Shown here in pieces: positions 1 through 64,000 of a stretch of DNA of 64,000 bases; positions within the stretch are counted from its first letter, which is position 1, and each line of letters begins with the position of its first letter. Source of the DNA: Alphaproteobacteria bacterium. GTDB lineage: Bacteria > Pseudomonadota > Alphaproteobacteria > Micavibrionales > Micavibrionaceae. The position numbers and the translations under genes were made by a program. The notes beneath the pieces are model-generated. The model searched no databases. It was not told where the DNA came from and worked only from the letters and a program-made list of their open reading frames with translations. The DNA is taken from assembly GCA_023384135.1 (NCBI GenBank), contig JAHDXS010000001.1:1-64000 (forward strand), read 5' to 3'.

Positions 1-266
1 CGCCGGTCGGGAAGCTGCTCTACCGGATCATCAACGCGCTCGCGGAGTTCGAGCGCGATCTCAACTCCGAGCGGACCAAGGCCGGGATGGAGGCCGCCCG
101 TAAACGCGGCAAGCGCGTCGGGCGTCCGCACAAGCTGACGAAGAGACAGATCGAGCGGGCATCGCAGAAGCTGGCCGCCGATCCGGCCATGTCGCTTGCT
201 GCACTCGCGAAGGAACTGAAAGTCTCGCCCCGGACGCTGAAGCGGGAGATAGCGGCGCTTGTATAG
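1..266 (+). CDS. Serine resolvase/DNA invertase, C-terminal part (5' end outside window)
   Basis: The open frame enters from the left edge and ends at TAG 264-266, leaving 87 residues. It contains the end of the resolvase catalytic domain (NALAEFERDLNSERTKAGM), a basic GRPHKL linker and a C-terminal helix-turn-helix (SLAALAKELKVSPRTLKREI). This matches the Hin/Tn3 family of small serine recombinases, which invert or resolve DNA at short sites. The catalytic serine lies upstream of the window and cannot be checked. It fits a mobile-element setting, but whether it is complete or a transposon remnant is unknown. Confidence 0.85.
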   Translation, partial: PVGKLLYRIINALAEFERDLNSERTKAGMEAARKRGKRVGRPHKLTKRQIERASQKLAADPAMSLAALAKELKVSPRTLKREIAALV

Positions 267-377
267 TTTGCTGCTTCAGGTCTGCGGTTATCGCTTCCGA
301 GGCGGCGTGGAATTGACGACGGGCGCGGCCTGTGCCATCAAGAAGAAGATGCGCGGATACAGGAGAGGGCGATTGAC

Positions 378-734
378 ATGACGTATGACGAACTGTCCAA
401 AGAGGTCGAGGGGCTTGGCTATCGGGATAAACTTCGGCTGGCCCAGCTCCTGATCCAACTGGCCCGGAAAGAGGAGGAAGAGCAGAACCCTGAGCAGAGG
501 AAATCTCCGGGACACCCTTCGGAGATTGATCCCGAGATGGTGCAATACGTCGCCGAGCGCCTTCGGAAGCTCAAACCTTCAAAGAAGGATGCGCTGCTTA
601 ATTCCGTCGGAGCCATGTTTCAGTTTCAGGGCGGCATTTCGGACGGCGACAAGGAAAGAATGTTTGCGGCGCTCAAGAAAGCGAAATGCATTTCAGTCGC
701 CGAGAACGGTCGCATTACCTACCCCGATACCTGA
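378..734 (+). CDS. Hypothetical protein, 118 aa, two small domains
   Basis: A soluble 118-residue protein. The N-terminal part (about 1-45) is a helical segment, MTYDELSKEVEGLGYRDKLR, rich in Leu, Glu and Lys and resembling the short helical domains seen in antitoxin-like proteins. The C-terminal part (about 68-115, KDALLNSVGAMFQF to ENGRITY) looks like a small winged-helix module. GAGAGGGCGATTGAC just upstream gives a ribosome site. No partner toxin is visible next to it. The family resemblance is from memory and weak; function is unknown. Confidence 0.6.
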   Translation: MTYDELSKEVEGLGYRDKLRLAQLLIQLARKEEEEQNPEQRKSPGHPSEIDPEMVQYVAERLRKLKPSKKDALLNSVGAMFQFQGGISDGDKERMFAALKKAKCISVAENGRITYPDT

Positions 735-1042
735 CAAGAAAACCGGCGTCACACCCCCCCGGGTTTTCATGGGGTCCTGCCTTGCTCTCTGGCCATTGGA
801 AACGCCGTAGGCACAGATAGACTCGCTGGCCGGCCTGTTGCGGCCAGCTCCATAGAAGCGAAAAGATTCGTCGCGCAGCGACGCCCGTCATCCTGGAGCT
901 GGTGGCTTGCGAATCCTCAGCCCTTTCGCAGCCGCAACATAGTTCCGGTTTCGGCGAACCCCGCGTAAGGATGACCGCAAGATGTGGGCGTGTAGTACAA
1001 ACGAAATAAAATTTCGTTCGTCCTCCCGCACAATCTTGGCAA

Positions 1043-1440
1043 GGGGAACCCGCTCGCGCGTTCCCCGTTGCATCCCCTCCGGCGCATGGCGCGGCTCTGT
1101 GGGCAGGCCGTTACCGAGCGCCATGCAACCGTTTCGCCGGTTGACCACTCGTCAGGGTACTGGCCCCCGACACCCGCCAGTCAGGGCCTTCGAGCCCCGA
1201 CACCCTGACCCGTTCCGGGCGACCAAGGGAGCTGTCCGCGCTCCCTGTGGAACCCATCGACCAAAGGGAGTTCCTGCCCCCTGGACCCCTGACCAACCGT
1301 CCGCCGATTGGATGCCGCCAGCGTGTCGCCGCTGGAACACGACCGGGGAGATTTCAGTTCTACCCCGGTCCCCAACGAGCAGGGCGGAGCTTCGGTGCTC
1401 CCCCTTGCAACCCCCATCCGGCTAAGGGGCATCGCCCCTT
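1043..1440. repeat. Non-coding stretch with a series of GC-rich inverted repeats
   Basis: The 867 bases between 735 and 1601 hold no convincing gene; the overlapping frames on both strands share no recognisable protein features. They do contain consecutive perfect inverted repeats: GGGGAAC 1043-1049 with 1060-1066; GCATGGCGC 1084-1092 with 1118-1126; GTCAGGGT 1151-1158 with 1202-1209; AGGGAGC 1226-1232 with 1240-1246; GACCGGGG 1341-1348 with 1363-1370; GGAGC 1386-1390 with 1397-1401; AAGGGGC 1424-1430 with 1434-1440. This density suggests a structured element such as an oriT region, a single-strand origin or a structured RNA. I cannot tell which. Confidence 0.6.
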
Positions 1441-1546
1441 TGCAATCCCGGCCCGCCCACCCACCCGTATTCGAAGCCCGCACAACCGCCAATCGCGGGC
1501 GCATCCAGAAGTCCGCATGCGTGGATATGTACCCGGTCTGTTCTGG

Positions 1547-1580
1547 TATGCTGCACCGGCGTGGTGTAAGGTGGTGCATA
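1547..1580. promoter_or_regulatory. Candidate operator upstream of the RHH-methylase-endonuclease-Argonaute operon
   Basis: TATGCTGCACC (1547-1557) and GGTGGTGCATA (1570-1580) form an imperfect inverted repeat (9 of 11 positions), centred about 40 bases before the GTG start of the ribbon-helix-helix gene. A 10-base imperfect direct repeat (GTGGTGTAAG, GTGGTGCATA) overlaps its right arm. RHH proteins often bind such sites to repress their own operons, so this is a plausible autoregulatory site. That is inferred from position and symmetry only. Confidence 0.4.
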
Positions 1581-1601
1581 CGCGATTCGGGAGCATTTCC
1601 G

Positions 1602-1802
1602 GTGCCTGCAACAAAACAGAATGTGGCCTCAAAGTCCAAACGTGATTCAGCGCCAAGAGCCTCGGTGACGTTTCCGCCTGAGCTTTACGAAATGCTCGAA
1701 GCCATCGCCCGGAGCAAGAAGGTTTCCGTTGCATGGGTGGTGCGCGACGCGGCCGAGAAGTATGTCGCTGACCAATGGCCTCTTCTGGAGAAGCCGCAAT
1801 GA
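1602..1802 (+). CDS. CopG-type ribbon-helix-helix regulator, 66 aa
   Basis: The short protein carries a typical ribbon-helix-helix fold: a beta strand ([14 protein letters not shown]), helix [10 protein letters not shown] and helix [11 protein letters not shown]. The GTG at 1602 is chosen because GGGAG lies about 9 bases upstream and because the longer frame from 1308 has no RHH-like sequence before it. Its stop overlaps the methyltransferase start (ATGA, 1799-1802), so the two are probably translationally coupled. In this position it could be a control protein that delays or limits expression of the restriction operon. The regulatory role is inferred from context. Confidence 0.75.
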
Positions 1803-3547
1803 GTTCCGTCCCCGTTGCCCAAAGAAGCACCAAAGGACTCGCCGCCCGGCAGGCGTCCCTGCCGGGGCTATGCCCGGTTGCGCAGGCTGTCGAGATCCTC
1901 GCCACAGACGCAGGCATAGAAGCCCGCGGGGCGATCTTCACGCGTCGAGAAATCGTCGAGTTCCTTCTCGATCTCTGCGGGTATCAGGCCGACCGTCCGC
2001 TGCACAAGCTCAGGCTCCTTGAGCCGTCGTTCGGCGGCGGGGACTTTCTGCTTCCGGCCATCGAGCGGCTTCTGGCGGCGTGGAAGACATCGGACGATCC
2101 GCGTATGCCCGTGAAGGCTCTGGCGGGATGCGTCCGTGCGGTCGAACTTCACCGCGAGACCTTCACGCAAACGCACGGCCAGGTCATCGACCTATTGTCC
2201 CGCAACGGACTGACCGCTTCGCAATCCATCGCGCTGGCTGATGCGTGGTTGATCAATGACGACTTCCTGCTAGCCGATCTGCCTGACGCCTTCGATGTTG
2301 TTATTGGCAATCCCCCCTATGTCCGGCAGGAACGGGTTCCCGATGTTCTACTGGCGGAATACCGCTCGCGATACACGACGATCTACGACCGCGCCGACCT
2401 CTACATTCCGTTCATCGAGCGGTCGTTGCGCTCGCTGACGGACGGCGGCGTTCTCGGCTTCATCTGCGCAGACCGCTGGATGAAGAACCGCTACGGCGGG
2501 CCGCTCAGGAACCTCGTCTCCGAACAGTTCCACCTCAAAGTCTATGTCGATATGGTCGATACGCCGGCCTTCCATTCCGACGTGATCGCCTATCCGGCCA
2601 TCACGGTCATCGCGCGGGAACGTGGCAAAAGCACACGGATCTCGCATCGACCGTCCATTGAGAGTAAGGCACTGCGGGCGCTCGCCCTGGACCTAACTTC
2701 ATCGCGCCGTCCGGCGAAAGACAGCACCGTGCAGACCATTGATGGCGTGGCGAGCGGTTCCGAGCCGTGGATTCTGGATTCCTCCGATCAGTTGGCCGTC
2801 ATCAGGCGGCTTGAAGCGGCCTTCCCGCTTCTCGAGGAGACCGGCTGCAAAGTCGGAATCGGCGTTGCGACCGGAGCAGACAAAGCCTTCATCGGCCCGA
2901 TGGACGAGTTGACCGTGGAAGATGACCGCAAGCTCCCACTCGTCATGACCAAGGACATCGCCGATGGCACTGTGAAGTGGCGTGGCCTGGGCGTGGTCAA
3001 CCCGTTCGCCGACGAAGGCGGACTCGTCGATCTCGCGCGCTATCCGATGCTCAAACGTTTCCTTGAGGCGCGTAAAGAACAGATCGCCGGACGGCATTGC
3101 GCGCAGAAGGTGCCCGCTAACTGGTATCGCACCATCGACCGGATCACGCCCTCTATCGCCAAGATGCCGAAGCTCTTGATCCCCGACATCAAGGGGCAGG
3201 CCCACATCGTTTTTGAGGAGGGGAAGCTCTACCCCCACCACAATCTCTACTACATCACATCGAACCAGTGGGACTTGAAGGCATTGCAGGCCGTGCTTCT
3301 CTCATCGGTGACGCGGCTGTTCATCGCCACGTACTCGACCAAGATGCACGGCGGCTTTCTGCGCTTTCAGGCTCAGTATCTGCGCCGATTGCGTCTGCCG
3401 CGCTGGAGCGACGTGCCGCAGAACATCAAGAGCGAATTGATCAATGCAGCGGAGACGCGCGACCTTGCAGCCTGCAACGCCGCGACATTTCAACTTTACG
3501 GACTGAGCCGCCACGAAAAGGCGGCGCTTGGCGGAAACGGGGATTAA
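1799..3547 (+). CDS. PaeR7I/XhoI-type adenine-specific DNA methyltransferase
   Basis: A 582-residue class I S-adenosylmethionine-dependent DNA methyltransferase of the N6-adenine type. The SAM-binding motif [11 protein letters not shown] lies near residues 75-85 and the catalytic NPPY motif is at 171-174 (GNPPYVRQE), followed by a C-terminal target-recognition half. The start at 1799 is preferred over 1775 because GGAG lies 8 bases upstream and it overlaps the RHH stop. The next gene is a PaeR7I-like endonuclease, so the probable target is CTCGAG, with methylation protecting host DNA. The gene itself contains a CTCGAG site at 2831-2836. Specificity is inferred from the partner, not from this sequence alone. 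Confidence 0.92.
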
Positions 3548-3550
3548 GGC

Positions 3551-4288
3551 ATGGCGCTTGATTTGGCGGACTATGAAACGAAAGCGCGGGATGCCGTCAT
3601 GGCGTTCTGGGGCAACCGAGAGAAGGCGCGGCAGAAGCAGATCGAAGCCGGAGTCGTCGATCAGGGTGAGCGTGCCAGTGTAACCGGCGGCAAGAACATG
3701 GATGGGTTCGTCGCATTGGTGAAGGACATCGTGCGCGCTAACGGTCTGGCCCATGCACAACTTCATCTGGAGCGCCGTGTTCTGACCCTGCCCGGATATT
3801 TCCGGCCGACTAAGCTCTGGGATCTGCTCGTCATGAATCAGGGCCGCCTTGTTGCGGCCTTCGAGTTCAAGAGCCAGGTCGGACCGTCTTTCGGCAACAA
3901 CTTCAACAACCGCACCGAAGAAGCCATCGGCACCGCGCATGATTTGTGGACTGCGTATCGCGAAGGAGCGTTCGGGGAGCAGACCAAGCCATTTATCGGC
4001 TGGCTCATGCTCTTGGAAGATTGCCCGAAATCCGCCGCACCTGTTCGGGATACCTCTCCGCATTTTCCGATCTTTGCGGACTTCAAGGATGCGTCCTACG
4101 CCCAGCGTTACAACGTGCTTTGCAGAAGGCTCATGCAGGAGCAGCTCTATACGGTGGCATGCATCCTGAAATCACCGCGCACCGCCGCAACGACTGGCGA
4201 CTATGCGGAGCTTTCCGATATGACGGGGCTGCGCACGTTCGTCACCGAGTTCGCTGGACACGTTGCCGTAGAAGCGTCGCGGGCTTAA
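3551..4288 (+). CDS. PaeR7I-family type II restriction endonuclease (predicted CTCGAG)
   Basis: At 245 residues it matches PaeR7I in length and in several signature stretches: AVTGG-like [46 protein letters not shown], and LLEDCP. The PD-(D/E)XK active site is visible as D91, E105 and K107 (WDLL then EFK). PaeR7I is an isoschizomer of XhoI and cuts C^TCGAG. The gene begins 3 bases after the methyltransferase stop and ends 12 bases before the Argonaute gene, so it sits in the middle of one operon. It should cleave unmethylated incoming DNA. The frame is intact with no missing key residue. Confidence 0.95.
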
Positions 4289-4300
4289 GAGGGATGCATT

Positions 4301-6493
4301 TTGTCTATCGTTCTGAACGCCTTCCCCCTGAAAGTCCCCGAACTGGAGCTTGAAGCCCGCCAGGTCCCCTATGACAAGGAGACGCTGGACCGCTTTCGCG
4401 CGGAGCACGGAACGACGCACTCCTTTCGCCGGCAGGGCGACAACATCCTGATCTTCTCGGGAGACAGCACGTTCCCCGTATCCGGCACGCCGCAGACCAT
4501 CGCGCTCAAGGACAACTTCGGCATCTTCTGCTCGCTGGTGAAAGACGGGCTGACACGGCATCTCACCGGGCTGGGCCGCAACCCCTCCGGCTTCAATCCC
4601 ATCGAGCTGGTGAGCGCCAAGCCGGAAGACAATCTTCTGATTCCGATTCTAGGCGATGCTTACCCATTCAAGGTCTGCGCCAAATACACCATCAACACCC
4701 GCACCGTTCAAGGCCATCCGTGCCTCGTCATTGATTGCACGACGCGCCGGGTGCTCAAAGAGAACGGTTTGTTCTTCCTGAACGCCGGGTTCGATCTCAT
4801 GGGGCGCTACGTCGTTACGCAGCAGGAGGACGGATACAGAAAGCTTCTGGGATCGGTGAGCGCGATTAAGGGCGAGACGCTGCACGTCACGCAGCCTGAA
4901 GGTCAGGTCGCGCAGGTCGAAGCGAAGGACGTGTTTCTGGAAGCCAGCCGGACGAACTTCGACGACTACATTCTGCATACCCACGGTGCAAAGAAGGATT
5001 CAATTGTCGAACACATTCGGCAATCCATTTCCATATTCAATGGCGGGGAGAACAAGAAGGCCCGCATCGGCACGCTTAAGAATTACATCCAGTCGAAGAC
5101 CATTCCGCTGATCAACGGAACGCGCATCGAGATCGAGGATTCACGGGATATCCAGAGTGAATGCGTACAGATGCAAAAGCCGGTCTTTGTCTTCAACGAC
5201 AACGGCGAGGCGGATTGGGCCGAGAAAGGTCTGACCTCATCCGGCCCCTATACGAAGCGTACCTTCGACCGAAACGATCCGTCGATCTGCGTGATCTGCG
5301 CGCAGCATGACAAGGGGCGCGTCGAGCAATTTGTTCGCAAGCTCCTCAAAGGCATTTCTGGCAGCAAGTATTTCAGCGGGGGGCTTGAAGGCAAGTTCGC
5401 TCTGGGCACGAGTCGCGTGGAGGTGTTCACGACGGCGACGGATAGCGTGGAGGCGTACAAGAACGCTATCGAGACGGCGATCCGCAAGAAGGCGGATGAC
5501 GGCGGACGCTGGGACCTGGCGCTCGTTCAAGTGCGGCAATCCTTCAAGAAGCTCAACGTCACGGAGAATCCTTACTATTGGGGAAAGAGCCTGTTCTTCC
5601 TGCATCAGGTCCCGGTGCAGGATTTCACAATCGAGCTTCTTTCGCAGTCCGACACTTCGCTCGGGTACTCGCTCAACAATATGGCGCTGGCCTGCTACGC
5701 GAAGATGGGCGGCGTGCCGTGGCTGCTCAAATCGTCGCCCACGCTTTCGCATGAACTCGTGATCGGCATCGGCAGCGCGAATATCGGACAGGAGCGCGGG
5801 GCCGACAATCAGCGGATCATGGGCATTACGACGGTGTTCTCCGGGGATGGCAGCTATATCGTCTCGAACACGTCGAAGGCCGTCGTGCCGGAAGCCTATT
5901 GCGACGCGCTGACTTCAGTGCTCGGCGAGACCATCGAGAAAATCCAGAAGCGCATGAACTGGCAGAAAGGCGACACGATCCGCCTGATCTTTCACGCGCA
6001 GGTCAAGAAGTTCAACAAGGAAGAGATCGAAGCCGTCCGGGCCGTCATAGACAAGTACCGCGAATATCAGATTGAGTATGCGTTCCTGAAAATCTCCGAA
6101 GATCACGGGTTGCATATGTTCGACTCCGCGACCGCCGGGGTGCAGAAAGGACGGCTCGCGCCATCGCGCGGGAAGACGTTCAAGCTCTCCAAGCATGAAA
6201 TGCTGATCTACCTGATCGGCCAGCGCGAGTTGCGGCAGGACACGGACGGGCATCCGCGCGGCGTGATCCTCGATGTTCACAAGGACTCCACCTTCAAGGA
6301 CATCAAGTATCTGAGCGCCCAGCTCTACAGCTTTGCCTCGCATTCGTGGCGCAGCTATTTCCCGAACCCCATGCCGGTGACGATCAGCTATTCCGACCTG
6401 ATCGCCCGGAATCTCGGATGGCTCAACCAGCTTCCGGGCTGGAACGACTCGGTGATGATCGGGAAGATCGGGCAGTCCCAATGGTTCCTGTAG
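4301..6493 (+). CDS. Long prokaryotic Argonaute (catalytically inactive, long-B type)
   Basis: A 730-residue Argonaute with N/PAZ-like regions before about residue 330, then MID and PIWI domains. The MID domain shows YYWGKSLFFLHQVPVQ, a Y...K...Q pattern consistent with binding a guide 5' end. In PIWI the first catalytic Asp is Gly (VIGIGSANI, G491) and the second is Gln (IFHAQ, Q567); an Asp survives near the C-terminus (ISYSDLIARN). The slicer tetrad is therefore broken. Long pAgos of this kind work through an associated effector. The TTG start at 4301 is supported by AGAGGG 7 bases upstream. It overlaps the next, nuclease, gene by 13 bases. Sub-clade assignment needs a tree. Confidence 0.9.
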   Translation: MSIVLNAFPLKVPELELEARQVPYDKETLDRFRAEHGTTHSFRRQGDNILIFSGDSTFPVSGTPQTIALKDNFGIFCSLVKDGLTRHLTGLGRNPSGFNPIELVSAKPEDNLLIPILGDAYPFKVCAKYTINTRTVQGHPCLVIDCTTRRVLKENGLFFLNAGFDLMGRYVVTQQEDGYRKLLGSVSAIKGETLHVTQPEGQVAQVEAKDVFLEASRTNFDDYILHTHGAKKDSIVEHIRQSISIFNGGENKKARIGTLKNYIQSKTIPLINGTRIEIEDSRDIQSECVQMQKPVFVFNDNGEADWAEKGLTSSGPYTKRTFDRNDPSICVICAQHDKGRVEQFVRKLLKGISGSKYFSGGLEGKFALGTSRVEVFTTATDSVEAYKNAIETAIRKKADDGGRWDLALVQVRQSFKKLNVTENPYYWGKSLFFLHQVPVQDFTIELLSQSDTSLGYSLNNMALACYAKMGGVPWLLKSSPTLSHELVIGIGSANIGQERGADNQRIMGITTVFSGDGSYIVSNTSKAVVPEAYCDALTSVLGETIEKIQKRMNWQKGDTIRLIFHAQVKKFNKEEIEAVRAVIDKYREYQIEYAFLKISEDHGLHMFDSATAGVQKGRLAPSRGKTFKLSKHEMLIYLIGQRELRQDTDGHPRGVILDVHKDSTFKDIKYLSAQLYSFASHSWRSYFPNPMPVTISYSDLIARNLGWLNQLPGWNDSVMIGKIGQSQWFL

Positions 6494-7641
6494 AAAGGGA
6501 AAACGCCTACGCGCTGCGCGAATACCTTCACCGCAAGGTGATCGAGAGCGCGCACGCCGATCCGTTCAAATCCTCCTTTCTGCATTTTCTGGGGCTGTCG
6601 AAAGACGGCGGTCCGTCCTTCGACTTTGCCACGCTCTCCTTGTACCCGCGCTGCGCGATTGCCGGGCTGGGGATTCTGGACGAGACCGTATCCGCGCAGG
6701 ATGTGTCGCGGCTGCTCGGGCAGGCCGCCAAGATCGACTCCACGCCCCGGCCCTGGGTGTCGGACGTGTTTGGCGTCATGGCCGTGAAATGGATGGCCGC
6801 GCAGATGAAAGATGCGCGCATCGCGCGGGAGTTTGAGAACTGGACTTCCGGGTTTCTTGCGCAGCAGGCCAGCGGCGACCATCTCAATATCTTCGAGAAG
6901 GACATCGCGGCCTATATCCGCAGCGGCGAGTCCGCCGTCTATGCGAGTGCGTGCGTGCCGCTCTTTCTTCACTACAGGACGCTGCGGCGGGTTGAGGATC
7001 ACCAAAACCGCATGTCCCTGATCGGCCGCTTCATGACCGAGTTACGTGCGCAGGCGCAAGGAGACGCTTCCACGGCGCTCTTGAGCCTGATGGTTTATGT
7101 CTTCGATCAGGTCAATGAGGACGTGGCTACCGTCCCGCCGAAAGGGTGGAGCCTCGACGACCTTCTGGGGTTTCTGGAGCATATCCCTGTCGGCCTCAAG
7201 CGGTGGACCTGGGAGGAGTCGGGTCGCACGAGAGGCGCTGAACCCGTCAAGTGGCCCGTGGAGAACGAATACCACGTCCAGAATCTTCTCTATGTCCTGC
7301 TCGGGCCGATCTTCAACGACATCGCAGATGAAGTGAACCTCCAGCCAGTCGGGCAGAAGAACCCGCGCATTGATCTCTACCTGCCGTCCCTGCATACGGT
7401 CATCGAGGTCAAGTATCGGAAGGACGTGAAGAAGTCCTTCCCGGCGCTCATCGGCGAGATCGCCGAGGACGCGTCCCTTTACCGAGCCGATGCGAAATTC
7501 AAGGATGCGCGGATCGTCAGCTTTCTGTGGGACTGTACGCGCGCAACCCAGGAACACGCGAAGTTCAAGGAAGGCGTATTGAAGATCGACGGCATGAGCG
7601 GGTGCGTTGTGGTTAGCGCGCCTTCGACGATGGACGAGTAA
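6481..7641 (+). CDS. pAgo-associated PD-(D/E)XK nuclease effector
   Basis: A 386-residue protein starting at ATG 6481, inside the end of the Argonaute gene, so it is almost certainly coupled to it. The first 270 residues are mainly helical with no recognised motif. The C-terminal domain holds a PD-(D/E)XK nuclease core: D298 (RIDLYLP), E309 and K311 (VIEVKYRK). Nucleases fused to or encoded beside catalytically dead long-B Argonautes are known to act as abortive-infection effectors once the guide-loaded Argonaute detects invader nucleic acid. That role is inferred here from the active site and gene overlap. Confidence 0.85.
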   Translation: MVPVERENAYALREYLHRKVIESAHADPFKSSFLHFLGLSKDGGPSFDFATLSLYPRCAIAGLGILDETVSAQDVSRLLGQAAKIDSTPRPWVSDVFGVMAVKWMAAQMKDARIAREFENWTSGFLAQQASGDHLNIFEKDIAAYIRSGESAVYASACVPLFLHYRTLRRVEDHQNRMSLIGRFMTELRAQAQGDASTALLSLMVYVFDQVNEDVATVPPKGWSLDDLLGFLEHIPVGLKRWTWEESGRTRGAEPVKWPVENEYHVQNLLYVLLGPIFNDIADEVNLQPVGQKNPRIDLYLPSLHTVIEVKYRKDVKKSFPALIGEIAEDASLYRADAKFKDARIVSFLWDCTRATQEHAKFKEGVLKIDGMSGCVVVSAPSTMDE

Positions 7642-7665
7642 CTGACTCTGGTAGTGGTGCAGACG

Positions 7666-8562
7666 TTACCTTCGCTTGCTTTTGGATGGCCAGGGAAGTG
7701 TGCCGTCTAGCTCCTTAAGCAGTGGCTCATCCTCATCCTCTTCGTCACGGGGCTCGTGAACAGGTTTCAGGCTGTCATCGAACCAGATCAGCGAGAGGCA
7801 CTGATTCCATTCCCGCAACAGAACGGATTCTTCTGCGAGAAGTGGACGGATCTTGATGCCCCCGTTGAACCAGACATCCGAAGCCAACTCATCGTAGTCC
7901 TCGGTCTTTGAGCCGTTCTGTATGAGGCGGTAAGCAACGCTGCCCTGGGGAAGGGGGATGTTGAAGTCGATCCATCCCTTCAACTCGTTGAGAAACTTCG
8001 AGCGGGAGACGTAGCGTGTCTGTCCGTCCTCGCTCAGGACAAAAGCGCACGGCTCATGCGCACTGACAGCGAAGCGCGAGCCGGTCGTGGTCAGGGACGC
8101 TTTGTATTTCTCCGCCAGTTCTTTAACGGCGGCCATTGAAATATCAACATCACCGACGTCCTTGCTGAACAGGTCATAAGGCAGCAGGCATTCTGCCGCG
8201 AACACGTCGCACAACATCTCTTCCGGTGGGCGCTTTCCATAGCGCATCAACGTGCCGGTCGTCAGTTTCGGCCCGTGATGTTGAGAGGCTAGTTCGAGAA
8301 CGATATGGGCGAGTTCATGAAGCACCGTGAAGCGCTGACGCTCCTCACGGTGATTGCCATTCACGATGATGACGTGCTTGCCCTTGATCTGGGTCGTCTG
8401 TCCGGATTCATCATCGGACAGGTCATCAACGATTTTGATCTTCGCGTTCGCGGCGGCAGCCAGGCGCTCAAGATCGACAGGGGCCGATGCTACGCCCGCC
8501 TCGCGAACGAACTTGCGGGCTTTGAGAATGGTTTGAAATTCCTTGGTCTGGAAATCGCCCAT
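7666..8562 (-). CDS. ImmA/IrrE-family metallo-endopeptidase
   Basis: A 298-residue protein with the zinc-protease motif HELAH (H82, E83, H86) in RFTVLHELAHIVLE, a following CDVFAAECLLP segment typical of this family, and an acidic tail (EEDEDEP). ImmA/IrrE proteases usually cleave or inactivate a partner XRE repressor, which derepresses mobile-element or stress genes. The XRE gene lies immediately upstream, its stop codon touching this start (8562/8563). The gene ends 24 bases from the Argonaute operon, in convergent orientation. Regulation of a neighbouring system is possible but not shown. Confidence 0.9.
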   Translation of the reverse strand: MGDFQTKEFQTILKARKFVREAGVASAPVDLERLAAAANAKIKIVDDLSDDESGQTTQIKGKHVIIVNGNHREERQRFTVLHELAHIVLELASQHHGPKLTTGTLMRYGKRPPEEMLCDVFAAECLLPYDLFSKDVGDVDISMAAVKELAEKYKASLTTTGSRFAVSAHEPCAFVLSEDGQTRYVSRSKFLNELKGWIDFNIPLPQGSVAYRLIQNGSKTEDYDELASDVWFNGGIKIRPLLAEESVLLREWNQCLSLIWFDDSLKPVHEPRDEEDEDEPLLKELDGTLPWPSKSKRR

Positions 8563-8943
8563 TCAGTCCTCATCGTCAAACAAGGTAGCCAGACGATCAA
8601 TGTGTTTGCGCCATTCGTCTTTGGTTTCCGGGCGCTTTCCGCGAAAGCTCATCTGGTAGGACGGTTCGAGCAAATCAAGCGGCCGGTCCTCATCCTCAAT
8701 GAAGACATCGACGAGCAGCTCATTCACGGACTTGCCGACCAGCAGTCGCAGAAGGGCAGCACGCCGGGGCGGGAGTTTCAGATACCGGACGAACGAATCG
8801 AGGACCTGTTCGGACGGGGCGGTTTTCTCGTCCTTTTCCAGCCGGTGAATATAGGCGTGGTCGATTTCACAGAGCTTTCCGAGTTCGCGCAGGCTCAAAC
8901 CGCGATCTTCCCGGAATTTCTTCAGCGCATAGCCGAACGACAT
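8563..8943 (-). CDS. XRE-family helix-turn-helix transcriptional regulator
   Basis: A 126-residue protein with an N-terminal XRE helix-turn-helix (FGYALKKFREDRGLSLRELG to YIHRLEKDEKTAPS) and a C-terminal helical extension that probably mediates dimerisation or contact with the ImmA protease. AGAGGA precedes the start on the minus strand. It forms a two-gene operon with the ImmA/IrrE gene. An inverted repeat overlaps the predicted promoter 40-60 bases upstream, which fits autorepression. The promoter region also faces the CBASS operon, so it may influence that system too; this is inference. Confidence 0.88.
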   Translation of the reverse strand: MSFGYALKKFREDRGLSLRELGKLCEIDHAYIHRLEKDEKTAPSEQVLDSFVRYLKLPPRRAALLRLLVGKSVNELLVDVFIEDEDRPLDLLEPSYQMSFRGKRPETKDEWRKHIDRLATLFDDED

Positions 8944-8972
8944 CAGAGTCCTCTTGACAGATAGCGATAATC

Positions 8973-9001
8973 TTTATACGGTGTTGTCTAGCCCGGACAA
9001 C
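8973..9001 (-). promoter_or_regulatory. Promoter and candidate operator of the XRE-ImmA operon
   Basis: On the minus strand TTGTCC (9000-8995) and TATAAA (8978-8973) are separated by 16 bases, a reasonable sigma-70 promoter for the XRE gene. A perfect inverted repeat GTTGTC/GACAAC (8983-8988 and 8996-9001) covers the -35 element and spacer, a good position for repression by the XRE protein. Confidence 0.5.
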
Positions 9002-9180
9002 GGACGGCTCTGAGTGCTTTTATATGGCTTATCGTTGGGTTCACTCATGGCTCTGACTCCGTAGTCTACTCAGACATACACCTTAACGAAGTGAGTTCGC
9101 GTTGACAAGGCAAATCTGAACCCGTCCACAGCAAGAGTGGGAACAGACGCGCCTCGGATCAAGAACAAGAAAGGCCCGAC

Positions 9181-10224
9181 ATGAGCAAAGAAGAAGATCA
9201 CCAACTGCCCAAGCGCCGCATCCTGTGTATTGACGGGGGCGGAATCCTCGGCACCTTTCCTGCGGCCTTTCTCACCGGGCTTGAGCAGCATTTGCAGGGC
9301 CGACCCATCGGATCGTATTTCGATTTGATTGCCGGCACATCGACCGGCGGGATCATCGCCATCGGCCTCGCTATGGGGTTGCGCGCCTCTGATCTTCTCG
9401 ATCTCTACGAAAAACGCGGCCCGGAAATCTTCGGCCAGGGGCGCGGCACGGTGGCGGACTTCATCCTCGACAAGCTGCGCCTCGGCCGCCAACTCGTCAT
9501 GAACAAGCATGATTCCGATCCGCTCCGGCAGGTTCTGACCGACACGCTCGGCAGCAAGCGGATCGGCGATGCCACGACAAGGCTGCTCATCCCGGCCTGG
9601 AATCCGGTCGCGCGCTCCGTCTACATATACAAGACCGCGCACCACGCGCGGCTTCGCAACGACTACAAATCCCTCTCCGTTGATGCCGCGATGGCCACAG
9701 CCGCCGCGCCGACCTATTTCCGCCAGCACGTCACGCAACACGCTGTAGGTCTGACTGACGGGGGCACCTGGGCAAACAATCCGACGGCGCTGGCCGTTGT
9801 CGAGGCCATCACGATGCTCGGCTGGCCGGGTCACTCCCTGCATGTGCTGAGCCTCGGTTGCCTGGAGGAGACCTACACCATACGAAAGTGGGCGGGGATC
9901 GGCACGCTTGGCTCGAAGGTCATCAAGCTCTTCATGGACGGCCAGTCGCACGGTGCGATGGGCATTGCCAAACTGCTGACCGGCCATGAGCACGAGCGGA
10001 AAGACGCAATCCACCGCATCAATCACACCGTTCCTTACAGCGCCTACAAGATGGATGACACGCGGGTCATTCAGGACCTCAAAGGTCTGGGCTATTCCTT
10101 CGCACGCGATCGGCACCCGGTTCTCGATCCCGTGTTCTTCGGCCAGCCAGCGGAAGCGTTTGTGCCGGTCTATGGGTTTGATCAGGAGCCGGATAAAGCA
10201 TCGAAAGAGAGGTTGTCGGCATGA
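9181..10224 (+). CDS. capV: CBASS effector: patatin-like phospholipase (CapV-like)
   Basis: A 347-residue patatin. The glycine-rich oxyanion loop (IDGGGILGTFPA, about 19-30), the nucleophile motif GTSTGG with S54, and the catalytic Asp in the DGG motif (D193, LTDGGTWANNP) are all present. CapV-type effectors are switched on by a cyclic nucleotide made by the adjacent CD-NTase and then degrade membrane phospholipids, killing the infected cell. It is the first gene of the operon and its stop overlaps the CD-NTase start (ATGA 10221-10224). No transmembrane segment is visible. Effector assignment rests on family and context together. Confidence 0.92.
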   Translation: MSKEEDHQLPKRRILCIDGGGILGTFPAAFLTGLEQHLQGRPIGSYFDLIAGTSTGGIIAIGLAMGLRASDLLDLYEKRGPEIFGQGRGTVADFILDKLRLGRQLVMNKHDSDPLRQVLTDTLGSKRIGDATTRLLIPAWNPVARSVYIYKTAHHARLRNDYKSLSVDAAMATAAAPTYFRQHVTQHAVGLTDGGTWANNPTALAVVEAITMLGWPGHSLHVLSLGCLEETYTIRKWAGIGTLGSKVIKLFMDGQSHGAMGIAKLLTGHEHERKDAIHRINHTVPYSAYKMDDTRVIQDLKGLGYSFARDRHPVLDPVFFGQPAEAFVPVYGFDQEPDKASKERLSA

Positions 10225-11423
10225 CGATGGATATCAAAAAGTACTCCAAGTTTCTGGAGCAGGTCGCCAGCGAGATTGACATCCCGCCCGGCAAATATCA
10301 GGACGCGGTGGATCGGTATGAAGCCGTAGGGCGCTGGCTTGAAGGTGGCGAGTACCCCGGCTGCCAGGGCGAACTCCTGATTTATGTGCAAGGCTCGTTT
10401 CGATATGGAACCGTGACGAAGCCCATGCGGGATGGAGTCGAGTGTCGGTATGACATTGATCTCGTGTCCGAACTGCCGGCGGACATAAACCTGACGACGC
10501 CGCAAGCCCTCAAGTCCATGGTCGGTGACCGGCTGCGGGAACACGGGACGTACAAGAGGTTGCTTGATCCCGAGGGGGGGCGCTGCTGGACGCTCGAATA
10601 TGCTGAGCAGGACGGTGTGGGATTTCATTTGGATGTTTTGCCTGCCGTCTCGGACCATCGTGGACTTCTCGGCACGGCGATTGCGATTACCAACAAGAAG
10701 GGTGAAACCTATACGTGGTCGGCGAGCGATCCGCGCGGCTACGGGGCATGGTTCGATAGCAAGAATGCCGTCGCCTTCAACCGTATCCTGCTGGAGCAAA
10801 AGCAGGAGATTCAGCGCCGCGCGCCCCTGGTGTTCGCCAGCATCAACAAAGTTCCCAATCAGTTGGTCCGCACGCCGCTCCAGCGCTCGATCCAGCTCAT
10901 GAAACGCCATCGGGATTTACGGTTCAATCATGAAGACCGCATCGCCTACGGGCCGATCTCCGTCATCATCACGACGCTGGCGGCGCATCTTTACGGCAAC
11001 GAGACGGACGTGTACTCCGCCTTGGCGGGCATCGTACGAAAACTTCAGGGACATGCGGCGCTCGTCGAGAACCGCGCTATCGACGGCTCCCTGGCGGCAA
11101 TGGGCCTGATCCAGCGGCGGCCTGACGGAACCTGGTATATCGGCAATCCGGTCAATCCCGCCGAAAACTTCGCTGACCGCTGGCATGAAGACAATCACGC
11201 CCGCGCGCGGGCCTTCTTCGGTTGGGTGGACGCGCTCCAGAAAGACCTCCTCAATATTCTCGATGAGTCCAGTCCGCGCCTGCTCAAAGAGCATCTCGGG
11301 CGCGCTCTGGGAACGGCTGCGGTCGCCACGCACTTCGATCTTCTCATTCCAGCGGCGGTGGCACTCGATACACCACCGCGTATTCACATCTCCAGCCCTG
11401 CGAAACCGTGGAGGGACGAGTGA
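10221..11423 (+). CDS. CBASS CD-NTase (cGAS/DncV-like nucleotidyltransferase)
   Basis: A 400-residue nucleotidyltransferase. The active site is complete: GS motif at 58-59 (GSFRYGT), metal-binding D78 and D80 (YDIDLV), and a third Asp at 138 (FHLDVLP). The C-terminal helical half is typical of the DncV-like group. On phage infection such enzymes make a cyclic di- or trinucleotide that activates the effector, here the patatin. The product cannot be deduced from sequence alone. The C-terminus (PAKPWRDE) is what a type II CBASS E2 enzyme would be expected to attach to a target. The genes on both sides overlap it. Confidence 0.9.
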   Translation: MTMDIKKYSKFLEQVASEIDIPPGKYQDAVDRYEAVGRWLEGGEYPGCQGELLIYVQGSFRYGTVTKPMRDGVECRYDIDLVSELPADINLTTPQALKSMVGDRLREHGTYKRLLDPEGGRCWTLEYAEQDGVGFHLDVLPAVSDHRGLLGTAIAITNKKGETYTWSASDPRGYGAWFDSKNAVAFNRILLEQKQEIQRRAPLVFASINKVPNQLVRTPLQRSIQLMKRHRDLRFNHEDRIAYGPISVIITTLAAHLYGNETDVYSALAGIVRKLQGHAALVENRAIDGSLAAMGLIQRRPDGTWYIGNPVNPAENFADRWHEDNHARARAFFGWVDALQKDLLNILDESSPRLLKEHLGRALGTAAVATHFDLLIPAAVALDTPPRIHISSPAKPWRDE

Positions 11424-12151
11424 CCGATGATTTGCAGCGGCAAATCGACGAACTGACTGGAGTCCATAAAGGGCTCAAGAATGTTGTTGAGCGCGATGAT
11501 GGGATTGTCGTCTCCGGCCTGCTGCCGTTCGAGGCGTCTGCGGACGGGCTGGAAACCATCACGGAGTCCTTCGAGATCGAGTTGACCATTCCGCGCGATT
11601 TCCCGGAGACGTTGCCGCGTGCCAGGGAGACGGGAGGCCGGATTGCGAGCGACTACGAGCACCGCAACCCAAGCGGCACGCTTTGCCTCGCCGTACCTAT
11701 CGAGCAGCGGCGTATCTTCCTTGAGAATCCCACGCTGCTCGGGTTCGTGAACCGGCTGGTCATCCCATATCTCTATGGGTACTGCTACTTCAAGACGCAC
11801 GAGCGCCACCCGTTCGATGAAGCGGCCCATGGGCATGAGGGCATCTTGCGGCACTATGTCGATACGCTCGGCCTGCGCGACGAACTCTCCGCGCTGACCG
11901 TCATCAGTTTTCTTCTCGAACACGGATATCGCGGACATCATGATTGTCCGTGCGGCAGCGGCACGAGAGTCAGGGACTGTCATGGACCGACGCTGATGGC
12001 GTTGCATCAGACCCATAACCAGCAATCGCTGCGAGGGGATTTTGCCGCGATCTTTAGCCTCTGCTTCAAACAGTTCGAAAACCAGCAAATCTCTTTTCCA
12101 AAGCCGTTGAGATTGCAGCTTCTCCGGCTTCTGAAAACATTCAAGGACTAG
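11420..12151 (+). CDS. CBASS stand-alone E2-like protein with C-terminal SEC-C motif
   Basis: A 243-residue protein starting at GTG 11420, with GGAGGG upstream and overlap with the CD-NTase stop. The N-terminal half resembles E2 ubiquitin-conjugating folds: FEIELTIPRDFPETLP, then HRNPSGTLCLAVP with the presumed catalytic C89. No E1 or JAB domain or gene is present, so this looks like a 'short' type II CBASS. E2 proteins in such systems form a thioester with the CD-NTase C-terminus and conjugate it, which primes the enzyme. Near residue 185 a CPCGSG...CH stretch matches a SEC-C zinc-binding motif, an extra module whose role is unknown. Confidence 0.82.
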   Translation: MTDDLQRQIDELTGVHKGLKNVVERDDGIVVSGLLPFEASADGLETITESFEIELTIPRDFPETLPRARETGGRIASDYEHRNPSGTLCLAVPIEQRRIFLENPTLLGFVNRLVIPYLYGYCYFKTHERHPFDEAAHGHEGILRHYVDTLGLRDELSALTVISFLLEHGYRGHHDCPCGSGTRVRDCHGPTLMALHQTHNQQSLRGDFAAIFSLCFKQFENQQISFPKPLRLQLLRLLKTFKD

Positions 12152-12419
12152 CAGGTCGTCAGGCCCCTTCGGCCCATCCGTCAAGGCCAAGCCCAAGGGG
12201 GCGTTCCGCGCGGGGCCGTGCCTCGCCAGCCTTTGCCGTGAGCTTCGGCTGGCTGCGGCCGCACCACCCCCGGCGCGGTCCGGCCTTGACCGATTCCTCC
12301 CGCTCTTGTTGTCGCTCCCCGTCGGGTTGCATGCGCAACCCCTCATTCCATTCGGAAAAGGGGCAAGGCCGCGAGTGTCGCGGCTCGCGCTCAACACCCA
12401 TGACGGAAAGGACTTTGTC
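12152..12419 (+). promoter_or_regulatory. Leader of the ParB-like gene with two perfect hairpins
   Basis: No gene is seen here. GGGTTGC (12324-12330) pairs with GCAACCC (12335-12341) across a 4-base loop, and GCCGCGA (12368-12374) pairs with TCGCGGC (12378-12384) across 3 bases. Both lie upstream of the GGAAAGGA ribosome site. The position resembles the hairpin leaders of DUF2958 and ArdC further on, although the sequence is not clearly the same. Confidence 0.45.
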
Positions 12420-14228
12420 ATGTCTATTCAATCCATATCCCTCTCTCAACTCACGCCTTCCAAAACGAACCCCCGCAAACTGTTCGATGTCGCCAGCCTC
12501 GAAGGACTGGCTGCCAGCATCCGCGCGGATGGGTTGTTGCAGAACCTTGTCGTGGCCCCCGCCAAGGGCAAGCGTTTTGCGATCATCAGCGGTGAGCGCC
12601 GATACCGGGCCTTAAAGCTCTTGGAGGAACGCGGCCAACTGCCCGTGAACTTCACCGTTCCGGTCGAGGTCCGCGCCGATGCCTCTAAAGAGGACCGTGT
12701 GCGCCTCGCCACCGTCGAAAACCTGCAACGCGCCGACCTCACGCCCTTGGAGCAGACCGAAGCCCTGACAAGGCTCGTCAAGGACGGGGACAAGCTCGAT
12801 GACCTCGCAGCCAAAACCGGACTATCCATAACCACTATCCGGCGGCGGCTGGCGCTGAACGCGCTGTGCAAGGACGCCAAGGCGGCGCTGGCAGACCGAA
12901 CCATCTCCCTTGCGCAAGCCGAAGCCCTGACCCTTGGCGGGGATGACGAGCAGATCGAAATGCTGTGCGACATCCTGAACGAGAACGTCGTCCACCCCGG
13001 AGAAATCCGCGAACGTCTGACGGACGCGCTGCCCTGCGTGGCCGATGCCATCTTCCCGCTTGAGCGCTACACCGGAACCATCACCACCGATCTGTTCGGC
13101 GACAGCGAAACCAGCTACTTCGATGATAGGCCACAATTCATCGCCTTGCAGACAGAGGCGGTGGCGGACCTCGCCGTGCAGTATCAGGACACGGCTTCAT
13201 GGGTTGAGGTCACGGAAGGTTGGCGCATCCAGCGTTGGCAATATGAAGACGCGCCTTCGGGCGAACCGGGCGGTGTCATCATCAATATCAACCCGCGCGG
13301 ACAGGTCGAGATCGTCACCGGACTGGCCCACGCTGTCCTTGAGGAAGAAACGGTGGAGGCTCTGGCCGAGAACCCTATCGCGCCTCCGAAGGCCAAGCCG
13401 TTCTACACCACGCCGCTGCGCCGGATCATTGGTCATTGCAAGAGCGCCGCTGTTGGCGAATTGCTTCTCTCCTCACCCCGCACGGCGAAGGAAGTCGCCG
13501 CTGTACTTCTGCTCGCAAATCTCAAACCGCATGAAGCTTACGCGGAAGCCGCCAAGCAGCCCGAGCACCAACAACCGTTTGAGGTGCTGGATGCGCACGC
13601 CCGCTTCATGGCGCAAAAGCTTGGCTTTGAACCCGGCGAGGATGAGCGCGGATGGGAGGCGCTTAAGCCCTTCAGGTCCGTCACCCGCGCCGAACTGTAT
13701 ACGGCGGTGAAGTGTTTGACCGATCACCAGTTGGATGAACTCCACACGCTGATCGTGGCGCTCACCTTCGGGCAATCGGATTGCGAGAAGCTGGATACGC
13801 GCGAAAGCTTCTTCAACCGCGTGGCCCAAGACCTCAAGGCCGACATGCGCCAGCACTGGACGCTGGACCGGGCGTTCCTCTCGCGCCGGAACCGGGAGCA
13901 GTTGATCGCCATCGCCAGGGCGAACGGCGCGGCGGACGGACGGGGCAGCCTTGGGTCTTACAAGAAGTCCGAACTGGTCGATACGATCCTGTTCCACGAC
14001 CGTAATGCGCGGCAAGCCGTATCGCCCACGCCGGAGCAGCGCAAGGCGCTGGACTGGCTGCCGGAAGCAATGAGCTTCCCCGCTGTCGATCCCGATGCGC
14101 ACGATGTCTCCGACGAACCGGACGAGGACAGCGCCTTAGAGGCCGAGGCCGATGAAGACGCGGCGAGCGAAGGCGATGCGCCGGATGCGGACGCGTTCGA
14201 AGACGAGCCTGTGCGCGAAGCGGCGTAA
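12420..14228 (+). CDS. ParB/RepB-like DNA-binding protein, 602 aa
   Basis: The N-terminal ParB/sulfiredoxin-like domain (about 1-110) includes NPRKLF, and SGERRYRAL, the CTP-binding GERRxRA-type box; a KorB-like helix-turn-helix follows (LDDLAAKTGLSITTIRRRLAL, about 135-160). The remaining 400 residues have no obvious domain and end in an acidic tail. ATG 12420 is chosen because GGAAAGGA precedes it and the ParB homology starts there. There is no ParA beside it. Long ParB-like proteins of this sort are common on alphaproteobacterial plasmids and mobile islands and sit with ArdC and DUF2958 genes. Partitioning itself is not assured for an integrated element. Confidence 0.88.
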   Translation: MSIQSISLSQLTPSKTNPRKLFDVASLEGLAASIRADGLLQNLVVAPAKGKRFAIISGERRYRALKLLEERGQLPVNFTVPVEVRADASKEDRVRLATVENLQRADLTPLEQTEALTRLVKDGDKLDDLAAKTGLSITTIRRRLALNALCKDAKAALADRTISLAQAEALTLGGDDEQIEMLCDILNENVVHPGEIRERLTDALPCVADAIFPLERYTGTITTDLFGDSETSYFDDRPQFIALQTEAVADLAVQYQDTASWVEVTEGWRIQRWQYEDAPSGEPGGVIININPRGQVEIVTGLAHAVLEEETVEALAENPIAPPKAKPFYTTPLRRIIGHCKSAAVGELLLSSPRTAKEVAAVLLLANLKPHEAYAEAAKQPEHQQPFEVLDAHARFMAQKLGFEPGEDERGWEALKPFRSVTRAELYTAVKCLTDHQLDELHTLIVALTFGQSDCEKLDTRESFFNRVAQDLKADMRQHWTLDRAFLSRRNREQLIAIARANGAADGRGSLGSYKKSELVDTILFHDRNARQAVSPTPEQRKALDWLPEAMSFPAVDPDAHDVSDEPDEDSALEAEADEDAASEGDAPDADAFEDEPVREAA

Positions 14229-14395
14229 ACCTGCTTAACCACCGGAGCGTCCGGCGGAGCTATCTGCCGGGCGCTTCTCGCGTATCCGTTTTGATCCTCG
14301 CAGTGCGCTCGGGTCTTTGGTCAGGCGCGAAGCATTCGTCTCCTTCCGGTGCGGTTTTGTTTTTTGCTCCCCGTCATAGCCGCGCGCGGCGTCGG

Positions 14396-14446
14396 CGCAA
14401 CGGGCGGCCCGCTCCTTCACATTCGTTCCCGCGTTGCCCGTTCCCC
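14396..14446 (+). repeat. Shared hairpin leader, copy A (upstream of DUF2958)
   Basis: CGCAACGGGCGGCCCGCTCC (14396-14415) and GTTGCCCGTTCCCC (14433-14446) recur at 16711-16730 (19 of 20 identical) and 16760-16773 (identical), upstream of ArdC. AACGGGC and GCCCGTT pair to give a hairpin. A third conserved part follows near 14480-14519, TGGTTCGCGT to AAGGAGA, including the ribosome site. The two leaders are clearly related by descent. Confidence 0.75.
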
Positions 14447-14525
14447 GCTAGTGCGGTGCGCCGCCGCCTTATCCACGCGGCTCCTGTGGTTCGCGTCAAA
14501 ACCGCAAACCAAAAGGAGACTGACA

Positions 14526-14885
14526 ATGAAACTTCTGACCAAAGACCAGCACGCGCAACTGCTCAAGAACGGCCAAATCAACGCGCAGCGCCAGATGGAC
14601 GGCCTCGATACCATCGACCATCCGCCGGTGGTGAAGCTGTTCACGCCCGATGCGAACTGCACCTGGCTCCTCTCCGAACTCGATCCCGAGGAGACCGACA
14701 TCGCCTTCGGCCTCTGCGACCTTGGCTTCGGAACGCCCGAAATGGGCAGTGTCCGGCTCTCGGAGATCGCAAGCCTTCGCGGGCGGCTCGGCCTTCCGGT
14801 CGAACGCGATCTACACTTCACGGGCAGCAAGCCGCTCTCGGTCTACGCCGAGGAGGCCCGTATCGCCGAGCACATCAAGGCGTGA
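14526..14885 (+). CDS. DUF2958 family protein
   Basis: A 119-residue soluble protein matching DUF2958: VVKLFTPDANCTWLLSELDPEE, then FGLCDLGFGTPEMGSVRLSEI, and a C-terminal GLPVERDLHFTGSKPLSVYAEEAR. AAGGAGA sits 7 bases before the ATG. Members are short, found almost only on plasmids and conjugative islands beside ArdC-like and ParB-like genes, and have no established biochemical role. It shares its leader sequence with the ArdC gene, which suggests common control. Confidence 0.85.
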   Translation: MKLLTKDQHAQLLKNGQINAQRQMDGLDTIDHPPVVKLFTPDANCTWLLSELDPEETDIAFGLCDLGFGTPEMGSVRLSEIASLRGRLGLPVERDLHFTGSKPLSVYAEEARIAEHIKA

Positions 14886-14984
14886 CGCCGTGCCTCGCCC
14901 TCCGCCCGGCTCCGGGCGGAGGGCATTTGTCGTTTAGGGCGGTACTGCCTTGCATCGTCCGGCACTTGCCGTTATCCATAAAGA

Positions 14985-15719
14985 ATGGCGCCACCCGACT
15001 CACAATCCACTTCTCACGCGCAGCGTCTGGCCGACCTGCGGCGCTTCTATGCGCTGCTGGACGAACTCGCCCGGCGCACGGGCGAGCCGCGCCGATTGGC
15101 CGAATGCTCGGGCCGGATGGAGTGGCCGCTACGCGGCGTCTATTTCTTCATGGAGCCGGGCGAAGTCCGGCAAGGCCGCAATGAGGGCCTGCGCATCGTG
15201 CGCGTCGGCACCCACGCGCTCAAGGATCAATCGCGCACGACCTTGTGGAAGCGTCTTTCGCAACACAAGGGACAAGCACGGTCCGGCGGCGGCAATCATC
15301 GCGGCTCGATCTTCCGGCTTCTGGTTGGTGCCGCGCTTCTGGCGGACGATCCGGCGCTGTGCGTGACCTGGGGGCAGGGGAACAATGCGGCCCGCACGAT
15401 CCGCGAGGCCGAACGCGAACTGGAGAGCCGCGTGAGCGCAGTCATCGGCCAGATGCCGTTTCTCTTCCTTCACATCGGAGACGATCCCGGGCCGCAGAGC
15501 TTGCGCGGCGTCATCGAGCGCAACGCGATTGCGCTCTTGAGCAATTCGGGCAAGACACCGTTCGATGCGGCCTCGAAGGACTGGCTCGGCTATCGCTGCC
15601 CGCGCGAACGGGTGCGGGCCTCTCACCTCTGGAATCAGAACCATGTGGACGAGACTTACGATCCCGCTTTCCTCGATGCGCTCGAAACGCTGATTCGCGC
15701 GGCGGGAGCCCGCGCATGA
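14985..15719 (+). CDS. GIY-YIG-like protein, 244 aa
   Basis: The central segment reads like a GIY-YIG fold: GVYFFMEPGE, then RIVRVGTHAL, LWKRLSQHKG and GNHRGSIFR, with a conserved Glu/Asn-containing C-terminal half. GIY-YIG domains are nucleases, but the key catalytic residues are only partly matched, so it may be inactive or divergent. The ribosome site before ATG 14985 is weak. Its stop overlaps the start of the next gene (ATGA, 15716-15719), so the two belong together. Function on the element is unknown. Confidence 0.65.
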   Translation: MAPPDSQSTSHAQRLADLRRFYALLDELARRTGEPRRLAECSGRMEWPLRGVYFFMEPGEVRQGRNEGLRIVRVGTHALKDQSRTTLWKRLSQHKGQARSGGGNHRGSIFRLLVGAALLADDPALCVTWGQGNNAARTIREAERELESRVSAVIGQMPFLFLHIGDDPGPQSLRGVIERNAIALLSNSGKTPFDAASKDWLGYRCPRERVRASHLWNQNHVDETYDPAFLDALETLIRAAGARA

Positions 15720-16370
15720 AGATCGTCATTCAGTGCGCGGCGAGCAAGGACCCGGCGGCGGGGATGATGACGACCAGCGAGGGAATGCCCGTCCTGTTCG
15801 TTGCTGATCCGGGCCTCGCGCCTGCGCGCACGGATATTGCTTATGCGCGTCCTGATGACTTAGCGGAAGACGGGCAGCGCGGACGCGATGTACTTCTGCG
15901 CTACAATCAGCAACCGGGCAGCAATCCGCTCGGTCTTCTCCCGGCCTGGCGGCTCTACCGCCACCCGGCTTACGGCAAGCTCGTCGAGCGTTTCGGTGAG
16001 ACCAATATCTTCATCCTCTCGGCAGGCTGGGGACTCATCCGCGCCGACTTCCTCACTCCCGCTTACGACATCACCTTCTCGGCGCAAGCGGAGCCGTTCA
16101 AGCGCCGCCGGGCGCACGACGCGTATGCGGACTTCAACATGCTCGAAGGGCGGCAGATCGAACGCGTCGCCTTCTTTGGCGGTAAGGACTACTTGCCACT
16201 GTTCTGTCGCCTAACGGAACACTCCGGGGCGGCGGATCGCCGTCTTCAATTCGGCCACAGAGCCGCAAGCGCACGGGGTCCGGTTCGTCCGGTATCACAC
16301 GCGGACGCGCACCAACTGGCACTACGAAGCGGTGAACGCCTTTCTGGACGGTGCCTTCTTCGCCACTTAA
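15716..16370 (+). pseudogene. YaaA/DUF6884-like protein, frameshifted by one base
   Basis: The first 166 residues (MKIVIQCAASKD to YLPLFCRL) include LSAGWGLIRADFLTPAYDITFS, which resembles the 'LSAxxGL...PY' signature of YaaA/DUF6884-like proteins. At 16211-16217 (CTAACGG) the frame goes astray. Dropping one of the two adenines at 16213-16214 restores a natural continuation, NTPGRRIAVFNSA to TNWHYEAVNAFLDGAFFAT, ending at TAA 16368-16370, for a protein of 217 residues. The unshifted frame runs on to 16564 without meaningful sequence. This is either a real inactivating mutation or a base-calling error. Read whole, it would be a partner of the GIY-YIG-like gene. Confidence 0.7.
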
Positions 16371-16865
16371 GTTTCGGCCTCGATGCGCGTGAGCGCGCAG
16401 CCGTCCATCTCGCAATCGCCCTTGCACTGATCCCATGCGGGCGGCCTGACGGTCATCCAGACCGTCGCTATCGCAATCCCTCACATCGGCGCATCGCGTT
16501 GATGCCGGAGGCTGGCCGCGCAGACGGGCGGGCGCGCCCGGCGGCGAGCGTTCCACTCGATTGAAGGCAGGCCGCACGGATCGAACGTGTCGGCTCCGGT
16601 CCTTTCTCCCGGCTGATCTTTGATCGCGTTCGCCGTGTTCTTCATGGCTTGCCTCTCCTTCGGGCGGTCGGTTTCGAAAGCTCCACCGAATCTGACGGGG
16701 GCGACGCACGCGCAACGGGCTGCCCGCTCCATTCCCCCGGATCAAGTCCGGGGTCCCGTGTTGCCCGTTCCCCCTGCGCTGTGCTTCGGGTGCGCGTCGC
16801 GTCTTAGCCCCCGTCTCCTCTGGTTCCGCGTGTTTCGAACCAACCGCCAACCGAAGGAGATCACC
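16371..16865 (+). promoter_or_regulatory. Intergenic region with shared leader copy B and a REP-like palindrome
   Basis: No gene is supported here. The right part repeats the DUF2958 leader (16711-16730 and 16760-16773, then TGGTTCCGCGT to GAAGGAGA before ArdC). Between the two conserved blocks a palindrome CCCCGGA (16735-16741) / TCCGGGG (16747-16753) has been added relative to copy A; CGGATCAAGTCCG-type palindromes are frequent dispersed repeats in Alphaproteobacteria. The left 340 bases show nothing I recognise. Confidence 0.6.
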
Positions 16866-17783
16866 ATGTCTAACGAACACGCCGACCGCAAAGATGTCTA
16901 CAGCCGGATCACGGACCGGATCATCGCCGACCTCGAACAGGGTGTGCGGCCCTGGATGAAGCCGTGGAACGCCGAGCACGCCGCCGGGCGCATCACCCGC
17001 CCGCTGCGCCATAACGGCCAGCCCTATAACGGCATCAACGTCCTGATGCTCTGGTCCGCTGCGATGGATCGCGGCTACAGCGCGCCAATCTGGATGACCT
17101 ACAAGCAGGCCGCCGAGATGGGAGCGCATGTCCGCAAGGGCGAGAAAGGCGAGCTGGTCGTCTACGCCAATAAGATCACGCGCACCGAGCATGATGCCGA
17201 AACCGGCGAGGACGAAGAACGCACCATCCCGTTCCTGAAAGGCTACACCGTCTTCAATGTCGAGCAGGTGGAAGGCTTGCCCGCGAAGTTCTACGAACTG
17301 GCCGAACCGGCCCTTGACCCCGTGCAGCGGATCGAGGCCGCAGACGCCTTCTTTACCGCCACCCAAGCGGATATCCGTCACGGCGGCAACATGGCGTACT
17401 ACGCCATCGGCTCCGATCACATCCAGATGCCGCCCTTCGAGAGCTTTCGCGATGCCGAGAGCTACTACGCGACGCTCGCCCACGAGGCGGCTCACTGGAC
17501 CCGTCACCCCACGCGCCTCGACCGCGACTTCGGTCGCAAGTCATGGGGCGATGCGGGCTACGCCCGCGAAGAGCTGGTCGCCGAACTCGGGAGCGCCTTC
17601 CTGGCCGCTGATCTCGGGCTCACCCTCGAACCCCGCGACGATCACGCCGCGTACCTCGGCCACTGGCTCGCCGTCCTCAAGGAGGACAAGCGCGCGATCT
17701 TCTCCGCTGCCGCTCTTGCGCAGCGCGCCGCCGACTTCCTGAACAGCCTTCAGCCCAAAGCCGAAACCGAGGCCGCCGCATAG
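16866..17783 (+). CDS. ardC: ArdC-like antirestriction protein
   Basis: A 305-residue protein with the N-terminal ArdC single-stranded DNA-binding domain (DVYSRITDRIIADLEQG, RPWMKPWN, PYNGINVLMLW, about 8-130) and a C-terminal zincin-like metallopeptidase domain with HEAAH (H206, E207, H210). ArdC proteins protect incoming single-stranded plasmid DNA from restriction during conjugation. GAAGGAGA precedes the ATG. It sits on an element that itself carries a restriction system, as part of a cluster of genes commonly found in the first-transferred region of conjugative elements. Confidence 0.92.
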   Translation: MSNEHADRKDVYSRITDRIIADLEQGVRPWMKPWNAEHAAGRITRPLRHNGQPYNGINVLMLWSAAMDRGYSAPIWMTYKQAAEMGAHVRKGEKGELVVYANKITRTEHDAETGEDEERTIPFLKGYTVFNVEQVEGLPAKFYELAEPALDPVQRIEAADAFFTATQADIRHGGNMAYYAIGSDHIQMPPFESFRDAESYYATLAHEAAHWTRHPTRLDRDFGRKSWGDAGYAREELVAELGSAFLAADLGLTLEPRDDHAAYLGHWLAVLKEDKRAIFSAAALAQRAADFLNSLQPKAETEAAA

Positions 17784-17843
17784 CGGCCTCTTGCGTGCTC
17801 CGCTTTGGCGGAGCACGCATTCTCGGCGTTGACCGAGCAACGG

Positions 17844-18020
17844 CTAGAAGCCGGGGGCGCGGTCGCTGAGTTCCGCGCGGATGTTTTGCAGCGTGGCGAA
17901 CGCGTTCAGCCGTTCCTGCGGCTGCTCGAACGTCGCGATGGCATTGAAGATGTCGCGGTACAGCGCGCGCAGTTCGTTCGTGGATTTCGAAGCCAGTTCG
18001 AAGCGTGTGGTCAGTTTCAT
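17844..18020 (-). CDS. Small hypothetical protein, 58 aa
   Basis: ATG at 18020 follows GGAGACGATC, a good ribosome site, which is why this start is used instead of the upstream one at 18110. The product is a helical, charged peptide (MKLTTRFELASKSTNELRAL...). It converges on ArdC. Small genes of this kind accompany plasmid ardC and parB clusters, but I know no function. Confidence 0.55.
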   Translation of the reverse strand: MKLTTRFELASKSTNELRALYRDIFNAIATFEQPQERLNAFATLQNIRAELSDRAPGF

Positions 18021-18402
18021 GATCGTCTCCTTGTGGTGTAAGGAGGCCCGGTCCATCCGGAGCCTTTCCTGGCCCGGAACAGACACAATCATGGGCAGAG
18101 AAGGGCGCACGGCTTGGCCGGGCGGACGACAGACAGCAACAAGGCGGATCAGGGAACGAGACGAACGCCGGACGGCGGCGGAAGACGCGAACGGCGCAGC
18201 GCGCGAAGCCGAGCGGAATCAATGCAAATCAAGATCGGAGAGCAGCGTGGACGGGAGAACGCGCTTCGCGCAATAGAACACCCGCATGGAACGAGCAAGC
18301 CAATCTGTCTGACGAATACAGCTATAACGCTGCGGAATCTTGTTGACCCGAATCGGGAGCGTTTGCTAACGCTGGTTGTGAGCGTGTGTAAACGGGGAAC
18401 GT
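18021..18402. other. Intergenic region, nothing recognised
   Basis: This 382-base stretch separates the leftward small gene from the rightward membrane-protein gene. Both promoters should lie in it, but no consensus pair is convincing. A weak inverted repeat GCGTT/AACGC is seen near 18360. Base composition starts to fall here toward the more AT-rich start of the RTX locus. Confidence 0.4.
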
Positions 18403-18963
18403 ATGAACCACGACAACAATGAGACTGATGAGGGTCCGGCTTCTCTGGAAGTTCCTAAACGGCGTATCGGTCGTGTACGCATGAGCCTGCTGCTTGGCCT
18501 ATTGCTATTGATGTCCACTCAGTATCTCAACCACACCGGATTCTGCTACGCCGAGATGAAGTACCTCAGCGAGCGCGAGCTGATGGATCGCGTGTTGTTT
18601 GGAAGTAATGCCCGCTCCATGACTGATAACGAGAAAGTCGATGACCTAAGAGCGCGTACTGGAGCCGAATATCCTGACTGCTGCCGCGTCAGCAAATTTG
18701 CGTTCGGGTGGTCGAGATTCACGATCCTGTTTAACAGCGCTCTTGGAAACTATCGGTACGGGTTTGAATACAGCTATCCGGCAGATAAAGCGAAAACGGG
18801 TTCTGAGGATTTGTTCCAGTGGTATGAGCATTCAATAAATTCTTGTGGCTCAAGTGCGCATACAGGATTTGGAGAAAGCAACTCGCAAGCCTCGTACGAG
18901 GCCATATTGAGATCTAACAACAAGAATTGGAGAAGAATAGAGGATGCCGACAGAGCCGATTGA
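18403..18963 (+). CDS. Hypothetical protein with one N-terminal membrane segment, 186 aa
   Basis: A cytoplasmic N-terminus of about 28 residues is followed by one hydrophobic segment (SLLLGLLLLMSTQYL, about 28-43) and a soluble, Cys-containing C-terminal domain (DCCRVSKF, SINSCGSS) that would lie outside the membrane. It resembles no family I recognise. Its end overlaps the giant RTX gene by 20 bases, so the two are probably made together and it may be an accessory or export-related partner. Its lower GC content matches the beginning of the RTX gene. Confidence 0.65.
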   Translation: MNHDNNETDEGPASLEVPKRRIGRVRMSLLLGLLLLMSTQYLNHTGFCYAEMKYLSERELMDRVLFGSNARSMTDNEKVDDLRARTGAEYPDCCRVSKFAFGWSRFTILFNSALGNYRYGFEYSYPADKAKTGSEDLFQWYEHSINSCGSSAHTGFGESNSQASYEAILRSNNKNWRRIEDADRAD

Positions 18964-21900
18964 ATTGACGTTTGAAGAATTCTCCGACATTCATGTCATA
19001 ACAAATCTCTTCTTATACGGAACTAAGACTACGCCGGAGCACTACGTTGACCGCTTGCGTTCCGCTCAGGAGTACGCTGATTTGCCACTGCTTGAGATTA
19101 ACAACGGTACCGCAACAGTTCCCGTTCTTAAGATTAACATTGACATGAAAGACTTCATGGAAAATGGCCCTGGTAAGTACGTCAGGGCAGCGCAGTTTGA
19201 ATTTGTTCAGGACTTCTTGGCGGGAAACGTTGCGCTACCCGTAGGAACGTATACACGCTTAGACCTAAGGGACAATCATGGGTTCAGCAATAGTGATTTT
19301 ACGGTGGACTTTCAGCAGTATGAGTTAGAGACGGATAATCCAGACTACGGCTGGCGGACATATATCTACAACTCATCGGCCTTTATTCTGTCGGATACCA
19401 CCCAGTTCGTAGTACATGCAGATGGCACGTTCTCAATCCAGAACGTATCCGTCCATGCGTTGAATGACAATTTCGACTTTGAAAGTGGTGACTGGCTAAC
19501 TCAACTAGCAAACTACATTCAGTTGGGAGGTGTTGTTGACCCGTACGCTATCGGACGCAGGTTGCAGTTTGAATTTCAGAACAAGCAAGATGTTCCTGTA
19601 ACTGAGGTCTACGATTTCACGACTGACCATCAGGCATACTTACAGATTGACTATGATGGAGGCATTGCAGATGCCAATGTTCCGATACAGTCTGTTATCG
19701 CCAATCTAAAAGCGGCTGGAACGATTGAGTATCTGACCAAACAAGGCCAGCACGTTATCTACGGAACGGCGAACGCTGACGCTCTCACCGGCACATCGTC
19801 ATTCTCGGATGTAAAGGACATTCTCGTCGCGGGCGATGGCAACGACGAGGTTGATGGATACAGAGGCGATGACATCCTTTACGGCGGCGCCGGGGAAGAC
19901 ATCCTGAAAGGCAGTCTTGGCCGAGATGAGGTCTATGGGGAGCTAGGCGACGACGTAATTTTTGGATTCGCCGGAACCAAGGGACTGATGTCCTCGGGAG
20001 GATTAGAGGGGGATTTGTATCACGGCGGCTCCGTGTTCATCCAAGATCAATCAACCGATGGGAGCGATACGCTCAACTACAGCCTCGTGGCTCTTGGCGG
20101 GCTGACACTTGAATATCTCGATCTGGTCAACGGTGATGTAGCCATCTACCAGAGCGCGCACGCGAGCGTCCCGTTGGAAAACAGAACACAGGATGTTGCT
20201 GTCTCGATTGAGACGTTCGTTCTGACCAACGACAGCGATACGTTGAAGCTTTCAAGCGGAGCACCGACTCGGGCCGCAAAGTTCTTTGGACTCGGCGGAT
20301 CGCTCGATAAGGTGGATTTGTCCGATAGCAGCCAAGGGATCACAGTCAACCCGGAAGATCAAAACGGGTTCCGCTCCATCGGGGCTGGGAAGTTCAGGGA
20401 GTTCGAGGTCATCCTCGGCTCAAACACGAAGAACGACATTTTCAAGGGCGGTGGTTCGGCCATCACGTTCGACGGTGGGGGGCACGAGACAGGAACGTTC
20501 GGCGACCGGGCCGACTACAGCGCCCTACTGGACCCGACCGGGCAATCTGGCCTGCCGACCAAGGGCCATATCGTGGTGGATATGACCAACGATACCGTCC
20601 GCGTGTCCACCAATGCGCGCGGCACCTCCCTCGACACGATCCGAAACGTCGAGAGCTATATCGGAACGCACGGCAACGACTTCTTCCGCGCCAAGGAGGG
20701 CGTAAGCGGGATTTCCTTCGACGGATTCGACGGCGTGCGCGACAGAGTCGATTTCTCGGCGTTCACCAGCGGCGTCACGGTTGATATGGAGACCGGAGCG
20801 GGCACCGTGCTGATCGTAAATGTCGAGGAAGTCAATGGCACCGCCTACGCAGACAATTTGACAGGAAGCGCCGCGAATGAATGGTTCTTCGGCAATGCCG
20901 GGGCGGACGAAATTTCCGGTGGCGGCGGGGACGACTATATCGAAGGTGGCGCGGGCGTGGACACGCTCGATGGCGGCGGCGGAGACGATACGTTCTATTT
21001 CCGTGGCAGCAGCGATGATCTTGATATCGTGAGCGGTTCCGGCGGGACGGATACGGTGTTCCTCGCTGGCTCGTTTAAGATGACCGGCGAACTGGCTTTC
21101 ATCCGCAACGGTGCAAACATCACCATCGTCGGCGCGGCGGTTGCCGACAGTTCAGTCGAGTACGTCGAGTATGGTGACACGGCCCGTTTTTCCATCGCTT
21201 CACTCGGACGGGAAGAGCCGCTTTACATCCCTGACAACTTCGTGGCCGGGACCACCTCTGATGACCCGGACCTCGTTGGCACGAGCCAGGACGATCTATT
21301 CTCCGTGTCAGCCGGCATTGATGTCATCGACGGCGGTGTCGGGCACGACGTCATGGATTATTCAGCTCTGTCTGCGGGGATTGTTGTCGATCTGAGCGGG
21401 GCTTCGGTTGTGGTGGATAAGGATATCCTCGGCGAGCAGTTCGACACGCTAACGTCCATCGAGGGATTCTGGGGTACGGATTTCGGAGATACCTTTAAGG
21501 GCAATGCAGCGGATAACGAATATCTCGGCGGCGCTGGTAACGACATTCTTCTCGGCGGCGGGGGCGACGATGTCCTGATTTCTGGCGGTGGCGCAGACCT
21601 CATACATGGCCAAGACGATAACGACTGGATTCACGGTGGCGGCAACGGCCTCCTGTCCGGTGGCAACGGATCAGATCACATCTACGCCCAGGGTGCGGAT
21701 ATTGCGTATGGCGATGGAGGGGAAGATTTCCTCTATGGAAGCGATTCGATCTTGGATGGTGGCGATGGGAACGACTTTCTCAAAGGTACTGCTAGCACGG
21801 TCTACAGGGAGAGCGCAGGAACGGATGTCATCCATGATTCTGGAAACGGTGTGCTGCAACTTACCGCAGGCAGTATCGGCGATCTGACGTTTTACCGTGC

Positions 21901-24900
21901 GGAAAACAACTCCCTGGTTCTCAAGAGATCAGGCGGTGATGCGATTGTCATTGTCTCTGGTATCGCGACCATCCGCGACGGAGCAACCGACTACAACCTG
22001 AGCAACTATCTTCAGACGCATCCCGCCAAGAACCTCACCTCTGACCGCGACCAAGTGTTCAGCGGCACGCCGGCGGACGAGGTGTATGAAGCATCCAACG
22101 CCGGCGACGACACAATCATTTCAGGCGGCGGCAACAACGAATACATTTTCGATGACGCCGACTATGAAGGCATAACGAATATCTACGGCCACGCAGGCGG
22201 CCTGGAAACCATCGTTCTCTCCAGCGCCTCCTCGCAGGACGCCTTTACGCTGGTGCGCAACGCGTCCGCACCGAACGCGTTCAGTCTTTACTACGGTGCG
22301 GGCGAGGTCCTCCTTCAGGATGTATCAAGCATCACGTCTGGCTATCAAGTGCGCCTCGGTCAGACCAACACGACACTGTCCTTGACCGATATTGATTTCG
22401 TTACGCGCGGTTCAGCCCTGACCGACATCATTGAAGGTGACGTGAGCGGATTCTCGGTCGATGACGTGATTCACGGCGAAGGTGGAAACGACGACATTGA
22501 CGGGGGCGACGGTGACGATGAGATATTCGGCGGAACGGGCGACGATATTCTGTTCGGAGGCAGCGGTAATGATCTTCTGGATGGCGGCGAGGGCGATGAT
22601 GAGATCAACGGCGGCGTTGGTGACGACATCCTGAAAGACAGCGGAGGCAACGACACGTATATCGTGACGACCGACGACACCTTGTTGCCGGGCAGCGGTG
22701 ACAATATTGTCGAAACAGACCTGACCGACCTGTCCTCGGTCATTCTGGACTTCTCGGCCTATGGGCTTATTAACCCGGTATCGCTCTTGCTTGCCGACCA
22801 CGGGTTCGTCCGGGACTTCTCGATTTCGGATGTGTCCGATTACAAGCTGGTCTATGGGGCCAGCAGCATCCTGCTCAAGGATTATACCAACTACGATTTC
22901 GCGCCGAGCATCCGCCTAGCCGACGACTCGCTCGTCTCGCTGAACGACCTCACGATCATCGGATTCGGAAGCGATGACGACGACTCATACAACGAGCAGG
23001 CGTTCCTGGCGCAGAACGATGTCGTCTATGCGCTGGGCGGCGACGATGTCTTCAACTTCATGCATGGAGACGATACGGCCTATGGCGGTGCTGGAGACGA
23101 TTTCCTCGGCAAGATCGCGAGCGTCGTCTTCAATCCCCAGACCGGCGGCTTCACCGTCGTCACGGGATCGGGTGATCTGACGGCTTACGGGGAAGACGGC
23201 AACGATACGCTCCAGGGCGGTTCAGGGGACGATGTCCTCGATGGAGGGGCCGGGAACGATGTGTTCCTCAATTTTTACGCCGGTGGCACTGACCTGCTCG
23301 CTGGCGGAGAAGGCGATGACCTCTTCATGCTGGGCGCGTCGGGAATCACCACCGTGGATGGCGGCGAGGGCTCCGATACGGTCAGTATGGCGGCTGCAAA
23401 TATATTCGCCGGAACGACACATTCGTTTGTGATCGACCTTGACGAGCAGGAAGTATCCGGGGCTGGCGGTAACGTTACGCTTGTCGGCATCGAGAACGCG
23501 ATTGGATCAGACGGCGATGACGAGATATACGGCAACGCGCAAGCCAACGTCATTGAAGGCTCCGGCGGTGACGATATTCTTGAGGGCGTTCTTGGCAATG
23601 ACAGCTATTGGTTTGGCAGTGGCGTCGATGAGGGTGAGGATACGATCACCGAGGGCGCGGGCGCAGAGGACGCTATTCATTTCTATGAAGGGATCGTGCT
23701 GGATGATCTGACCTTTACCGTATCCGGCGTCAATCTGGAGATCGAACATCCTGACGGTCTAATCATCATTGAAAATCAGATGTTGGGCGGAGCGTATCGC
23801 GTCGAGCGCCTGATCTTTGCGGACGGAACCGCGCTCGACCTTCAGAGTTATCCGAGCTGGATTCTAGGGACAAATGGTAATAACAGTACGCTCGCGGGCA
23901 CCAGCGGAGCGGACATCATGTACGCGCTCAACGGAAACGATAATGTCTTTGGCTATGCCGACAATGACAGTCTGCACGGCGGCCTTGGCAATGACACGCT
24001 GGATGGCGGTGACGGCGACGACATCCTTGAGGGCGGCAAGGGCAACGACACGCTCATCGGAGGGGCCGGGATGGACACGGCCTCCTATCGCGGCTCGATG
24101 CAAGGCATTGTCGTCAATCTTATCAGTGGAACCGCCAATGACGGGATGGGCGGATCAGACACGCTGACCTCAGTCGAGAATGTCACCGGCTCGTTCTATG
24201 CGGACGTGTTCTTTTCCGGTTCCGGTGCGAACGTCATCAACGGCTCGGAAGGCGTCGATACGGTCGATTACAGCCTCTCGAACCAGAAGGTCAACATCGA
24301 CCTCAAGAACGGCACGGCGTCGAGCGGATACGCGCAAGGTGATGTACTGATTGCAATCGAGAACATCATCGGCACCAATCTAACGTCCGCCTACGACACG
24401 ATCTATGGGGACGATCGCGCCAACCATCTCTGCGGTCTGGCCGGGGACGACTTTCTGGAGGGCGGCGCTGGAGCCGATCTGCTTGATGGTGGTTCGGGTC
24501 GGGATACGATCCGCTATTCCCGTTCTGCCTCCGGCATCAATGTCAATCTCGAAACGGGCGTGTGTATTGGTGGCGACGCGGACGGCGACGTGCTGATCAG
24601 TATCGAGTCGGTCGGCGGTTCGGCGTACAACGATGTGATCGTCGGAGATGCCGGCGCTAACTATCTGCGCGGCAGTCTCGGGAACGACATTCTGGATGGA
24701 AATGGCGGCGTTGGCGACATCCTGCATGGCGAACAGGGGAACGACACTTACATCTTCACGTCCGGACGCGTATCAATGAACGAAACGACCGGCACAGACC
24801 GCATTGTCTTCGCTTCGATCTGGCGTCCCGATGAAGTGATCGTCAACGGCAACTTCATCAGCTTCGAAGGCACGATGGACAGCATCACGGTGAACGACAT

Positions 24901-25864
24901 CAGCTTGTTCGAGGAGTTCGAGTTCTTCGGGTTTGGCGTAATGACCCTTGCTGCGCTGGTCGCCGCCAATCCCGATGCGCTGGATACGACGGGCGATGGT
25001 GATGACAATGCTTTCACCGCGACGGATGCTCCGGAAGCCTTCTACGGCCTGGCCGGAGTTGACACCGTAAGCTATGCAAACTCATCGGTCGGTGTGTTCG
25101 TTGATTTGCTCAATAATGTTGGCCAATACGGCGATGCGCAGAACGATACGTACTACAGCATCGAGAACGTCACAGGCTCGAACGTCAACCACATCGTTGG
25201 CTCGAACAGCGTGGCGGAGTTCGACCGTATCTGGGGTAACGAATCGGCGAATATCCTGAGCGGCCTGGCTGGCGATGACGTGCTCGAAGGTGATGGCGGC
25301 GCGGATGTGCTGGATGGCGGAGCCGGCATTGACTGGGCTCGCTATATTCGCTCGCCCTCGGCTGTGAACATCAATCTTGAAACAGGTGTTCACACGGGCG
25401 GTGACGCCGAAGGCGATACGCTGATCAGCATCGAGCGTGTTGTCGGTAGCATCTATGATGATGTCCTGACGGGCGGCAGCGCCGACGATTATCTAAACGG
25501 AAACGCCGGAAACGATATTCTCAACGGCCGGGGCGGCGCGGATGAGCTGTATGGCCAGAGCGGGGCAGACCGGTTTGTAATAGACGTGCTGGGAGCAACA
25601 GATATCATCGGCGATTTCAAGCTCTCCGAAAACGACGTGATCGACCTGCACGATCTGTTTAGCGTCGAATACGACCCGCTTCAACACTCCATAGATGATT
25701 TCGTGTCGATCACGACCAGCGGGCAGAATTCCTACATAGCGGTCGATATCGACGGTGGTGGAGACACGTTTGTTCAGGTTGCCTCCGTCAAGGCTGTAAC
25801 CGGACTGAACGCGGCAGCGCTGTATGCCTCCGACAATCTGATCCTATCGGAATCGCAGGTCTGA
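18944..25864 (+). CDS. Giant RTX calcium-binding repeat protein, 2306 aa
   Basis: The first 270 residues are a unique domain without repeats. From about residue 275 many blocks of nonapeptide repeats (GGxGxDxLx, for example GGAGEDILKGS, GGGGDDYIEGGAG, GGDGDDEIFGGTG) alternate with spacer regions such as VDYSLSNQKVNIDLKNGTA, which recur in several copies. These fold as calcium-binding parallel beta rolls. The C-terminal 100 residues (GDFKLSENDVIDLHDLF, YIAVDIDGGGDTFVQV) resemble the type I secretion target region of large adhesins. A secreted adhesin or surface protein is the best guess; no enzymatic domain is seen. No ABC transporter, HlyD or TolC gene lies in the window, so secretion must use one elsewhere. 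Confidence 0.9.
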   Translation: MPTEPIELTFEEFSDIHVITNLFLYGTKTTPEHYVDRLRSAQEYADLPLLEINNGTATVPVLKINIDMKDFMENGPGKYVRAAQFEFVQDFLAGNVALPVGTYTRLDLRDNHGFSNSDFTVDFQQYELETDNPDYGWRTYIYNSSAFILSDTTQFVVHADGTFSIQNVSVHALNDNFDFESGDWLTQLANYIQLGGVVDPYAIGRRLQFEFQNKQDVPVTEVYDFTTDHQAYLQIDYDGGIADANVPIQSVIANLKAAGTIEYLTKQGQHVIYGTANADALTGTSSFSDVKDILVAGDGNDEVDGYRGDDILYGGAGEDILKGSLGRDEVYGELGDDVIFGFAGTKGLMSSGGLEGDLYHGGSVFIQDQSTDGSDTLNYSLVALGGLTLEYLDLVNGDVAIYQSAHASVPLENRTQDVAVSIETFVLTNDSDTLKLSSGAPTRAAKFFGLGGSLDKVDLSDSSQGITVNPEDQNGFRSIGAGKFREFEVILGSNTKNDIFKGGGSAITFDGGGHETGTFGDRADYSALLDPTGQSGLPTKGHIVVDMTNDTVRVSTNARGTSLDTIRNVESYIGTHGNDFFRAKEGVSGISFDGFDGVRDRVDFSAFTSGVTVDMETGAGTVLIVNVEEVNGTAYADNLTGSAANEWFFGNAGADEISGGGGDDYIEGGAGVDTLDGGGGDDTFYFRGSSDDLDIVSGSGGTDTVFLAGSFKMTGELAFIRNGANITIVGAAVADSSVEYVEYGDTARFSIASLGREEPLYIPDNFVAGTTSDDPDLVGTSQDDLFSVSAGIDVIDGGVGHDVMDYSALSAGIVVDLSGASVVVDKDILGEQFDTLTSIEGFWGTDFGDTFKGNAADNEYLGGAGNDILLGGGGDDVLISGGGADLIHGQDDNDWIHGGGNGLLSGGNGSDHIYAQGADIAYGDGGEDFLYGSDSILDGGDGNDFLKGTASTVYRESAGTDVIHDSGNGVLQLTAGSIGDLTFYRAENNSLVLKRSGGDAIVIVSGIATIRDGATDYNLSNYLQTHPAKNLTSDRDQVFSGTPADEVYEASNAGDDTIISGGGNNEYIFDDADYEGITNIYGHAGGLETIVLSSASSQDAFTLVRNASAPNAFSLYYGAGEVLLQDVSSITSGYQVRLGQTNTTLSLTDIDFVTRGSALTDIIEGDVSGFSVDDVIHGEGGNDDIDGGDGDDEIFGGTGDDILFGGSGNDLLDGGEGDDEINGGVGDDILKDSGGNDTYIVTTDDTLLPGSGDNIVETDLTDLSSVILDFSAYGLINPVSLLLADHGFVRDFSISDVSDYKLVYGASSILLKDYTNYDFAPSIRLADDSLVSLNDLTIIGFGSDDDDSYNEQAFLAQNDVVYALGGDDVFNFMHGDDTAYGGAGDDFLGKIASVVFNPQTGGFTVVTGSGDLTAYGEDGNDTLQGGSGDDVLDGGAGNDVFLNFYAGGTDLLAGGEGDDLFMLGASGITTVDGGEGSDTVSMAAANIFAGTTHSFVIDLDEQEVSGAGGNVTLVGIENAIGSDGDDEIYGNAQANVIEGSGGDDILEGVLGNDSYWFGSGVDEGEDTITEGAGAEDAIHFYEGIVLDDLTFTVSGVNLEIEHPDGLIIIENQMLGGAYRVERLIFADGTALDLQSYPSWILGTNGNNSTLAGTSGADIMYALNGNDNVFGYADNDSLHGGLGNDTLDGGDGDDILEGGKGNDTLIGGAGMDTASYRGSMQGIVVNLISGTANDGMGGSDTLTSVENVTGSFYADVFFSGSGANVINGSEGVDTVDYSLSNQKVNIDLKNGTASSGYAQGDVLIAIENIIGTNLTSAYDTIYGDDRANHLCGLAGDDFLEGGAGADLLDGGSGRDTIRYSRSASGINVNLETGVCIGGDADGDVLISIESVGGSAYNDVIVGDAGANYLRGSLGNDILDGNGGVGDILHGEQGNDTYIFTSGRVSMNETTGTDRIVFASIWRPDEVIVNGNFISFEGTMDSITVNDISLFEEFEFFGFGVMTLAALVAANPDALDTTGDGDDNAFTATDAPEAFYGLAGVDTVSYANSSVGVFVDLLNNVGQYGDAQNDTYYSIENVTGSNVNHIVGSNSVAEFDRIWGNESANILSGLAGDDVLEGDGGADVLDGGAGIDWARYIRSPSAVNINLETGVHTGGDAEGDTLISIERVVGSIYDDVLTGGSADDYLNGNAGNDILNGRGGADELYGQSGADRFVIDVLGATDIIGDFKLSENDVIDLHDLFSVEYDPLQHSIDDFVSITTSGQNSYIAVDIDGGGDTFVQVASVKAVTGLNAAALYASDNLILSESQV

Positions 25865-25871
25865 TGGTGAT

Positions 25872-26150
25872 TCAGTTCAGTGTGCGGTCTTCGAGGCGGA
25901 ACGGATTGTGAAGCGCGCCCCAGGCGGCGAATAGTTGATCGTCGGGCATCGCGGCGAACCGCTGCTTGAGCGCGGCGATCTCCGGGCTTAGCCCATCGGC
26001 TTTCGTTTCCCGCAGATTGTGCCGCAGGATCGCAAACGGCTGGCGCATGAACATCGGGTGCATCTCCAGCGCCAGCAGCAGCGTTTCCAGATCGTCGATG
26101 GTTCGCTCTGCGTTCCAATCGTTGCTAAGCATCGGGTTCGTGCCCCACAT
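25872..26150 (-). CDS. Hypothetical protein downstream of the relaxase, 92 aa
   Basis: A small helical protein (MLSNDWNAERTIDDLETLLLALEMHP to ALHNPFRLEDRTLN). ATG 26150 is favoured because the segment before it in the longer frame (from 26204) looks like shadow of the relaxase gene. It overlaps the relaxase end by 26 bases, so it is the last gene of the leftward mobilisation operon. No family is recognised. Confidence 0.55.
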   Translation of the reverse strand: MWGTNPMLSNDWNAERTIDDLETLLLALEMHPMFMRQPFAILRHNLRETKADGLSPEIAALKQRFAAMPDDQLFAAWGALHNPFRLEDRTLN

Positions 26151-27474
26151 CTTTGCCGCGACCGGGGCGGCGCGGCGCTGATCCGCGCGGTGCGCGCGTG
26201 CCAATCCCTAGATCAGCTCCCTTGACCTTGCCCCGAAACACGTCCGGTTTCGCGTCGCGTTCGCGCTCCGGCATCGCCATTTTCGTCAGGTCGCCGGCCA
26301 ATCTCTGCATCTCTTCTTCATGCCGCTTACGCATTGACGCAAATTGCATTTGAAGCTTCTGGCGTTGATCGAGTTGGACCTCGATTAGCTCCTGCCGTTC
26401 CTCGCGGTCACGCACATGGCATTGCCACGCTTCCTTCTCGTTGGCCTTGCGGATGGTCCAGTATTTTAAGGTGAGCTTGTCCCAGAGGCCCTTGAAGCCT
26501 TTACGGACGCGCGACGCCCGCACAGCCTGCTCGGCGTTCCATCGCTTTTCGAGGAACGCCTTCTGCGCCGCACGGTCCTTGCGATGTTGCTCGGTCATCG
26601 TCTTCTTGATCCGCAGCAGCGGACGCAGTTCCTGCTCCTGCGTCTTCTGCAATTCGGCGCGATAGGTGTCGAAGAGAGAACGGACCGACGCGCCCAGCTT
26701 CTCCTTCGCTAGCTCGACCGAGGGCAGTGCCTCCGGTTTGCCGAGGCGCTTTTCCAGCTCTTTGGCCTTGATGCCAAGTTGCCGGGTGAGTGAGAACACT
26801 TCCCCGTAAACATCCACCGCCACGAAGCCGCGCCGATCCCCGCGCGCGAGCAGAAAGCCGCGTTCTTGCAGAACGGCGGCGAAGGCTTTGGCGCTATCGG
26901 CGGCGGCCCAACATTCTTGCAAGCAGGCTTTGATGGCCGAGGCGCTGCGCCCGGTGCGCGCGGCTTGCTGCCATTCCTCGCGCGTGTAGGTGAGGGGATT
27001 GCGGTGCGCCTTGTCCATTAGGCCGCGCGGCAAGGTCCAGCCGTGCTCGAAGAAGAGTTGCCGTGCAATCGCCTGGAGCTTGGTCCGGTCGTAGGCGATG
27101 TTGACGGCCTTCATCTCGTCCACCTTGATGCGGCTCCAGACGCAATGCGCATGGCGGCGGCCTTCCTTCTCATGGAAGACGATCACGCGCGGCTGATCGG
27201 TCAGGCCGAGCTTGTCCTCGATCTCTTTGAGCGCCTTCTCGAACGCCTCGATGGGGACGCTCTGATCCTTGGGCGGATTGAGCGAAAGCGAGTACAGATA
27301 TTTCTGGCACTGGGTGCCGCGTGCGAGGGCGTAGGCTTCTTCGAGCGCGCCGCGCACGTTGGTTGCCAGAAACCCCCGGACCTGATGGACGGTCACATGC
27401 TCGTTCTGCATCCCGTTCAGAAGATGCGCGGCCATCTGCCGCCCGCCGCCGCGCTGGTTGCCCTTGAGGATCAT
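26125..27474 (-). CDS. Relaxase/mobilisation nuclease (MobA/VirD2 family)
   Basis: A 449-residue relaxase with the nuclease domain in the first 200 residues. The metal-binding histidines are seen in FHEKEGRRHAHCVW (H101, H108, H110), and the tyrosine-containing stretch KYLYSLSLNP lies before it. The C-terminal half is a long charged helical region (QEQELRPLLRIKKTMTEQHRKDRAAQ) likely to form coiled coils. Relaxases nick the element's oriT and pilot the strand to the recipient. The pattern fits the PF03432 group (MOBP-like). Its start overlaps the MobC stop by 4 bases. The oriT itself is not identified. Confidence 0.9.
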   Translation of the reverse strand: MILKGNQRGGGRQMAAHLLNGMQNEHVTVHQVRGFLATNVRGALEEAYALARGTQCQKYLYSLSLNPPKDQSVPIEAFEKALKEIEDKLGLTDQPRVIVFHEKEGRRHAHCVWSRIKVDEMKAVNIAYDRTKLQAIARQLFFEHGWTLPRGLMDKAHRNPLTYTREEWQQAARTGRSASAIKACLQECWAAADSAKAFAAVLQERGFLLARGDRRGFVAVDVYGEVFSLTRQLGIKAKELEKRLGKPEALPSVELAKEKLGASVRSLFDTYRAELQKTQEQELRPLLRIKKTMTEQHRKDRAAQKAFLEKRWNAEQAVRASRVRKGFKGLWDKLTLKYWTIRKANEKEAWQCHVRDREERQELIEVQLDQRQKLQMQFASMRKRHEEEMQRLAGDLTKMAMPERERDAKPDVFRGKVKGADLGIGTRAPRGSAPRRPGRGKDVGHEPDA

Positions 27475-27890
27475 CCATCCTCCTTCGCGCCGCCGGGGGT
27501 CAGGCCGAGCGCGGTCAGGAGCAGGTCGCGCATGGAATGGATTGCCCCGCAGGATTCGAGCAGCGCCCGGTGGACATCCTCGTTCAGGGGCAGGGAGCCG
27601 GTGTTGGCGGCCTTGGCGAGCTGGTTGACGTTCTGGGAAAGCCGCGACTGGCCGAGCAGCCCGAGGAGTTTGGCGAGCGCCGCCCGGTCCTTGACGGGCT
27701 TGGCCCCGCGCGTCCGGGGCCGGACCTCGCGGGCAAGAAGCGCATCCTTTATATAGGCGCCGAGCGGCTGGCCGTCGGCGAGTGCGTCGAGCGCTTTGCG
27801 TTCTTCCGGGGTCAGCCGCAGGGAGAACGGTGCGCCGTGTCGGCGCTTGTCCGACGTGCCTCCGGTGGGTGGGCGCACGCGTTCAGGCAT
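27471..27890 (-). CDS. mobC: MobC-like relaxosome accessory protein
   Basis: A 139-residue basic protein with an RHH-like start (GAPFSLRLTPEERKALDALADG) and the MobC core (AKLLGLLGQSRLSQNVNQLAKAAN). MobC proteins bind oriT and help the relaxase open the DNA. ATG 27890 is chosen because it overlaps the end of the serine recombinase gene (ATGCCTGA); an upstream ATG at 27902 is possible. The gene overlaps the relaxase start, giving tight recombinase-MobC-relaxase coupling. Confidence 0.85.
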   Translation of the reverse strand: MPERVRPPTGGTSDKRRHGAPFSLRLTPEERKALDALADGQPLGAYIKDALLAREVRPRTRGAKPVKDRAALAKLLGLLGQSRLSQNVNQLAKAANTGSLPLNEDVHRALLESCGAIHSMRDLLLTALGLTPGGAKEDG

Positions 27891-29760
27891 GGCCGCCCCC
27901 ATTTTGGGTTGCGGTGCGCGGGGTTACGCCCGTAGAATGCGCGGCTCTGGAAGCGCGAACTCCCTCCGAGTTGGACAGTACCGCGCTTGAAGTACAAAGG
28001 GCGGCAGGGCCGGCAGCGATATCGAACGCTTGAAACAGCAGTAGATAGCGTTGGTAGGGAGCCCCCGCTACCAACGCCATCTTGGAGGGTTCCAAACGGT
28101 TATCGTTAACCGCTTTTGGGAGCCTCCCGGATATAAGCCGATCCTTTCTGGCCGCCTCTGCTCCGGCGGCCAGGTCAAGGATTCCGGCCAGATCGCCAAA
28201 CAAGTCGATCTTCAATTCGTCCCGCCCTGCAATCCCCAAATGGGACCAGGGCGTCAGGACGATTTTCTCGATCAGCCCCCGCACATGCTCCGCCGGTTCG
28301 CCGCGCCCCCCAGTTTGGGCGAGCGCGTCCCGCAGGGCCGCGATTTCTTCCCGGTAGCGCCTTGCCATCGCCGGATGCAGGAGCGGCCTTGGCTGTTCAC
28401 TGCCCTGGGCAATGAGTTTTTCCAAGGTGTCCAGCCTTGCGGCAATGCTCTCCAGCTCGTCCTTGACGAGGTTGGCGGCGATGCCGTCCCGGATCGCCGT
28501 CAAGACGTTCGCACGGGCCTTCTGGAGCCGCTCCCGCTCGGCCTTGGCCTCGGCAAGCGCGGAGTCCTGAGCCGCCCGGAGGCGGTTCAGGTGCCGGGTG
28601 TATTCCTCGCAGAACACTTGCACTAGATCGTCCCGCATCAGGTGGGTCTGGAGGGCCGAAAGGACTTTGGCTTCCAGAACGTCGCGGGCGATGGTCTTGC
28701 GGTTCCCGCATACCGCTTCGCCCTTGTTCTTGGAGGCCGCGCACCCGTAATGGGTGGAGTTGATTTTGGCGTAGCCCCCGCCGCAGACCCCGCACTTGAC
28801 CAGCCCCGAGAGCAGGTAACGGGGCCGGTTGCGTGCCCACAGGCCCGGAGCCTTGGCGTCCAGCGCCTTCTGCCGGGCCTTGGCGGCCTCCCACAATTCC
28901 TGCGGGACGATCCGCAGCTCGGGAAGGTCCTGCCGGATGAGCGCCGACTCGTCATTGAGCCGCGTCACCCGGCGGCCCGTGGCCGGGTCCTTGATGAAAC
29001 GCTGGCGGTTCCAGACGAGCTGCCCGATATACAGTTCGTTGTTGAGAAGGCCGGTTCCCCGGCGTCGATTGCCGTTGATGGTCGATTGCCCCCATGCCTT
29101 GCCGGACGGGCACTTGATGCCCTCCCGGTTGAGCTGGGCGGCAATGGCTTTCGGTGAAAGGTTCCGCCGCGCGTAATCCTCGAAGATGCGGACCACCACT
29201 TCGGCCTGCGCCGCGTGGATCGTGCGATCCCCGCGCAGGGCTTGCCCTTGCGCATCGAACCGCTTCACCACGTCATAGCCGTAGGCGATCCCGCCGCCGG
29301 ACTTTCCGTGTTCGACCCGCCCGCGCAATCCGCGCCGCGTCTTGTCGGCGAGGTCTTTCAGGAACATCGCGTTCATCGTGCCTTTCAGGCCGATATGGAG
29401 GGTCGAGATTTCGCCTTCTGAGAGCGTGACCATCGAAACGCCTGCGAACTGCATCCGCTTGTAGACGCCCGCGATGTCTTCCTGATCGCGGGAAAGACGG
29501 TCGAGCGCTTCCGCGAGAACGATATCGAACTGCCCGGCGAGCGCATCGCGAATGAGCGCCTGGATACCGGGCCGCATCAAGGACGCGCCCGACAATCCGG
29601 CGTCGCTATAGCACTCAACAATCTGCCAGCCTTCCGCCTTCGCGCGTTCGGTGCAGAGGCGGAGCTGATCCTCAATCGAATGATCGCTTTGCAGATCGGA
29701 GGAGTAGCGCGCATAGAGCGCGACGCGCTGGCCTGTCATCTGTGTCGAACTCTTCATCAT
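27883..29760 (-). CDS. Large serine recombinase
   Basis: A 625-residue large serine recombinase. The N-terminal catalytic domain (about 10-155) carries ALYARYSSDLQSDHSIEDQ with the presumed nucleophile S20. The recombinase domain (GGGIAYGYDVVKRFD to ELYIGQLVWNRQRF) and a zinc ribbon (KCGVCGGGY ... YGCAAS ... VCGNRKT) follow, then a coiled coil. Such enzymes integrate or excise mobile DNA without DNA synthesis. ATG 29760 overlaps the stop of the small gene upstream (ATGA). The element also has a tyrosine integrase at its end, so this enzyme may be from an element inserted earlier, or act in a different step. Confidence 0.92.
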   Translation of the reverse strand: MMKSSTQMTGQRVALYARYSSDLQSDHSIEDQLRLCTERAKAEGWQIVECYSDAGLSGASLMRPGIQALIRDALAGQFDIVLAEALDRLSRDQEDIAGVYKRMQFAGVSMVTLSEGEISTLHIGLKGTMNAMFLKDLADKTRRGLRGRVEHGKSGGGIAYGYDVVKRFDAQGQALRGDRTIHAAQAEVVVRIFEDYARRNLSPKAIAAQLNREGIKCPSGKAWGQSTINGNRRRGTGLLNNELYIGQLVWNRQRFIKDPATGRRVTRLNDESALIRQDLPELRIVPQELWEAAKARQKALDAKAPGLWARNRPRYLLSGLVKCGVCGGGYAKINSTHYGCAASKNKGEAVCGNRKTIARDVLEAKVLSALQTHLMRDDLVQVFCEEYTRHLNRLRAAQDSALAEAKAERERLQKARANVLTAIRDGIAANLVKDELESIAARLDTLEKLIAQGSEQPRPLLHPAMARRYREEIAALRDALAQTGGRGEPAEHVRGLIEKIVLTPWSHLGIAGRDELKIDLFGDLAGILDLAAGAEAARKDRLISGRLPKAVNDNRLEPSKMALVAGAPYQRYLLLFQAFDIAAGPAALCTSSAVLSNSEGVRASRAAHSTGVTPRTATQNGGGHA

Positions 29761-29978
29761 TGCGTTCGTCCGTTCTCTCGTTCGCGCTCGGCGCGGATAT
29801 CCGCTTCCGCCGCTTGCCGTGCGAGGGCTTTCACCAGCGCGACGATCTTGTCTTCAAGCGGCGTCCCGGTCCGATTGTGACTCTCTTTCGGACGAGTCTT
29901 CAACCGCTGGAGCGCCTTGGTTTCCGCTGGATGTGCGGCGCGTTCACGCATGATGGCCCGCTCCCTTGAGCGTGCCAT
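29757..29978 (-). CDS. Small charged protein, 73 aa
   Basis: A short highly charged protein (MARSRERAIMRERAAHPAET ... LEDKIVALVKALARQAAEAD). Its stop overlaps the recombinase start by 4 bases, a coupling that supports a real gene. Function is unknown; a role with the recombinase, such as a directionality factor, would be speculation. Confidence 0.5.
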   Translation of the reverse strand: MARSRERAIMRERAAHPAETKALQRLKTRPKESHNRTGTPLEDKIVALVKALARQAAEADIRAERERENGRTQ

Positions 29979-30080
29979 GCGGCGCTTTAACGAACCGTAA
30001 AGAGAATCCGCACAAAGCGGCAGTGGAAGCAGGTTTCGCGGGAGTGAGCGTGTGCGCGAACTTGCCCATGCCGCCCATCC

Positions 30081-31757
30081 TTATCCGGCCCTGGCCGGCG
30101 CGGGGCGGGGCGCAGGTGAGGAATTTTTTTCTCTCCCAGCGCGTTTGGCCCAGACCGCATCCGCGAAGTACGGCAATTTCTTCGCGCGGATGACGGGCTG
30201 CCCGGCAATCGCAATGAGCTGCTCATGCTCAGGCAGACGCCCGATCTCATCGGGGCTCAGCACCGGGAAGCCGCGTTCGCCGACCGAAAGCCGCCAGGGC
30301 GAGAAGAGATTCTCGGCGTCGCGCGCAACGCTGCGCCCTTTGCGGGTTGCGTTGCCGATCCGTGTGCTCCATGCCTTGCGGTCGAACTCACTGCGGATCG
30401 ACCACGCCTGCATGAGGCTCGATTGATCTTCGATCAGCCCGGCGATATTGGGGCCATAGATGTCGAGAGACTGGCGGCGGGACTGGAAGATCATCCAGCA
30501 CCGCACGCCCTTGCCGGGGAGCAGCGAGAGCGCCTTGCCCAGATTGGGCAGGCGTCCGAGATTGCCCATCTCTTCGAGAAGGAACAAAAGCCGTGTGTGC
30601 CGCTCATGCATGGTGGCCGACGCGGCGACGGTTTCCAGAAGCAGCGTGACGATCAGCCCCATCCACGGCCCATGCGTTTCGAGCTTGGATTCCGGGAGGA
30701 TCAGATAGAGCGTGGTGCGCCCATCGAGCACATCGGCCAAAGTGAAGTCGCTTTCGAGCAGCGATTGGCCGAAGTCGGAATGCGCCTCATAGAGATCGAG
30801 CGCATTGAGCGCGTTATCCCGGAATGCGCCGAAGGTCTTCACGTACTCGGGCTCCAGCCCATCGGCGAGCGCGTTTCCGTATTCGCGCAGGAGTCCGGCA
30901 AACAGAGCCGAGCCCTGCATCTTCGCCGCGATGGCGAATTTCTCGGCCTCGCTGGACCAGACGCAGGCCCTTAAGCCCGGCAGCGTGCATTTATCGGGCT
31001 CGAAGGCGGCGAGATACAAGAGGAAGGTGACGATCAGCCGCCGCCCGCCATTACGGAAGAAGATCCCATCGCCGCCTTCGCCGAAGCCGCGTTCGGGAAT
31101 GAGCTGCAAGGCGATCAACTTACAAAGCGCGTGCAGATCGCGCCCGCCATTGCGCAGGACATCCTCGACCAGAACGCGTAAGGGGTTAAATCGCAGGCCC
31201 GGAATCCCGCGCGCGCCGAAGGGATTGAGGATCAATATCCGCTGCCCGTCTTTGCGCCGCCAGGCCGCCGTCAATTCGGTCAGCTCGCCTTTGACATCCG
31301 TGACGATGACGCTGCCGGAAGTCCAGTGCAGCAGCGCCGGGACAACGAGCGAAGTCGTCTTCCCCGTGCGGGCCGGGGCATAGGCCAGCATGTGGCCGTT
31401 GCCCCTTTGATACGGATCGTAGAAGAGCTTCTGGCCTTCGAGCGTGCCGATGAAGAGGCCGCGCCGTGCGTTGATCAGAGCTTGAACGAAACGGTCCTTG
31501 AGGACGGCGAGCCGTGCAGCGCCGTAATCGCCCGAGAGGATGCGGCTTTCATGCAGGAGATTGATCTGCGTCGCCGTCTCCAGCCCCTGCATGAGGTGGA
31601 GATAAAGACAGCGCGCGGCCAGCGCCAGACCGAGCGCCATGAGGACGACGCCCCAGACAAACCAGCGCGGATGAACGCAGACATAGAGCCCGCCGACCAT
31701 GAAGGCGAGCGCGACCAGGAGCGCGATGAACGGAGAGGTGCGCGGCGGCCTGCGCAT
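30081..31757 (-). CDS. traG: VirD4/TraG-type conjugative coupling protein
   Basis: A 558-residue membrane ATPase. Two N-terminal membrane segments (FIALLVALAFMVGGLYVCV and FVWGVVLMALGLALAARCLYL) precede the ATPase, with Walker A at about 126-134 (APARTGKTTSL) and a Walker B-like LLFLLEEMGNLGRLP near 395. The family links the relaxosome to a type IV secretion channel. Only the coupling protein is present and no VirB/Trb channel genes are seen in the window. Its start is 3 bases downstream of the preceding vWA gene, so they share an operon. Confidence 0.92.
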   Translation of the reverse strand: MRRPPRTSPFIALLVALAFMVGGLYVCVHPRWFVWGVVLMALGLALAARCLYLHLMQGLETATQINLLHESRILSGDYGAARLAVLKDRFVQALINARRGLFIGTLEGQKLFYDPYQRGNGHMLAYAPARTGKTTSLVVPALLHWTSGSVIVTDVKGELTELTAAWRRKDGQRILILNPFGARGIPGLRFNPLRVLVEDVLRNGGRDLHALCKLIALQLIPERGFGEGGDGIFFRNGGRRLIVTFLLYLAAFEPDKCTLPGLRACVWSSEAEKFAIAAKMQGSALFAGLLREYGNALADGLEPEYVKTFGAFRDNALNALDLYEAHSDFGQSLLESDFTLADVLDGRTTLYLILPESKLETHGPWMGLIVTLLLETVAASATMHERHTRLLFLLEEMGNLGRLPNLGKALSLLPGKGVRCWMIFQSRRQSLDIYGPNIAGLIEDQSSLMQAWSIRSEFDRKAWSTRIGNATRKGRSVARDAENLFSPWRLSVGERGFPVLSPDEIGRLPEHEQLIAIAGQPVIRAKKLPYFADAVWAKRAGREKNSSPAPRPAPARAG

Positions 31758-31759
31758 GA

Positions 31760-32818
31760 TTAGCGCGCCCCGATCCGCACGGACTGAAGTCCCGAGAGCG
31801 AAACGCCGAGCGACCGGAAGAACCGCTCCAGCTCGGTCTTCACATCCACGCCGCCCTCAATCTGGAGATCAGCGAGGCCGTTGAGATGCAGCGGATCGGC
31901 AACCCCGGCCCAGAAGACAAAGAGCTTGCCGCCTTGCGCCGCTTTCAAAGCGGCGAGACGCCGCACTTCGCGGGCGGGATCGAGCGCGCCCGTATCCACG
32001 CCGTCGGTGACGACGAGCGTGATGGATTGCATATGCGGTCCCGACACTTCCGGCGGATTCCGAATGCCTTCTTCGATGGCCGCGAGCAATGCCGTGCCGC
32101 CCGAGGGTTCGGGCAGGGGGTTCCAGAAGGCAAAGCCCGCTGCGGCGCAGACGCTGGCCTGTCCGGGCGCAGGCCAGAACGCTTGCACCTGGTCGTTGAA
32201 CAGCACGATCCGGCAGCGCGCATAGAGCGGCAGGCTGGCCATGAAGGATTGCGCGGCGCTCACCACATCCTTCATGTGCCCGGTCATCGAACCCGAGAGA
32301 TCGAGCAGCAGCGTGACCGGGAGCAGCGTGTGTTTGGGAATCGCCGCCGGGCTGTAGGTGAAGGGCAAGCGGTTGAAGGCCGTATCGAACACCGCCACCT
32401 CATCCGCTGCCGGCGCAAGCAGCGTGCCATCCGAAGCCTTGAAGAGCACGAGGGCTTCGCGGGCGCTTCCCTCCGGTGTGATACCCGCGATGGCGATATG
32501 CGCGACCGGGCCGCCCGCGACGATGACGAGGTTCGCCTCTGCATGGCTGGCGAAGGCCGAGGCCATCCTGCCGTTCGGGAGCTTCAGCCCCGCACGGCGG
32601 ATGCGCAGATCCAGCAGCGTATCGTGGCTCGTCGCGAGATCGAACTGGATCTCGGGCTTGCCCAGGGTGCGTATGAGGCGGTCCGGGTCGCTGACCGCGA
32701 CCGTGCCGCGCAGCTCCGCATCCGGCGTCGTGATCGTGAAGCGCTGCGCGTGAGCCGCGGCGGCCAGCGCAAGCAGCGCCATGAATACGAATGTATGCAT
32801 CCGTCGTTTGAGGCTCAT
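31760..32818 (-). CDS. Secreted von Willebrand factor A domain protein
   Basis: From ATG 32818 the protein is 352 residues and opens with a signal peptide (MHTFVFMALLALAAAAHAQ). The C-terminal half is a vWA domain with the MIDAS motif DLSGS, a downstream SGGTAL threonine site and VVTDGVDT. vWA domains mediate metal-dependent protein contacts. This start overlaps the stop of the previous gene (ATGA); the longer frame from 32983 reads through that gene. Position beside the coupling protein suggests a cell-envelope role in transfer or mating contact. This is not a canonical conjugation gene that I recognise. Confidence 0.75.
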   Translation of the reverse strand: MSLKRRMHTFVFMALLALAAAAHAQRFTITTPDAELRGTVAVSDPDRLIRTLGKPEIQFDLATSHDTLLDLRIRRAGLKLPNGRMASAFASHAEANLVIVAGGPVAHIAIAGITPEGSAREALVLFKASDGTLLAPAADEVAVFDTAFNRLPFTYSPAAIPKHTLLPVTLLLDLSGSMTGHMKDVVSAAQSFMASLPLYARCRIVLFNDQVQAFWPAPGQASVCAAAGFAFWNPLPEPSGGTALLAAIEEGIRNPPEVSGPHMQSITLVVTDGVDTGALDPAREVRRLAALKAAQGGKLFVFWAGVADPLHLNGLADLQIEGGVDVKTELERFFRSLGVSLSGLQSVRIGAR

Positions 32819-33519
32819 GGCGCAGCCTCCGCCAAAGGGGAGAGATTGAAGGGTGAGGCATAGAGCGCTGATTTGCTCCGCTCGACATCGAAGAAGGAGA
32901 CGCGCGCGCCGCCATTGCGGAGCACCGTGAAGGCCGGGTTGAGGAACTGTTCCCAGACGATCCGCTGATGCGGCGAGACCCAATAGAAGGAGACGGAGCG
33001 GATGTTCTGGGCACTGGTGAGCGCCCCCGCTATGTCGCCTTCGGCGGGCGGAAGTTGCGGCAGCGTGATGGTCGTGAGGTCAGCGCAAGGGCGCTTCGTG
33101 TGTACGAGCGAACTGAATACGATGATATGCACCGTATTCACGCCCTCACGGTCGAGCTGCGCGAGATTGCTCCGCAGCTCGCCAAACGCGCCGGGCAAAT
33201 TGTTGCAGCGGCCCGGATCGGCGCTGACGGCATCAACCAGTTCCTGCGCGCGCGCAGGATCGCGCCGAATAGCGAGCGGCGTGCCGCTCCAGACCGTGCG
33301 TCCGTAGGAGGTCGAGATCACTTCGACCTTCGCGTTTGCCCCCGAACGCTTGGTCGCGAGCGCCTTGAGATGCGAGAGCAGTAGGAGCTTGTGAGACTGG
33401 GCGGCTTCCGCGTCGAGCAGCACGCCGGAATCGTCGATCAGCAGCTCGATGGCGATGCGCTCCTGCGCGTGGGATTGCGTTGACAGCGCAACGAGGATTG
33501 AAAGGAGGATCGCTTTCAT
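32815..33519 (-). CDS. Secreted vWA-like protein, 234 aa
   Basis: A signal peptide (MKAILLSILVALSTQSHA) is followed by IAIELLIDDSGVLLD, a MIDAS-like start of a vWA-type fold, and later VHIIVFSSLVHTKRP. GAAAGGAGG precedes the ATG at 33519, which overlaps the stop of the membrane-protein gene. It looks like a distant relative of the next vWA gene. It is the middle member of a three-gene coupled set. Function unknown. Confidence 0.65.
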   Translation of the reverse strand: MKAILLSILVALSTQSHAQERIAIELLIDDSGVLLDAEAAQSHKLLLLSHLKALATKRSGANAKVEVISTSYGRTVWSGTPLAIRRDPARAQELVDAVSADPGRCNNLPGAFGELRSNLAQLDREGVNTVHIIVFSSLVHTKRPCADLTTITLPQLPPAEGDIAGALTSAQNIRSVSFYWVSPHQRIVWEQFLNPAFTVLRNGGARVSFFDVERSKSALYASPFNLSPLAEAAP

Positions 33520-34145
33520 GACGCGCTCCTTCCAAGCGCGCGCTTGGCGGCCCGCAGGATATGAGCCGTCGCCAATCCCATCGCCGCGTTGATCAATATG
33601 AGCGCCACGCACATGAGCAGCATCGGCCAGAAGCCCGTCGCGTGACCGGCCAGAGCCGGGATCGGCGAGGGGACGCTTTCGGCCTGGACGCGCAAGTACA
33701 GCGCAGCGAACTCCGTGACGATCACGAAGGTGTAGAGAATGAGCAGCAGCCCCGTGACGATCTTGCTCAGCGCGCTGGCGAAGAAGCTTCGCGGGTTGGC
33801 GAAGATTTCCTCATGCCGCTCGATCAACTGCGAAAACAGGAAGACCGGGGTGGCGACAGCCGCAAGCCCGAGCACGCTGTTAATGAGCGTCGAGACGGTG
33901 AGGTTCTGGAACAGGCCCCATTCGGGAAGCCCGAGCGCGTCCACGAGGAACACGTCGGAGCCGACCGTGTTGACCAGCGAGTAGTTGGCCGTGTGCAGCA
34001 GCCAGTTGAAGGCTTCGGCGGCGAACAGGGCGATCAGCTTGCCGATCACCCAGAGCTTGTCCGCCGGTTCCAGCGGCGCGGCCTCCGGCCCCGCGCCCTT
34101 CGGGGGTTTCCAGCTTGAGAAATTCTCTTCGAACTCGGCAGACAT
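33516..34145 (-). CDS. Multi-pass membrane protein, 209 aa
   Basis: From ATG 34145, preceded by AAGGAGG, the protein has about four hydrophobic segments (LWVIGKLIALFAAEAFNWLL; LINSVLGLAAVATPVFLF; IVTGLLLILYTFVIVTEFAAL; FWPMLLMCVALILINAAMGLA) after a 30-residue soluble start. It heads the leftward transfer operon: membrane protein, two vWA proteins, coupling protein. It could anchor the vWA proteins in the inner membrane. No family is recognised. Confidence 0.7.
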   Translation of the reverse strand: MSAEFEENFSSWKPPKGAGPEAAPLEPADKLWVIGKLIALFAAEAFNWLLHTANYSLVNTVGSDVFLVDALGLPEWGLFQNLTVSTLINSVLGLAAVATPVFLFSQLIERHEEIFANPRSFFASALSKIVTGLLLILYTFVIVTEFAALYLRVQAESVPSPIPALAGHATGFWPMLLMCVALILINAAMGLATAHILRAAKRALGRSAS

Positions 34146-34372
34146 GGATCGCCTCCTTGCGCCGGCCCGGTGAAGGGTCCGGCGCGTCACGTTGATCGTG
34201 GGGCGGTCCTCGAATCAGGGTTCCGGGACCGCCCGGAGGCTTTGCGCAAAGCTTGATTGAAGCCTATGCGGGCGAACCGGACGCCGCCAGCGCAACGGGG
34301 AGTTCTGGTTAAGTTGGGCGTTCCTGTTTAGGATTTTCCGGTCTGCTCATCCCCTGGACCCGCGATCCCGCC

Positions 34373-35017
34373 ATGCCGAGAACCTACTGGGAGGCCAAGA
34401 ATCCCTACTGCCGCCGCTCGAAACTGACCAAGGAGCAGTTCGAGAAGGTCTCGTACTTCTATTTCCTGGAAGTCACAAATGGCTGGAGCCGTCATGCCTG
34501 CGCGGAGCTGCTCCTAGCCGGCGAAGAGGGAAGCAAGCTCTCGCGCCAGTCCATCAGTCTCTACTTCGATGCCATCGGCGACTTTCTCTGGGAGCATGTC
34601 GTGGTCGCCGCCGATCCGCGCTACGCCGAAAAGACGCGGCTCGATGGGCTCTTCGCTTATATCTATGGACCGGCCGATACGCTCACAGAGCCTTACGATT
34701 TGGTGGAAGCGTTTCTGCGGAGCGTACCGCTCACAGAGACAAAGGCCGGCTCCGACAAGTCAGACAAGTTTCAGCGCAATGTTCTGATCGAGCTTCTCAA
34801 ACGGCGCTCAGACGTGACGCGCGGTTTTACCGGAGACCAGTTGCACCGCGAGGTCGCGCGGGCCGTGTTTGTCTGCGCTGCCATTGAGGCGAGCGGCATG
34901 AAGCTCAAGAGCATCGACGACCTCTTTGCCTATCCGCGCATCAAAGAAATCGCGCGGCTGGCTTGGACCATTCTGCTGGATACGCTCGAACGCCATCCGC
35001 TCGACCGGGTGGAGTAA
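34373..35017 (+). CDS. Hypothetical protein, 214 aa
   Basis: A soluble, mostly helical protein. It begins MPRTYWEAKNPYCRRSKLTKEQFEKVSYFYFLEVTNG with one Cys and a WSRHACAELL segment that could be a helix-turn-helix-like unit (GSKLSRQSISLYFDAIGDFLW). This start faintly resembles the N-terminal region of some IS1595-like transposases, but no catalytic domain follows. It is transcribed away from the transfer operon across a 227-base gap in which I see no clear promoter. Function unknown. Confidence 0.6.
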   Translation: MPRTYWEAKNPYCRRSKLTKEQFEKVSYFYFLEVTNGWSRHACAELLLAGEEGSKLSRQSISLYFDAIGDFLWEHVVVAADPRYAEKTRLDGLFAYIYGPADTLTEPYDLVEAFLRSVPLTETKAGSDKSDKFQRNVLIELLKRRSDVTRGFTGDQLHREVARAVFVCAAIEASGMKLKSIDDLFAYPRIKEIARLAWTILLDTLERHPLDRVE

Positions 35018-35028
35018 CCGGCGCTGCG

Positions 35029-35253
35029 TCACTTCTTCGGAGTACGCGGGACAAATCTCAGGGTTCCGCGTCGAGCCGCCGGCTTGGACGGTACGGCGGT
35101 CTTGGAAACTGTGCCCTTGAGCGACTGCGCCGGAGCGAAAACCTCGCGCAGGACCTGCTGGTCGATCTTCGCGGTCGGGGCTTTTCGGAGGCGCAGGCCG
35201 CCGCCGGAAAGCGTCCGGAAGATCGCGCGGAGTGTGTCTGCGGGTGTAAGCAT
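35029..35253 (-). CDS. Possible small basic protein, 74 aa
   Basis: An open frame for a Lys/Arg-rich peptide (MLTPADTLRAIFRTLSGGGL...). No good ribosome site is seen. It lies tail to tail with the preceding gene and 28 bases downstream of the integrase's end on the other side. It could be real or a chance frame. Confidence 0.35.
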   Translation of the reverse strand: MLTPADTLRAIFRTLSGGGLRLRKAPTAKIDQQVLREVFAPAQSLKGTVSKTAVPSKPAARRGTLRFVPRTPKK

Positions 35254-35280
35254 GACGCAATTCTAACCGGCCCGGCCTGC

Positions 35281-36600
35281 TCAGAGGAGTTCCGCCGCCT
35301 TAACGCGTTCGCGCAGGACATCGAGCGTCGGCACGTCATCGACCGTGGGTGCGTTGACGATCTGGTCGAGTACGAACGCCCACACCTGAGCGGCGCGCTT
35401 CTTCTCGAAGTCATAGGAATATTGCACATAGACTTCGCCCGTTACGTCCCGTTCGCCATCTGAGTGATTGAGCATCAATCGGGCATAGAGTTTTGGCAGG
35501 CCGACCGCCGTAATCCACGTCGCGCCCGTGCGTCGCAAATCGTGAGGACAGATGTTAATGATGCCCAGATCATCACGGCTGCGCCGGACCGCCTGAGAGA
35601 AGGCGGTCTTGCCGAACGGCTTAAGCGACTTGCTCGGCTTGCGAGGAACCTTGAACGCCCGTGTGGCCCCGAATACATATGGGCTTGATCCCGTGTAGGG
35701 GCGCACCTGCTCGATCAGCGCCAGCGCGTAGCGGTTGAGCGGAACACGGTGCATGTTCCGGTTCTTGGTTTCACCCATTTCCATTTGCCATACGCCCTCA
35801 TCGAGCTTGAGAGAGGTATAGCGCATGTGCCGGAGTTCTGTGCTTCGCTGCATGGTCACGAGCGCGAACTTCAGAGAAGCCACGGTCACAGGTGGCATAC
35901 CAAGTTGATCGAGCTTGTTCCAGAACAACCAGAGTTCCTTGAGAGACAGAACACGGTCCCGCGTTCCGGCCACTCCAAGGGACTCGACTTCGATCACCGG
36001 ATTGGCCGCGATCAGATTGCGCTTCTTGGCCAGATTGAAGAGCTGGCGTGTGTAAGCCAGAGTGTTCTTGATCGCGACCTTTCCGCCGCGCGAGGCGTTC
36101 TTGCGCGTCTTTGCTCGATTGAGGATGCGCGTTTGGATGCGCTCGATGTCGTCGGTCGTAACCTCATCAAGGAATTTGTTCCCAATGGACGGAACGACAT
36201 CGCAGGCGAACACGCGCTCTTCCTCCCGGACGGAGGCTTTGCCTTTCAGTAGCATGAGATCGAGGTAGGTGTCGATGAAGGCCGAGACGGTCAGCCGTCC
36301 GTTTTTCTTCTTCGTTTCGTCCTGGCGTTCGGCGACGGGATCGCGCCCATAAGCGTGGACCTGCTCATAGAGCGCGTCATACTCGCGCCTCGCTTGGCGG
36401 ATCGACCATTCCGGGTATCGGCCAATCGTGATCCATCGGTCCTGTCGCCCCCGTTTGTACTTGAATACGAACGACTTGACGCCGGACGGGGCCACACGTA
36501 CCCCGAAGCCGGGGCAACCGTCGCACCAGTAGGTGTCGCGCTTACTGGAGGGTTTGATGTTCCTGATTACGGTGTCGAGAAATCGAATTGTTGTTGGCAT
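35281..36600 (-). CDS. int: Tyrosine site-specific integrase
   Basis: A 439-residue integrase with the N-terminal DUF4102-type arm-binding domain (WCDGCPGFGVRVAPSGVKSFVFKYK), a core-binding domain and the catalytic domain: Arg in STELRHMR, HDLRR box, NHSD and the nucleophile Tyr in VYVQYSYDF. This family typically inserts genomic islands into tRNA 3' ends. Its start faces a truncated tRNA-Lys 240 bases away, which is the usual arrangement at an island end. It is the best candidate for the enzyme that placed this element here. Confidence 0.93.
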   Translation of the reverse strand: MPTTIRFLDTVIRNIKPSSKRDTYWCDGCPGFGVRVAPSGVKSFVFKYKRGRQDRWITIGRYPEWSIRQARREYDALYEQVHAYGRDPVAERQDETKKKNGRLTVSAFIDTYLDLMLLKGKASVREEERVFACDVVPSIGNKFLDEVTTDDIERIQTRILNRAKTRKNASRGGKVAIKNTLAYTRQLFNLAKKRNLIAANPVIEVESLGVAGTRDRVLSLKELWLFWNKLDQLGMPPVTVASLKFALVTMQRSTELRHMRYTSLKLDEGVWQMEMGETKNRNMHRVPLNRYALALIEQVRPYTGSSPYVFGATRAFKVPRKPSKSLKPFGKTAFSQAVRRSRDDLGIINICPHDLRRTGATWITAVGLPKLYARLMLNHSDGERDVTGEVYVQYSYDFEKKRAAQVWAFVLDQIVNAPTVDDVPTLDVLRERVKAAELL

Positions 36601-36840
36601 CCATGCGCTTTCTTCTTTATATGTAAACTGTCTGGGCTACCCACCTGGCTACCCATTATGACCAGACAACATGAGCAGAATGAGCAAACATGAGCAAGAA
36701 AAAAGGTCTGTAGTCATTGCTCACAAAGGGTTTCAGTAGAGCAGTCATCGCAGTTCCGCCAGCGGGCGCAATGAAGTTGCGTCAATCTCTTGAAACCCAA
36801 TTCCAGTCTACGTTTCAGGGGTTAGTAAAGAGTTAAAGCT

Positions 36841-36890
36841 ACTGACTTTTAATCAGTAGGTCCCGGGTTCGAATCCCGGCGCGATCACCA
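36841..36890 (+). other. Attachment-site remnant: 3' part of tRNA-Lys(UUU)
   Basis: The 50 bases contain the anticodon stem-loop (ACTGA CTTTTAA TCAGT, anticodon TTT), the variable loop, the T arm (CCGGG TTCGAAT CCCGG), the acceptor 3' strand CGCGATC, discriminator A and CCA. The matching acceptor 5' strand (GATCGCG) and a D arm are absent upstream. It is therefore a tRNA fragment left at the right junction of an integrated element. The intact tRNA-Lys should be at the other end, to the left of this window, if the direct-repeat model holds. Confidence 0.85.
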
Positions 36891-37006
36891 GTTTCAGAAA
36901 ATCATTTCAATACTTTATAGGGAACTGCCGCCGAAGGCGATTTTGTAGAGATTAGGTCCATCTAGGCGAGCAGCTGCTTAAACAATTTGCAAATAGAGGT
37001 TTGCTT

Positions 37007-37603
37007 ATGGAATACGGAGCATTTGCGCGACTGTTCGTCATACTGGTGGCAACGTGGCCATTGCAAGCACAGGCAGAGTGTTCTCTCTCAGAATTGAACA
37101 ACATGAGAAGCTCAAGCGTTGTTGGGATCGCGGACAAATATCGCGGCGCAGACCAGTTCCTATTGGTGGCTAAAGTAGGGCCTGCGGCCCCTTTGAAAGA
37201 AGGACTAGTTCCAGAGGTGCTTCGGCAAGAGAATATCGTTCAGACTGCAAAGAAGTTTCTCGAAGAAAGGATGTTGCCCTGCATTAAGAATCAACAGATC
37301 GATGTGATAGGGGAGGAACATGACGAGAGACTTACCCAGAAGAATTCGTTGGTTGCCTACGTCGAAGTCACGTACGGGTACGGTGAGTCTCATCCCGATG
37401 TGATCAAAGGTATATCACTTCCGGACTATGTGCTCGTGCGGTCAGGTTATTTTCGAAGCCCGCCATATAGCGCGCTCCAAGTATTCAACGGTCACTCGCA
37501 GATACTGTTCGTGCATCGAGGTTCGGATGAGTTGCAAAAGAAGCTCGAGGAGGTCATTCGTATTGGACTCAGTCCCGAATGGAAATATAAAGAGTGGGAG
37601 TAA
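37007..37603 (+). CDS. Secreted hypothetical protein, 198 aa
   Basis: ATG 37007 follows GAGGT and begins a signal peptide (MEYGAFARLFVILVATWPLQAQA). The mature protein has two Cys residues (ECSLSEL, LPCIKNQ) and no known domain. It is the first gene outside the tRNA scar, on the chromosomal side, though a second, older insertion cannot be excluded. A CTCGAG site lies at 37544-37549. Function unknown. Confidence 0.6.
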   Translation: MEYGAFARLFVILVATWPLQAQAECSLSELNNMRSSSVVGIADKYRGADQFLLVAKVGPAAPLKEGLVPEVLRQENIVQTAKKFLEERMLPCIKNQQIDVIGEEHDERLTQKNSLVAYVEVTYGYGESHPDVIKGISLPDYVLVRSGYFRSPPYSALQVFNGHSQILFVHRGSDELQKKLEEVIRIGLSPEWKYKEWE

Positions 37604-37618
37604 TCTTCTAATCCTTTT

Positions 37619-37888
37619 TTATAGAGCCCGCTCATTGTTTTTGATTGCCGCCAGCACTTCGGCGCGGTCTTCTTCGCTCAAGGCGGACAGGGCTTGGGCG
37701 CGTTGCCGCGCTGTCATCTGCCCGAAACGCTTGCGGATCAGGCGTCGTGCGCGGCGATACCAGAGAGAGAAGCCAAGGTAAGCAACAAACCATAACCCGA
37801 TCAGAACAAGCGATCCGCGCAGCCCCCACAGGCCGAATACGAGGAGCGCGAGCGCGGCCATCCCGGCGATGGTCAGCGTCGCCTTCAC
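37619..37888 (-). CDS. Small membrane protein, 89 aa
   Basis: The GTG at 37888 begins a protein with two membrane segments (LTIAGMAALALLVFGLWGL and SLVLIGLWFVAYLGFSLWY) and a basic, then charged cytoplasmic tail (RRARRLIRKRFG ... EEDRAEVLAAIKNN). The start overlaps the stop of a 38-codon gene upstream. Function unknown. Confidence 0.6.
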   Translation of the reverse strand: MKATLTIAGMAALALLVFGLWGLRGSLVLIGLWFVAYLGFSLWYRRARRLIRKRFGQMTARQRAQALSALSEEDRAEVLAAIKNNERAL

Positions 37889-38001
37889 AGCGCCAGTCCC
37901 AAAAACGGCACAAACGCGCTATCACAGGCGAAGGATTGCGCCGTAAGATAGCCCGACACTTCGTCTGCCAAAGCGAGTTTTTCATTAAAGATCATGGCCA
38001 T
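37885..38001 (-). CDS. Very small coupled gene, 38 aa
   Basis: Between two leftward genes an open frame of 38 codons (MAMIFNEKLALADEVSGYLT...) starts 11 bases after the TAA of the 250-aa secreted protein gene and ends in a TGA that overlaps the next start (GTGA at 37888-37885). GCGGGG precedes the ATG. The tight packing suggests a translated peptide linking the two genes. Confidence 0.45.
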   Translation of the reverse strand: MAMIFNEKLALADEVSGYLTAQSFACDSAFVPFLGLAL

Positions 38002-38012
38002 GGCGACCCCGC

Positions 38013-38765
38013 TTACAAATCGTCTGCCGGAGCGCCCAGAGCGCTGCCGAGTGTGTTGCAGGGGTATATCTCATTCGCCAGAAAGTTGATCCAGAAGGAT
38101 TTCTCCTTCTGCGCGGAAAGATCGGCATTCCAGGACAAAAACGCGGCGCGCGCCTGATCGCCAATATTGGCGGAATAGCTGCCGGAGGGAGCCTGTGCCG
38201 CAAGGCGATCTTCCCAGAGTTGCGCGTTGCCACGTGATAGCGCCGTCGCCTTGGCCAGATCGCCGTCCGTAGTGTTGAAGCCAAAATCTTCGGGCGCGTC
38301 CTGCATGGCTTGCGCACTCGTGGTTAAAGCTTGGGCGCACCAGGCCGCCTGTGAAAGCGCCCGCAAGCCGGGCTCCTCAAGAACCGGGGTGGGTTTTTTA
38401 TTCTTTTCGCGAGCGGCCTTCCAGTCGTTTTTGTAGGTATTCGCGATAACATCAGGAAATTTTTCGATGATTGTTTTGATATCGTCCTCGCAACCGAACG
38501 TGTCCGTCGTGTTGATAAGGTGCAGATCGCGAAGGCTGTATCCATATTGCGCTGACCAGGCTCCGGAAAAAAGCAAGGTTCTCGACCATGTTTTTACATG
38601 AGGATTTTGCCCGGGCACGCCGCCTTGAAGATAGGCCGACAGACAGGATGCCGCGCGTTCCGCTATCTTGTAGGGGTTCTTCATGTCGCCAAGGCTGCCC
38701 TGAGCATACGCCGGAGCGCTGAACAGGGTTATAGCGCAGAGAATGAGCAGCGTGCGGCCTCTCAT
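38013..38765 (-). CDS. Secreted hypothetical protein, 250 aa
   Basis: A signal peptide (MRGRTLLILCAITLFSAPAYA) precedes a helical mature protein with several Cys residues (ASCLSAYL, TFGCEDD, WCAQAL, IYPCNTL) that could form disulfides in the periplasm. It follows glnA by only 5 bases on the same strand, so it may be co-transcribed, although no link to nitrogen metabolism is apparent. No domain is recognised. Confidence 0.7.
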   Translation of the reverse strand: MRGRTLLILCAITLFSAPAYAQGSLGDMKNPYKIAERAASCLSAYLQGGVPGQNPHVKTWSRTLLFSGAWSAQYGYSLRDLHLINTTDTFGCEDDIKTIIEKFPDVIANTYKNDWKAAREKNKKPTPVLEEPGLRALSQAAWCAQALTTSAQAMQDAPEDFGFNTTDGDLAKATALSRGNAQLWEDRLAAQAPSGSYSANIGDQARAAFLSWNADLSAQKEKSFWINFLANEIYPCNTLGSALGAPADDL

Positions 38766-38770
38766 CGGTA

Positions 38771-40201
38771 TCAGCTCGAATAATAAAGGCTGTATTCCGT
38801 CGGGTGGGGGCTGCGCTCGATCCGCTCGACTTCTTCCATCTTCAGCGCGATAAACGCATCGATCACATCCTTGGTGAAGACATCGTTCTTAAGCAGGAAC
38901 GCATGGTCGGCCTTGAGCGCCTCAAGAGCGTCACGCAACGAACCGCAAGCGGAGGGAACCTTGGCGGCCTCTTCGGGCGTAAGATGATAAAGGTCCTTGT
39001 CCAGACCCGTGCCGGGATGGATTTTATTTTCGATCCCGTCCAGCCCGGCCATGAGCATCGCGGCAAAAGCGAGATAAGGATTGGCCAGCGGATCGGGGAA
39101 ACGCACCTCCACCCGCTTGCCGCCGGGCGCTGCGGAATAGGGAATGCGGCACGACGCCGAGCGGTTGCCCTTGGAATAGGCCAGAAGAACCGGCGCTTCG
39201 TAACCGGGCACCAGGCGCTTGTAGCTGTTCGTCGTCGGGTTGGTAAAGGCGTTCAGCGCCCGGGCATGCTTGAGGATCCCGCCGATATAGTAAAGCGCGG
39301 TTTCCGAAAGGCCCTCATACTCGCCGCCCGCGAACAGGGGCTTGCCGGACTTCCAGATGGATTGGTGAACATGCATGCCCGAACCGTTGTCGCCAAAGAT
39401 CGGCTTCGGCATGAAAGTGGCAGTCTTGCCATAGCTGTGCGCCACGTTGTGAACAACGTGTTTATACATTTGCACGTTATCGGCGCAAGCAACCAGAGTC
39501 GCAAACCGCATGCCCAACTCGCACTGGGAGGAGGCGACCTCGTGGTGATGCTTCTCGACGCTCACACCCATGCTCTCCAGCACCGTGAGCATCTCCGAAC
39601 GGATGTCCGAAAGGCTGTCCACCGGAGCCTCCGGCACGTATCCGCCTTTCACGGTGGGGCGGTGGCCCATATTGCCCGTGGGATAATCGCGCCCGGAATT
39701 ATAGGGGCCTTCGACGCTGTCTAATTGATAGCCGACATGATGCGGGTCGGCGTGGATGCGGACGCTGTCGAAAATGAAAAACTCGATCTCCGGCCCGAAA
39801 AAGGCGGTGTCGCCCGCGCCGGATTTCCGCAGGTATGCCTCGGCGGCTTTCGCGATGGAGCGCGGGTCACGCCCGTACCCCTTGGTCGTTCCCGGCTCTG
39901 AGACATCGCAGAGAATTTTGATCGTCTTCTGCGCCGAAAACGGGTCGTATGTCACGCGGCTGAGGTCGGGGCGCAGCGTCATGTCGGATTCATGGATCGC
40001 GCGCCACCCGGCGATGGAGGAGCCGTCGAAATAAACCCCGGAATCCAGAATATCCTTGTCCACATAGCTCGCCCGGAAGGTGATATGGTGCCACTTGCCG
40101 CGCAAATCCGTGAAGTTGAAATCCACATATTGTACGTCCTGCTCCTCGATATATTTCAGCAGTTCGGCGGGGGATTTGAAGGACAGCGTGTATTTGTTCA
40201 C
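38771..40201 (-). CDS. glnA: Glutamine synthetase, type I
   Basis: A full-length 476-residue GlnA that makes glutamine from glutamate, ammonia and ATP in the cytoplasm. Family motifs are intact: DGSSIAGW, the metal- and ATP-binding [35 protein letters not shown] and [10 protein letters not shown]. The tyrosine in [10 protein letters not shown] corresponds to the adenylylation site, so GlnE-type control is possible. The start is GTG 40201, with AGGAGAGG upstream. Unlike many alphaproteobacterial loci, no glnB lies beside it. Confidence 0.97.
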
Positions 40202-40322
40202 GGGGAAAACCTCTCCTGTTTTGGGGCGGACACCCCCTGTTTACCATGCAGGGCAGGGGGCGGCAATCTCATTGTTGGAGGGGTAAAAGCTGTAATTATG
40301 ACGGCGGATGAGTATAATATTC

Positions 40323-40350
40323 TTGACGTGCCGGGGGTGCAGGGGATAGA
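40323..40350 (+). promoter_or_regulatory. Possible promoter of tRNA-His
   Basis: TTGACG (40323-40328) and GATAGA (40345-40350) are 16 bases apart, and transcription would begin about 20 bases before the tRNA. The -10 is weak. A TATAAT at 40313-40318 nearby lacks a good -35. Confidence 0.35.
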
Positions 40351-40376
40351 CATTTCCAACCCGCCCGGCGGGTTAT

Positions 40377-40453
40377 GGCGGCTGTAGCTCAGTTGGTAGA
40401 GCCCTCGGTTGTGGTCCGAGTTGTCGCGGGTTCGAGCCCCGTCAGTCGCCCCA
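40377..40453 (+). tRNA. tRNA-His(GUG)
   Basis: A complete cloverleaf: acceptor GCGGCTG pairing with CAGTCGC, D arm TAGCTCAGTTGGTAGAGC, anticodon loop TTGTGGT (anticodon GTG), T arm GCGGG TTCGAGC CCCGT, and an encoded CCA. The extra G at 40377 (position -1) opposite the discriminator C is the hallmark of tRNA-His. Confidence 0.95.
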
Positions 40454-40478
40454 TTTTCTTCCCCTTATTACATAAACC

Positions 40479-40997
40479 TTACTTTTCTCTTGGTATTCCC
40501 CTTAGTGAAAAGACAAATTTTTGCAAGCCGCGAGCGCCAAAGATAAAGAACATGGCCATCACTAGATTGATCAAGATTCTCAGATTTGCTCCAACTACCG
40601 CCAACCCTGGCCGTCTTGAAGGGGTATCCGTGGTCCACATATACACCAGCTCTGAGGCTAAATCCGCCAGATCCGGTATGCTTTGACCAATCAAATAGCA
40701 GCCGAAACCTGCAAAAATCCCAACCATGAAAGCATCTGGCTGGATACTGGGAACACTATCATTTGTTGAGGAGGGGCCCGCAAGAAGGCCGCCAATAGTT
40801 CTTGAAAAAAACCAGAAAAAAGCCGACAAAAGAGCCCAAAACGAAAAATGGGCCAGAAGAACGGTAATTATCTTTATCCCCTGCTCATCAAGAGCAAAAA
40901 GCTGCGGCCATATCAAAACAAACATATTCGCGCTCGTAACAAGAAAAAATAGGGCGAAAACTCTTGAAATCAAGGCCCCAAGCTCTAATTTGGTCAT
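40479..40997 (-). CDS. Membrane protein of unknown function, 172 aa
   Basis: ATG 40997 follows GGAGAAG. About four hydrophobic segments are visible (LISRVFALFFLVTSANMFVLIW, IITVLLAHFSFWALLSAFFWFF, AFMVGIFAGFGCYLIG, LRILINLVMAMFFIFGA), with a hydrophilic loop rich in Ser/Asn between the second and third. More AT-rich than its neighbours. No family is recognised. Confidence 0.65.
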   Translation of the reverse strand: MTKLELGALISRVFALFFLVTSANMFVLIWPQLFALDEQGIKIITVLLAHFSFWALLSAFFWFFSRTIGGLLAGPSSTNDSVPSIQPDAFMVGIFAGFGCYLIGQSIPDLADLASELVYMWTTDTPSRRPGLAVVGANLRILINLVMAMFFIFGARGLQKFVFSLRGIPREK

Positions 40998-41048
40998 GAT
41001 CTTCTCCCTGTACAAACCAAGAATATAGAACAATTTTCGCTCAAAAAA

Positions 41049-41076
41049 TTGACATTTCCCCAAAAATCGCTATAAA
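41049..41076 (+). promoter_or_regulatory. Sigma-70 promoter of rpsD
   Basis: TTGACA (41049-41054) and TATAAA (41071-41076) with a 16-base spacer, near consensus. The leader of about 120 bases contains a GGGGG...CCCCC hairpin around 41097-41116, which could take part in S4 autoregulation; that part is a guess. Confidence 0.8.
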
Positions 41077-41206
41077 TCCCCGCATTCCCGGGAAAGTGGG
41101 GGTTTTAGGACCCCCCGTTGAACGGAAGGCTCCCTGAAAAATTCAAGGATGCGCTTTGGCTCAAACCGTATGGTCTGCCGGGACAACATAAAAGAAAGTG
41201 AAAACG

Positions 41207-41824
41207 ATGAGTGGAAAAAGAGAAAGTTCCAAGCACAAGATCGACCGCCGTTTGGCCGTCAACCTCTGGGGCCGCCCCAAATCCCCCTTTAACAAGCGTC
41301 AGACCGGACCCGGCATGCACGGCGCGCGCCGCAGCAAGCCTACGGGCTACGGCATCCAGCTGAAGGCCAAGCAGCTCCTCAAGGGCTACTACGGCAATAT
41401 CGGCGAGCGTCAGTTCCGCCGTTACTTCAAGGAAGCCTCCCGCATGAAGGGCGACACCTCGCAGAACCTTATTGGTCTGCTGGAGAGCCGTCTGGACGCG
41501 GTGATTTACCGCGCATGCTTCGTTCCGACCGTGTTCGCCGCGCGTCAGGTCGTGAACCACCGCCACGTCACCGTGAACGGCAAGGTTATCAACATCCCGT
41601 CCTACCTCGTGAAGGAAGGCGACGTGATCGAGATCCGCGAAAAGTCCAAGAAGATGCCCCTGATCATCACCGCCACGGAATCCCCTGAGCGCGATGTTCC
41701 CGACTATATCGACAGCGACAAGAAAGCCATGAAGGCGACCTTCCTGCGCGTTCCCAAGCTTGAAGACGTTCCGTACCCGGTCCTGATCGAGCCGAACCTG
41801 GTGGTCGAGTTTTACTCCCGCTAA
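41207..41824 (+). CDS. rpsD: 30S ribosomal protein S4
   Basis: A 205-residue S4. It begins [15 protein letters not shown] and contains [22 protein letters not shown], the [12 protein letters not shown] stretch, and an S4 RNA-binding domain ([33 protein letters not shown], about 95-155). S4 nucleates assembly of the small subunit by binding 16S rRNA. ATG 41207 is preferred over GTG 41198 by homology. It stands alone between a strong promoter and a clean terminator, as usual for rpsD in Alphaproteobacteria. Confidence 0.97.
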
Positions 41825-41852
41825 TCACGGGGAAAGAAACGGAATTTGCAAG

Positions 41853-41879
41853 AAAGCCGCCTCCGGGCGGCTTTTTTTA
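41853..41879 (+). terminator. Rho-independent terminator of rpsD
   Basis: AAAGCCGCC, loop TCC, GGGCGGCTTT followed by a T run. It lies 30 bases after the rpsD stop. The end of the convergent trmJ gene reaches its T tract. Confidence 0.93.
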
Positions 41880-42617
41880 TGGGGGAGATCGGCCGCTCCC
41901 CCGGTCAAGAAGGGCGGAAAGAATCCCCTGAAGGGTCCGCAATTCCTGTTCGGTGATGTCGGCCCGCACGAAAATATTGCGGATGTTCCGCTTCATGATC
42001 GGCACGACCTCCGGCGCACGAAAAAACGCCGTGCCCTCCAGCGCAGCCAGGAGCCGCTCCAGATACCCTTCGAGATCGCCCTGCAGCGCGGGCGGGCTGT
42101 CCTTGCGGTGCAGTTCCGCGCCCGTCTGAACGGGAGCCGCTTGCGCACGCATCCATTCATAGGCCATGACCAGCACAGCCGTGGCGATATTAAGGGAAGA
42201 AAAGTCGGGATTGGTTGTGATATTGATGATGCCCTGACACAGCGCGACGTCGTCGTTGACCAGGCCCATCCGCTCCGCCCCGAAGACGAACCCCGCACTC
42301 TGGCCCTGCTGTTCGCGCTCCTGCACGGCCTGCACGGCCAGCGGCGGGGTATAAACAGGCTTGACCATATCCCGCAGCCGCGCCGTGGTCGCCAGAACGA
42401 AATGCAGGTCGGCCACGGCCTCTTGCAGGGTGCCGAACACCCGGACAGGCGGCATGGCTTCCAGCGCTCCGGCGGACATGGCGTCGGCTTTCTCGTTCGG
42501 CCAGCCATCGCGCGGATTGACGATGCGCAGCTCCGCCAGCCCGAAATTGAGCATCGCCCGGGCCGCCGCCCCGATATTTTCACCCATCTGCGGGTTGACC
42601 AGAATCACGCAAACCAT
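41877..42617 (-). CDS. trmJ: tRNA (cytidine/uridine-2'-O-)-methyltransferase TrmJ
   Basis: A 246-residue SPOUT methyltransferase. The N-terminal VILVNPQMGENIGAAARAMLNFGL, the RIVNPRDGWPNEKADAMSAGA segment, and the C-terminal knot residues (FVFGAERMGLVNDD, INITTNPDFSSLNIATAV) match TrmJ, which methylates the 2'-OH of residue 32 in tRNA. ATG 42617 fits better than the GTG four codons upstream. The C-terminal 80 residues form the usual helical extension. It converges on rpsD. Confidence 0.88.
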   Translation of the reverse strand: MVCVILVNPQMGENIGAAARAMLNFGLAELRIVNPRDGWPNEKADAMSAGALEAMPPVRVFGTLQEAVADLHFVLATTARLRDMVKPVYTPPLAVQAVQEREQQGQSAGFVFGAERMGLVNDDVALCQGIINITTNPDFSSLNIATAVLVMAYEWMRAQAAPVQTGAELHRKDSPPALQGDLEGYLERLLAALEGTAFFRAPEVVPIMKRNIRNIFVRADITEQELRTLQGILSALLDRGSGRSPP

Positions 42618-42699
42618 TGGATTTCTCACGTTTTACAGTAAAACAGCCTTGTGAGCATTCGCGGTATCCTATTGATTTTTTTCATAATTTCAACAAAGC

Positions 42700-42769
42700 T
42701 TTACTGTATTTGGGATTCCGTGTATAAAACAGGGACGAAATTTACATGTGCGTGTAATTCTTTTATGAA
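42700..42769 (+). promoter_or_regulatory. Two tandem promoters before the 78-aa gene
   Basis: TTTACT (42700-42705) with TATAAA (42723-42728), spacer 17, and TTTACA (42741-42746) with TATGAA (42764-42769), spacer 17. Both point to the small gene at 42791. Confidence 0.6.
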
Positions 42770-42790
42770 TTTCTTGGGGGGATAATAAAA

Positions 42791-43027
42791 ATGTTAATGC
42801 GAAGCGGCCTGCGTGAAATCGTCGAAAATACCGAAAAACCCTTCAGCATCATCGAAGAGTTTGCGGCCCTCAGCCCCAAGCGTAAGGTCCTGTTGTGCGA
42901 TCACCTGTTCGTGGAAGGCCGTCAGGCGTTCTACAATACGGTTGAGCTGCTGTGGCCGGAAGCAAATGCGGCGGACGCCAAGAAACTGGAAAAGTTTCTC
43001 TTCACCCTTAAAAACCGTTCCCACTAA
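42791..43027 (+). CDS. Small hypothetical protein, 78 aa
   Basis: A compact acidic/amphipathic protein (MLMRSGLREIVENTEKPFSIIEEFAALSPKRKVLLCDHLF...) without membrane segment. GGGGGGATAATAAAA before ATG 42791 gives a ribosome site, and two consensus-like promoters lie upstream, so it is likely well expressed. No family is recognised. Confidence 0.65.
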   Translation: MLMRSGLREIVENTEKPFSIIEEFAALSPKRKVLLCDHLFVEGRQAFYNTVELLWPEANAADAKKLEKFLFTLKNRSH

Positions 43028-43035
43028 TCCCGGGA

Positions 43036-43626
43036 CTATTGCTTGCTATAGGCCTTTAAGGTTTTGCGCCCTTGGTCGCAAAGCTCTTTCGCATCTGTGT
43101 CGATCATTTGGCCGCGCAGCGCCTGTAAAGAGACATGCCGCCCAAAATGCATGATAACCGCTATATGCCGGGTCAGCACGGCCGCATCGATGAAGCTGGT
43201 TTTATCCTTGAAGGCGGCCGCGGCCTTTTCCTTGAGGGTTTGCGTTTCACGTTTCTTTTCGAGCTTGAAGGCTGAAAAAATGCTCGCATCCTCTTCCTTT
43301 TGGGCTTTGTCCTTGTAATCGCAGCTTTTGAGTTGCCATGACAGGCGTGCAACCTCCATCTCCGGCGCAAGCGTGAGGAGATAATTATTCTCCAGGTCTT
43401 CGAGAATTTTCTTTTGTTCGGGCTGAAGCGTATCCCGAACACGTTTATAGGCATCTTCGGAAAGGATCATTTCCTCGGTCAGAATCTCCGGAGGTTGCGC
43501 GGCTTCGACGCCGCTGGCATCCGGCAAACCGTCCTGAGCATGCACCGCGTGGAGAGTATTAAGTGAAAGACAAAAACCAGCAGCGAAAACAAAGACCAGC
43601 TTAATAATACCCCATGGATTATTCAT
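43036..43626 (-). CDS. Secreted helical protein, tandem paralogue 1, 196 aa
   Basis: A signal peptide (IIKLVFVFAAGFCLSLNTLHAVHA) precedes a helical mature protein. The central part, DTLQPEQKKILEDLENNYLL followed by EVARLSWQLKSC, lines up with KKLNREQKKLIEEMEVNFVS followed by LQILKLASNLEAC in the adjacent upstream gene, so the two arose by duplication. A pair of Cys residues (KSCDYK, KELCDQ) may bridge. It overlaps its paralogue by 8 bases. Function unknown; probably periplasmic. Confidence 0.7.
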   Translation of the reverse strand: MNNPWGIIKLVFVFAAGFCLSLNTLHAVHAQDGLPDASGVEAAQPPEILTEEMILSEDAYKRVRDTLQPEQKKILEDLENNYLLTLAPEMEVARLSWQLKSCDYKDKAQKEEDASIFSAFKLEKKRETQTLKEKAAAAFKDKTSFIDAAVLTRHIAVIMHFGRHVSLQALRGQMIDTDAKELCDQGRKTLKAYSKQ

Positions 43627-44188
43627 CGGCTTGCGCCCCGTCTTCGAGGCCGAGCGTTGCCTTGGCGTTCTCGCATTGCTGCTCTTTGTCGAATTGTCCG
43701 GCCTGAATTTTGATCATCTGGGCGCCGACATTCATGGCAATTTTAAATTTGATAACCAGATGCTCGCGCAGCATTTTGTGGTCCATAAAATCAACTTGAG
43801 GATAGTATTTCTGATCAAACGTACCCCAAATGATGACCTGCCGCTCGTTGCTTTTTGCACGGAAATTATTGAACTTCTCAATAATCTTAGGGTCGTTCAC
43901 AAAATCAGTTCCGCAGGCTTCAAGGTTGCTTGCGAGTTTCAGGATTTGCAAATCCGGATCGACGGTCGATACGAAATTCACTTCCATTTCCTCGATCAGC
44001 TTTTTTTGCTCGCGGTTGAGCTTTTTACGGGCCTTTTCAAAAGCGTCCTCCTTATCCTGCAACTCCTTGGGAAGCTTGACCTTAATGTCGGGCTGCCCGC
44101 TCTGATTTTTCTTGGCCTCCGCGATCGAGGGGACAAGGAAAAGGCTAAAGGCCAAAAAGGCACAGAAAAACAGCAGGGCGCGGTTCAT
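43619..44188 (-). CDS. Secreted helical protein, tandem paralogue 2, 189 aa
   Basis: A clear signal peptide (MNRALLFFCAFLAFSLFLVPSIAEA) and a Lys/Glu-rich helical region (KELQDKEDAFEKARKKLNREQ) come first. The paired Cys residues (LEACGTD, QQCENAK) occupy the same positions as in the downstream paralogue. It is first in a two-gene operon. No known domain. Confidence 0.7.
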   Translation of the reverse strand: MNRALLFFCAFLAFSLFLVPSIAEAKKNQSGQPDIKVKLPKELQDKEDAFEKARKKLNREQKKLIEEMEVNFVSTVDPDLQILKLASNLEACGTDFVNDPKIIEKFNNFRAKSNERQVIIWGTFDQKYYPQVDFMDHKMLREHLVIKFKIAMNVGAQMIKIQAGQFDKEQQCENAKATLGLEDGAQADE

Positions 44189-44397
44189 TCAAGGACACTC
44201 CGTTTCATTCGATGGCCCAAGAATAGACCGCCTCCAACGCAATTTCCATGAAAAAGACGTGTTCACACTGGGGAGAGATATTAAAATCATCTGGAAATTA
44301 GGCATTGTGCGGGTTAGGATTCAAGCTCCAAATACATGCGTTGTGATTCCGGTCAGGGTGTCCGCCCCCCGGTTCTGTTGAGTGGGAGTACTTTGTC

Positions 44398-45564
44398 ATG
44401 CCAAACGCCGAAGCACTAAAGGCCCTTCAAGCCGGACGCCTGGAGTGGGAACAGTTTCGAGCCAAGGCGTTCAAGGGCACGAATGGCAAAAGGCTAACAG
44501 CCGGCCGCATCGATCTGCGCAGCGCGGATCTTCGCTATATGAATCTCAGCGGCTATGATCTGTCCCGTGTTGATTTCAGCGCGATGCCGGAAAAGGTCTC
44601 CAAACCAAAGGTTAACGGCGACGCCGCCAACGACCACGTAAAAGGCAACGGCAAGGACCCGGTATCTCCGGAATCCTCATCGGCGGACAATAAAGACGGT
44701 CAGGATGCCCTCGCGCGCGCTGATCTGTCGTTCGCCAACTTGTCGGGCGCTTATCTTTTCGGCTCCCGCTTTTGCGGCACCCGCTTGGCGGGTACGGACT
44801 TGAGCGAGGCCAACATCGGCGGGGCGGAGTTTATAGAGGCCGTCCTCGATCACAAAAGCAGTTTGCGCCGGGCCAAGGGCGACGACGAAACACTATTCAA
44901 ACAATGCAGGATCGACGGAACGGATTTAAGCGGCGCGGATTTAAGCGGCACAAGCTTCGAAGGCAGCCGCCTCCACGATGCCGATCTTTCGGGCGTCAGG
45001 TTTTTCCGGGCGCGCCTGAACGGCACCTCATGGCGGGGCGCACGCATCGATGAGCGCACCGATTTCGAGCAGGCCGATTTCCCCGAACATGAGCCGGGCC
45101 TCGATCAGTCCGAGCACATGATTTTACCTTCGGGAATAAACTGGACGCACGCGCGCTGGATCGGCGATAAGGTGCTCCCGGTTTTTGCGGCGCTGGGGTT
45201 GGCGATCTGCTTCGTGATTATATCCGCTGTTCGCGCAGCACATAACGGGATGGCGCCAGGATCGGTCTTCGGCCTGATATCACCCGCAGCAATTCATGCG
45301 CTCATGATCGGGTTTGCGTTCATCCTTGCGGGCGTGATCCTCTTCCGCCGGCGCTGCCCGGAGGAGGTCAAAAACTTCACCGTTGCCCAGTGGGTCCATC
45401 TGGCCGGCCACCCTCGGCCCGTCTACCTGGCCCGCGCATTGAAAGGTCGCACCGAGGCAATCGCAAGCCTTGCGCTGGTCGTGATCGGCTTTCTCGTTCT
45501 GGGATTCGCAGCCAAGACCATCATCCTCGCCGCCGCTTGCCCCGCCTGCTTTGCGGCGACCTAG
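44398..45564 (+). CDS. Pentapeptide-repeat protein with C-terminal membrane segments, 388 aa
   Basis: Residues 35-60 and 100-225 are made of A(D/N)LxX pentapeptides (RSADLRYMNLSGYDLS; ARADLSFANLSGAYLFGSR; GTDLSGADLSGTSFEGSRLHDADLSG), which fold as a right-handed quadrilateral beta helix. A 40-residue polar linker (KVNGDAANDHVKGNGKD) interrupts them. The C-terminal third has about three membrane segments (VLPVFAALGLAICFVIISAV, IHALMIGFAFILAGVILF, IASLALVVIGFLVLGFAAKTIIL). GGGAG precedes the ATG. The repeat domain would be a cytoplasmic scaffold tethered to the inner membrane. Precise role unknown. Confidence 0.85.
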   Translation: MPNAEALKALQAGRLEWEQFRAKAFKGTNGKRLTAGRIDLRSADLRYMNLSGYDLSRVDFSAMPEKVSKPKVNGDAANDHVKGNGKDPVSPESSSADNKDGQDALARADLSFANLSGAYLFGSRFCGTRLAGTDLSEANIGGAEFIEAVLDHKSSLRRAKGDDETLFKQCRIDGTDLSGADLSGTSFEGSRLHDADLSGVRFFRARLNGTSWRGARIDERTDFEQADFPEHEPGLDQSEHMILPSGINWTHARWIGDKVLPVFAALGLAICFVIISAVRAAHNGMAPGSVFGLISPAAIHALMIGFAFILAGVILFRRRCPEEVKNFTVAQWVHLAGHPRPVYLARALKGRTEAIASLALVVIGFLVLGFAAKTIILAAACPACFAAT

Positions 45565-45572
45565 GTTGAAAT

Positions 45573-45602
45573 TTTACATTCCCGCGCCGAAGGCTTTATA
45601 AT
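45573..45602 (+). promoter_or_regulatory. Sigma-70 promoter of the 144-aa secreted protein gene
   Basis: TTTACA (45573-45578) and TATAAT (45597-45602), spacer 18, about 55 bases before the ATG at 45657. Confidence 0.7.
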
Positions 45603-45656
45603 CAGCCTGCGTACCACGACACGCTATCTCACATATAAAGTGTGGAGCAGGGGACC

Positions 45657-46091
45657 ATGAAGTTTTCCGTTCGGGCATATTTTCTCATAGCTTTTTTGGG
45701 CGCGTGCGCAGTGAACGCGAGTGCGCCGGCTTACGCTGATAAAAAGACTCAGAAGACAATCAACATAAGCCGCGAGGCCATAGAACGCGCGCGCGGAAAT
45801 CACGTTGTCAGTGGCGTCGTCACGAAGGTCGGCCACGAAGTCATATATATAGAGTCGCAGGGAGAACGCATCAAAATCGATCTCGACGACATCGCCTTTC
45901 CCGAGTCCATCGACGAGATCATTCACAAGCAGGATCGGGTCGTCGCAACCGGAATTTTGAAAGACGACGAGATGACCGCAAACCGAATCGTTGTCATTCG
46001 CGACGGCATCAGACGCACCTACATCTCAAGAAAACCTCTCGACATCAAAATCAAGGGGAATGACGATGTAAAGATCAGAATTACGCCGTAA
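45657..46091 (+). CDS. Secreted OB-fold-like protein, 144 aa
   Basis: ATG 45657 with GGAGCAGGGG upstream begins a signal peptide (MKFSVRAYFLIAFLGACAVNASAPAYA). The mature part, VVSGVVTKVGHEVIYIESQGERIKIDLDDI to VATGILKDDEMTANRIVV, has the strand pattern of the periplasmic YgiW/YdeI-type OB fold, a family linked to stress tolerance. The similarity is structural in feel, not a firm match. It has its own promoter and a terminator-like hairpin after it. Confidence 0.6.
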   Translation: MKFSVRAYFLIAFLGACAVNASAPAYADKKTQKTINISREAIERARGNHVVSGVVTKVGHEVIYIESQGERIKIDLDDIAFPESIDEIIHKQDRVVATGILKDDEMTANRIVVIRDGIRRTYISRKPLDIKIKGNDDVKIRITP

Positions 46092-46093
46092 CG

Positions 46094-46136
46094 CGCTCTG
46101 AACAAAGCGTTGCGCGAAAAGAGAGCGCAATTTTTA
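46094..46136 (+). terminator. Possible terminator after the OB-fold-like gene
   Basis: GCGCTCT (46094-46100) pairs with AGAGCGC (46123-46129), followed by AATTTTT. The loop of 22 bases is long, and it contains a smaller GCG/CGC stem. Confidence 0.45.
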
Positions 46137-46284
46137 GATCAAAGTTCCGGTGTAATAGATAGTAAAAAAATGTGAAAAATGATTTTTCTTGTTTTTTATT
46201 AGTCAAATTTCAAGTAGTATACCAAAAGTGCGTTCGCACTGTCCTACTTACTTCAAACTTTACAAATCCCAAGGGAGACTAAAA

Positions 46285-46458
46285 ATGGCTGCTAAAAAAC
46301 CTGCTGCTAAGAAGCCTGCGGCAAAGAAGACCGCCGCGAAAAAGCCTGCTGCTAAGAAGCCGGCAAAGAAAGCTGCTGCAAAGGCAAAAACGGCAAAAAA
46401 GACCGCCGCGAAAAAGCCTGCTGCTAAGAAAAAGCCCGCAGCAAAGAAAAAGAAGTAA
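46285..46458 (+). CDS. Histone H1-like lysine/alanine-rich protein, 57 aa
   Basis: The whole protein is made of AAKKPA-type repeats (MAAKKPAAKKPAAKKTAAKK...), identical in style to the C-terminal tail of histone H1 and bacterial Hc1/AlgP-like proteins. Such tails bind DNA or RNA through charge. AAGGGAG precedes the ATG, and a strong terminator follows, so it is an independent unit. The upstream 190 bases are AT-rich and hold a small palindrome (AGTGCGTTCGCACT, 46227-46240). A nucleoid-compacting role is likely but inferred. Confidence 0.82.
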   Translation: MAAKKPAAKKPAAKKTAAKKPAAKKPAKKAAAKAKTAKKTAAKKPAAKKKPAAKKKK

Positions 46459-46477
46459 TTCTTTCTCTTTATTCTAC

Positions 46478-46507
46478 AAAAAAGCGGTCTCTCTGGCCGC
46501 TTTTTTT
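46478..46507 (+). terminator. Rho-independent terminator of the histone-like gene
   Basis: AAAAAAGCGG, loop TCTCTCTGG, CCGC plus a run of seven T, 20 bases after the stop. The A/T runs on both sides mean it could work in both directions. Confidence 0.9.
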
Positions 46508-46579
46508 ATTTTCCCGTTGGCAGAGGCGCAAGCCCCGCTGTAGAGTATTCGCAATGAGTTCATAACGGGGTAAGTTTAT

Positions 46580-46954
46580 ATGTCGGATGCCTTTTTGAAA
46601 GCACTGCGGTGGTACATCATCGCGGCTTGTGTTGTCATCGGAACAGCCTGCTTCATCTGGGCGGAGCAATATGACACGATCAAACCTGTGGGGGTCAGCA
46701 TCCTGGCCTACGGCATGGTGTACATCATGACAGCCTTCTGGAAGGATGTGCGCGGCAAGCTTCTGGCCGCAAACATTGCGGTTTTCTTTGGCCTGACGTT
46801 GCTCTCCCATCATATGTACGAGATTCTCTACATCCTGTTCGGCCTTCAAAAAAGCGATCTGGGCTACCTCGCCGACCCGCAGATCATGTGGGGCGCGGTC
46901 GAAGGCGTTCTGGGCATTCCGATCATGGCGGTTGTATTCTACTTTTACGACTAG
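46580..46954 (+). CDS. Small integral membrane protein, 124 aa
   Basis: Four hydrophobic stretches are seen (YIIAACVVIGTACFIWA, VSILAYGMVYIMTAFW, LLAANIAVFFGLTLLSHHMYEILYILF, GVLGIPIMAVVFYFY). GGGGTAAGTTTAT precedes the ATG. No family recognised. It is flanked by unrelated single genes. Confidence 0.65.
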   Translation: MSDAFLKALRWYIIAACVVIGTACFIWAEQYDTIKPVGVSILAYGMVYIMTAFWKDVRGKLLAANIAVFFGLTLLSHHMYEILYILFGLQKSDLGYLADPQIMWGAVEGVLGIPIMAVVFYFYD

Positions 46955-47064
46955 AAGAACCCGGAGGGGTTCAAACGCAACCTTCCGCGCCGCAGCAATG
47001 ATTTCCGTGGGCTTCTTATACGCAAAACTCGCAGTGACCCTGCGTTTTATGTTAGTATTATCTT

Positions 47065-47751
47065 ATGAAGCCTATGCGGATGGAAACGGTTTCCCGGCTT
47101 TTTCATCGCGGCGTTGAGAAAATCAAAAACGCCACAATCCCCTTTATTTTGATTGTTTTAACCGGTCCGGTGCTATGCGGGTGCGTGACGACTCACGCAT
47201 CCGCGCCACTGGTTCCACCCCCGCCGCAAGTCGTGGACCGCACGGATGACCAGCACGACGGCAGCTTGATGATGGCGGTGTTCTTTGCCGAATACACCCC
47301 GCATTACGCCCATAATTTCGTCCCGCCCGCCGCAGAGCAGGAGGCCGGAATACCCCTCGGCGCGGTCGCGCGCCCAGAACTGGCGGGCCTGCCGCAGGGC
47401 CTGGGCTATGAGCGCGAGCGCGTGGTCTTGTCCGCCAAAGCGGCGGAGCAAAATTGCTCGATCGGCGACCGCTTCGACCGGGGCGAGGTCCTCGCGTATG
47501 AATGGGACCGCAGCCGCCTCGGCGTGGATGTGGACGGCGTCAGCATGGGCGGCGGCAGTGACGACGACGCGGTGCGCCTGACCTACACCCTGCGCCTCCA
47601 GCCGGAAAAGAGCGACCAGCAGCGCTGCCGCTACGCCTCCGCATGGCAGGGCATCGCGGGCTCCGCCTATAACGAACTTGTGAAACGCGACCAGAACACC
47701 GTCTGGGATCAGCTCCGGCAGATCCGCAAAGACGTGCAGAACATGTTCTGA
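47065..47751 (+). CDS. Putative lipoprotein, 228 aa
   Basis: A long N-terminal region (positively charged to about residue 24) precedes a lipoprotein signal, IPFILIVLTGPVLCGC, with a lipobox ending at the first Cys of VLCGC or the next. The mature part is Pro-rich (PLVPPPPQVV) and then globular with few features (ERERVVLSAKAAEQNCSIGDRFDRGEVLAYEWDRS). Likely anchored in the periplasm or outer membrane by lipid. No known domain. Confidence 0.65.
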   Translation: MKPMRMETVSRLFHRGVEKIKNATIPFILIVLTGPVLCGCVTTHASAPLVPPPPQVVDRTDDQHDGSLMMAVFFAEYTPHYAHNFVPPAAEQEAGIPLGAVARPELAGLPQGLGYERERVVLSAKAAEQNCSIGDRFDRGEVLAYEWDRSRLGVDVDGVSMGGGSDDDAVRLTYTLRLQPEKSDQQRCRYASAWQGIAGSAYNELVKRDQNTVWDQLRQIRKDVQNMF

Positions 47752-47767
47752 AAATCCTCCCCCGTGA

Positions 47768-48391
47768 CTAAGCCAGCATCATCGGGATGGTCAGCACGAG
47801 GAGCAGCGCGAGCGTGAGGTTAATGAACCGCCGGTATTTGTCGGAGGTGAACAAAACGGCCATCGCCTTCCCGAACATCGTCCAGACGATGATGCACGGC
47901 ACCCCGATCAGGATAACGGCCAGAATGATCACCGCCGCCTTTTCCCACACGATCGCCCCGGCGGGCAGGAACGTGGCGGTGGAGGAGATGCCCATCATCC
48001 ACCCCTTCGGGTTGATATATTGAAACAGCGCCGCCTCCGTGAACGTCATCGGCCGCTTGCGCGCGCCCTCCGCCTCCGCGCCGTCCCCCTTGGGCGGGGA
48101 GAGCGCCTCCCGCGCCATGAGGTAGGCAAGATAGAGAAGGTAAGCCGCCGCGAGGATTTTCAGCGCCAGCTCAAGCGCCGGAAACGCCACAAACACCGCC
48201 CCGACGCCGAGCATGCAGAGCAGCATGAGCGAGCAAAACCCCACCGCGACCCCCGCAATGTGGGGCAGGGTGCGCCTGTACCCGAAATTCATCCCCGACG
48301 CGGCCAGCATGAAATTATTCGGCCCCGGCGTGATGGAGGCGACGAAAAAGAACCAGAAAAACGGCAGCGAGGCGAGGAGAAGGGTGGTCAT
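47768..48391 (-). CDS. LysE/RhtB-family amino acid exporter
   Basis: A 207-residue protein with six hydrophobic segments and the family signature near the N-terminus (FFVASITPGPNNFMLAASGMNFGYRRTLPHIAGVAVGF). The later YINPKGWMMG motif is also typical. Members export amino acids or homoserine-type compounds across the inner membrane. The substrate cannot be told from sequence. It stands alone, downstream of an AT-rich orphan gene on the same strand. Confidence 0.88.
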   Translation of the reverse strand: MTTLLLASLPFFWFFFVASITPGPNNFMLAASGMNFGYRRTLPHIAGVAVGFCSLMLLCMLGVGAVFVAFPALELALKILAAAYLLYLAYLMAREALSPPKGDGAEAEGARKRPMTFTEAALFQYINPKGWMMGISSTATFLPAGAIVWEKAAVIILAVILIGVPCIIVWTMFGKAMAVLFTSDKYRRFINLTLALLLVLTIPMMLA

Positions 48392-48410
48392 AGATTAATG
48401 TCACTATAGT

Positions 48411-49139
48411 TTATTGTGATAAGCAAACTAAAGATTTTTTTATTAAAACGTCTCTTAGTTTAGTAAAGTCAGTAACCTTTAAAATATCCCTTAAATGATC
48501 CATAATTTTCGAAGCGGCTATTGCTCTCTCCTCAAAGTTTTCTTCAGAGTCATTTTTAAGAGGTAGAATCTGATAAAAGAGGTTGTACATAGAATCTACT
48601 CTTTGACTTCTCTCTTCTGAAACAGGAAGCACTTCTAGCATTCTTTCATGTCGTCCGATTTCGCGTAGCGCATTTTCCAGTGCAATCAATGGGACTTTAA
48701 TATCGTGTGTAAGCCATAAGGCATAACGTTCCCTTATATCCGTTAAGTCGCTAGCATGCTGTATACATTTTCTCGTTGGACCATCTGTTAACAGAGCATG
48801 GAGCACACCAGCAAAAGTTTGGACATACGCTTCACAAAATTCAACATGCTTATCAAAAGTGATTTTAGCCATATGAGACATTGCGCCAATAGATAAAACT
48901 TGGCCTTGATCACTTAATTGTCGTTCATGGTGACGCTGGAACTCATCACGAATTAAATGAAAGATACCTGCACAAATAGCACCTATCGATGTTGCTGCTC
49001 CAACCACCTGTACCGCTGTATTTGCTAATAAACAGAGCATAAGGCCAAAAATAAAAACTGCAAAAACAGCTAAAAAATTAGCCTGAGATTTTGAAACAAA
49101 CATATCAATCCTAGCTTTAAAAAAATCAAATGATTGCAT
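48411..49139 (-). CDS. AT-rich orphan gene: membrane protein with large soluble domain, 242 aa
   Basis: Two adjacent hydrophobic segments (FLAVFAVFIFGLMLCLLANTAVQVVGAATSIGAICAGIF, about 22-60) form an N-terminal hairpin. A long helical cytoplasmic part follows (IRDEFQRHHERQLSDQGQ to LRDVLIKKSLVCL). No known domain. The gene is strikingly AT-rich and uses codons unlike its GC-rich neighbours, so recent acquisition is likely. The architecture of membrane hairpin plus helical sensor-like part is seen in many single-gene defence or stress proteins, but that is only an analogy. Confidence 0.65.
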   Translation of the reverse strand: MQSFDFFKARIDMFVSKSQANFLAVFAVFIFGLMLCLLANTAVQVVGAATSIGAICAGIFHLIRDEFQRHHERQLSDQGQVLSIGAMSHMAKITFDKHVEFCEAYVQTFAGVLHALLTDGPTRKCIQHASDLTDIRERYALWLTHDIKVPLIALENALREIGRHERMLEVLPVSEERSQRVDSMYNLFYQILPLKNDSEENFEERAIAASKIMDHLRDILKVTDFTKLRDVLIKKSLVCLSQ

Positions 49140-49263
49140 GAGTTTTCTGAAGTTTATTAAAGTATGCTCAAACTATTCAGCCGCCTCCGCTGTCTCGTCT
49201 TCGCAACATCGCCCTCCGCTAAAGCTTCGGTACGACTGACGAACTCCCTCAGCTTTCCAGCCG

Positions 49264-49512
49264 CTACCCCTTCACGCGCACGGTGCCATCGCGCCAGCGG
49301 CGGAGATTGCCGCCGGAATCCAGCTTCCCGCTGTCGGCCAGGGCGTAGATACGCTCGGCGATGGTTTGGGCGGGGGTGGTAATTTGCCTTGCGGCCAGTG
49401 CGTCAAACACGGCGGAGATCAGAAGCGCGACCTTTTGCCACTCCGCGCTCGCCGCCGCCATAATCAACGCATCCAGATCGTCATTTGCCAAATCGTCATT
49501 TGAAACGCTCAT
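49264..49512 (-). CDS. DUF3658-like small protein, 82 aa
   Basis: The C-terminal half, TIAERIYALADSGKLDSGGNLRRWRDGTVRV, resembles the DUF3658 C-terminal module (ARRIxxLxxxGxLEgxGDLRRWRxSEV). The start follows the thiC stop directly (49512/49513), so it is probably translated from the thiC message and shares its riboswitch control. Its role is not known. Confidence 0.65.
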   Translation of the reverse strand: MSVSNDDLANDDLDALIMAAASAEWQKVALLISAVFDALAARQITTPAQTIAERIYALADSGKLDSGGNLRRWRDGTVRVKG

Positions 49513-51393
<1,881 letters not shown>

Positions 51394-51436
51394 ACTGCAT
51401 TCATGGTATCGCCCAAGGGTGGCAGATTGAAAGGAA

Positions 51437-51465
51437 TTGTCAAGCGCCATCGCGCACCTTATAAA
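51437..51465 (+). promoter_or_regulatory. Sigma-70 promoter of the SCO1/SenC gene
   Basis: TTGTCA (51437-51442) and TATAAA (51460-51465) with a 17-base spacer, about 42 bases before the ATG at 51508. Confidence 0.75.
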
Positions 51466-51507
51466 GGGGCGTTTTCGGCTTTCTAAAGATGCAAAAAGGG
51501 GGTCCCC

Positions 51508-52206
51508 ATGTTGCGCGTTATCCGTCTGGTGTCGTTTCTTCTGATCGGTCTTGCCGTAGGCTTTGGCCTCAAGGTTTTCATGGACGAGCAGAAAATGAAT
51601 GAAAATATCGACGAGGAAGTCGAAATTTCTGCCCTGAGCGCCGCCAGTGGCGGAGAAACAGAAGCCGATGCCGCGACAGTAATCGCGGCCCCGGAATCCC
51701 GGCCCGACCCCTCTATGCCCGGCGTGGCGATCGGCGGCCCGTTCACGCTGGTCGATCAGGACGGCAAGACCGTGACAGAAAAGGATTTTGCCGGAAGCTA
51801 TATGCTGGTCTTCTTCGGCTTCACCTATTGCCCCGAAGTCTGCCCGACTGAATTGCAGAAAATCTCCCGCGTGATGGAACTGGTCGGCCCCGAGAAGGCC
51901 GCAAAGATCCAGCCCGTCTTTATCTCGGTCGATCCCGAGCGCGACGACGTGCAGACCGTCAAGGACTATATCGGCCAGTTCCACGAAAAGCTTGTCGGCC
52001 TGACCGGAACCCCCGAACAGGTGGAGGCCGCGAAGAAGGCCTATAAGGTCTTCGCATCGAAAATCCAGATGGAGGGCATGGACGGCTATATGGTGGACCA
52101 CTCCGCCTTCACCTACCTGATGGGCCCCGACGGCGCGAACATCGCTCTCTACCCGGCGAAAGACACCGCCGAGCAGATCGCCGAGGATCTGAAAGGGAAG
52201 CTTTGA
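51508..52206 (+). CDS. SCO1/SenC family copper chaperone
   Basis: A 232-residue protein anchored by one N-terminal membrane helix (VIRLVSFLLIGLAVGFGLKVF) and a 45-residue acidic linker, then a thioredoxin-like domain. The copper ligands are visible: FTYCPEVCP (C108, C112) and the later His in MVDHSAFTYL. SCO proteins deliver copper to the CuA site of cytochrome c oxidase in the periplasm. GGGGGT precedes the ATG. It stands alone with its own promoter. Confidence 0.93.
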   Translation: MLRVIRLVSFLLIGLAVGFGLKVFMDEQKMNENIDEEVEISALSAASGGETEADAATVIAAPESRPDPSMPGVAIGGPFTLVDQDGKTVTEKDFAGSYMLVFFGFTYCPEVCPTELQKISRVMELVGPEKAAKIQPVFISVDPERDDVQTVKDYIGQFHEKLVGLTGTPEQVEAAKKAYKVFASKIQMEGMDGYMVDHSAFTYLMGPDGANIALYPAKDTAEQIAEDLKGKL

Positions 52207-52269
52207 AAAAATTCAGGGGTGCGTGCTCTCTTTGCATCGCGAAGGCACAAGACCGGACTGCGTAAGATA

Positions 52270-52770
52270 TTAACGCTTGTAGATAAACCCTAGAGCCGGG
52301 TAGGGCGCACCGAAGCTCTTGCCGTTCCAGAAACGCAGGAGGCTCCAGTCGTTCTTGGGCGAAACGTCCTTCACCCGCATGGATTTGTAGACGAGGCTGC
52401 GCGACTTCTTGTCGCTGCCCCAGTTGCTGTGCGTGATGTCGATATCGCGGGGTCCGACGACGCGCTTGACCACGGCCAGATGCCCATGCCGCAATTTATC
52501 GGTTTTGCTCAGAACCAGAACGGCGCCGGGAGCAGGGGACTTGCCGCGCTTGAAATTCTGCTCGCCCGCCTTTGCCCACCATGTATGCGCGTCGCCCATA
52601 AGCGGAATACCCGAAACGTCGCGGGCATAGGGAACGCACTGAATGGGTTTGGGAACCTTGTAATAGGTAGCATACGGCCCGGCGCTCTCGGAAACCGAAG
52701 AACAGCTGACCAGAACCAGCATAAAACACAAAACAGAGAGCGACTGTTTAAAAATACGCAGTTTGTTCAT
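52270..52770 (-). CDS. CHAP-domain lipoprotein (putative peptidoglycan amidase)
   Basis: Starting at ATG 52770 the 166-residue protein has a lipoprotein signal (SLSVLCFMLVLVSCSS). A CHAP-type cysteine peptidase domain follows: QCVPYARDVSG with the presumed nucleophile Cys, GDAHTWW, APGAVLVL, and the His in LRHGHLAVVKRV. CHAP domains cut peptidoglycan amide bonds. A start 27 bases upstream is also possible. The small size is typical of alphaproteobacterial CHAP proteins. Confidence 0.8.
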   Translation of the reverse strand: MNKLRIFKQSLSVLCFMLVLVSCSSVSESAGPYATYYKVPKPIQCVPYARDVSGIPLMGDAHTWWAKAGEQNFKRGKSPAPGAVLVLSKTDKLRHGHLAVVKRVVGPRDIDITHSNWGSDKKSRSLVYKSMRVKDVSPKNDWSLLRFWNGKSFGAPYPALGFIYKR

Positions 52771-52860
52771 CAGAAGGTCCAGCGCCTTACACATCATAGC
52801 TTTCTCGAATCAAAGGAATGTACTAGGGTGAAATTCCCGAAGCGTCAAGGCGAAAAAGTT

Positions 52861-53307
52861 ATGGCTACTCCTAAGGATAGGTCCACCTTCATTCAAAAAT
52901 ATCCGTTTATTTTCATATCGTTGGGGGTTTTACTTGCGGCCTGTTCCGGGGGGTCCAATACGAACCAGACGGCCCTGACCAACGCCCAACTGGTGACTCC
53001 GGCGGCCTCCTGCAACGAGATTGTGCAGGAGATTCAGGCGATGGACCGAATCATCATGCAATCGCAGGGCGGCGCCGGCGCAAATTACGGCAACATGGCC
53101 TCAAAGACCGTGAATACCGGCCTCGCGGCAACGGGAGCTATCTATAAGGTGCCGGGCGTGCGCGAGCTGAGCGGTCTGGCCTCCGGCTTCGGCAACGGCG
53201 GCGGACACGGCAACCAGATCAAGACCCAGCAGGGCTATCAGGCCCAGAGCGAAAAACAGCGCCTCATCGGCCTGTTCCAGCAAAAGCGCTGCGTGCGTGT
53301 GCCCTAA
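52861..53307 (+). CDS. Putative lipoprotein, 148 aa
   Basis: ATG 52861 with AAGG upstream starts a lipoprotein signal (FIFISLGVLLAACSGG, lipobox LAAC). A mature helical part with one Cys follows (ASCNEIVQEIQAMDRIIMQ), then a Gly/Asn-rich stretch and a basic end. It is divergent from the CHAP lipoprotein gene with a 90-base gap. Function unknown; outer-membrane or periplasmic anchoring is likely. Confidence 0.7.
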   Translation: MATPKDRSTFIQKYPFIFISLGVLLAACSGGSNTNQTALTNAQLVTPAASCNEIVQEIQAMDRIIMQSQGGAGANYGNMASKTVNTGLAATGAIYKVPGVRELSGLASGFGNGGGHGNQIKTQQGYQAQSEKQRLIGLFQQKRCVRVP

Positions 53308-53399
53308 AACCCGTGTAGACTGGTAAAAATCACAAAAAAATCTTGCCAAAATAGCCCCGTTAGAGGCAGAACAGTGACCGGATTGATAAGGAGACTCGG

Positions 53400-53705
53400 A
53401 TGAGCAAGGATTTTAGCCGCATTAAACGCGCCCTCTCAATGTCAACGACTTTGCCCGCCGGATCGGATGGCGGACCGGGCTGGTTCGGCCACGGGCTGGC
53501 GCACAGCCACCATCACGACCACCACCATCACCATGACGGCTGCTGCGGCCATGATCACGGCGAGGAACACCACGACCATCACCCGCATGAGGCCACCCCC
53601 GCCGAACCCGCAAAACCTCAAGCCATGGCGGCCGACGAGATCGAGCACGAGGAAGATTGCGATGCCGACCACACCAGCCCGCGCGGCGGTTGCGGCTGCT
53701 GCTGA
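53400..53705 (+). CDS. Histidine-rich, metal-binding protein, 101 aa
   Basis: Residues 32-62 are dominated by histidines (HSHHHDHHHHHDGCCGHDHG, then EEHHDHHPH), and the C-terminus is Cys-rich (RGGCGCC). No membrane segment or signal is seen, so it is probably cytosolic. The composition is that of a nickel, zinc or copper buffer, like the Hpn or His-tail metallochaperones. AAGGAGACTCGG precedes the ATG. It lies 60 bases before coaX, with no obvious functional link. Confidence 0.75.
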   Translation: MSKDFSRIKRALSMSTTLPAGSDGGPGWFGHGLAHSHHHDHHHHHDGCCGHDHGEEHHDHHPHEATPAEPAKPQAMAADEIEHEEDCDADHTSPRGGCGCC

Positions 53706-53764
53706 CCCAGCGAACCCCGTTTTTAGGGATGCCCGCCCTGTTTTGATGTGTTATACCCTTGCCC

Positions 53765-54538
53765 ATGCTACTGGCGATTGATATCGGAAATACCAATACG
53801 GTCTTCGCGTTGTTCGAAGGGCGGAACCTGACGCAGTTCTGGCGCTGTCGCACCGAGGGCGCGCGCTCGGTCGATGAATATGCCGTCTTTCTGAGGCCGC
53901 TCTTCGATCTGGCCGGCCTCAAATGGACGGATGTCACCGATGTCATCGTTAGTTCCGTGGTCCCTGATGCTGATCTGCATATCGAGCGCTTCACCCAGAA
54001 ATATATCGGCCGCCCCTGTGTCTTCGTCACGGCGGAGACCGTGCGCGGCGTCAAAATCAGCCTCGACCGCCCCGGCGAACTCGGCGCGGATCGGATCGTC
54101 AACGCGGTGGCCGTGATGGCGCACTATCAGGTGCCTGCCGTGGTGATCGACTTCGGCACGGCCACGACCTTTGACGTTATCAGCCGCGATGGCACCTATC
54201 AGGGTGGCGTGATCGCCCCCGGCGTGCGCCTGTCTATCGAAGCGCTGCACAGTAAGGCCGCAAAATTGCCGCGCGTCGGAATCAAAAAGCCGCCTGCTGT
54301 GATCGGCAAGAATACCGCCGACGCGATGCAATCGGGCATGTACTGGGGCTATATTGGCCTGATCGAGGGCATCCTCACGCATATAACTGAGGAAATGGGC
54401 GAGAAGCCGTTCGTCTTGGCGACAGGCGGTCTGGCCGTGCTGTACGCTGAAAGCACGAACGTCATCGACCGGGTGGATGAGCACCTGACCCTCAAGGGCC
54501 TCCTGAAAATATACGAAGACAATAAACGGAACGCGTAA
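53765..54538 (+). CDS. coaX: Type III pantothenate kinase
   Basis: A 257-residue CoaX that phosphorylates pantothenate in the first step of coenzyme A synthesis. ATP-site motifs are intact: LLAIDIGNTNTVFAL at the start, GADRIVNAVA, and VIDFGTATTFDVI. ATG 53765 is used; a TTG two codons upstream is possible. The type III enzyme is the usual form in many Alphaproteobacteria. RNase J follows after 2 bases. Confidence 0.95.
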   Translation: MLLAIDIGNTNTVFALFEGRNLTQFWRCRTEGARSVDEYAVFLRPLFDLAGLKWTDVTDVIVSSVVPDADLHIERFTQKYIGRPCVFVTAETVRGVKISLDRPGELGADRIVNAVAVMAHYQVPAVVIDFGTATTFDVISRDGTYQGGVIAPGVRLSIEALHSKAAKLPRVGIKKPPAVIGKNTADAMQSGMYWGYIGLIEGILTHITEEMGEKPFVLATGGLAVLYAESTNVIDRVDEHLTLKGLLKIYEDNKRNA

Positions 54539-54540
54539 CG

Positions 54541-56232
54541 ATGCCCGCCAACAAGCTGCTTAAAAAAGATGGTCTCTATTTCATACCGCTGGGCGGCAGC
54601 GAACAGTTCGGCGTCAATCTGAACCTGTATGCGCTCGACGGGCAGCTCCTGGCGGTCGATTGCGGCATGGGCTTCGCGGACGAGCGTTTTCCCGGGATCG
54701 ACCTGCTCCTGCCCGATCCCGCCTTTTTGGTCGAGAACAAGAAGAAGCTCAAGGGCCTGATCATCACGCACGCCCACGAGGATCACATCGGTGCAGTGAG
54801 CCATTTATGGTCCCGCCTTGGATGCCCCATCTACGCCTCACCCTTTACGGCAGCGGTTCTGAGAAAAAAGCTGGAAGAGGTCGGAATTTATGACCCTAAA
54901 ATGCACCAAATTGAACCGATGCAAGAGGTTCAAATAGGGTCATTTAAGGTTCAATTTGTGCCAGTCTCCCATTCTGTGCCCGATAGCTGCGCCCTGATGA
55001 TCCGCACCGAACACGGAAATATTCTGCACAGCGGCGACTGGAATCTTGACCCCGATCCGGTGGTTGGCGGCAAGACCGAAGAGGCAGTCTTCCGTAAGCT
55101 GGGTGCGGAGTCCATTCTGGCCTATGTCGGCGACTCCACCAACGCCAACGTGCGCGGCGTCTCCGGCTCGGAACGCGAAGTGGCCAAAGGGCTGGTGGAG
55201 GAGTTCAGGGAATGCAGGGGCCGGATCGCCGTAACGCTCTTTTCCTCGAATATCGGTCGGATGATCAGCATCGCGGAGGCTGCCAAGCAGGCGGGCCGCC
55301 ATGTCGCAGTCGTAGGGCGCTCTCTCCGCCGCATGGTTGCGGCTGCGCAGGAATGCGGATATTTAAACGATATCAAAGACTTTATTGACGAAAGAGATAT
55401 GGAGCGCCTGCCCGGTTCCAAGACGGTTATCGTTGTGACGGGCTCTCAGGGCGAATACCGTTCGGCCCTCGCCCGGATCGCGCGCGGCGATCATGACGCA
55501 ATCAGTTTCAGCGAGGGTGACACAGTGATTTTCTCCGCCCGCGCCATTCCGGGGAACGAGCGAAACATCAACGCGGTCAAAAACAATCTCGTCGCGTCGG
55601 GTGTACGTGTCATCACACCCTCGGACAGCCTTCATAAAATCCACGTCTCCGGGCACCCGTGCCGCAAGGAGATCGAGAACATGCTGCAATGGCTCCGCCC
55701 GCAATGCGTTATTCCCGTCCACGGCGAACGCGTACAGCTCGAAGCCCACGCCGCTCTGGCCCGCGAATGTCAGGTCAGCCAGACGATTGTGCCAGTGAAC
55801 GGCTCGGTGATCCGCCTGGCTCCCGGCCCGATGGCGCAGATCGGCCAGATCGCGACCGGCCTTCTGGCCGTCGATCAGGACCGCCTCATTCCAGCCTCCG
55901 ACCCCTCCATCGTCGCCCGCCGGAAGCTGCAATATAGCGGCGCCGTGCATGTCTCGCTGGCGATTTCATCCGATTACCGGATTATCGGCGATATCCGCCT
56001 CGACGTGATCGGCCTCACCGACGGCGGCCCGCCGCAAGAGCTGGAGGAAGATATCCGCCACGAAATCGAGGAGATCATCGCTGATTGCGCCGAAGGCCCC
56101 GACCTCGATGAGAACGCGTTGGCCGAGGAGGTCCGTATCTGCCTGCGCCGTTATGTTCACAACCGTGTCGGCCTCAAGCCCAAAACCACGGTTCACGTGT
56201 TCAAGATCGCACGGCAAGGGACTGTGAAATGA
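54541..56232 (+). CDS. rnj: Ribonuclease J
   Basis: A 563-residue metallo-beta-lactamase-fold ribonuclease. The zinc site HAHEDHIG (H77, H79, D81, H82) and the beta-CASP motifs (SGDWNLDPDP, STNANVRGVSGSE, VTGSQGE, HVSGHP, VIPVHGE) are present, followed by the C-terminal dimerisation part. RNase J has endo- and 5'-3' exonuclease activity in RNA processing and rRNA maturation. It is coupled to coaX upstream and its stop overlaps the DUF1467 start (ATGA), as in many Alphaproteobacteria. Confidence 0.95.
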   Translation: MPANKLLKKDGLYFIPLGGSEQFGVNLNLYALDGQLLAVDCGMGFADERFPGIDLLLPDPAFLVENKKKLKGLIITHAHEDHIGAVSHLWSRLGCPIYASPFTAAVLRKKLEEVGIYDPKMHQIEPMQEVQIGSFKVQFVPVSHSVPDSCALMIRTEHGNILHSGDWNLDPDPVVGGKTEEAVFRKLGAESILAYVGDSTNANVRGVSGSEREVAKGLVEEFRECRGRIAVTLFSSNIGRMISIAEAAKQAGRHVAVVGRSLRRMVAAAQECGYLNDIKDFIDERDMERLPGSKTVIVVTGSQGEYRSALARIARGDHDAISFSEGDTVIFSARAIPGNERNINAVKNNLVASGVRVITPSDSLHKIHVSGHPCRKEIENMLQWLRPQCVIPVHGERVQLEAHAALARECQVSQTIVPVNGSVIRLAPGPMAQIGQIATGLLAVDQDRLIPASDPSIVARRKLQYSGAVHVSLAISSDYRIIGDIRLDVIGLTDGGPPQELEEDIRHEIEEIIADCAEGPDLDENALAEEVRICLRRYVHNRVGLKPKTTVHVFKIARQGTVK

Positions 56233-56483
56233 GCATTTTCTCGGGAATCGTCGTCTTTGTCTGTATTTGGTGGACGGTTATTTTCTGCATCCTGCCCATC
56301 GGCCTGTCCACACCCGCCGAACACGACCCCCTCACGGCACCGGGTGCGCCAGCCAACCCGCAAATCGGAAAAAAAATGCTTATTACAACGGTCATTTCTG
56401 TCGTACTCTGGCTCATCGCCTATGCGGTGATCAGCTCGGGCGTAATCGACCTGCGTGAACTCTCGTTGCAGAAATATGGCTGA
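56229..56483 (+). CDS. DUF1467 membrane protein
   Basis: An 84-residue protein with two membrane helices (GIVVFVCIWWTVIFCILPIGL and ISVVLWLIAYAVISSGVI) and a polar loop (EHDPLTAPGAPANPQIGKK). This matches DUF1467, almost always found between rnj and proS in Alphaproteobacteria. Its function is not established. The gene overlaps both neighbours. Confidence 0.9.
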   Translation: MSIFSGIVVFVCIWWTVIFCILPIGLSTPAEHDPLTAPGAPANPQIGKKMLITTVISVVLWLIAYAVISSGVIDLRELSLQKYG

Positions 56484-56988
56484 CCGTAAGCGCTCAAACC
56501 CAGGATTTTTAAAACCCGCTCTGGCCGGGCTTTTGATAGTGTTCGCAGGCTCTGGCCCTGCGGCCGCGCAACGCCCGGACATGAATAAAATCTGCGAGCA
56601 GCTCACCGCCTACGACGAGGCCGGAGCCAACTTCGTCCCCGGCGTAGACGTGAAGGGCAACCCCGTGGCCCCCGCCGATATTGAGGATAGCGGAGGCGGG
56701 CAGGGGATATATGATCCGGTTGTCATTCCCATCACAATCGACCTGAGCAGCCGCTACGCCGGGAAAACTTCAGGATTAAACCTTGAGCCCGAAGTCTCCT
56801 GGTTGGAAATCTACGGAGACGGGCGTATTCTCTTTAACGGCGAGGATATCGGCCCGGATATACGAACACGCTGTCCTTTGGACAACCCGGCTCTCTTCCC
56901 TGAACAGGATGGACAGAACCCCGCGGATCCCTTAGTGTCTGGCGATAATAACGCCCATAAGAACACGAACGGAGGCGCGCAGCCATGA
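56476..56988 (+). CDS. Secreted hypothetical protein between DUF1467 and proS, 170 aa
   Basis: From ATG 56476 the protein begins with a signal sequence (FLKPALAGLLIVFAGSGPAAA). The mature region has two Cys residues (KICEQL, RTRCPL) and beta-rich sequence (IYDPVVIPITIDL, SWLEIYGDGRILFNGEDIGPD). The gene overlaps the DUF1467 end by 8 bases and the proS start by 4, so it belongs to the operon. No family recognised. Confidence 0.75.
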   Translation: MADRKRSNPGFLKPALAGLLIVFAGSGPAAAQRPDMNKICEQLTAYDEAGANFVPGVDVKGNPVAPADIEDSGGGQGIYDPVVIPITIDLSSRYAGKTSGLNLEPEVSWLEIYGDGRILFNGEDIGPDIRTRCPLDNPALFPEQDGQNPADPLVSGDNNAHKNTNGGAQP

Positions 56989-58445
56989 ATAAACCCGCCA
57001 AAGCCGCGACCAGAACCGCAATTACGCCCACCCGAGCGGAAGATTTTCCCGAATGGTACCAGCAGGTTATCAAGGCCGCCGACATGGCCGAAAACTCGCC
57101 CGTGCGCGGCTGCATGATCATCAAGCCCTACGGCCTCGCGATCTGGGAGAATATGGTGCGCATCTTCGACCCGTGGCTTAAGGATTACGGCGTCCAGAAC
57201 GCCTCCTTTCCGCTCCTGATCCCCGTCAGTTTCCTCTCGCGCGAGGCCGAGCATGTGGACGGCTTCGCCAAGGAATGCGCGGTTGTCACACACCACAGGC
57301 TTGAGGCAGGAGAAAACGGCTTGGTTCCCACTGGAAAACTTGAGGAACCTTATGTCATCCGCCCCACCTCCGAAACCATCATCGGCGATGCGATGTCTCG
57401 CTGGATCCAGTCCTACCGCGATCTGCCCATGAAGCTTAACCAGTGGGGCAACGTCATGCGCTGGGAAATGCGCACCAGAATGTTTCTGCGCACGTCCGAA
57501 TTTTTCTGGCACGAGGGCCATTGCGCGTTCGAAAACGCGGAAGGCGCCAAGAACGACTGTCTGACCGTCCTTGGCTTCTATGAAAAATTCTTCCGCGATT
57601 ATTGCGCCTTTACCGGATTCACGGGCGTGAAAACCCCCGAAGAACGCTTCCCCGGCGCCGACGAAACCTATTCCTTCGAATCCATCATGCAGGACGGCAA
57701 GGCCCTTCAGGCCGCAACGACCCACGATCTCGGCCGGAATTTTGCCAAGAGCTGCGGTATCAAGTATCAGGGGCGCGACGGCAACGAACATTTCGTCCAT
57801 ACGACAAGCTGGGCCTTCAGTACCCGCGTGATCGGCGGCCTCATTATGATGCACGCCGACGACGACGGCCTGATCATGCCCCCGCGCATCGCGCCACAGC
57901 AGGTCGTCATCTTGCCCGTTCTGAAAGACGACGGCACGACACCGCAGATCATGGAATTCTGCGCAACCTTGACACAGAAGCTCAAGGCTCAGGGGCTGGC
58001 GGTCAAGCTGGACGAGCGCGAAATGCGCACGCCGGACAAAATGTGGGACGCCGTGAAAAAGGGCATCCCCGTTCGCGTCGAGATCGGTGGCCGCGAGGCG
58101 CAGGAGAAAAACGTGACCTTCGTGCGCCGCGATCTGGGGCGCGATTCCAAAACCACACTGCCCGTGGATGGCTTCCTCGCCGAGATCGGCAAAACTCTGG
58201 ACGCGATCCACGACAGCATGCTCGAACGCTCCCGCGCTTTCCACGCCGCCAGCACATCCGAAGGCAAAACCGCCTCTGACGTGAAGGATTATTTTGCAGC
58301 CGGCAAAACCGGCCTGATCAAGGTACCCGTCGAGGTTCTGAACGATGAAAAACTGGCCGCCATCAAGACGGAATACGGCCTGTCCGCGCGCAACAAGCCC
58401 TTCACGGACGAGGGGCGCAAGGTTCTGATCGGCCGGGCGTATTAA
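56985..58445 (+). CDS. proS: Prolyl-tRNA synthetase, archaeal/eukaryotic-type architecture
   Basis: A 486-residue class II synthetase that charges tRNA-Pro. Motif 2 and surrounding residues are clear (IRPTSETIIGDAMSRWIQSYRDLP, NQWGNVMRWEMRTRMFLRTSEFFWHEGH), and motif 3 lies in FSTRVIGGLIMMHADDDGLIMPP. The N-terminal block (SPVRGCMIIKPYGLAIWENM) and the YF/GRAY-type C-terminal end suggest the archaeal/eukaryote-like branch without the bacterial editing insertion. Most Alphaproteobacteria at this locus carry the short bacterial type, so this is a notable variant. Position before lolC is conserved. Confidence 0.9.
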   Translation: MNKPAKAATRTAITPTRAEDFPEWYQQVIKAADMAENSPVRGCMIIKPYGLAIWENMVRIFDPWLKDYGVQNASFPLLIPVSFLSREAEHVDGFAKECAVVTHHRLEAGENGLVPTGKLEEPYVIRPTSETIIGDAMSRWIQSYRDLPMKLNQWGNVMRWEMRTRMFLRTSEFFWHEGHCAFENAEGAKNDCLTVLGFYEKFFRDYCAFTGFTGVKTPEERFPGADETYSFESIMQDGKALQAATTHDLGRNFAKSCGIKYQGRDGNEHFVHTTSWAFSTRVIGGLIMMHADDDGLIMPPRIAPQQVVILPVLKDDGTTPQIMEFCATLTQKLKAQGLAVKLDEREMRTPDKMWDAVKKGIPVRVEIGGREAQEKNVTFVRRDLGRDSKTTLPVDGFLAEIGKTLDAIHDSMLERSRAFHAASTSEGKTASDVKDYFAAGKTGLIKVPVEVLNDEKLAAIKTEYGLSARNKPFTDEGRKVLIGRAY

Positions 58446-58475
58446 GGCGCTGCGGAAAGGGAGCAAGGATCGGTA

Positions 58476-59720
58476 ATGTTCTCGAAATTCGAAAGAATGG
58501 TGGCCTGGCGCTACCTCCGCTCGAAAAAGGAAGAGGGGTTCGTCTCCGTCATCGCCGGATTTTCCTTTATGGGCATCCTGCTAGGCGTGGCCACCCTGAT
58601 CATCGTCATGTCCGTGATGAACGGCTTCCGCGAAGAGCTGTTCAGTCGTATCCTCGGCCTCGGCGGCCACATGAACGCCTATTCAACCAGCGGCCGCCTG
58701 TACGACTACCCGCAGATGGTCGAGCGGATCAAGGACGTGAACGGGATCAAGACCATCACGCCCGTGATCGAGAGCCAGTCCCTCATGCTCACCCAGAGCA
58801 ACGCCGCCAACGGCGTTATGGTACGCGGCCTCGCTCAATCCGACTTCGCAAGCCGCGATATCCTCTACAACGCCATCAGACAGGGCGGGATCGAAGATTT
58901 CACAACCGATAAAATCGCCATCGGAACCGTCTTGGCCGAACGCTTCAAACTTCAGCCTGGCGCAAAACTCACGCTCGTCTCGCCGGAGGTCAAAAGCGGT
59001 CCCTTCGGCAATATGCAGCGCAAGAAGACCTATGAAGTCGGAATTATCTTTGATGTCGAAATGTACGAATATAACAGCGGCTTTATCTTTATGCCGCTTC
59101 AGGACGCACAAAAACTCTTCGGTTACGGGGACAGCGTAAGCTCCCTGGAAATCTTCCTCAACGACCCCGATAGGCTGGATGAAATCCGTCAGGCTGTCGA
59201 GATCAAGCTGGACCCTTTCGCGAAAGTTTACGACTGGCGTGACATGAACAAAAGCTTCTTCAACGCGCTGCAGGTCGAACGAAACGTGATGTTCCTGATC
59301 CTCAGCCTGATTATCCTCGTCGCGGCGTTCAATATCATTTCTTCCATGATCATGCTTGTGAAGGATAAGGGCCACGATATCGCCATCATGCGCACCATGG
59401 GTGCGACGCGCCGCAACATGCTGAAGATTTTTATCCTGACCGGAGCCAGCATCGGCTTTATCGGGACGTTCGTCGGCGCGGCGATCGGCATTTCCTTCGC
59501 GCTCAATATTGAATCCATCCGCAAATGGCTCGAAGGCATGACGGGTTATACGATATGGGATGAAGAAATCCGCTTCCTCTCCGAAATCCCGGCGGTCATC
59601 GACTGGTCCGAGGTCGCCGCCGTGCTGGGCATGGCCTTCTTCCTGTCCGTAGCGGCAACCCTCTACCCCGCCTGGCGCGCGGCGCGGCTCGACCCCGTCG
59701 AAGCGATGCGGTACGAGTAG
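58476..59720 (+). CDS. lolC: Lipoprotein-releasing ABC transporter permease LolC/E
   Basis: A 414-residue inner-membrane permease with the MacB/FtsX layout: an N-terminal membrane helix (FVSVIAGFSFMGILLGVATLIIVMSVMNGF), a large periplasmic domain (about 55-270) and three C-terminal helices (LILSLIILVAAFNIISSMI, ILTGASIGFIGTFVGAAIGISFAL, AAVLGMAFFLSVAATLYPAW). Together with LolD it extracts lipoproteins from the inner membrane and passes them to LolA. A single lolC-type gene is seen, as in many Alphaproteobacteria, so it may form a homodimer. Confidence 0.95.
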   Translation: MFSKFERMVAWRYLRSKKEEGFVSVIAGFSFMGILLGVATLIIVMSVMNGFREELFSRILGLGGHMNAYSTSGRLYDYPQMVERIKDVNGIKTITPVIESQSLMLTQSNAANGVMVRGLAQSDFASRDILYNAIRQGGIEDFTTDKIAIGTVLAERFKLQPGAKLTLVSPEVKSGPFGNMQRKKTYEVGIIFDVEMYEYNSGFIFMPLQDAQKLFGYGDSVSSLEIFLNDPDRLDEIRQAVEIKLDPFAKVYDWRDMNKSFFNALQVERNVMFLILSLIILVAAFNIISSMIMLVKDKGHDIAIMRTMGATRRNMLKIFILTGASIGFIGTFVGAAIGISFALNIESIRKWLEGMTGYTIWDEEIRFLSEIPAVIDWSEVAAVLGMAFFLSVAATLYPAWRAARLDPVEAMRYE

Positions 59721-59735
59721 GGGAGGCGGCGCGTC

Positions 59736-60560
59736 ATGGCAAAAAAATCCGTCAAACTCTCCGAAACCTTCGCGCGGCACAGCGCGCCCTTTGTTTTAGA
59801 AGAGGAGAGTTCTGCCAGTGAAGGGACCGGAATCAAGCGCGAACCGAGCGTTTTCCGCGCCCACAAGCCCCGCGCCGGGGAAGGCGAAATCCTCCTGACC
59901 GTGCAGGGCCTCGAAAAACACTACCAGCAAGGCGGAAAAACCCTGCACATCCTCCAGAAGCTGAACCTCCGCCTGCGCGGCGGCGAGATCACCGCGCTCG
60001 TGGGGCCGAGCGGCTCTGGAAAATCGACGCTTCTTCACATTCTCGGCCTGCTCGACACGCCCAACGACGGCCAGATCATCATCGGCGACCAGATTGTTGG
60101 CAAGATGCGCGACAAGGCCCGCACGCGCCTGCGCAATAAATCCATCGGCTTCGTTTACCAGTTTCATCACCTCCTGCCCGAATTCTCGGCGCTGGAAAAC
60201 GTCGCTTTGCCGCTGATCATCGGGGGCGTGAACCTGACGGAGGCGAAAGACCGTGCTGAGGAATACCTCCGGGCCATGGGTCTGGCCACACGCGTAAAAC
60301 ACCGCCCGACGCAGCTTTCGGGGGGCGAGCAGCAGCGCGTGGCCATCGCAAGGGCGCTGGTCAACCAGCCCAAGCTTCTCTTCGCGGACGAGCCGACCGG
60401 AAACCTCGACCCCGAGACCTCACACGAGGTTTTTGAAATCCTGCTCGAACAGGTCCGAAACCGGGGCATCGGCGCCCTGATCGCCACGCACAATATCGCT
60501 CTGGCCGAGGAAATGGACCGCATCCTCGAACTCAAGGGCGGCAAGCTGGTTCCGTACTGA
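59736..60560 (+). CDS. lolD: Lipoprotein-releasing ABC transporter ATPase LolD
   Basis: A 274-residue ATPase. Walker A (GPSGSGKST), the Q-loop region (YQFHHLLPEFSALENV), the signature LSGGEQQR, Walker B (LLFADEP) and the H-loop (ATH) are all present. An N-terminal extension of about 50 polar residues (MAKKSVKLSETFARHSAPFVLEEES...) precedes the normal LolD start, compared with about 230 residues in typical LolD. ATG 59736 with GGGGAGG upstream is the natural start. It energises LolC. Confidence 0.95.
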   Translation: MAKKSVKLSETFARHSAPFVLEEESSASEGTGIKREPSVFRAHKPRAGEGEILLTVQGLEKHYQQGGKTLHILQKLNLRLRGGEITALVGPSGSGKSTLLHILGLLDTPNDGQIIIGDQIVGKMRDKARTRLRNKSIGFVYQFHHLLPEFSALENVALPLIIGGVNLTEAKDRAEEYLRAMGLATRVKHRPTQLSGGEQQRVAIARALVNQPKLLFADEPTGNLDPETSHEVFEILLEQVRNRGIGALIATHNIALAEEMDRILELKGGKLVPY

Positions 60561-60582
60561 GGGATTGGCGGCGTTGGCCGGA

Positions 60583-60759
60583 TTAATCTTTGTATTTGCT
60601 CTTGCTCTTGAGCGGATATTTTTTATCGAGCGCCCGGTAGGTTTCTTGAAATTCCGCGACCTGTTCCTGCAGCTGCGCGGCCTCGCGCAACCCCTCGCCG
60701 AGCGCCTTGGCCTCGTCTTCCGTGAGCGTCTTTTTCTCTGTCTCTTGATCCATCGTCAT
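60583..60759 (-). CDS. Small charged coiled-coil-like protein, 58 aa
   Basis: A Glu/Lys-rich helical peptide (MTMDQETEKKTLTEDEAKALG...). ATG 60759 is chosen because GGAGAG lies immediately upstream; a later ATG (60753) has better spacing. It follows the giant zeta-domain gene by 11 bases on the same strand, so it could act with it, for example as a small inhibitor. This is speculation from position. Confidence 0.5.
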   Translation of the reverse strand: MTMDQETEKKTLTEDEAKALGEGLREAAQLQEQVAEFQETYRALDKKYPLKSKSKYKD

Positions 60760-60770
60760 ATCCTCTCCGC

Positions 60771-63458
60771 TCACGTCAGGGTCATACTGGGGTAGACGGC
60801 CTTGCGGCTGCGTTCGATCTGGTCCTTCATCATCGCTCCCAGCTCCGCCGGGGTCACGGGATCGGCCGCCAGCAAATCGTCCAGACTGTCCATGCCCTCG
60901 CGCACGTCCTTGTCTTCCAGCCCCGCCGAGCCCTTAAGCGTCTCGAACCAGCTGCGGCGCGAATCCTCTTTCCCGTCCAGCAGATAGGCGATCAGGATCA
61001 GTCCTTCAAGGTTGGTAATCGTCTCGCGGCTCAGCCCGACCTGATCGAGCGCCTCGTCGAGATTTATCTTATAAAGTTCCGCATCGCCGCCGTTCAGCCG
61101 CGCATTCTCTTCGATGGCCGTATCCAGAGCCATGCGGATGTCGGGATTGATCCGCAGTTCCGCCCCCAGATTATGCGAGGAGAGCGCCGTGTAGCCCAGA
61201 ATATCGAGATCGACGGAATTCATGACGTTCCGCGCGGCCAGCATGACGCCCCCGGCCTGCACGTGCTCGTCCGCGAAGATGACATGCTCGCCCTCGCCGA
61301 AGACGCTGTAATCGTAGAAGGGCTGGGAGGTGAGCCGTTCGAGCGTACCCGCCGTCGTGCGCGTCGCGCGGTCGCTCGCCAGCGCCATCAAGGGGCGGTC
61401 GGCGGCAAAGCCGATGTGCAGATCCGGGTGCCGGGACTTCATCGCGGCGTTGAGGCGCTTGGTCAGCTCCTCCGTATAGGCCATGACCATATAGTTGATA
61501 TTGACGCCCGGGCGCGTGTGGTCTTTCACGGGGTTGGAAATATGCACCGTGATGGGTGTCTTCGCGCTTTCTCCGCCCAATTTCTGCGCCACATTGTCCG
61601 CGATCTTTTCGACGACCGCGTCGGTCAGCCAGGCATCCGTCACCGAACGAGCCGCCAGCATGCGGATTTCGTCAGGCGCGGTCTTCCGCCACGGATCGAA
61701 CTGCCCGTCAAGAAACTTTCCGCGCTTGGCCAGATGCCGCCATTCCAGAAGGCGCTCCTCGGCCGAGTCATCGACATAAAGACTCCGCTCGACCAAGGGC
61801 ACTTCGGTCTCGAAATTGTCGGTGACGATCTTGAACGGCTCGCCCGCAGCGAACGGGCGGCGGTGCTCGAACACGTGGCCTTTCTTCTCGGCGATGACCC
61901 TCAGGAGTGAGGCCTTGTGCGTGTTATAAAACTGATTGAGCCTCTCCATCACGTCGCCGGTCAGCGTGCCAAGGAACTCGTCCTCCACCAGCGCCGCTTC
62001 AATAATTTGTAGCCCCGCCCCGTTATCGTATTTCGCGATCGGCCGCCCCGACTCCGGGTCAAGGAAGGTGATCTCGTGCATAACGGAGGCGATCTTGTCG
62101 AAGTTCGGGATCTGCGCGGCGAGATCGTCGTCGGTCGGCATGTGGGCCGTCTTGCCCTCTGTCGATTTATGAAAGATTTCAAGGATCGCGCGGACATTGC
62201 GGATCTCCATCTTGCCCTTGTCCAGCTCGACCCGCGCCTCGACGGGCTTCGTTCGGTCTGCCGAGCGGCCATCCAGAATTTTGACCTTGATATTTTTGCC
62301 CGCGCCGTGAATGAGCAGCGAGGCGACTTGCCGCGCCGACTCCCTGTGCCCCTGAATCATTTCGGTCTCAAGGCTCTCGCGCAACGTGTCGATGCCGGGG
62401 ATGCCGTCGCCCAGCGCACGCTCGGCGATCCGGCGCTGCGCCTCATCGAAAGGCGTATGGACGTATAGAAGACTCAGCGATGATCCCTTTTCAGTCAGCG
62501 CAGCGACATGATGCGGGTGAATGATGCTCGTGCTGTCAACGAACACGTTGGGAAGGTTGTCGCTTTCGGCCAGAGAAACGATCGTGGACCATTGCTTGCG
62601 CTTGATCATGTTCAGTTCGTCTTCGGTAATCCGCCCGTAAAGCTTTCGGTGATCGGGATCCGACAGATCGCCTTCGCCGTTCATGGTGTGCGGGTCGAGG
62701 ACCAGCGGGCGGAAAATATCCTTGTTGACGCGGATATAGCTCTGCTCGTTCTCATTTAAAAAGCCGAGCGTCCGGCGGCTGAGCTGGGTCTTGCCCGCGC
62801 CCTGTCCACCGCTGACATGAATATGTTTATGGGGCTTGTTGCGGGGATCGGGAATTTCCTCAAGGCCGGGCTCGCCCATGATGATCAGGGAATCGATTGC
62901 GCTGTCCACGTGCCTCTGGACGATCAAATTGGCCTCGCGGTTGTAGAAAAACGACACGGCGAGTTCATGCGTCAGGCGCCGCGTGTCCGCCTCGTCGAAT
63001 TCGCACATGCCGAGATCCTGCCGCAGCGCGATCAGGCGGCGGATCTGATGAACCGTGTCATAGACTTCGTTTGGCTCGTCGGGGCGCGCCACCCCGTCAA
63101 ATTCATGCTCAACAGCTTTGGCAACATCGGTAAGCATTCGGGCGTAATAGGGGGTGAGTTCCTCATTGACGATATCGATATTCTCGACGCTAAACGCCCG
63201 GACCTTTTCGGCGATTTCCAGGAAACGTGCGTCATCATCGATTTTAAAACCGAAGGGCACGAGCGCAGCGACCCACTGCGAAACCAGCCGCTCGGGCTTA
63301 AGCCGAATCAGTTCGGGCACATCTAGGCCGCTGGCCTGATGCATCTGAGCCATAAGTTTGAAATCGACGGGTTCGAGCGTGTTCTCGGGCCGGAAAATCG
63401 TATATTTTCCCTGATCCTGAACTGCTTCATCGAACAAAGAGGCCAGCGCGTAAGCCAT
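60771..63458 (-). CDS. 895-aa protein with a zeta-toxin-like kinase domain
   Basis: Residues 205-400 form a zeta-toxin/P-loop kinase: HIHVSGGQGAGKTQLSRRTL with Walker A at 217-224, RVNKDIFRPLVLDP, DSTSIIHPHHVAALTE, and QGHRESARQ. Classic zeta toxins are about 290 residues and phosphorylate UDP-N-acetylglucosamine, blocking cell-wall synthesis. Here the domain sits inside a much larger protein, with a 200-residue helical N-terminal part and about 490 residues after it whose fold I do not recognise (NYMVMAYTEELTKRL, GEGEHVIFADEHVQAGG). A full toxin role is therefore uncertain. Confidence 0.8.
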   Translation of the reverse strand: MAYALASLFDEAVQDQGKYTIFRPENTLEPVDFKLMAQMHQASGLDVPELIRLKPERLVSQWVAALVPFGFKIDDDARFLEIAEKVRAFSVENIDIVNEELTPYYARMLTDVAKAVEHEFDGVARPDEPNEVYDTVHQIRRLIALRQDLGMCEFDEADTRRLTHELAVSFFYNREANLIVQRHVDSAIDSLIIMGEPGLEEIPDPRNKPHKHIHVSGGQGAGKTQLSRRTLGFLNENEQSYIRVNKDIFRPLVLDPHTMNGEGDLSDPDHRKLYGRITEDELNMIKRKQWSTIVSLAESDNLPNVFVDSTSIIHPHHVAALTEKGSSLSLLYVHTPFDEAQRRIAERALGDGIPGIDTLRESLETEMIQGHRESARQVASLLIHGAGKNIKVKILDGRSADRTKPVEARVELDKGKMEIRNVRAILEIFHKSTEGKTAHMPTDDDLAAQIPNFDKIASVMHEITFLDPESGRPIAKYDNGAGLQIIEAALVEDEFLGTLTGDVMERLNQFYNTHKASLLRVIAEKKGHVFEHRRPFAAGEPFKIVTDNFETEVPLVERSLYVDDSAEERLLEWRHLAKRGKFLDGQFDPWRKTAPDEIRMLAARSVTDAWLTDAVVEKIADNVAQKLGGESAKTPITVHISNPVKDHTRPGVNINYMVMAYTEELTKRLNAAMKSRHPDLHIGFAADRPLMALASDRATRTTAGTLERLTSQPFYDYSVFGEGEHVIFADEHVQAGGVMLAARNVMNSVDLDILGYTALSSHNLGAELRINPDIRMALDTAIEENARLNGGDAELYKINLDEALDQVGLSRETITNLEGLILIAYLLDGKEDSRRSWFETLKGSAGLEDKDVREGMDSLDDLLAADPVTPAELGAMMKDQIERSRKAVYPSMTLT

Positions 63459-63762
63459 GACGAACCGAACGACCCTTAATTAATCACCCTAAAAACCCAA
63501 AACCGCCCGTATCCGCAAGGGATGCAGGCTTTGAAAGTCTCAAAAATTGCGGGTTAAGTCATTGATAAACAGTGCATTCCCGCTTTTATAATTTTCCCTA
63601 TTATATACATCCGCCCCGCAAAACTCCAGAGAATTCCGGGAAGAAACGGCCCGAACGGCCAGAAAATGCTTCTTCCCCCGGGCCGCATCCGATAGCATGA
63701 AACGGCATCAGAAAACATAAGCCTGCGGCCCGCAAAGACGGCTGCGGTGCCCTGCGAGAACC
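63459..63762 (+). promoter_or_regulatory. Divergent intergenic region between the zeta-domain gene and dnaE
   Basis: These 304 bases hold no gene. They contain a clear AT-rich core (TTTTATAATTTTCCCTATTATATAC, 63593-63617) suitable for the -10 regions of divergent promoters, with TGCATT (63573-63578) and an 18-base spacer to TATAAT (63597-63602) as the best guess for dnaE. Confidence 0.4.
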
Positions 63763-64000
63763 ATGACGGAATCCGGATTCATACACCTGCACGTCCACTC
63801 GGCCTATTCGTTGGCCGAGGGCGCGATTCCGGTCAAGGATCTGATTAAGAAATGCGTGGCCGGCGGGATGCCCGCCGTGGCCGTGACCGATACGAACAAC
63901 CTGTTCGGCGCGATGGAGTTCGCCACCGAGGCCGCCAAGGCCGGTGTGCAGCCCATCATCGGCGTTCAGCTCACGGTCGGTGCGAACGGGGAACAGATTG
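63763..64000 (+). CDS. dnaE: DNA polymerase III alpha subunit, N-terminal part (runs off window)
   Basis: The first 79 codons are visible. They give the N-terminal PHP domain of DnaE: GFIHLHVHSAYSLAEGAIPV with the metal-site HLHVHS, KDLIKKCVAGGMPAVAVTDTNNLFGAMEF, and QPIIGVQL. DnaE is the catalytic replicative polymerase. Its position after lolC-lolD is conserved in Alphaproteobacteria; here the zeta-domain gene intervenes on the other strand. Confidence 0.95.
   Translation, partial: MTESGFIHLHVHSAYSLAEGAIPVKDLIKKCVAGGMPAVAVTDTNNLFGAMEFATEAAKAGVQPIIGVQLTVGANGEQI

Follow-up and report, generated by a model that had tools for sequence, protein, structure and literature searches.

A BPAN Argonaute-nuclease pair behind exchangeable restriction-modification genes with a common RHH/operator head

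The window analysed here comprises positions 1-64,000 of the forward strand of contig JAHDXS010000001.1 (assembly GCA_023384135.1) from an Alphaproteobacteria bacterium of the Micavibrionaceae. Between positions 1602 and 7641 the plus strand carries five open genes in one block, hereafter operon A: an RHH regulator, a methylase, an endonuclease, a long-B Argonaute (pAgo) and the nuclease bAgaN. The features of the locus are as follows.

740..1420, no strand assigned: leader common to operon B of the same genome, 96.6% identity over 682 bp
1552..1578, plus strand: candidate RHH operator, inverted repeat TGCACC/GGTGCA around the core GTGTAAGGTGGTGC (1564-1577)
1602..1802, plus strand: RHH (CopG-like) regulator, GTG start, PF07878/PF01402
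1799..3547, plus strand: Eco57I/TaqI_C-type DNA methyltransferase of a PaeR7I/XhoI-type restriction-modification (R-M) system, motifs EPSFGGGDF and NPPY
3551..4288, plus strand: XhoI/PaeR7I-family endonuclease, PF04555 at 3e-95, D91-E105-K107
4301..6493, plus strand: long-B pAgo of EcAgo type, TTG start, Piwi, PADLOC class II pAgo at 7e-294
6481..7641, plus strand: bAgaN, PD-(D/E)XK effector nuclease, PADLOC Aga_Helical-REase at 7e-138, D298, E309, K311

The RHH and methylase genes overlap by 4 bp, 3 bp separate methylase and endonuclease, and pAgo overlaps the nuclease gene by 13 bp; the largest intergenic gap is the 12 bp between endonuclease and pAgo. Gene coordinates and profile matches thus confirm the gene order, strand, spacing and leading candidate operator described in an earlier sequence-only reading. 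That reading had also proposed a single coupled transcript, against which a promoter plus terminator between 4288 and 4301 would have spoken; the 12 bp leave no room for both. A scan of positions 1400-7900 gave no sigma-70-like site (1.6 in shuffles), which is consistent with the presence or absence of internal promoters, and four terminator-like sites compared to 5.2 in shuffles, which is uninformative on internal transcript ends. With no gap above 12 bp, a common RHH/operator head and a junction that recurs in other genomes, the proposal has gained support from sequence, and one transcript for operon A is still best graded as likely. Pairwise dN/dS values of 0.03-0.10 against Luteimonas huabeiensis (L017) and a gammaproteobacterial MAG (L021) indicate purifying selection on all five genes.

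The last two genes form the BPAN abortive-infection pair, an already known system. The pAgo aligns with the EcAgo chain of PDB 23wq over residues 2-730 (1397 bits) and is 82% identical to the E. coli VTB96935v protein; bAgaN, directly downstream, aligns with the EcbAgaN chain of the same entry over residues 1-384 and carries the D-EVK motif. According to passages of Song et al. 2023 (PMC10620215), EcAgo is inactive as a DNase. It is loaded with 5'-phosphate RNA guides derived from the transcriptome, binds to ssDNA targets and switches on EcbAgaN, and the nuclease then degrades genomic DNA. The same passages report that D298, E309 and K311 mutants abolish EcbAgaN activity, that EcbAgaN by itself is non-lethal, and that EcBPAN, assayed as pAgo plus nuclease, was triggered by a plasmid origin (PMC10620215). 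From its similarity to EcAgo, the PIWI domain of the window pAgo is predicted to be catalytically inactive ('dead'), and by analogy with EcBPAN, RNA-guided recognition of ssDNA is predicted to activate the window bAgaN. The reported origin of EcAgo guides disfavours an earlier suggestion that restriction fragments could serve as guides of the Argonaute. EcBPAN and the window share the same two proteins in the same order, the TTG start and the three catalytic residues. In contrast, R-M genes are absent directly upstream in the E. coli locus examined, where type I R-M genes are encoded on the opposite strand some 6 kb downstream, and the passages of PMC10620215 on the operon name no R-M gene in it. 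A search for pAgo relatives among viral contigs yielded 73 pattern stretches, none of them confirmed.

The R-M genes ahead of BPAN are of the PaeR7I/XhoI type II kind. The methylase matches both the Eco57I and TaqI_C families, and the endonuclease downstream of it covers the complete PF04555 profile (1-191 of 191) with the D..ExK residues D91-E105-K107, which are conserved in seven plasmid homologues, none linked to BPAN. We take CTCGAG to be the specificity of this type and predict it for the window enzyme. M-R order, an Eco57I-type methylase and a PF04555 endonuclease are shared with known PaeR7I/XhoI systems, and plasmid homologues with at least 95% coverage among the matches listed are 59-72% identical to the window endonuclease. 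They differ in that BPAN follows in none of the seven inspected plasmid homologues, and the three short sequence words of RHH that were looked for are all absent from the 450 bp ahead of the seven plasmid methylases. A general linkage between XhoI-type endonucleases and BPAN was considered and dropped: in two draws of 398 genomes, our own included, the endonuclease occurred in seven others and the bAgaN profile in four others, none with both.

The regulator gives an RHH_5/RHH_1 family match in profile searches, and the operator arms in front of its gene, read by eye, lie at 1552-1557 and 1573-1578. The core GTGTARRGTGGTGC has three matches in 2,808,457 bases, one ahead of each RHH-RM-BPAN operon, compared to none for the reversed control, and stands as a single copy ahead of an RHH gene in 9 of the 35 BPAN loci scanned. 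A longer 22-base operator pattern fits the operators of B and C, not that of A, and has no match in the other 338 of 339 sampled genomes. Relatives of the RHH protein are found on 36 plasmid records (35 Xanthomonas, one Methylomonas). All five stretches opened among these have the RHH gene at the head of an R-M operon with a similar palindrome in front. They differ from operon A in carrying BsuBI/PstI-type (three) or cytosine methyltransferase (two) genes, and no BPAN follows in any of the five.

Since this head occurs on R-M operons lacking BPAN, the regulator belongs to the R-M part, and the idea that the RHH gene forms part of BPAN was dropped. With the RHH gene and a palindrome ahead of M-R, the layout is that of an RHH-controlled R-M operon; the candidate operator is a putative RHH binding site and the protein a putative repressor. 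The five RHH-headed R-M operons together with the seven PaeR7I-type plasmid systems, all without BPAN, indicate that the head travels with R-M and that BPAN is the added part. For RHH control of R-M, the matching passage in the open-licence literature deals with toxin-antitoxin regulators instead.

The genome to which the window belongs harbours three BPAN copies (A, B and C) on contig C2, with pAgo identities of 100, 97 and 92%, respectively, and a single XhoI-type endonuclease. All three operons open with an RHH gene and operator. In copy B type III Res-Mod genes precede BPAN, while copy C has Res-Mod genes, a PDC-S06-type ATPase and a 206-aa protein ahead of BPAN and a GmrSD gene behind it. 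By eye, the 206-aa protein is HEPN-like (RNNLFHG stretch); it has no family match. Operons A and B are 96.6% identical over the leader as well as over BPAN (3340 bp), and between these flanks the genes are unrelated except for the RHH genes, which are 72% alike over 118 bp. The leader is 100% identical to B at 1081-1380 and 84.6% identical to C at 872-1466. A second comparison, with L017 and L021, yields a match of about 85% that runs unbroken from the operator at 1552 to 7638 and 7634, respectively. Taken together, the identity of the A-B flanks and the continuous match to L017 and L021 show that operon A carries an operator-RHH-M-R block of the L017/L021 kind, bordered on either side by sequence that it has in common with B. 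Inside BPAN, no 100-bp window between about +1340 and +2940 shows a difference between A and B, the pattern expected after a recent gene conversion between the two. In a pAgo tree, of whose 28 inner branches 6 are open, the three copies cluster together (95/97), separate from the remaining XhoI-linked rows.

The earlier reading had called for a search for the same order in other genomes, and the endonuclease-pAgo junction recurs there. Among 28 loci of a genome collection, four (L017, L018, L019 and L021) have an XhoI-type gene 12 bp before pAgo, the same gap as in the window. L. huabeiensis and the gammaproteobacterial MAG retain all five genes; two short contigs hold the endonuclease end, pAgo and bAgaN (L018, Hyphomicrobiaceae MAG) and the methylase end, endonuclease and pAgo (L019, Pseudomonadota MAG). 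Judging from this junction in four other records and the dN/dS values of the five genes, the arrangement is beyond chance.

Three further loci, Luteimonas gilva (L016), Hydrogenophaga intermedia (L020) and Xanthomonas albilineans (L024), consist of an operator, a 66-aa RHH gene, 130 bp and BPAN. The 130 bp begin, as read by eye, with a methylase-like ATGA overlap and end in frame with GYRAVEASRA-stop, GHRAVEASRT-stop and GHCAMEPSRT-stop, which we compared with the C-terminus of the window endonuclease. As endonuclease homologues free of BPAN have the same C-terminal region, these tails are endonuclease remnants left when R-M was lost. A spacer ending in NNCAVEASRR-stop precedes BPAN in L026, which has no RHH gene, and this locus clusters with the three RHH-scar rows in the pAgo tree (91/86). 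The E. coli BPAN spacer is a weaker candidate for such a scar: its resemblance is weak (25-26 of 36 bases to L016, L024 and L026), and its distal 22 nt give 12 matches (P about 0.003). Sequence comparison thus establishes that the R-M module was exchanged or lost several times while BPAN was kept; the same kind of head precedes type II, type III and R-M-deleted versions.

We then tallied R-M genes next to BPAN in 42 loci, namely the three own copies, Shewanella, E. coli, Methylococcus, Fibrella, the 28 collection loci and seven sampled genomes (G386, G076, G277, G538, G601, G893, G812). Its entries were typed manually from gene tables, the neighbours scanned were hand-picked and the R-M probes were drawn from the same loci; the seven sampled genomes were judged mainly by ORF tables and first residues, the HsdS of G893 being the one neighbour scanned. 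Three loci are counted by pAgo alone, L019 and L042 because they end before or inside bAgaN and L040 because its nuclease has no bAgaN match. The upstream count (38 loci) leaves out Methylococcus (record edge), L025 (115 bp upstream) and L036 and L037 (truncated pAgo match), and the downstream count (36 loci) additionally L019 and L042. Outside the tally stand two Roseomonas records and Alicycliphilus (short or IS-flanked pAgo), G274, G689 and G1084 (weak or partial), and six Hymenobacter, Haloplanus and Leptolyngbya plasmid records (distant, with no bAgaN match).

Same-strand R-M genes are present upstream in 14 of 38 loci, in 12 as the nearest neighbour of pAgo and in two separated from it by the ATPase/206-aa pair; they were not recognised there in the other 24. 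Downstream they were counted in 2 of 36, both GmrSD, and E. coli and L032 have type I genes downstream on the other strand. The one-sided Fisher P of 0.001 for upstream versus downstream loci is a guide only, as the tally was made by hand and the loci are non-independent. Counted by junction type, 7 of 23 upstream compare with 1 of 23 downstream (P 0.023, again a guide, with types grouped by eye). The XhoI type comprises five loci; type III junctions are those of B, of C and L022, of the Nitrospiraceae locus L042 and of three Bacteroidota; type I junctions occur in L029, with a gap of 151 bp, and in G893, with one of 10 bp. The coupling is not specific to PaeR7I-like or type II enzymes: the slot is filled twice by type III genes in this genome and by type I genes in two further lineages, and BPAN can be retained where R-M has been lost. 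The same observations argue against an obligate endonuclease-Argonaute mechanism.

In some relatives BPAN is apparently an integron cassette. An attC-like 67-bp match is located at +3432 to +3436 relative to the start of pAgo in the Shewanella plasmid pSA70-2 (L010), L025, L030 and L035, with 11 such matches, some overlapping, on that strand of L025; L023 and L028 have an attC-like sequence upstream. The window stretch, B and C gave no attC-like match, and these copies, with no attC site directly downstream of BPAN, do not have the form of a cassette. When five of the attC-like stretches were folded untrimmed, L010 and L025 were better than shuffles (z about -2.5) and L023, L035 and L030 were not. 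As folding beat shuffles in two of five, the attC assignment rests on sequence and position. The pattern also has background: E. coli, Methylococcus, L033 and L043 each carry a single plus-strand match far from the BPAN ends, and single minus-strand matches occur in L027, L038, L010 and L023. The occurrence of BPAN without R-M directly upstream, also in this apparent integron form, indicates that it is autonomous.

On balance we favour, at somewhat better than even confidence, a reading in which autonomous BPAN has been appended to an autoregulated, exchangeable operator-RHH-M-R operon at its distal end, the two layers having expression control in common and independent chemistry. The RHH protein would bind the operator and limit transcription of the whole operon. 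Upon entry into a new host, levels of endonuclease and BPAN would be kept low while the methylase protects the genome; restriction would form the first layer once the cell is established. Should invader DNA survive and replicate, pAgo with 5'-phosphate RNA guides would pair with its ssDNA and switch on bAgaN, so that DNA is degraded and the cell killed. The best fit is a pair of independent layers under one control, since BPAN persists where R-M is absent, and R-M where BPAN is absent. Cooperation between the two is not required, given that BPAN outlasts R-M loss and that most upstream positions counted lack same-strand R-M. The staged defence suggested earlier, cutting first and killing later, is possible, as is restriction-derived ssDNA as the target of the Argonaute.

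The main rival is hitch-hiking, which we regard as a serious but clearly less probable account. A promoter-poor mobile BPAN would survive behind any transcribed gene, R-M being a frequent and well-expressed passenger, and the linkage would reflect expression and dispersal rather than joint defence. The attC-like sites flanking BPAN in some relatives and its retention where R-M was lost fit this account, as do upstream neighbours other than R-M, which stand at various distances and include Gabija, Fic, caspase-like and EAL genes. However, R-M was counted upstream more often than downstream, the R-M genes of the joint form are under purifying selection, and there are seven R-M junction types, one of them in Bacteroidota with pAgo only 35-36% identical.

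Rather doubtful is a modular two-tier operon with a fixed RHH/operator head, a fixed BPAN tail and an exchangeable R-M slot, in which breaks by the loaded R-M would yield the ssDNA that licenses pAgo. We consider it improbable that restriction feeds BPAN directly, with restriction ends resected to ssDNA as target of the RNA-guided pAgo so that cutting itself triggers suicide. Type I, II and III restriction enzymes alike make DNA breaks, and the interchangeability of R-M would therefore fit. On the other hand, EcBPAN was assayed as a pair and triggered by a plasmid origin, as the passages cited above describe, most counted loci have no same-strand R-M upstream, and successful restriction would kill the very cell it had saved. 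A PrrC-like restraint, in which an R-M protein silences bound BPAN until phage anti-restriction frees it, has a precedent in PrrC with type Ic PrrI (PMC3506569) but is very improbable, as XhoI-type, type III and type I proteins would be unrelated partners, BPAN is found without any of these genes directly upstream, and EcbAgaN by itself is non-lethal (PMC10620215).

Immunity-suicide coupling has been proposed from gene neighbourhoods, with PrrC described as the one well-studied model, in passages of Makarova et al. 2012 (PMC3506569), where a figure legend includes a pAgo locus. The PrrC/PrrI locus resembles operon A in combining R-M, there type Ic, with a toxic effector, a suicide tRNase. It differs in effector and sensor; BPAN brings its own RNA-guided sensor and its R-M part is exchangeable. 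As passages of PMC6299218 count type III restriction proteins, as well as HsdS, among the neighbours of pAgo, the R-M/pAgo association as such is already known. Within the open-licence literature searched we found no paper on PaeR7I together with Argonaute and no report of R-M exchange ahead of BPAN.

The RHH family may be a portable controller of R-M operons. If the doubtful two-tier reading were true, an R-M swap would re-address the suicide response. One genome with three variants of the same head and tail and different R-M genes, together with three other genomes in which R-M is deleted, provides a natural comparison set, suited to asking whether R-M alters when or how the pAgo suicide module fires.

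The long-B pAgo and bAgaN nuclease pair (BPAN) is followed downstream by an attC-like site in four of the loci opened for comparison, namely the Shewanella plasmid pSA70-2 (L010), L025, L030 and L035, and at these loci BPAN is apparently carried as an integron gene cassette.

In the window a CBASS-like set (7666-12151) comes after the operon that holds BPAN copy A, and mobile-element genes lie at 16620-36600, a region that also contains the gene for an RTX-repeat protein of 2306 amino acids:

within 7666-12151, - strand: capP and capH matches, first part of the CBASS-like set
within 7666-12151, + strand, after capP/capH: phospholipase effector, cyclase and E2 matches
within 16620-36600: ArdC-like antirestriction protein, relaxase, large serine recombinase, type IV coupling protein and tyrosine integrase
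18944-25864: RTX-repeat protein

Downstream of BPAN copy B lie the QatA-D defence genes (L004, 1578-6581), and in Acinetobacter dispersus (L034, 6315-14751) BPAN has the GajA and GajB genes of a Gabija pair on one side and a reverse transcriptase of the Drt3a type on the other. The sampled genome G538 contains an ORF of 1463 amino acids with a long N-terminal part before the pAgo similarity, adjoined by bAgaN (L073, 5944-10335). As judged by eye, the spacer just before pAgo in L027 and L029 resembles the end of the gene for the 206-aa protein in front of BPAN copy C (GGCCGCACG..AGAGGATCA); these bases may be what is left of a further neighbour that was replaced.

Unrelated type II restriction-modification operons on plasmids (L086-L090) are likewise headed by an RHH regulator with a palindrome. 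These regulators may constitute a portable family of restriction-modification controllers.

Follow-up and report, generated by a model that had tools for sequence, protein, structure and literature searches.

The shared leaders and their surroundings

The window, that is, the whole stretch of 64,000 nucleotides that was analysed, carries a gene for a DUF2958 protein and a gene for ArdC, and the blocks that a first-pass annotation had seen to be shared between their leaders are confirmed: a block of about 20 bases, GCGCAACGGGC[G/T]GCCCGCTCC, at 14396-14415 and 16711-16730 with one mismatch; a block of 14 bases, GTTGCCCGTTCCCC, exact in both, at 14433 (DUF2958) and 16760 (ArdC); and a third similarity near the ribosome site (...GGTT(C)CGCGT...AAGGAGA). 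The hairpin that had been proposed from the first two blocks stands in so far as AACGGGC pairs with GCCCGTT, but this pairing is merely the top of a larger fold. Both leaders carry one element, in which three nested stems (P1-P3) surround a core, GCCCGCNCC...CCGTGTTG, at 14376-14482 and 16691-16816, with 3′ ends 43-49 nt upstream of the ATG. The features are as follows (R1 is the covariance model of the family; arms and cores are given without strand).

12420..14228, plus: ParB-like gene of the same island (ParB_N and HTH_ParB by Pfam), with an unrelated leader hairpin of its own
14376..14482, written on plus, folded strand presumably minus (template): hairpin element 1, before DUF2958 (R1, 92.2 bits)
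14378..14385: 5′ arm of P1, paired with 14475-14482 (alignment structure)
14394..14405: 5′ arm of P3 (GGCGCA ACGGGC), paired with 14457-14462 and 14436-14441, containing block 1 (alignment structure)
14407..14415: conserved core 1, GCCCGCTCC (family comparison)
14429..14436: conserved core 2, CCGCGTTG (usually CCGTGTTG), start of block 2 (family comparison)
14469..14482: bulge TTATCC and 3′ arm of P1, the base of the hairpin on the gene side (alignment structure)
14483..14519, plus: P5, hairpin with the DUF2958 Shine-Dalgarno, putatively acting in the mRNA (P5 analysis)
14526..14885, plus: DUF2958 gene (PF11171, Pfam E 2e-42)
16691..16816, minus: hairpin element 2, before ArdC, of the same architecture, with inner hairpin CCCCCGGATCAAGTCCGGGG (R1, 74.6 bits)
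16722-16730 and 16756-16763: cores 1 and 2 of element 2
16817..16861, plus: P5, hairpin with the ArdC Shine-Dalgarno (P5 analysis)
16866..17783, plus: ArdC gene (ArdcN and MPTase-PolyVal by Pfam)
26125..27474, minus: relaxase, MobA/VirD2-like, MOBP type (PF03432, E 5e-15)
27471..27902, minus: NikA-like mobilisation protein, below the Pfam cut-off (PF21983, E 2e-4)
30081..31757, minus: type IV secretion coupling protein, TraG/VirD4 (PF02534, E 2e-54)
35281..36600, minus: tyrosine integrase (Pfam), adjoining a partial tRNA match at 36823-36879

The relaxase, NikA-like, coupling protein and integrase genes support the mobilisable island that had been suggested, and the integrase with the partial tRNA match likely marks its end. 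Between island copies the genes at 12-18 kb and 26-34 kb are about 78-91% identical, while the cargo differs. Here the cargo (1775-12151) is dense in defence genes: a type II methyltransferase and a restriction enzyme, a class II prokaryotic Argonaute, CapH/CapP, and a CBASS with phospholipase effector, cyclase and E2; other copies carry different cargo. Between ArdC and the mobilisation genes, a protein of 2306 residues with many GGxGxD-type repeats (18944-25864) occupies a slot that holds different large proteins in other copies, and a large, weakly CcrB-like serine recombinase (27883-29760) overlaps the NikA-like gene in the mobilisation operon. The gene at 15719-16369 is apparently frame-disrupted after about 16215; island copy 3 has an intact version (218 aa, locus L009). 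A TPP riboswitch at 51299-51399 on the minus strand is unrelated to the element.

The ParB-like gene had also been credited with hairpins of its own, and its leader at 12178-12292 does have large ones; yet it lies outside the family, as the scan of this leader with the family model gave no match (best score 8.3 bits), and its candidature was rejected. Its hairpin (GTCAAGGCC...GGCCTTGAC), different from the element, is kept in the two other island copies, and under DNA parameters the template strand is favoured by about 3 kcal in each of the three; it may represent a second family of similar kind.

A covarying family

A search of the host genome recovered the leader six times (E 1e-59 to 8.5e-5): the contig carries three copies of the island, each with one leader ahead of DUF2958 and one ahead of ArdC. 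The leaders of the three islands are 71-97% identical, and a sister species has one further copy. Among DUF2958 relatives taken from 80 loci, many show the same leader design, a stem, then GCCCGCNCC, a variable hairpin and CCGTGTTG, in which the pairing of the stem is kept while its sequence varies (AACGGGC/GCCCGTT, AACGGCC/GGCCGTT, ACCCCC/GGGGGT, ATCGCC/GGCGAT). The alignment of leaders, which had been put forward as a check, yields one covarying structure: across 17 sequences, 94.1% of the cells of P1, P2 and P3 are paired, against 28-40% in slid controls, and two-sided compensatory change occurs in 15 of 24 pairs, exceeding all 500 shuffles. Run over 980 kb of related loci, the covariance model returned 48 matches, of which 47 have the orientation of the gene that follows. 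They come from alpha-, beta- and gammaproteobacterial elements (among the last, Luteimonas and Thalassolituus) and stand ahead of DUF2958, ArdC, ParB and two small proteins. The sharing of leaders is not due to chance, given the six genomic copies, the paired and compensated alignment and the matches of the model, and we hold it as practically certain that the structure is real.

The element was present in 6 of 385 sampled Alphaproteobacteria and in about 6% of one family, and matches no family of Rfam 15. A pattern scan of IMG/VR returned mostly chance matches, and R1 had a hit in about four of the loci to which it was applied.

The strand that folds

A stem selected in mRNA should tolerate G-U wobbles on the sense strand, and a stem selected in the opposite strand should instead show A-C on the sense strand. 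When only isolated wobbles flanked by Watson-Crick pairs were counted, P1-P3 gave 31 A-C against 6 G-T, and the adjoining P5 gave the reverse, 5 A-C against 13 G-T (Fisher p 1.4e-4, a value that, like those below, ignores the shared ancestry of these related sequences and is hence optimistic). The reversal in P5, immediately beside P1-P3, makes a regional mutation bias unlikely. Strand-symmetric folding of P1-P3 in 54 non-redundant elements gave 40 A-C and 18 G-T. In the model alignment P1-P3 had 28 A-C to 9 G-T, the contrary of what a cis-regulatory RNA would show, against 2 A-C to 16 G-U in alphaproteobacterial TPP riboswitches (Fisher p 7e-6). Only the pairs enclosing the core inform on direction: the strand-symmetric fold of the whole element shows no asymmetry (102 G-T, 86 A-C), diluted by the core and the inserted hairpins, and whole-fold counts are blurred for real RNAs too (96 against 74 for TPP), for which reason the TPP control was taken from Infernal alignments. 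A first count for P5, 24 against 32, was blurred by over-extension of the helices and was replaced by the strict one.

Folding energies computed with DNA parameters point to the same strand. The template strand is the more stable in 60 of 60 elements, as it is in all nine F-type Frpo sequences (close relatives of one another), and in only 4 of 30 TPP riboswitches; for the window the values are −35.9 against −31.6 kcal (element 1) and −42.8 against −40.6 kcal (element 2). Base composition alone accounts for about half of the raw difference between strands; measured against dinucleotide shuffles, the template strand of the element retains an advantage of 2.0 kcal (p 8e-7), and TPP shows none. 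A batch gathered later behaved alike, the template folding better in 9 of 9, with 7 A-C against 0 G-T and distances of 45-56. It is thus likely that the element folds as template-strand DNA, with the proviso that template-direction wobbles fit both single-stranded DNA and antisense RNA, which the signature does not tell apart. The comparison of wobbles between strands is moreover a cheap general means of separating single-stranded DNA structures from RNA structures in genome alignments.

Downstream genes and the second hairpin

The distance to the gene is nearly fixed: in 49 of the 56 non-redundant elements with an identifiable start, the end lies 42-53 nt before the start codon (median 47.5). 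The typical leading-region gene set that had been recognised here extends to the family, as 72 of 77 readable downstream proteins fit seven reference groups, which include DUF2958, ArdC, a small protein (about 80 residues) to which no Pfam family corresponds, an MGLDMY-type protein and ParB; the genes downstream are establishment genes. Between the element and the ATG lies P5, a second hairpin, which pairs with the Shine-Dalgarno region (score 18.3, against 12.9 for shuffled sequence).

The direction of transfer

Four complete plasmids (Ruegeria pTHAF33_d, Phaeobacter pP80_d, Dinoroseobacter pDSHI06 and one of Leisingera) share a layout in which a gap separates the element and ArdC, then DUF2958, from the relaxase operon, and all genes run in one direction. 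The gap between DUF2958 and the relaxase operon holds CATATCCTGCC, with the nick CATATCCTG|CC on the minus strand. This RP4-type nick was found in loci L103, L104, L105 and L283; in these compared plasmids it agrees with the MOBP consensus (C/T)ATCCTG(C/T) beside the relaxase operon, and in three loci (L104, L105 and L283) a 5-bp inverted repeat lies 5′ of it. Since the relaxase of such systems attaches to the 5′ end (PMC3772185), a nick on the minus strand means that in the four plasmids the transferred strand is the template of ArdC and DUF2958, and that the element follows the nick into the recipient at a distance of 3-8 kb. The strand given by the nick is therefore the one to which the wobbles point, and the leading-region genes are read toward oriT in these plasmids, as the gene set also suggests.

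Thus the polarity that had been supposed holds for the four plasmids, but not demonstrably for the island of the window, where a search for oriT found none and the relaxase gene, on the minus strand, does not fix the local polarity. Nor is polarity uniform, for the relaxase gene lies on the strand opposite to the element genes in loci L015 and L084 and in the window island. A nick candidate in the window, CATATCCTGC (33554, minus), was rejected, because an ORF covers it and island copy 2 lacks it. Aminobacter pMDW2 has a similar nick, GTATCCTGCC, with a 7-bp inverted repeat before mobC (locus L285, 39773, minus) and DUF932-DUF2958-ParB on its leading side, and there the model found no element.

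Promoter boxes and previous work

Neither leader of the window contains a canonical sigma-70 promoter, and neither has a promoter-like site on the minus strand. The −35 and −10 boxes that the folded hairpin rebuilds in Frpo/ssi sequences are likewise not to be seen in the folded element, whose bulge consensus, CTTNNSC, lacks the A of a −10; its resemblance to the Caulobacter GCTANAWC is weak, and a Caulobacter-type −35/−10 in the hairpin was rejected. The search of the F leading region with R1 gave no match up to E 5, and the element shares no homology with Frpo at the level of sequence.

Experimental evidence for single-strand promoters comes from a few enterobacterial plasmids.

Frpo works as such a promoter, and the known examples carry canonical −10 and −35 boxes (PMC9849209). 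A survey of leading-region promoters used five known Frpo/ssi sequences and a −35/−10 consensus (PMC11541004), so that the present element would have escaped it. ArdC acts in recipients, though for the ArdC of R388 the same authors state that it is produced only after the DNA has become double-stranded (PMC7213743). Our search of full-text literature, to which subscription papers and preprints do not belong, returned nothing relevant on DUF2958 with ArdC or on alphaproteobacterial single-strand promoters.

Interpretation

The simplest reading, given the selection on the template strand, the tie to the start codon and the early entry on the transferred strand, is that the element is a hairpin of single-stranded template DNA that acts as a single-strand promoter for establishment genes, in the manner of Frpo and unrelated to it in sequence. 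The promoter function is deduced, and as the element is not Frpo by sequence and has no visible −10 or −35, we give this reading a probability of roughly 0.55. The hairpin would form in the template strand, which is the one transferred in conjugation, and upon entry into the recipient would switch on ArdC, DUF2958, ParB-type and small leading proteins; RNA polymerase would use the folded hairpin, the start of transcription would lie close to the base of P1, some 47 nt upstream of the ATG, and P5 would form within the resulting mRNA. As a refinement, the start could fall inside the 5′ arm of P5, in such a way that only read-through transcripts would have a complete P5 and be translationally shut. 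The Frpo/ssi-type promoters that the first-pass annotation had imagined are hence retained in part: covariation, the wobbles and energies of the template strand with their controls, the polarity of the transferred strand in four plasmids and the establishment genes speak for them, and against them speak the missing boxes and homology, the relaxase on the opposite strand in the window island, L015 and L084, and the statement on the ArdC of R388.

A bolder form, which we consider rather improbable, is a novel class of single-strand promoter without −35 and −10, read through the conserved core and coupled to a translational latch: transcripts from the incoming strand would begin inside the Shine-Dalgarno hairpin and be translated, and read-through transcripts made after double-stranding would fold the full hairpin and remain silent. 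If so, the expression of establishment genes would be strictly transient.

A cis-regulatory leader, in which P1-P3 of the transcript would bind a ligand or protein and control the neighbouring P5, was favoured at first for the constant spacing to the start codon and the pairing of the Shine-Dalgarno far above shuffled sequence, to which the sense-type wobbles of P5 (13 against 5) and a conserved core within covarying stems, typical of aptamers, may be added; it was demoted because the wobbles of P1-P3 lie on the wrong strand (31 against 6), and with the template folding better in every element, the opposite of TPP riboswitches, and no match in Rfam, it now appears unlikely. It is also unlikely that the hairpin of the transferred strand is a site for the start of complementary-strand synthesis or for protein loading (an ssi or primase site), from which the genes would benefit only indirectly. 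The strand signature and location would be the same, Frpo itself also makes primer RNA (to go by the title of Masai and Arai 1997, cited in PMC11541004), the core is conserved without promoter boxes and related plasmids encode toprim proteins; but there are several copies per mobile element, one per gene and at a fixed distance from the ATG, and priming needs neither.

The wobbles would suit any molecule with the template-strand sequence, including a structured antisense RNA transcribed away from each gene. Such an RNA is very improbable, as neither leader has a promoter-like site on its minus strand, in the upstream flanks no base is conserved beyond 0.4 bit and no run resembles a terminator for the antisense direction, and P5 beside it switches to the sense-strand signature. 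Recently duplicated double-stranded promoters with a hairpin of no role would explain why the leaders of the three islands are so similar, but covariation contradicts this, the stems being compensated between loci of alpha-, beta- and gammaproteobacteria, and as no sigma-70 sites were found we give it hardly any credit.

Should the reading as a single-strand promoter be true, a separate, non-homologous family in proteobacterial plasmids and islands would mean that early expression of genes on incoming DNA is widespread and has arisen convergently, and each copy would mark unknown counter-defence genes downstream of it (DUF2958 and two small unnamed families).

Comparison with known systems

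With cis-regulatory mRNA leaders the element has in common a conserved core in covarying stems and a Shine-Dalgarno hairpin, and it differs from them in that the wobbles and energies of its stems favour the other strand and in having no family in Rfam 15. It resembles the Frpo/ssi sequences of F and ColIb-P9 as an intergenic hairpin ahead of antirestriction and establishment genes transcribed toward oriT, present in several near-identical copies per mobile element and folding better in the template than in the sense strand. However, it is GC-rich and without similarity to them by sequence or model, has a conserved core where Frpo has canonical −10 and −35, leaves about 47 nt between its end and the ATG, and occurs in alpha-, beta- and gammaproteobacterial plasmids and islands. 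As for the leading regions of MOBP (RP4-type) plasmids, the single-strand promoters known from the literature are, in contrast, for the most part enterobacterial, and they were identified through BLAST similarity to Frpo or through the −10/−35 consensus (PMC11541004); the likeness is in the nick, CATATCCTG|CC with a short inverted repeat, and in the relaxase on one side with the element genes on the other, and F has the same layout as the four plasmids with nick sites.
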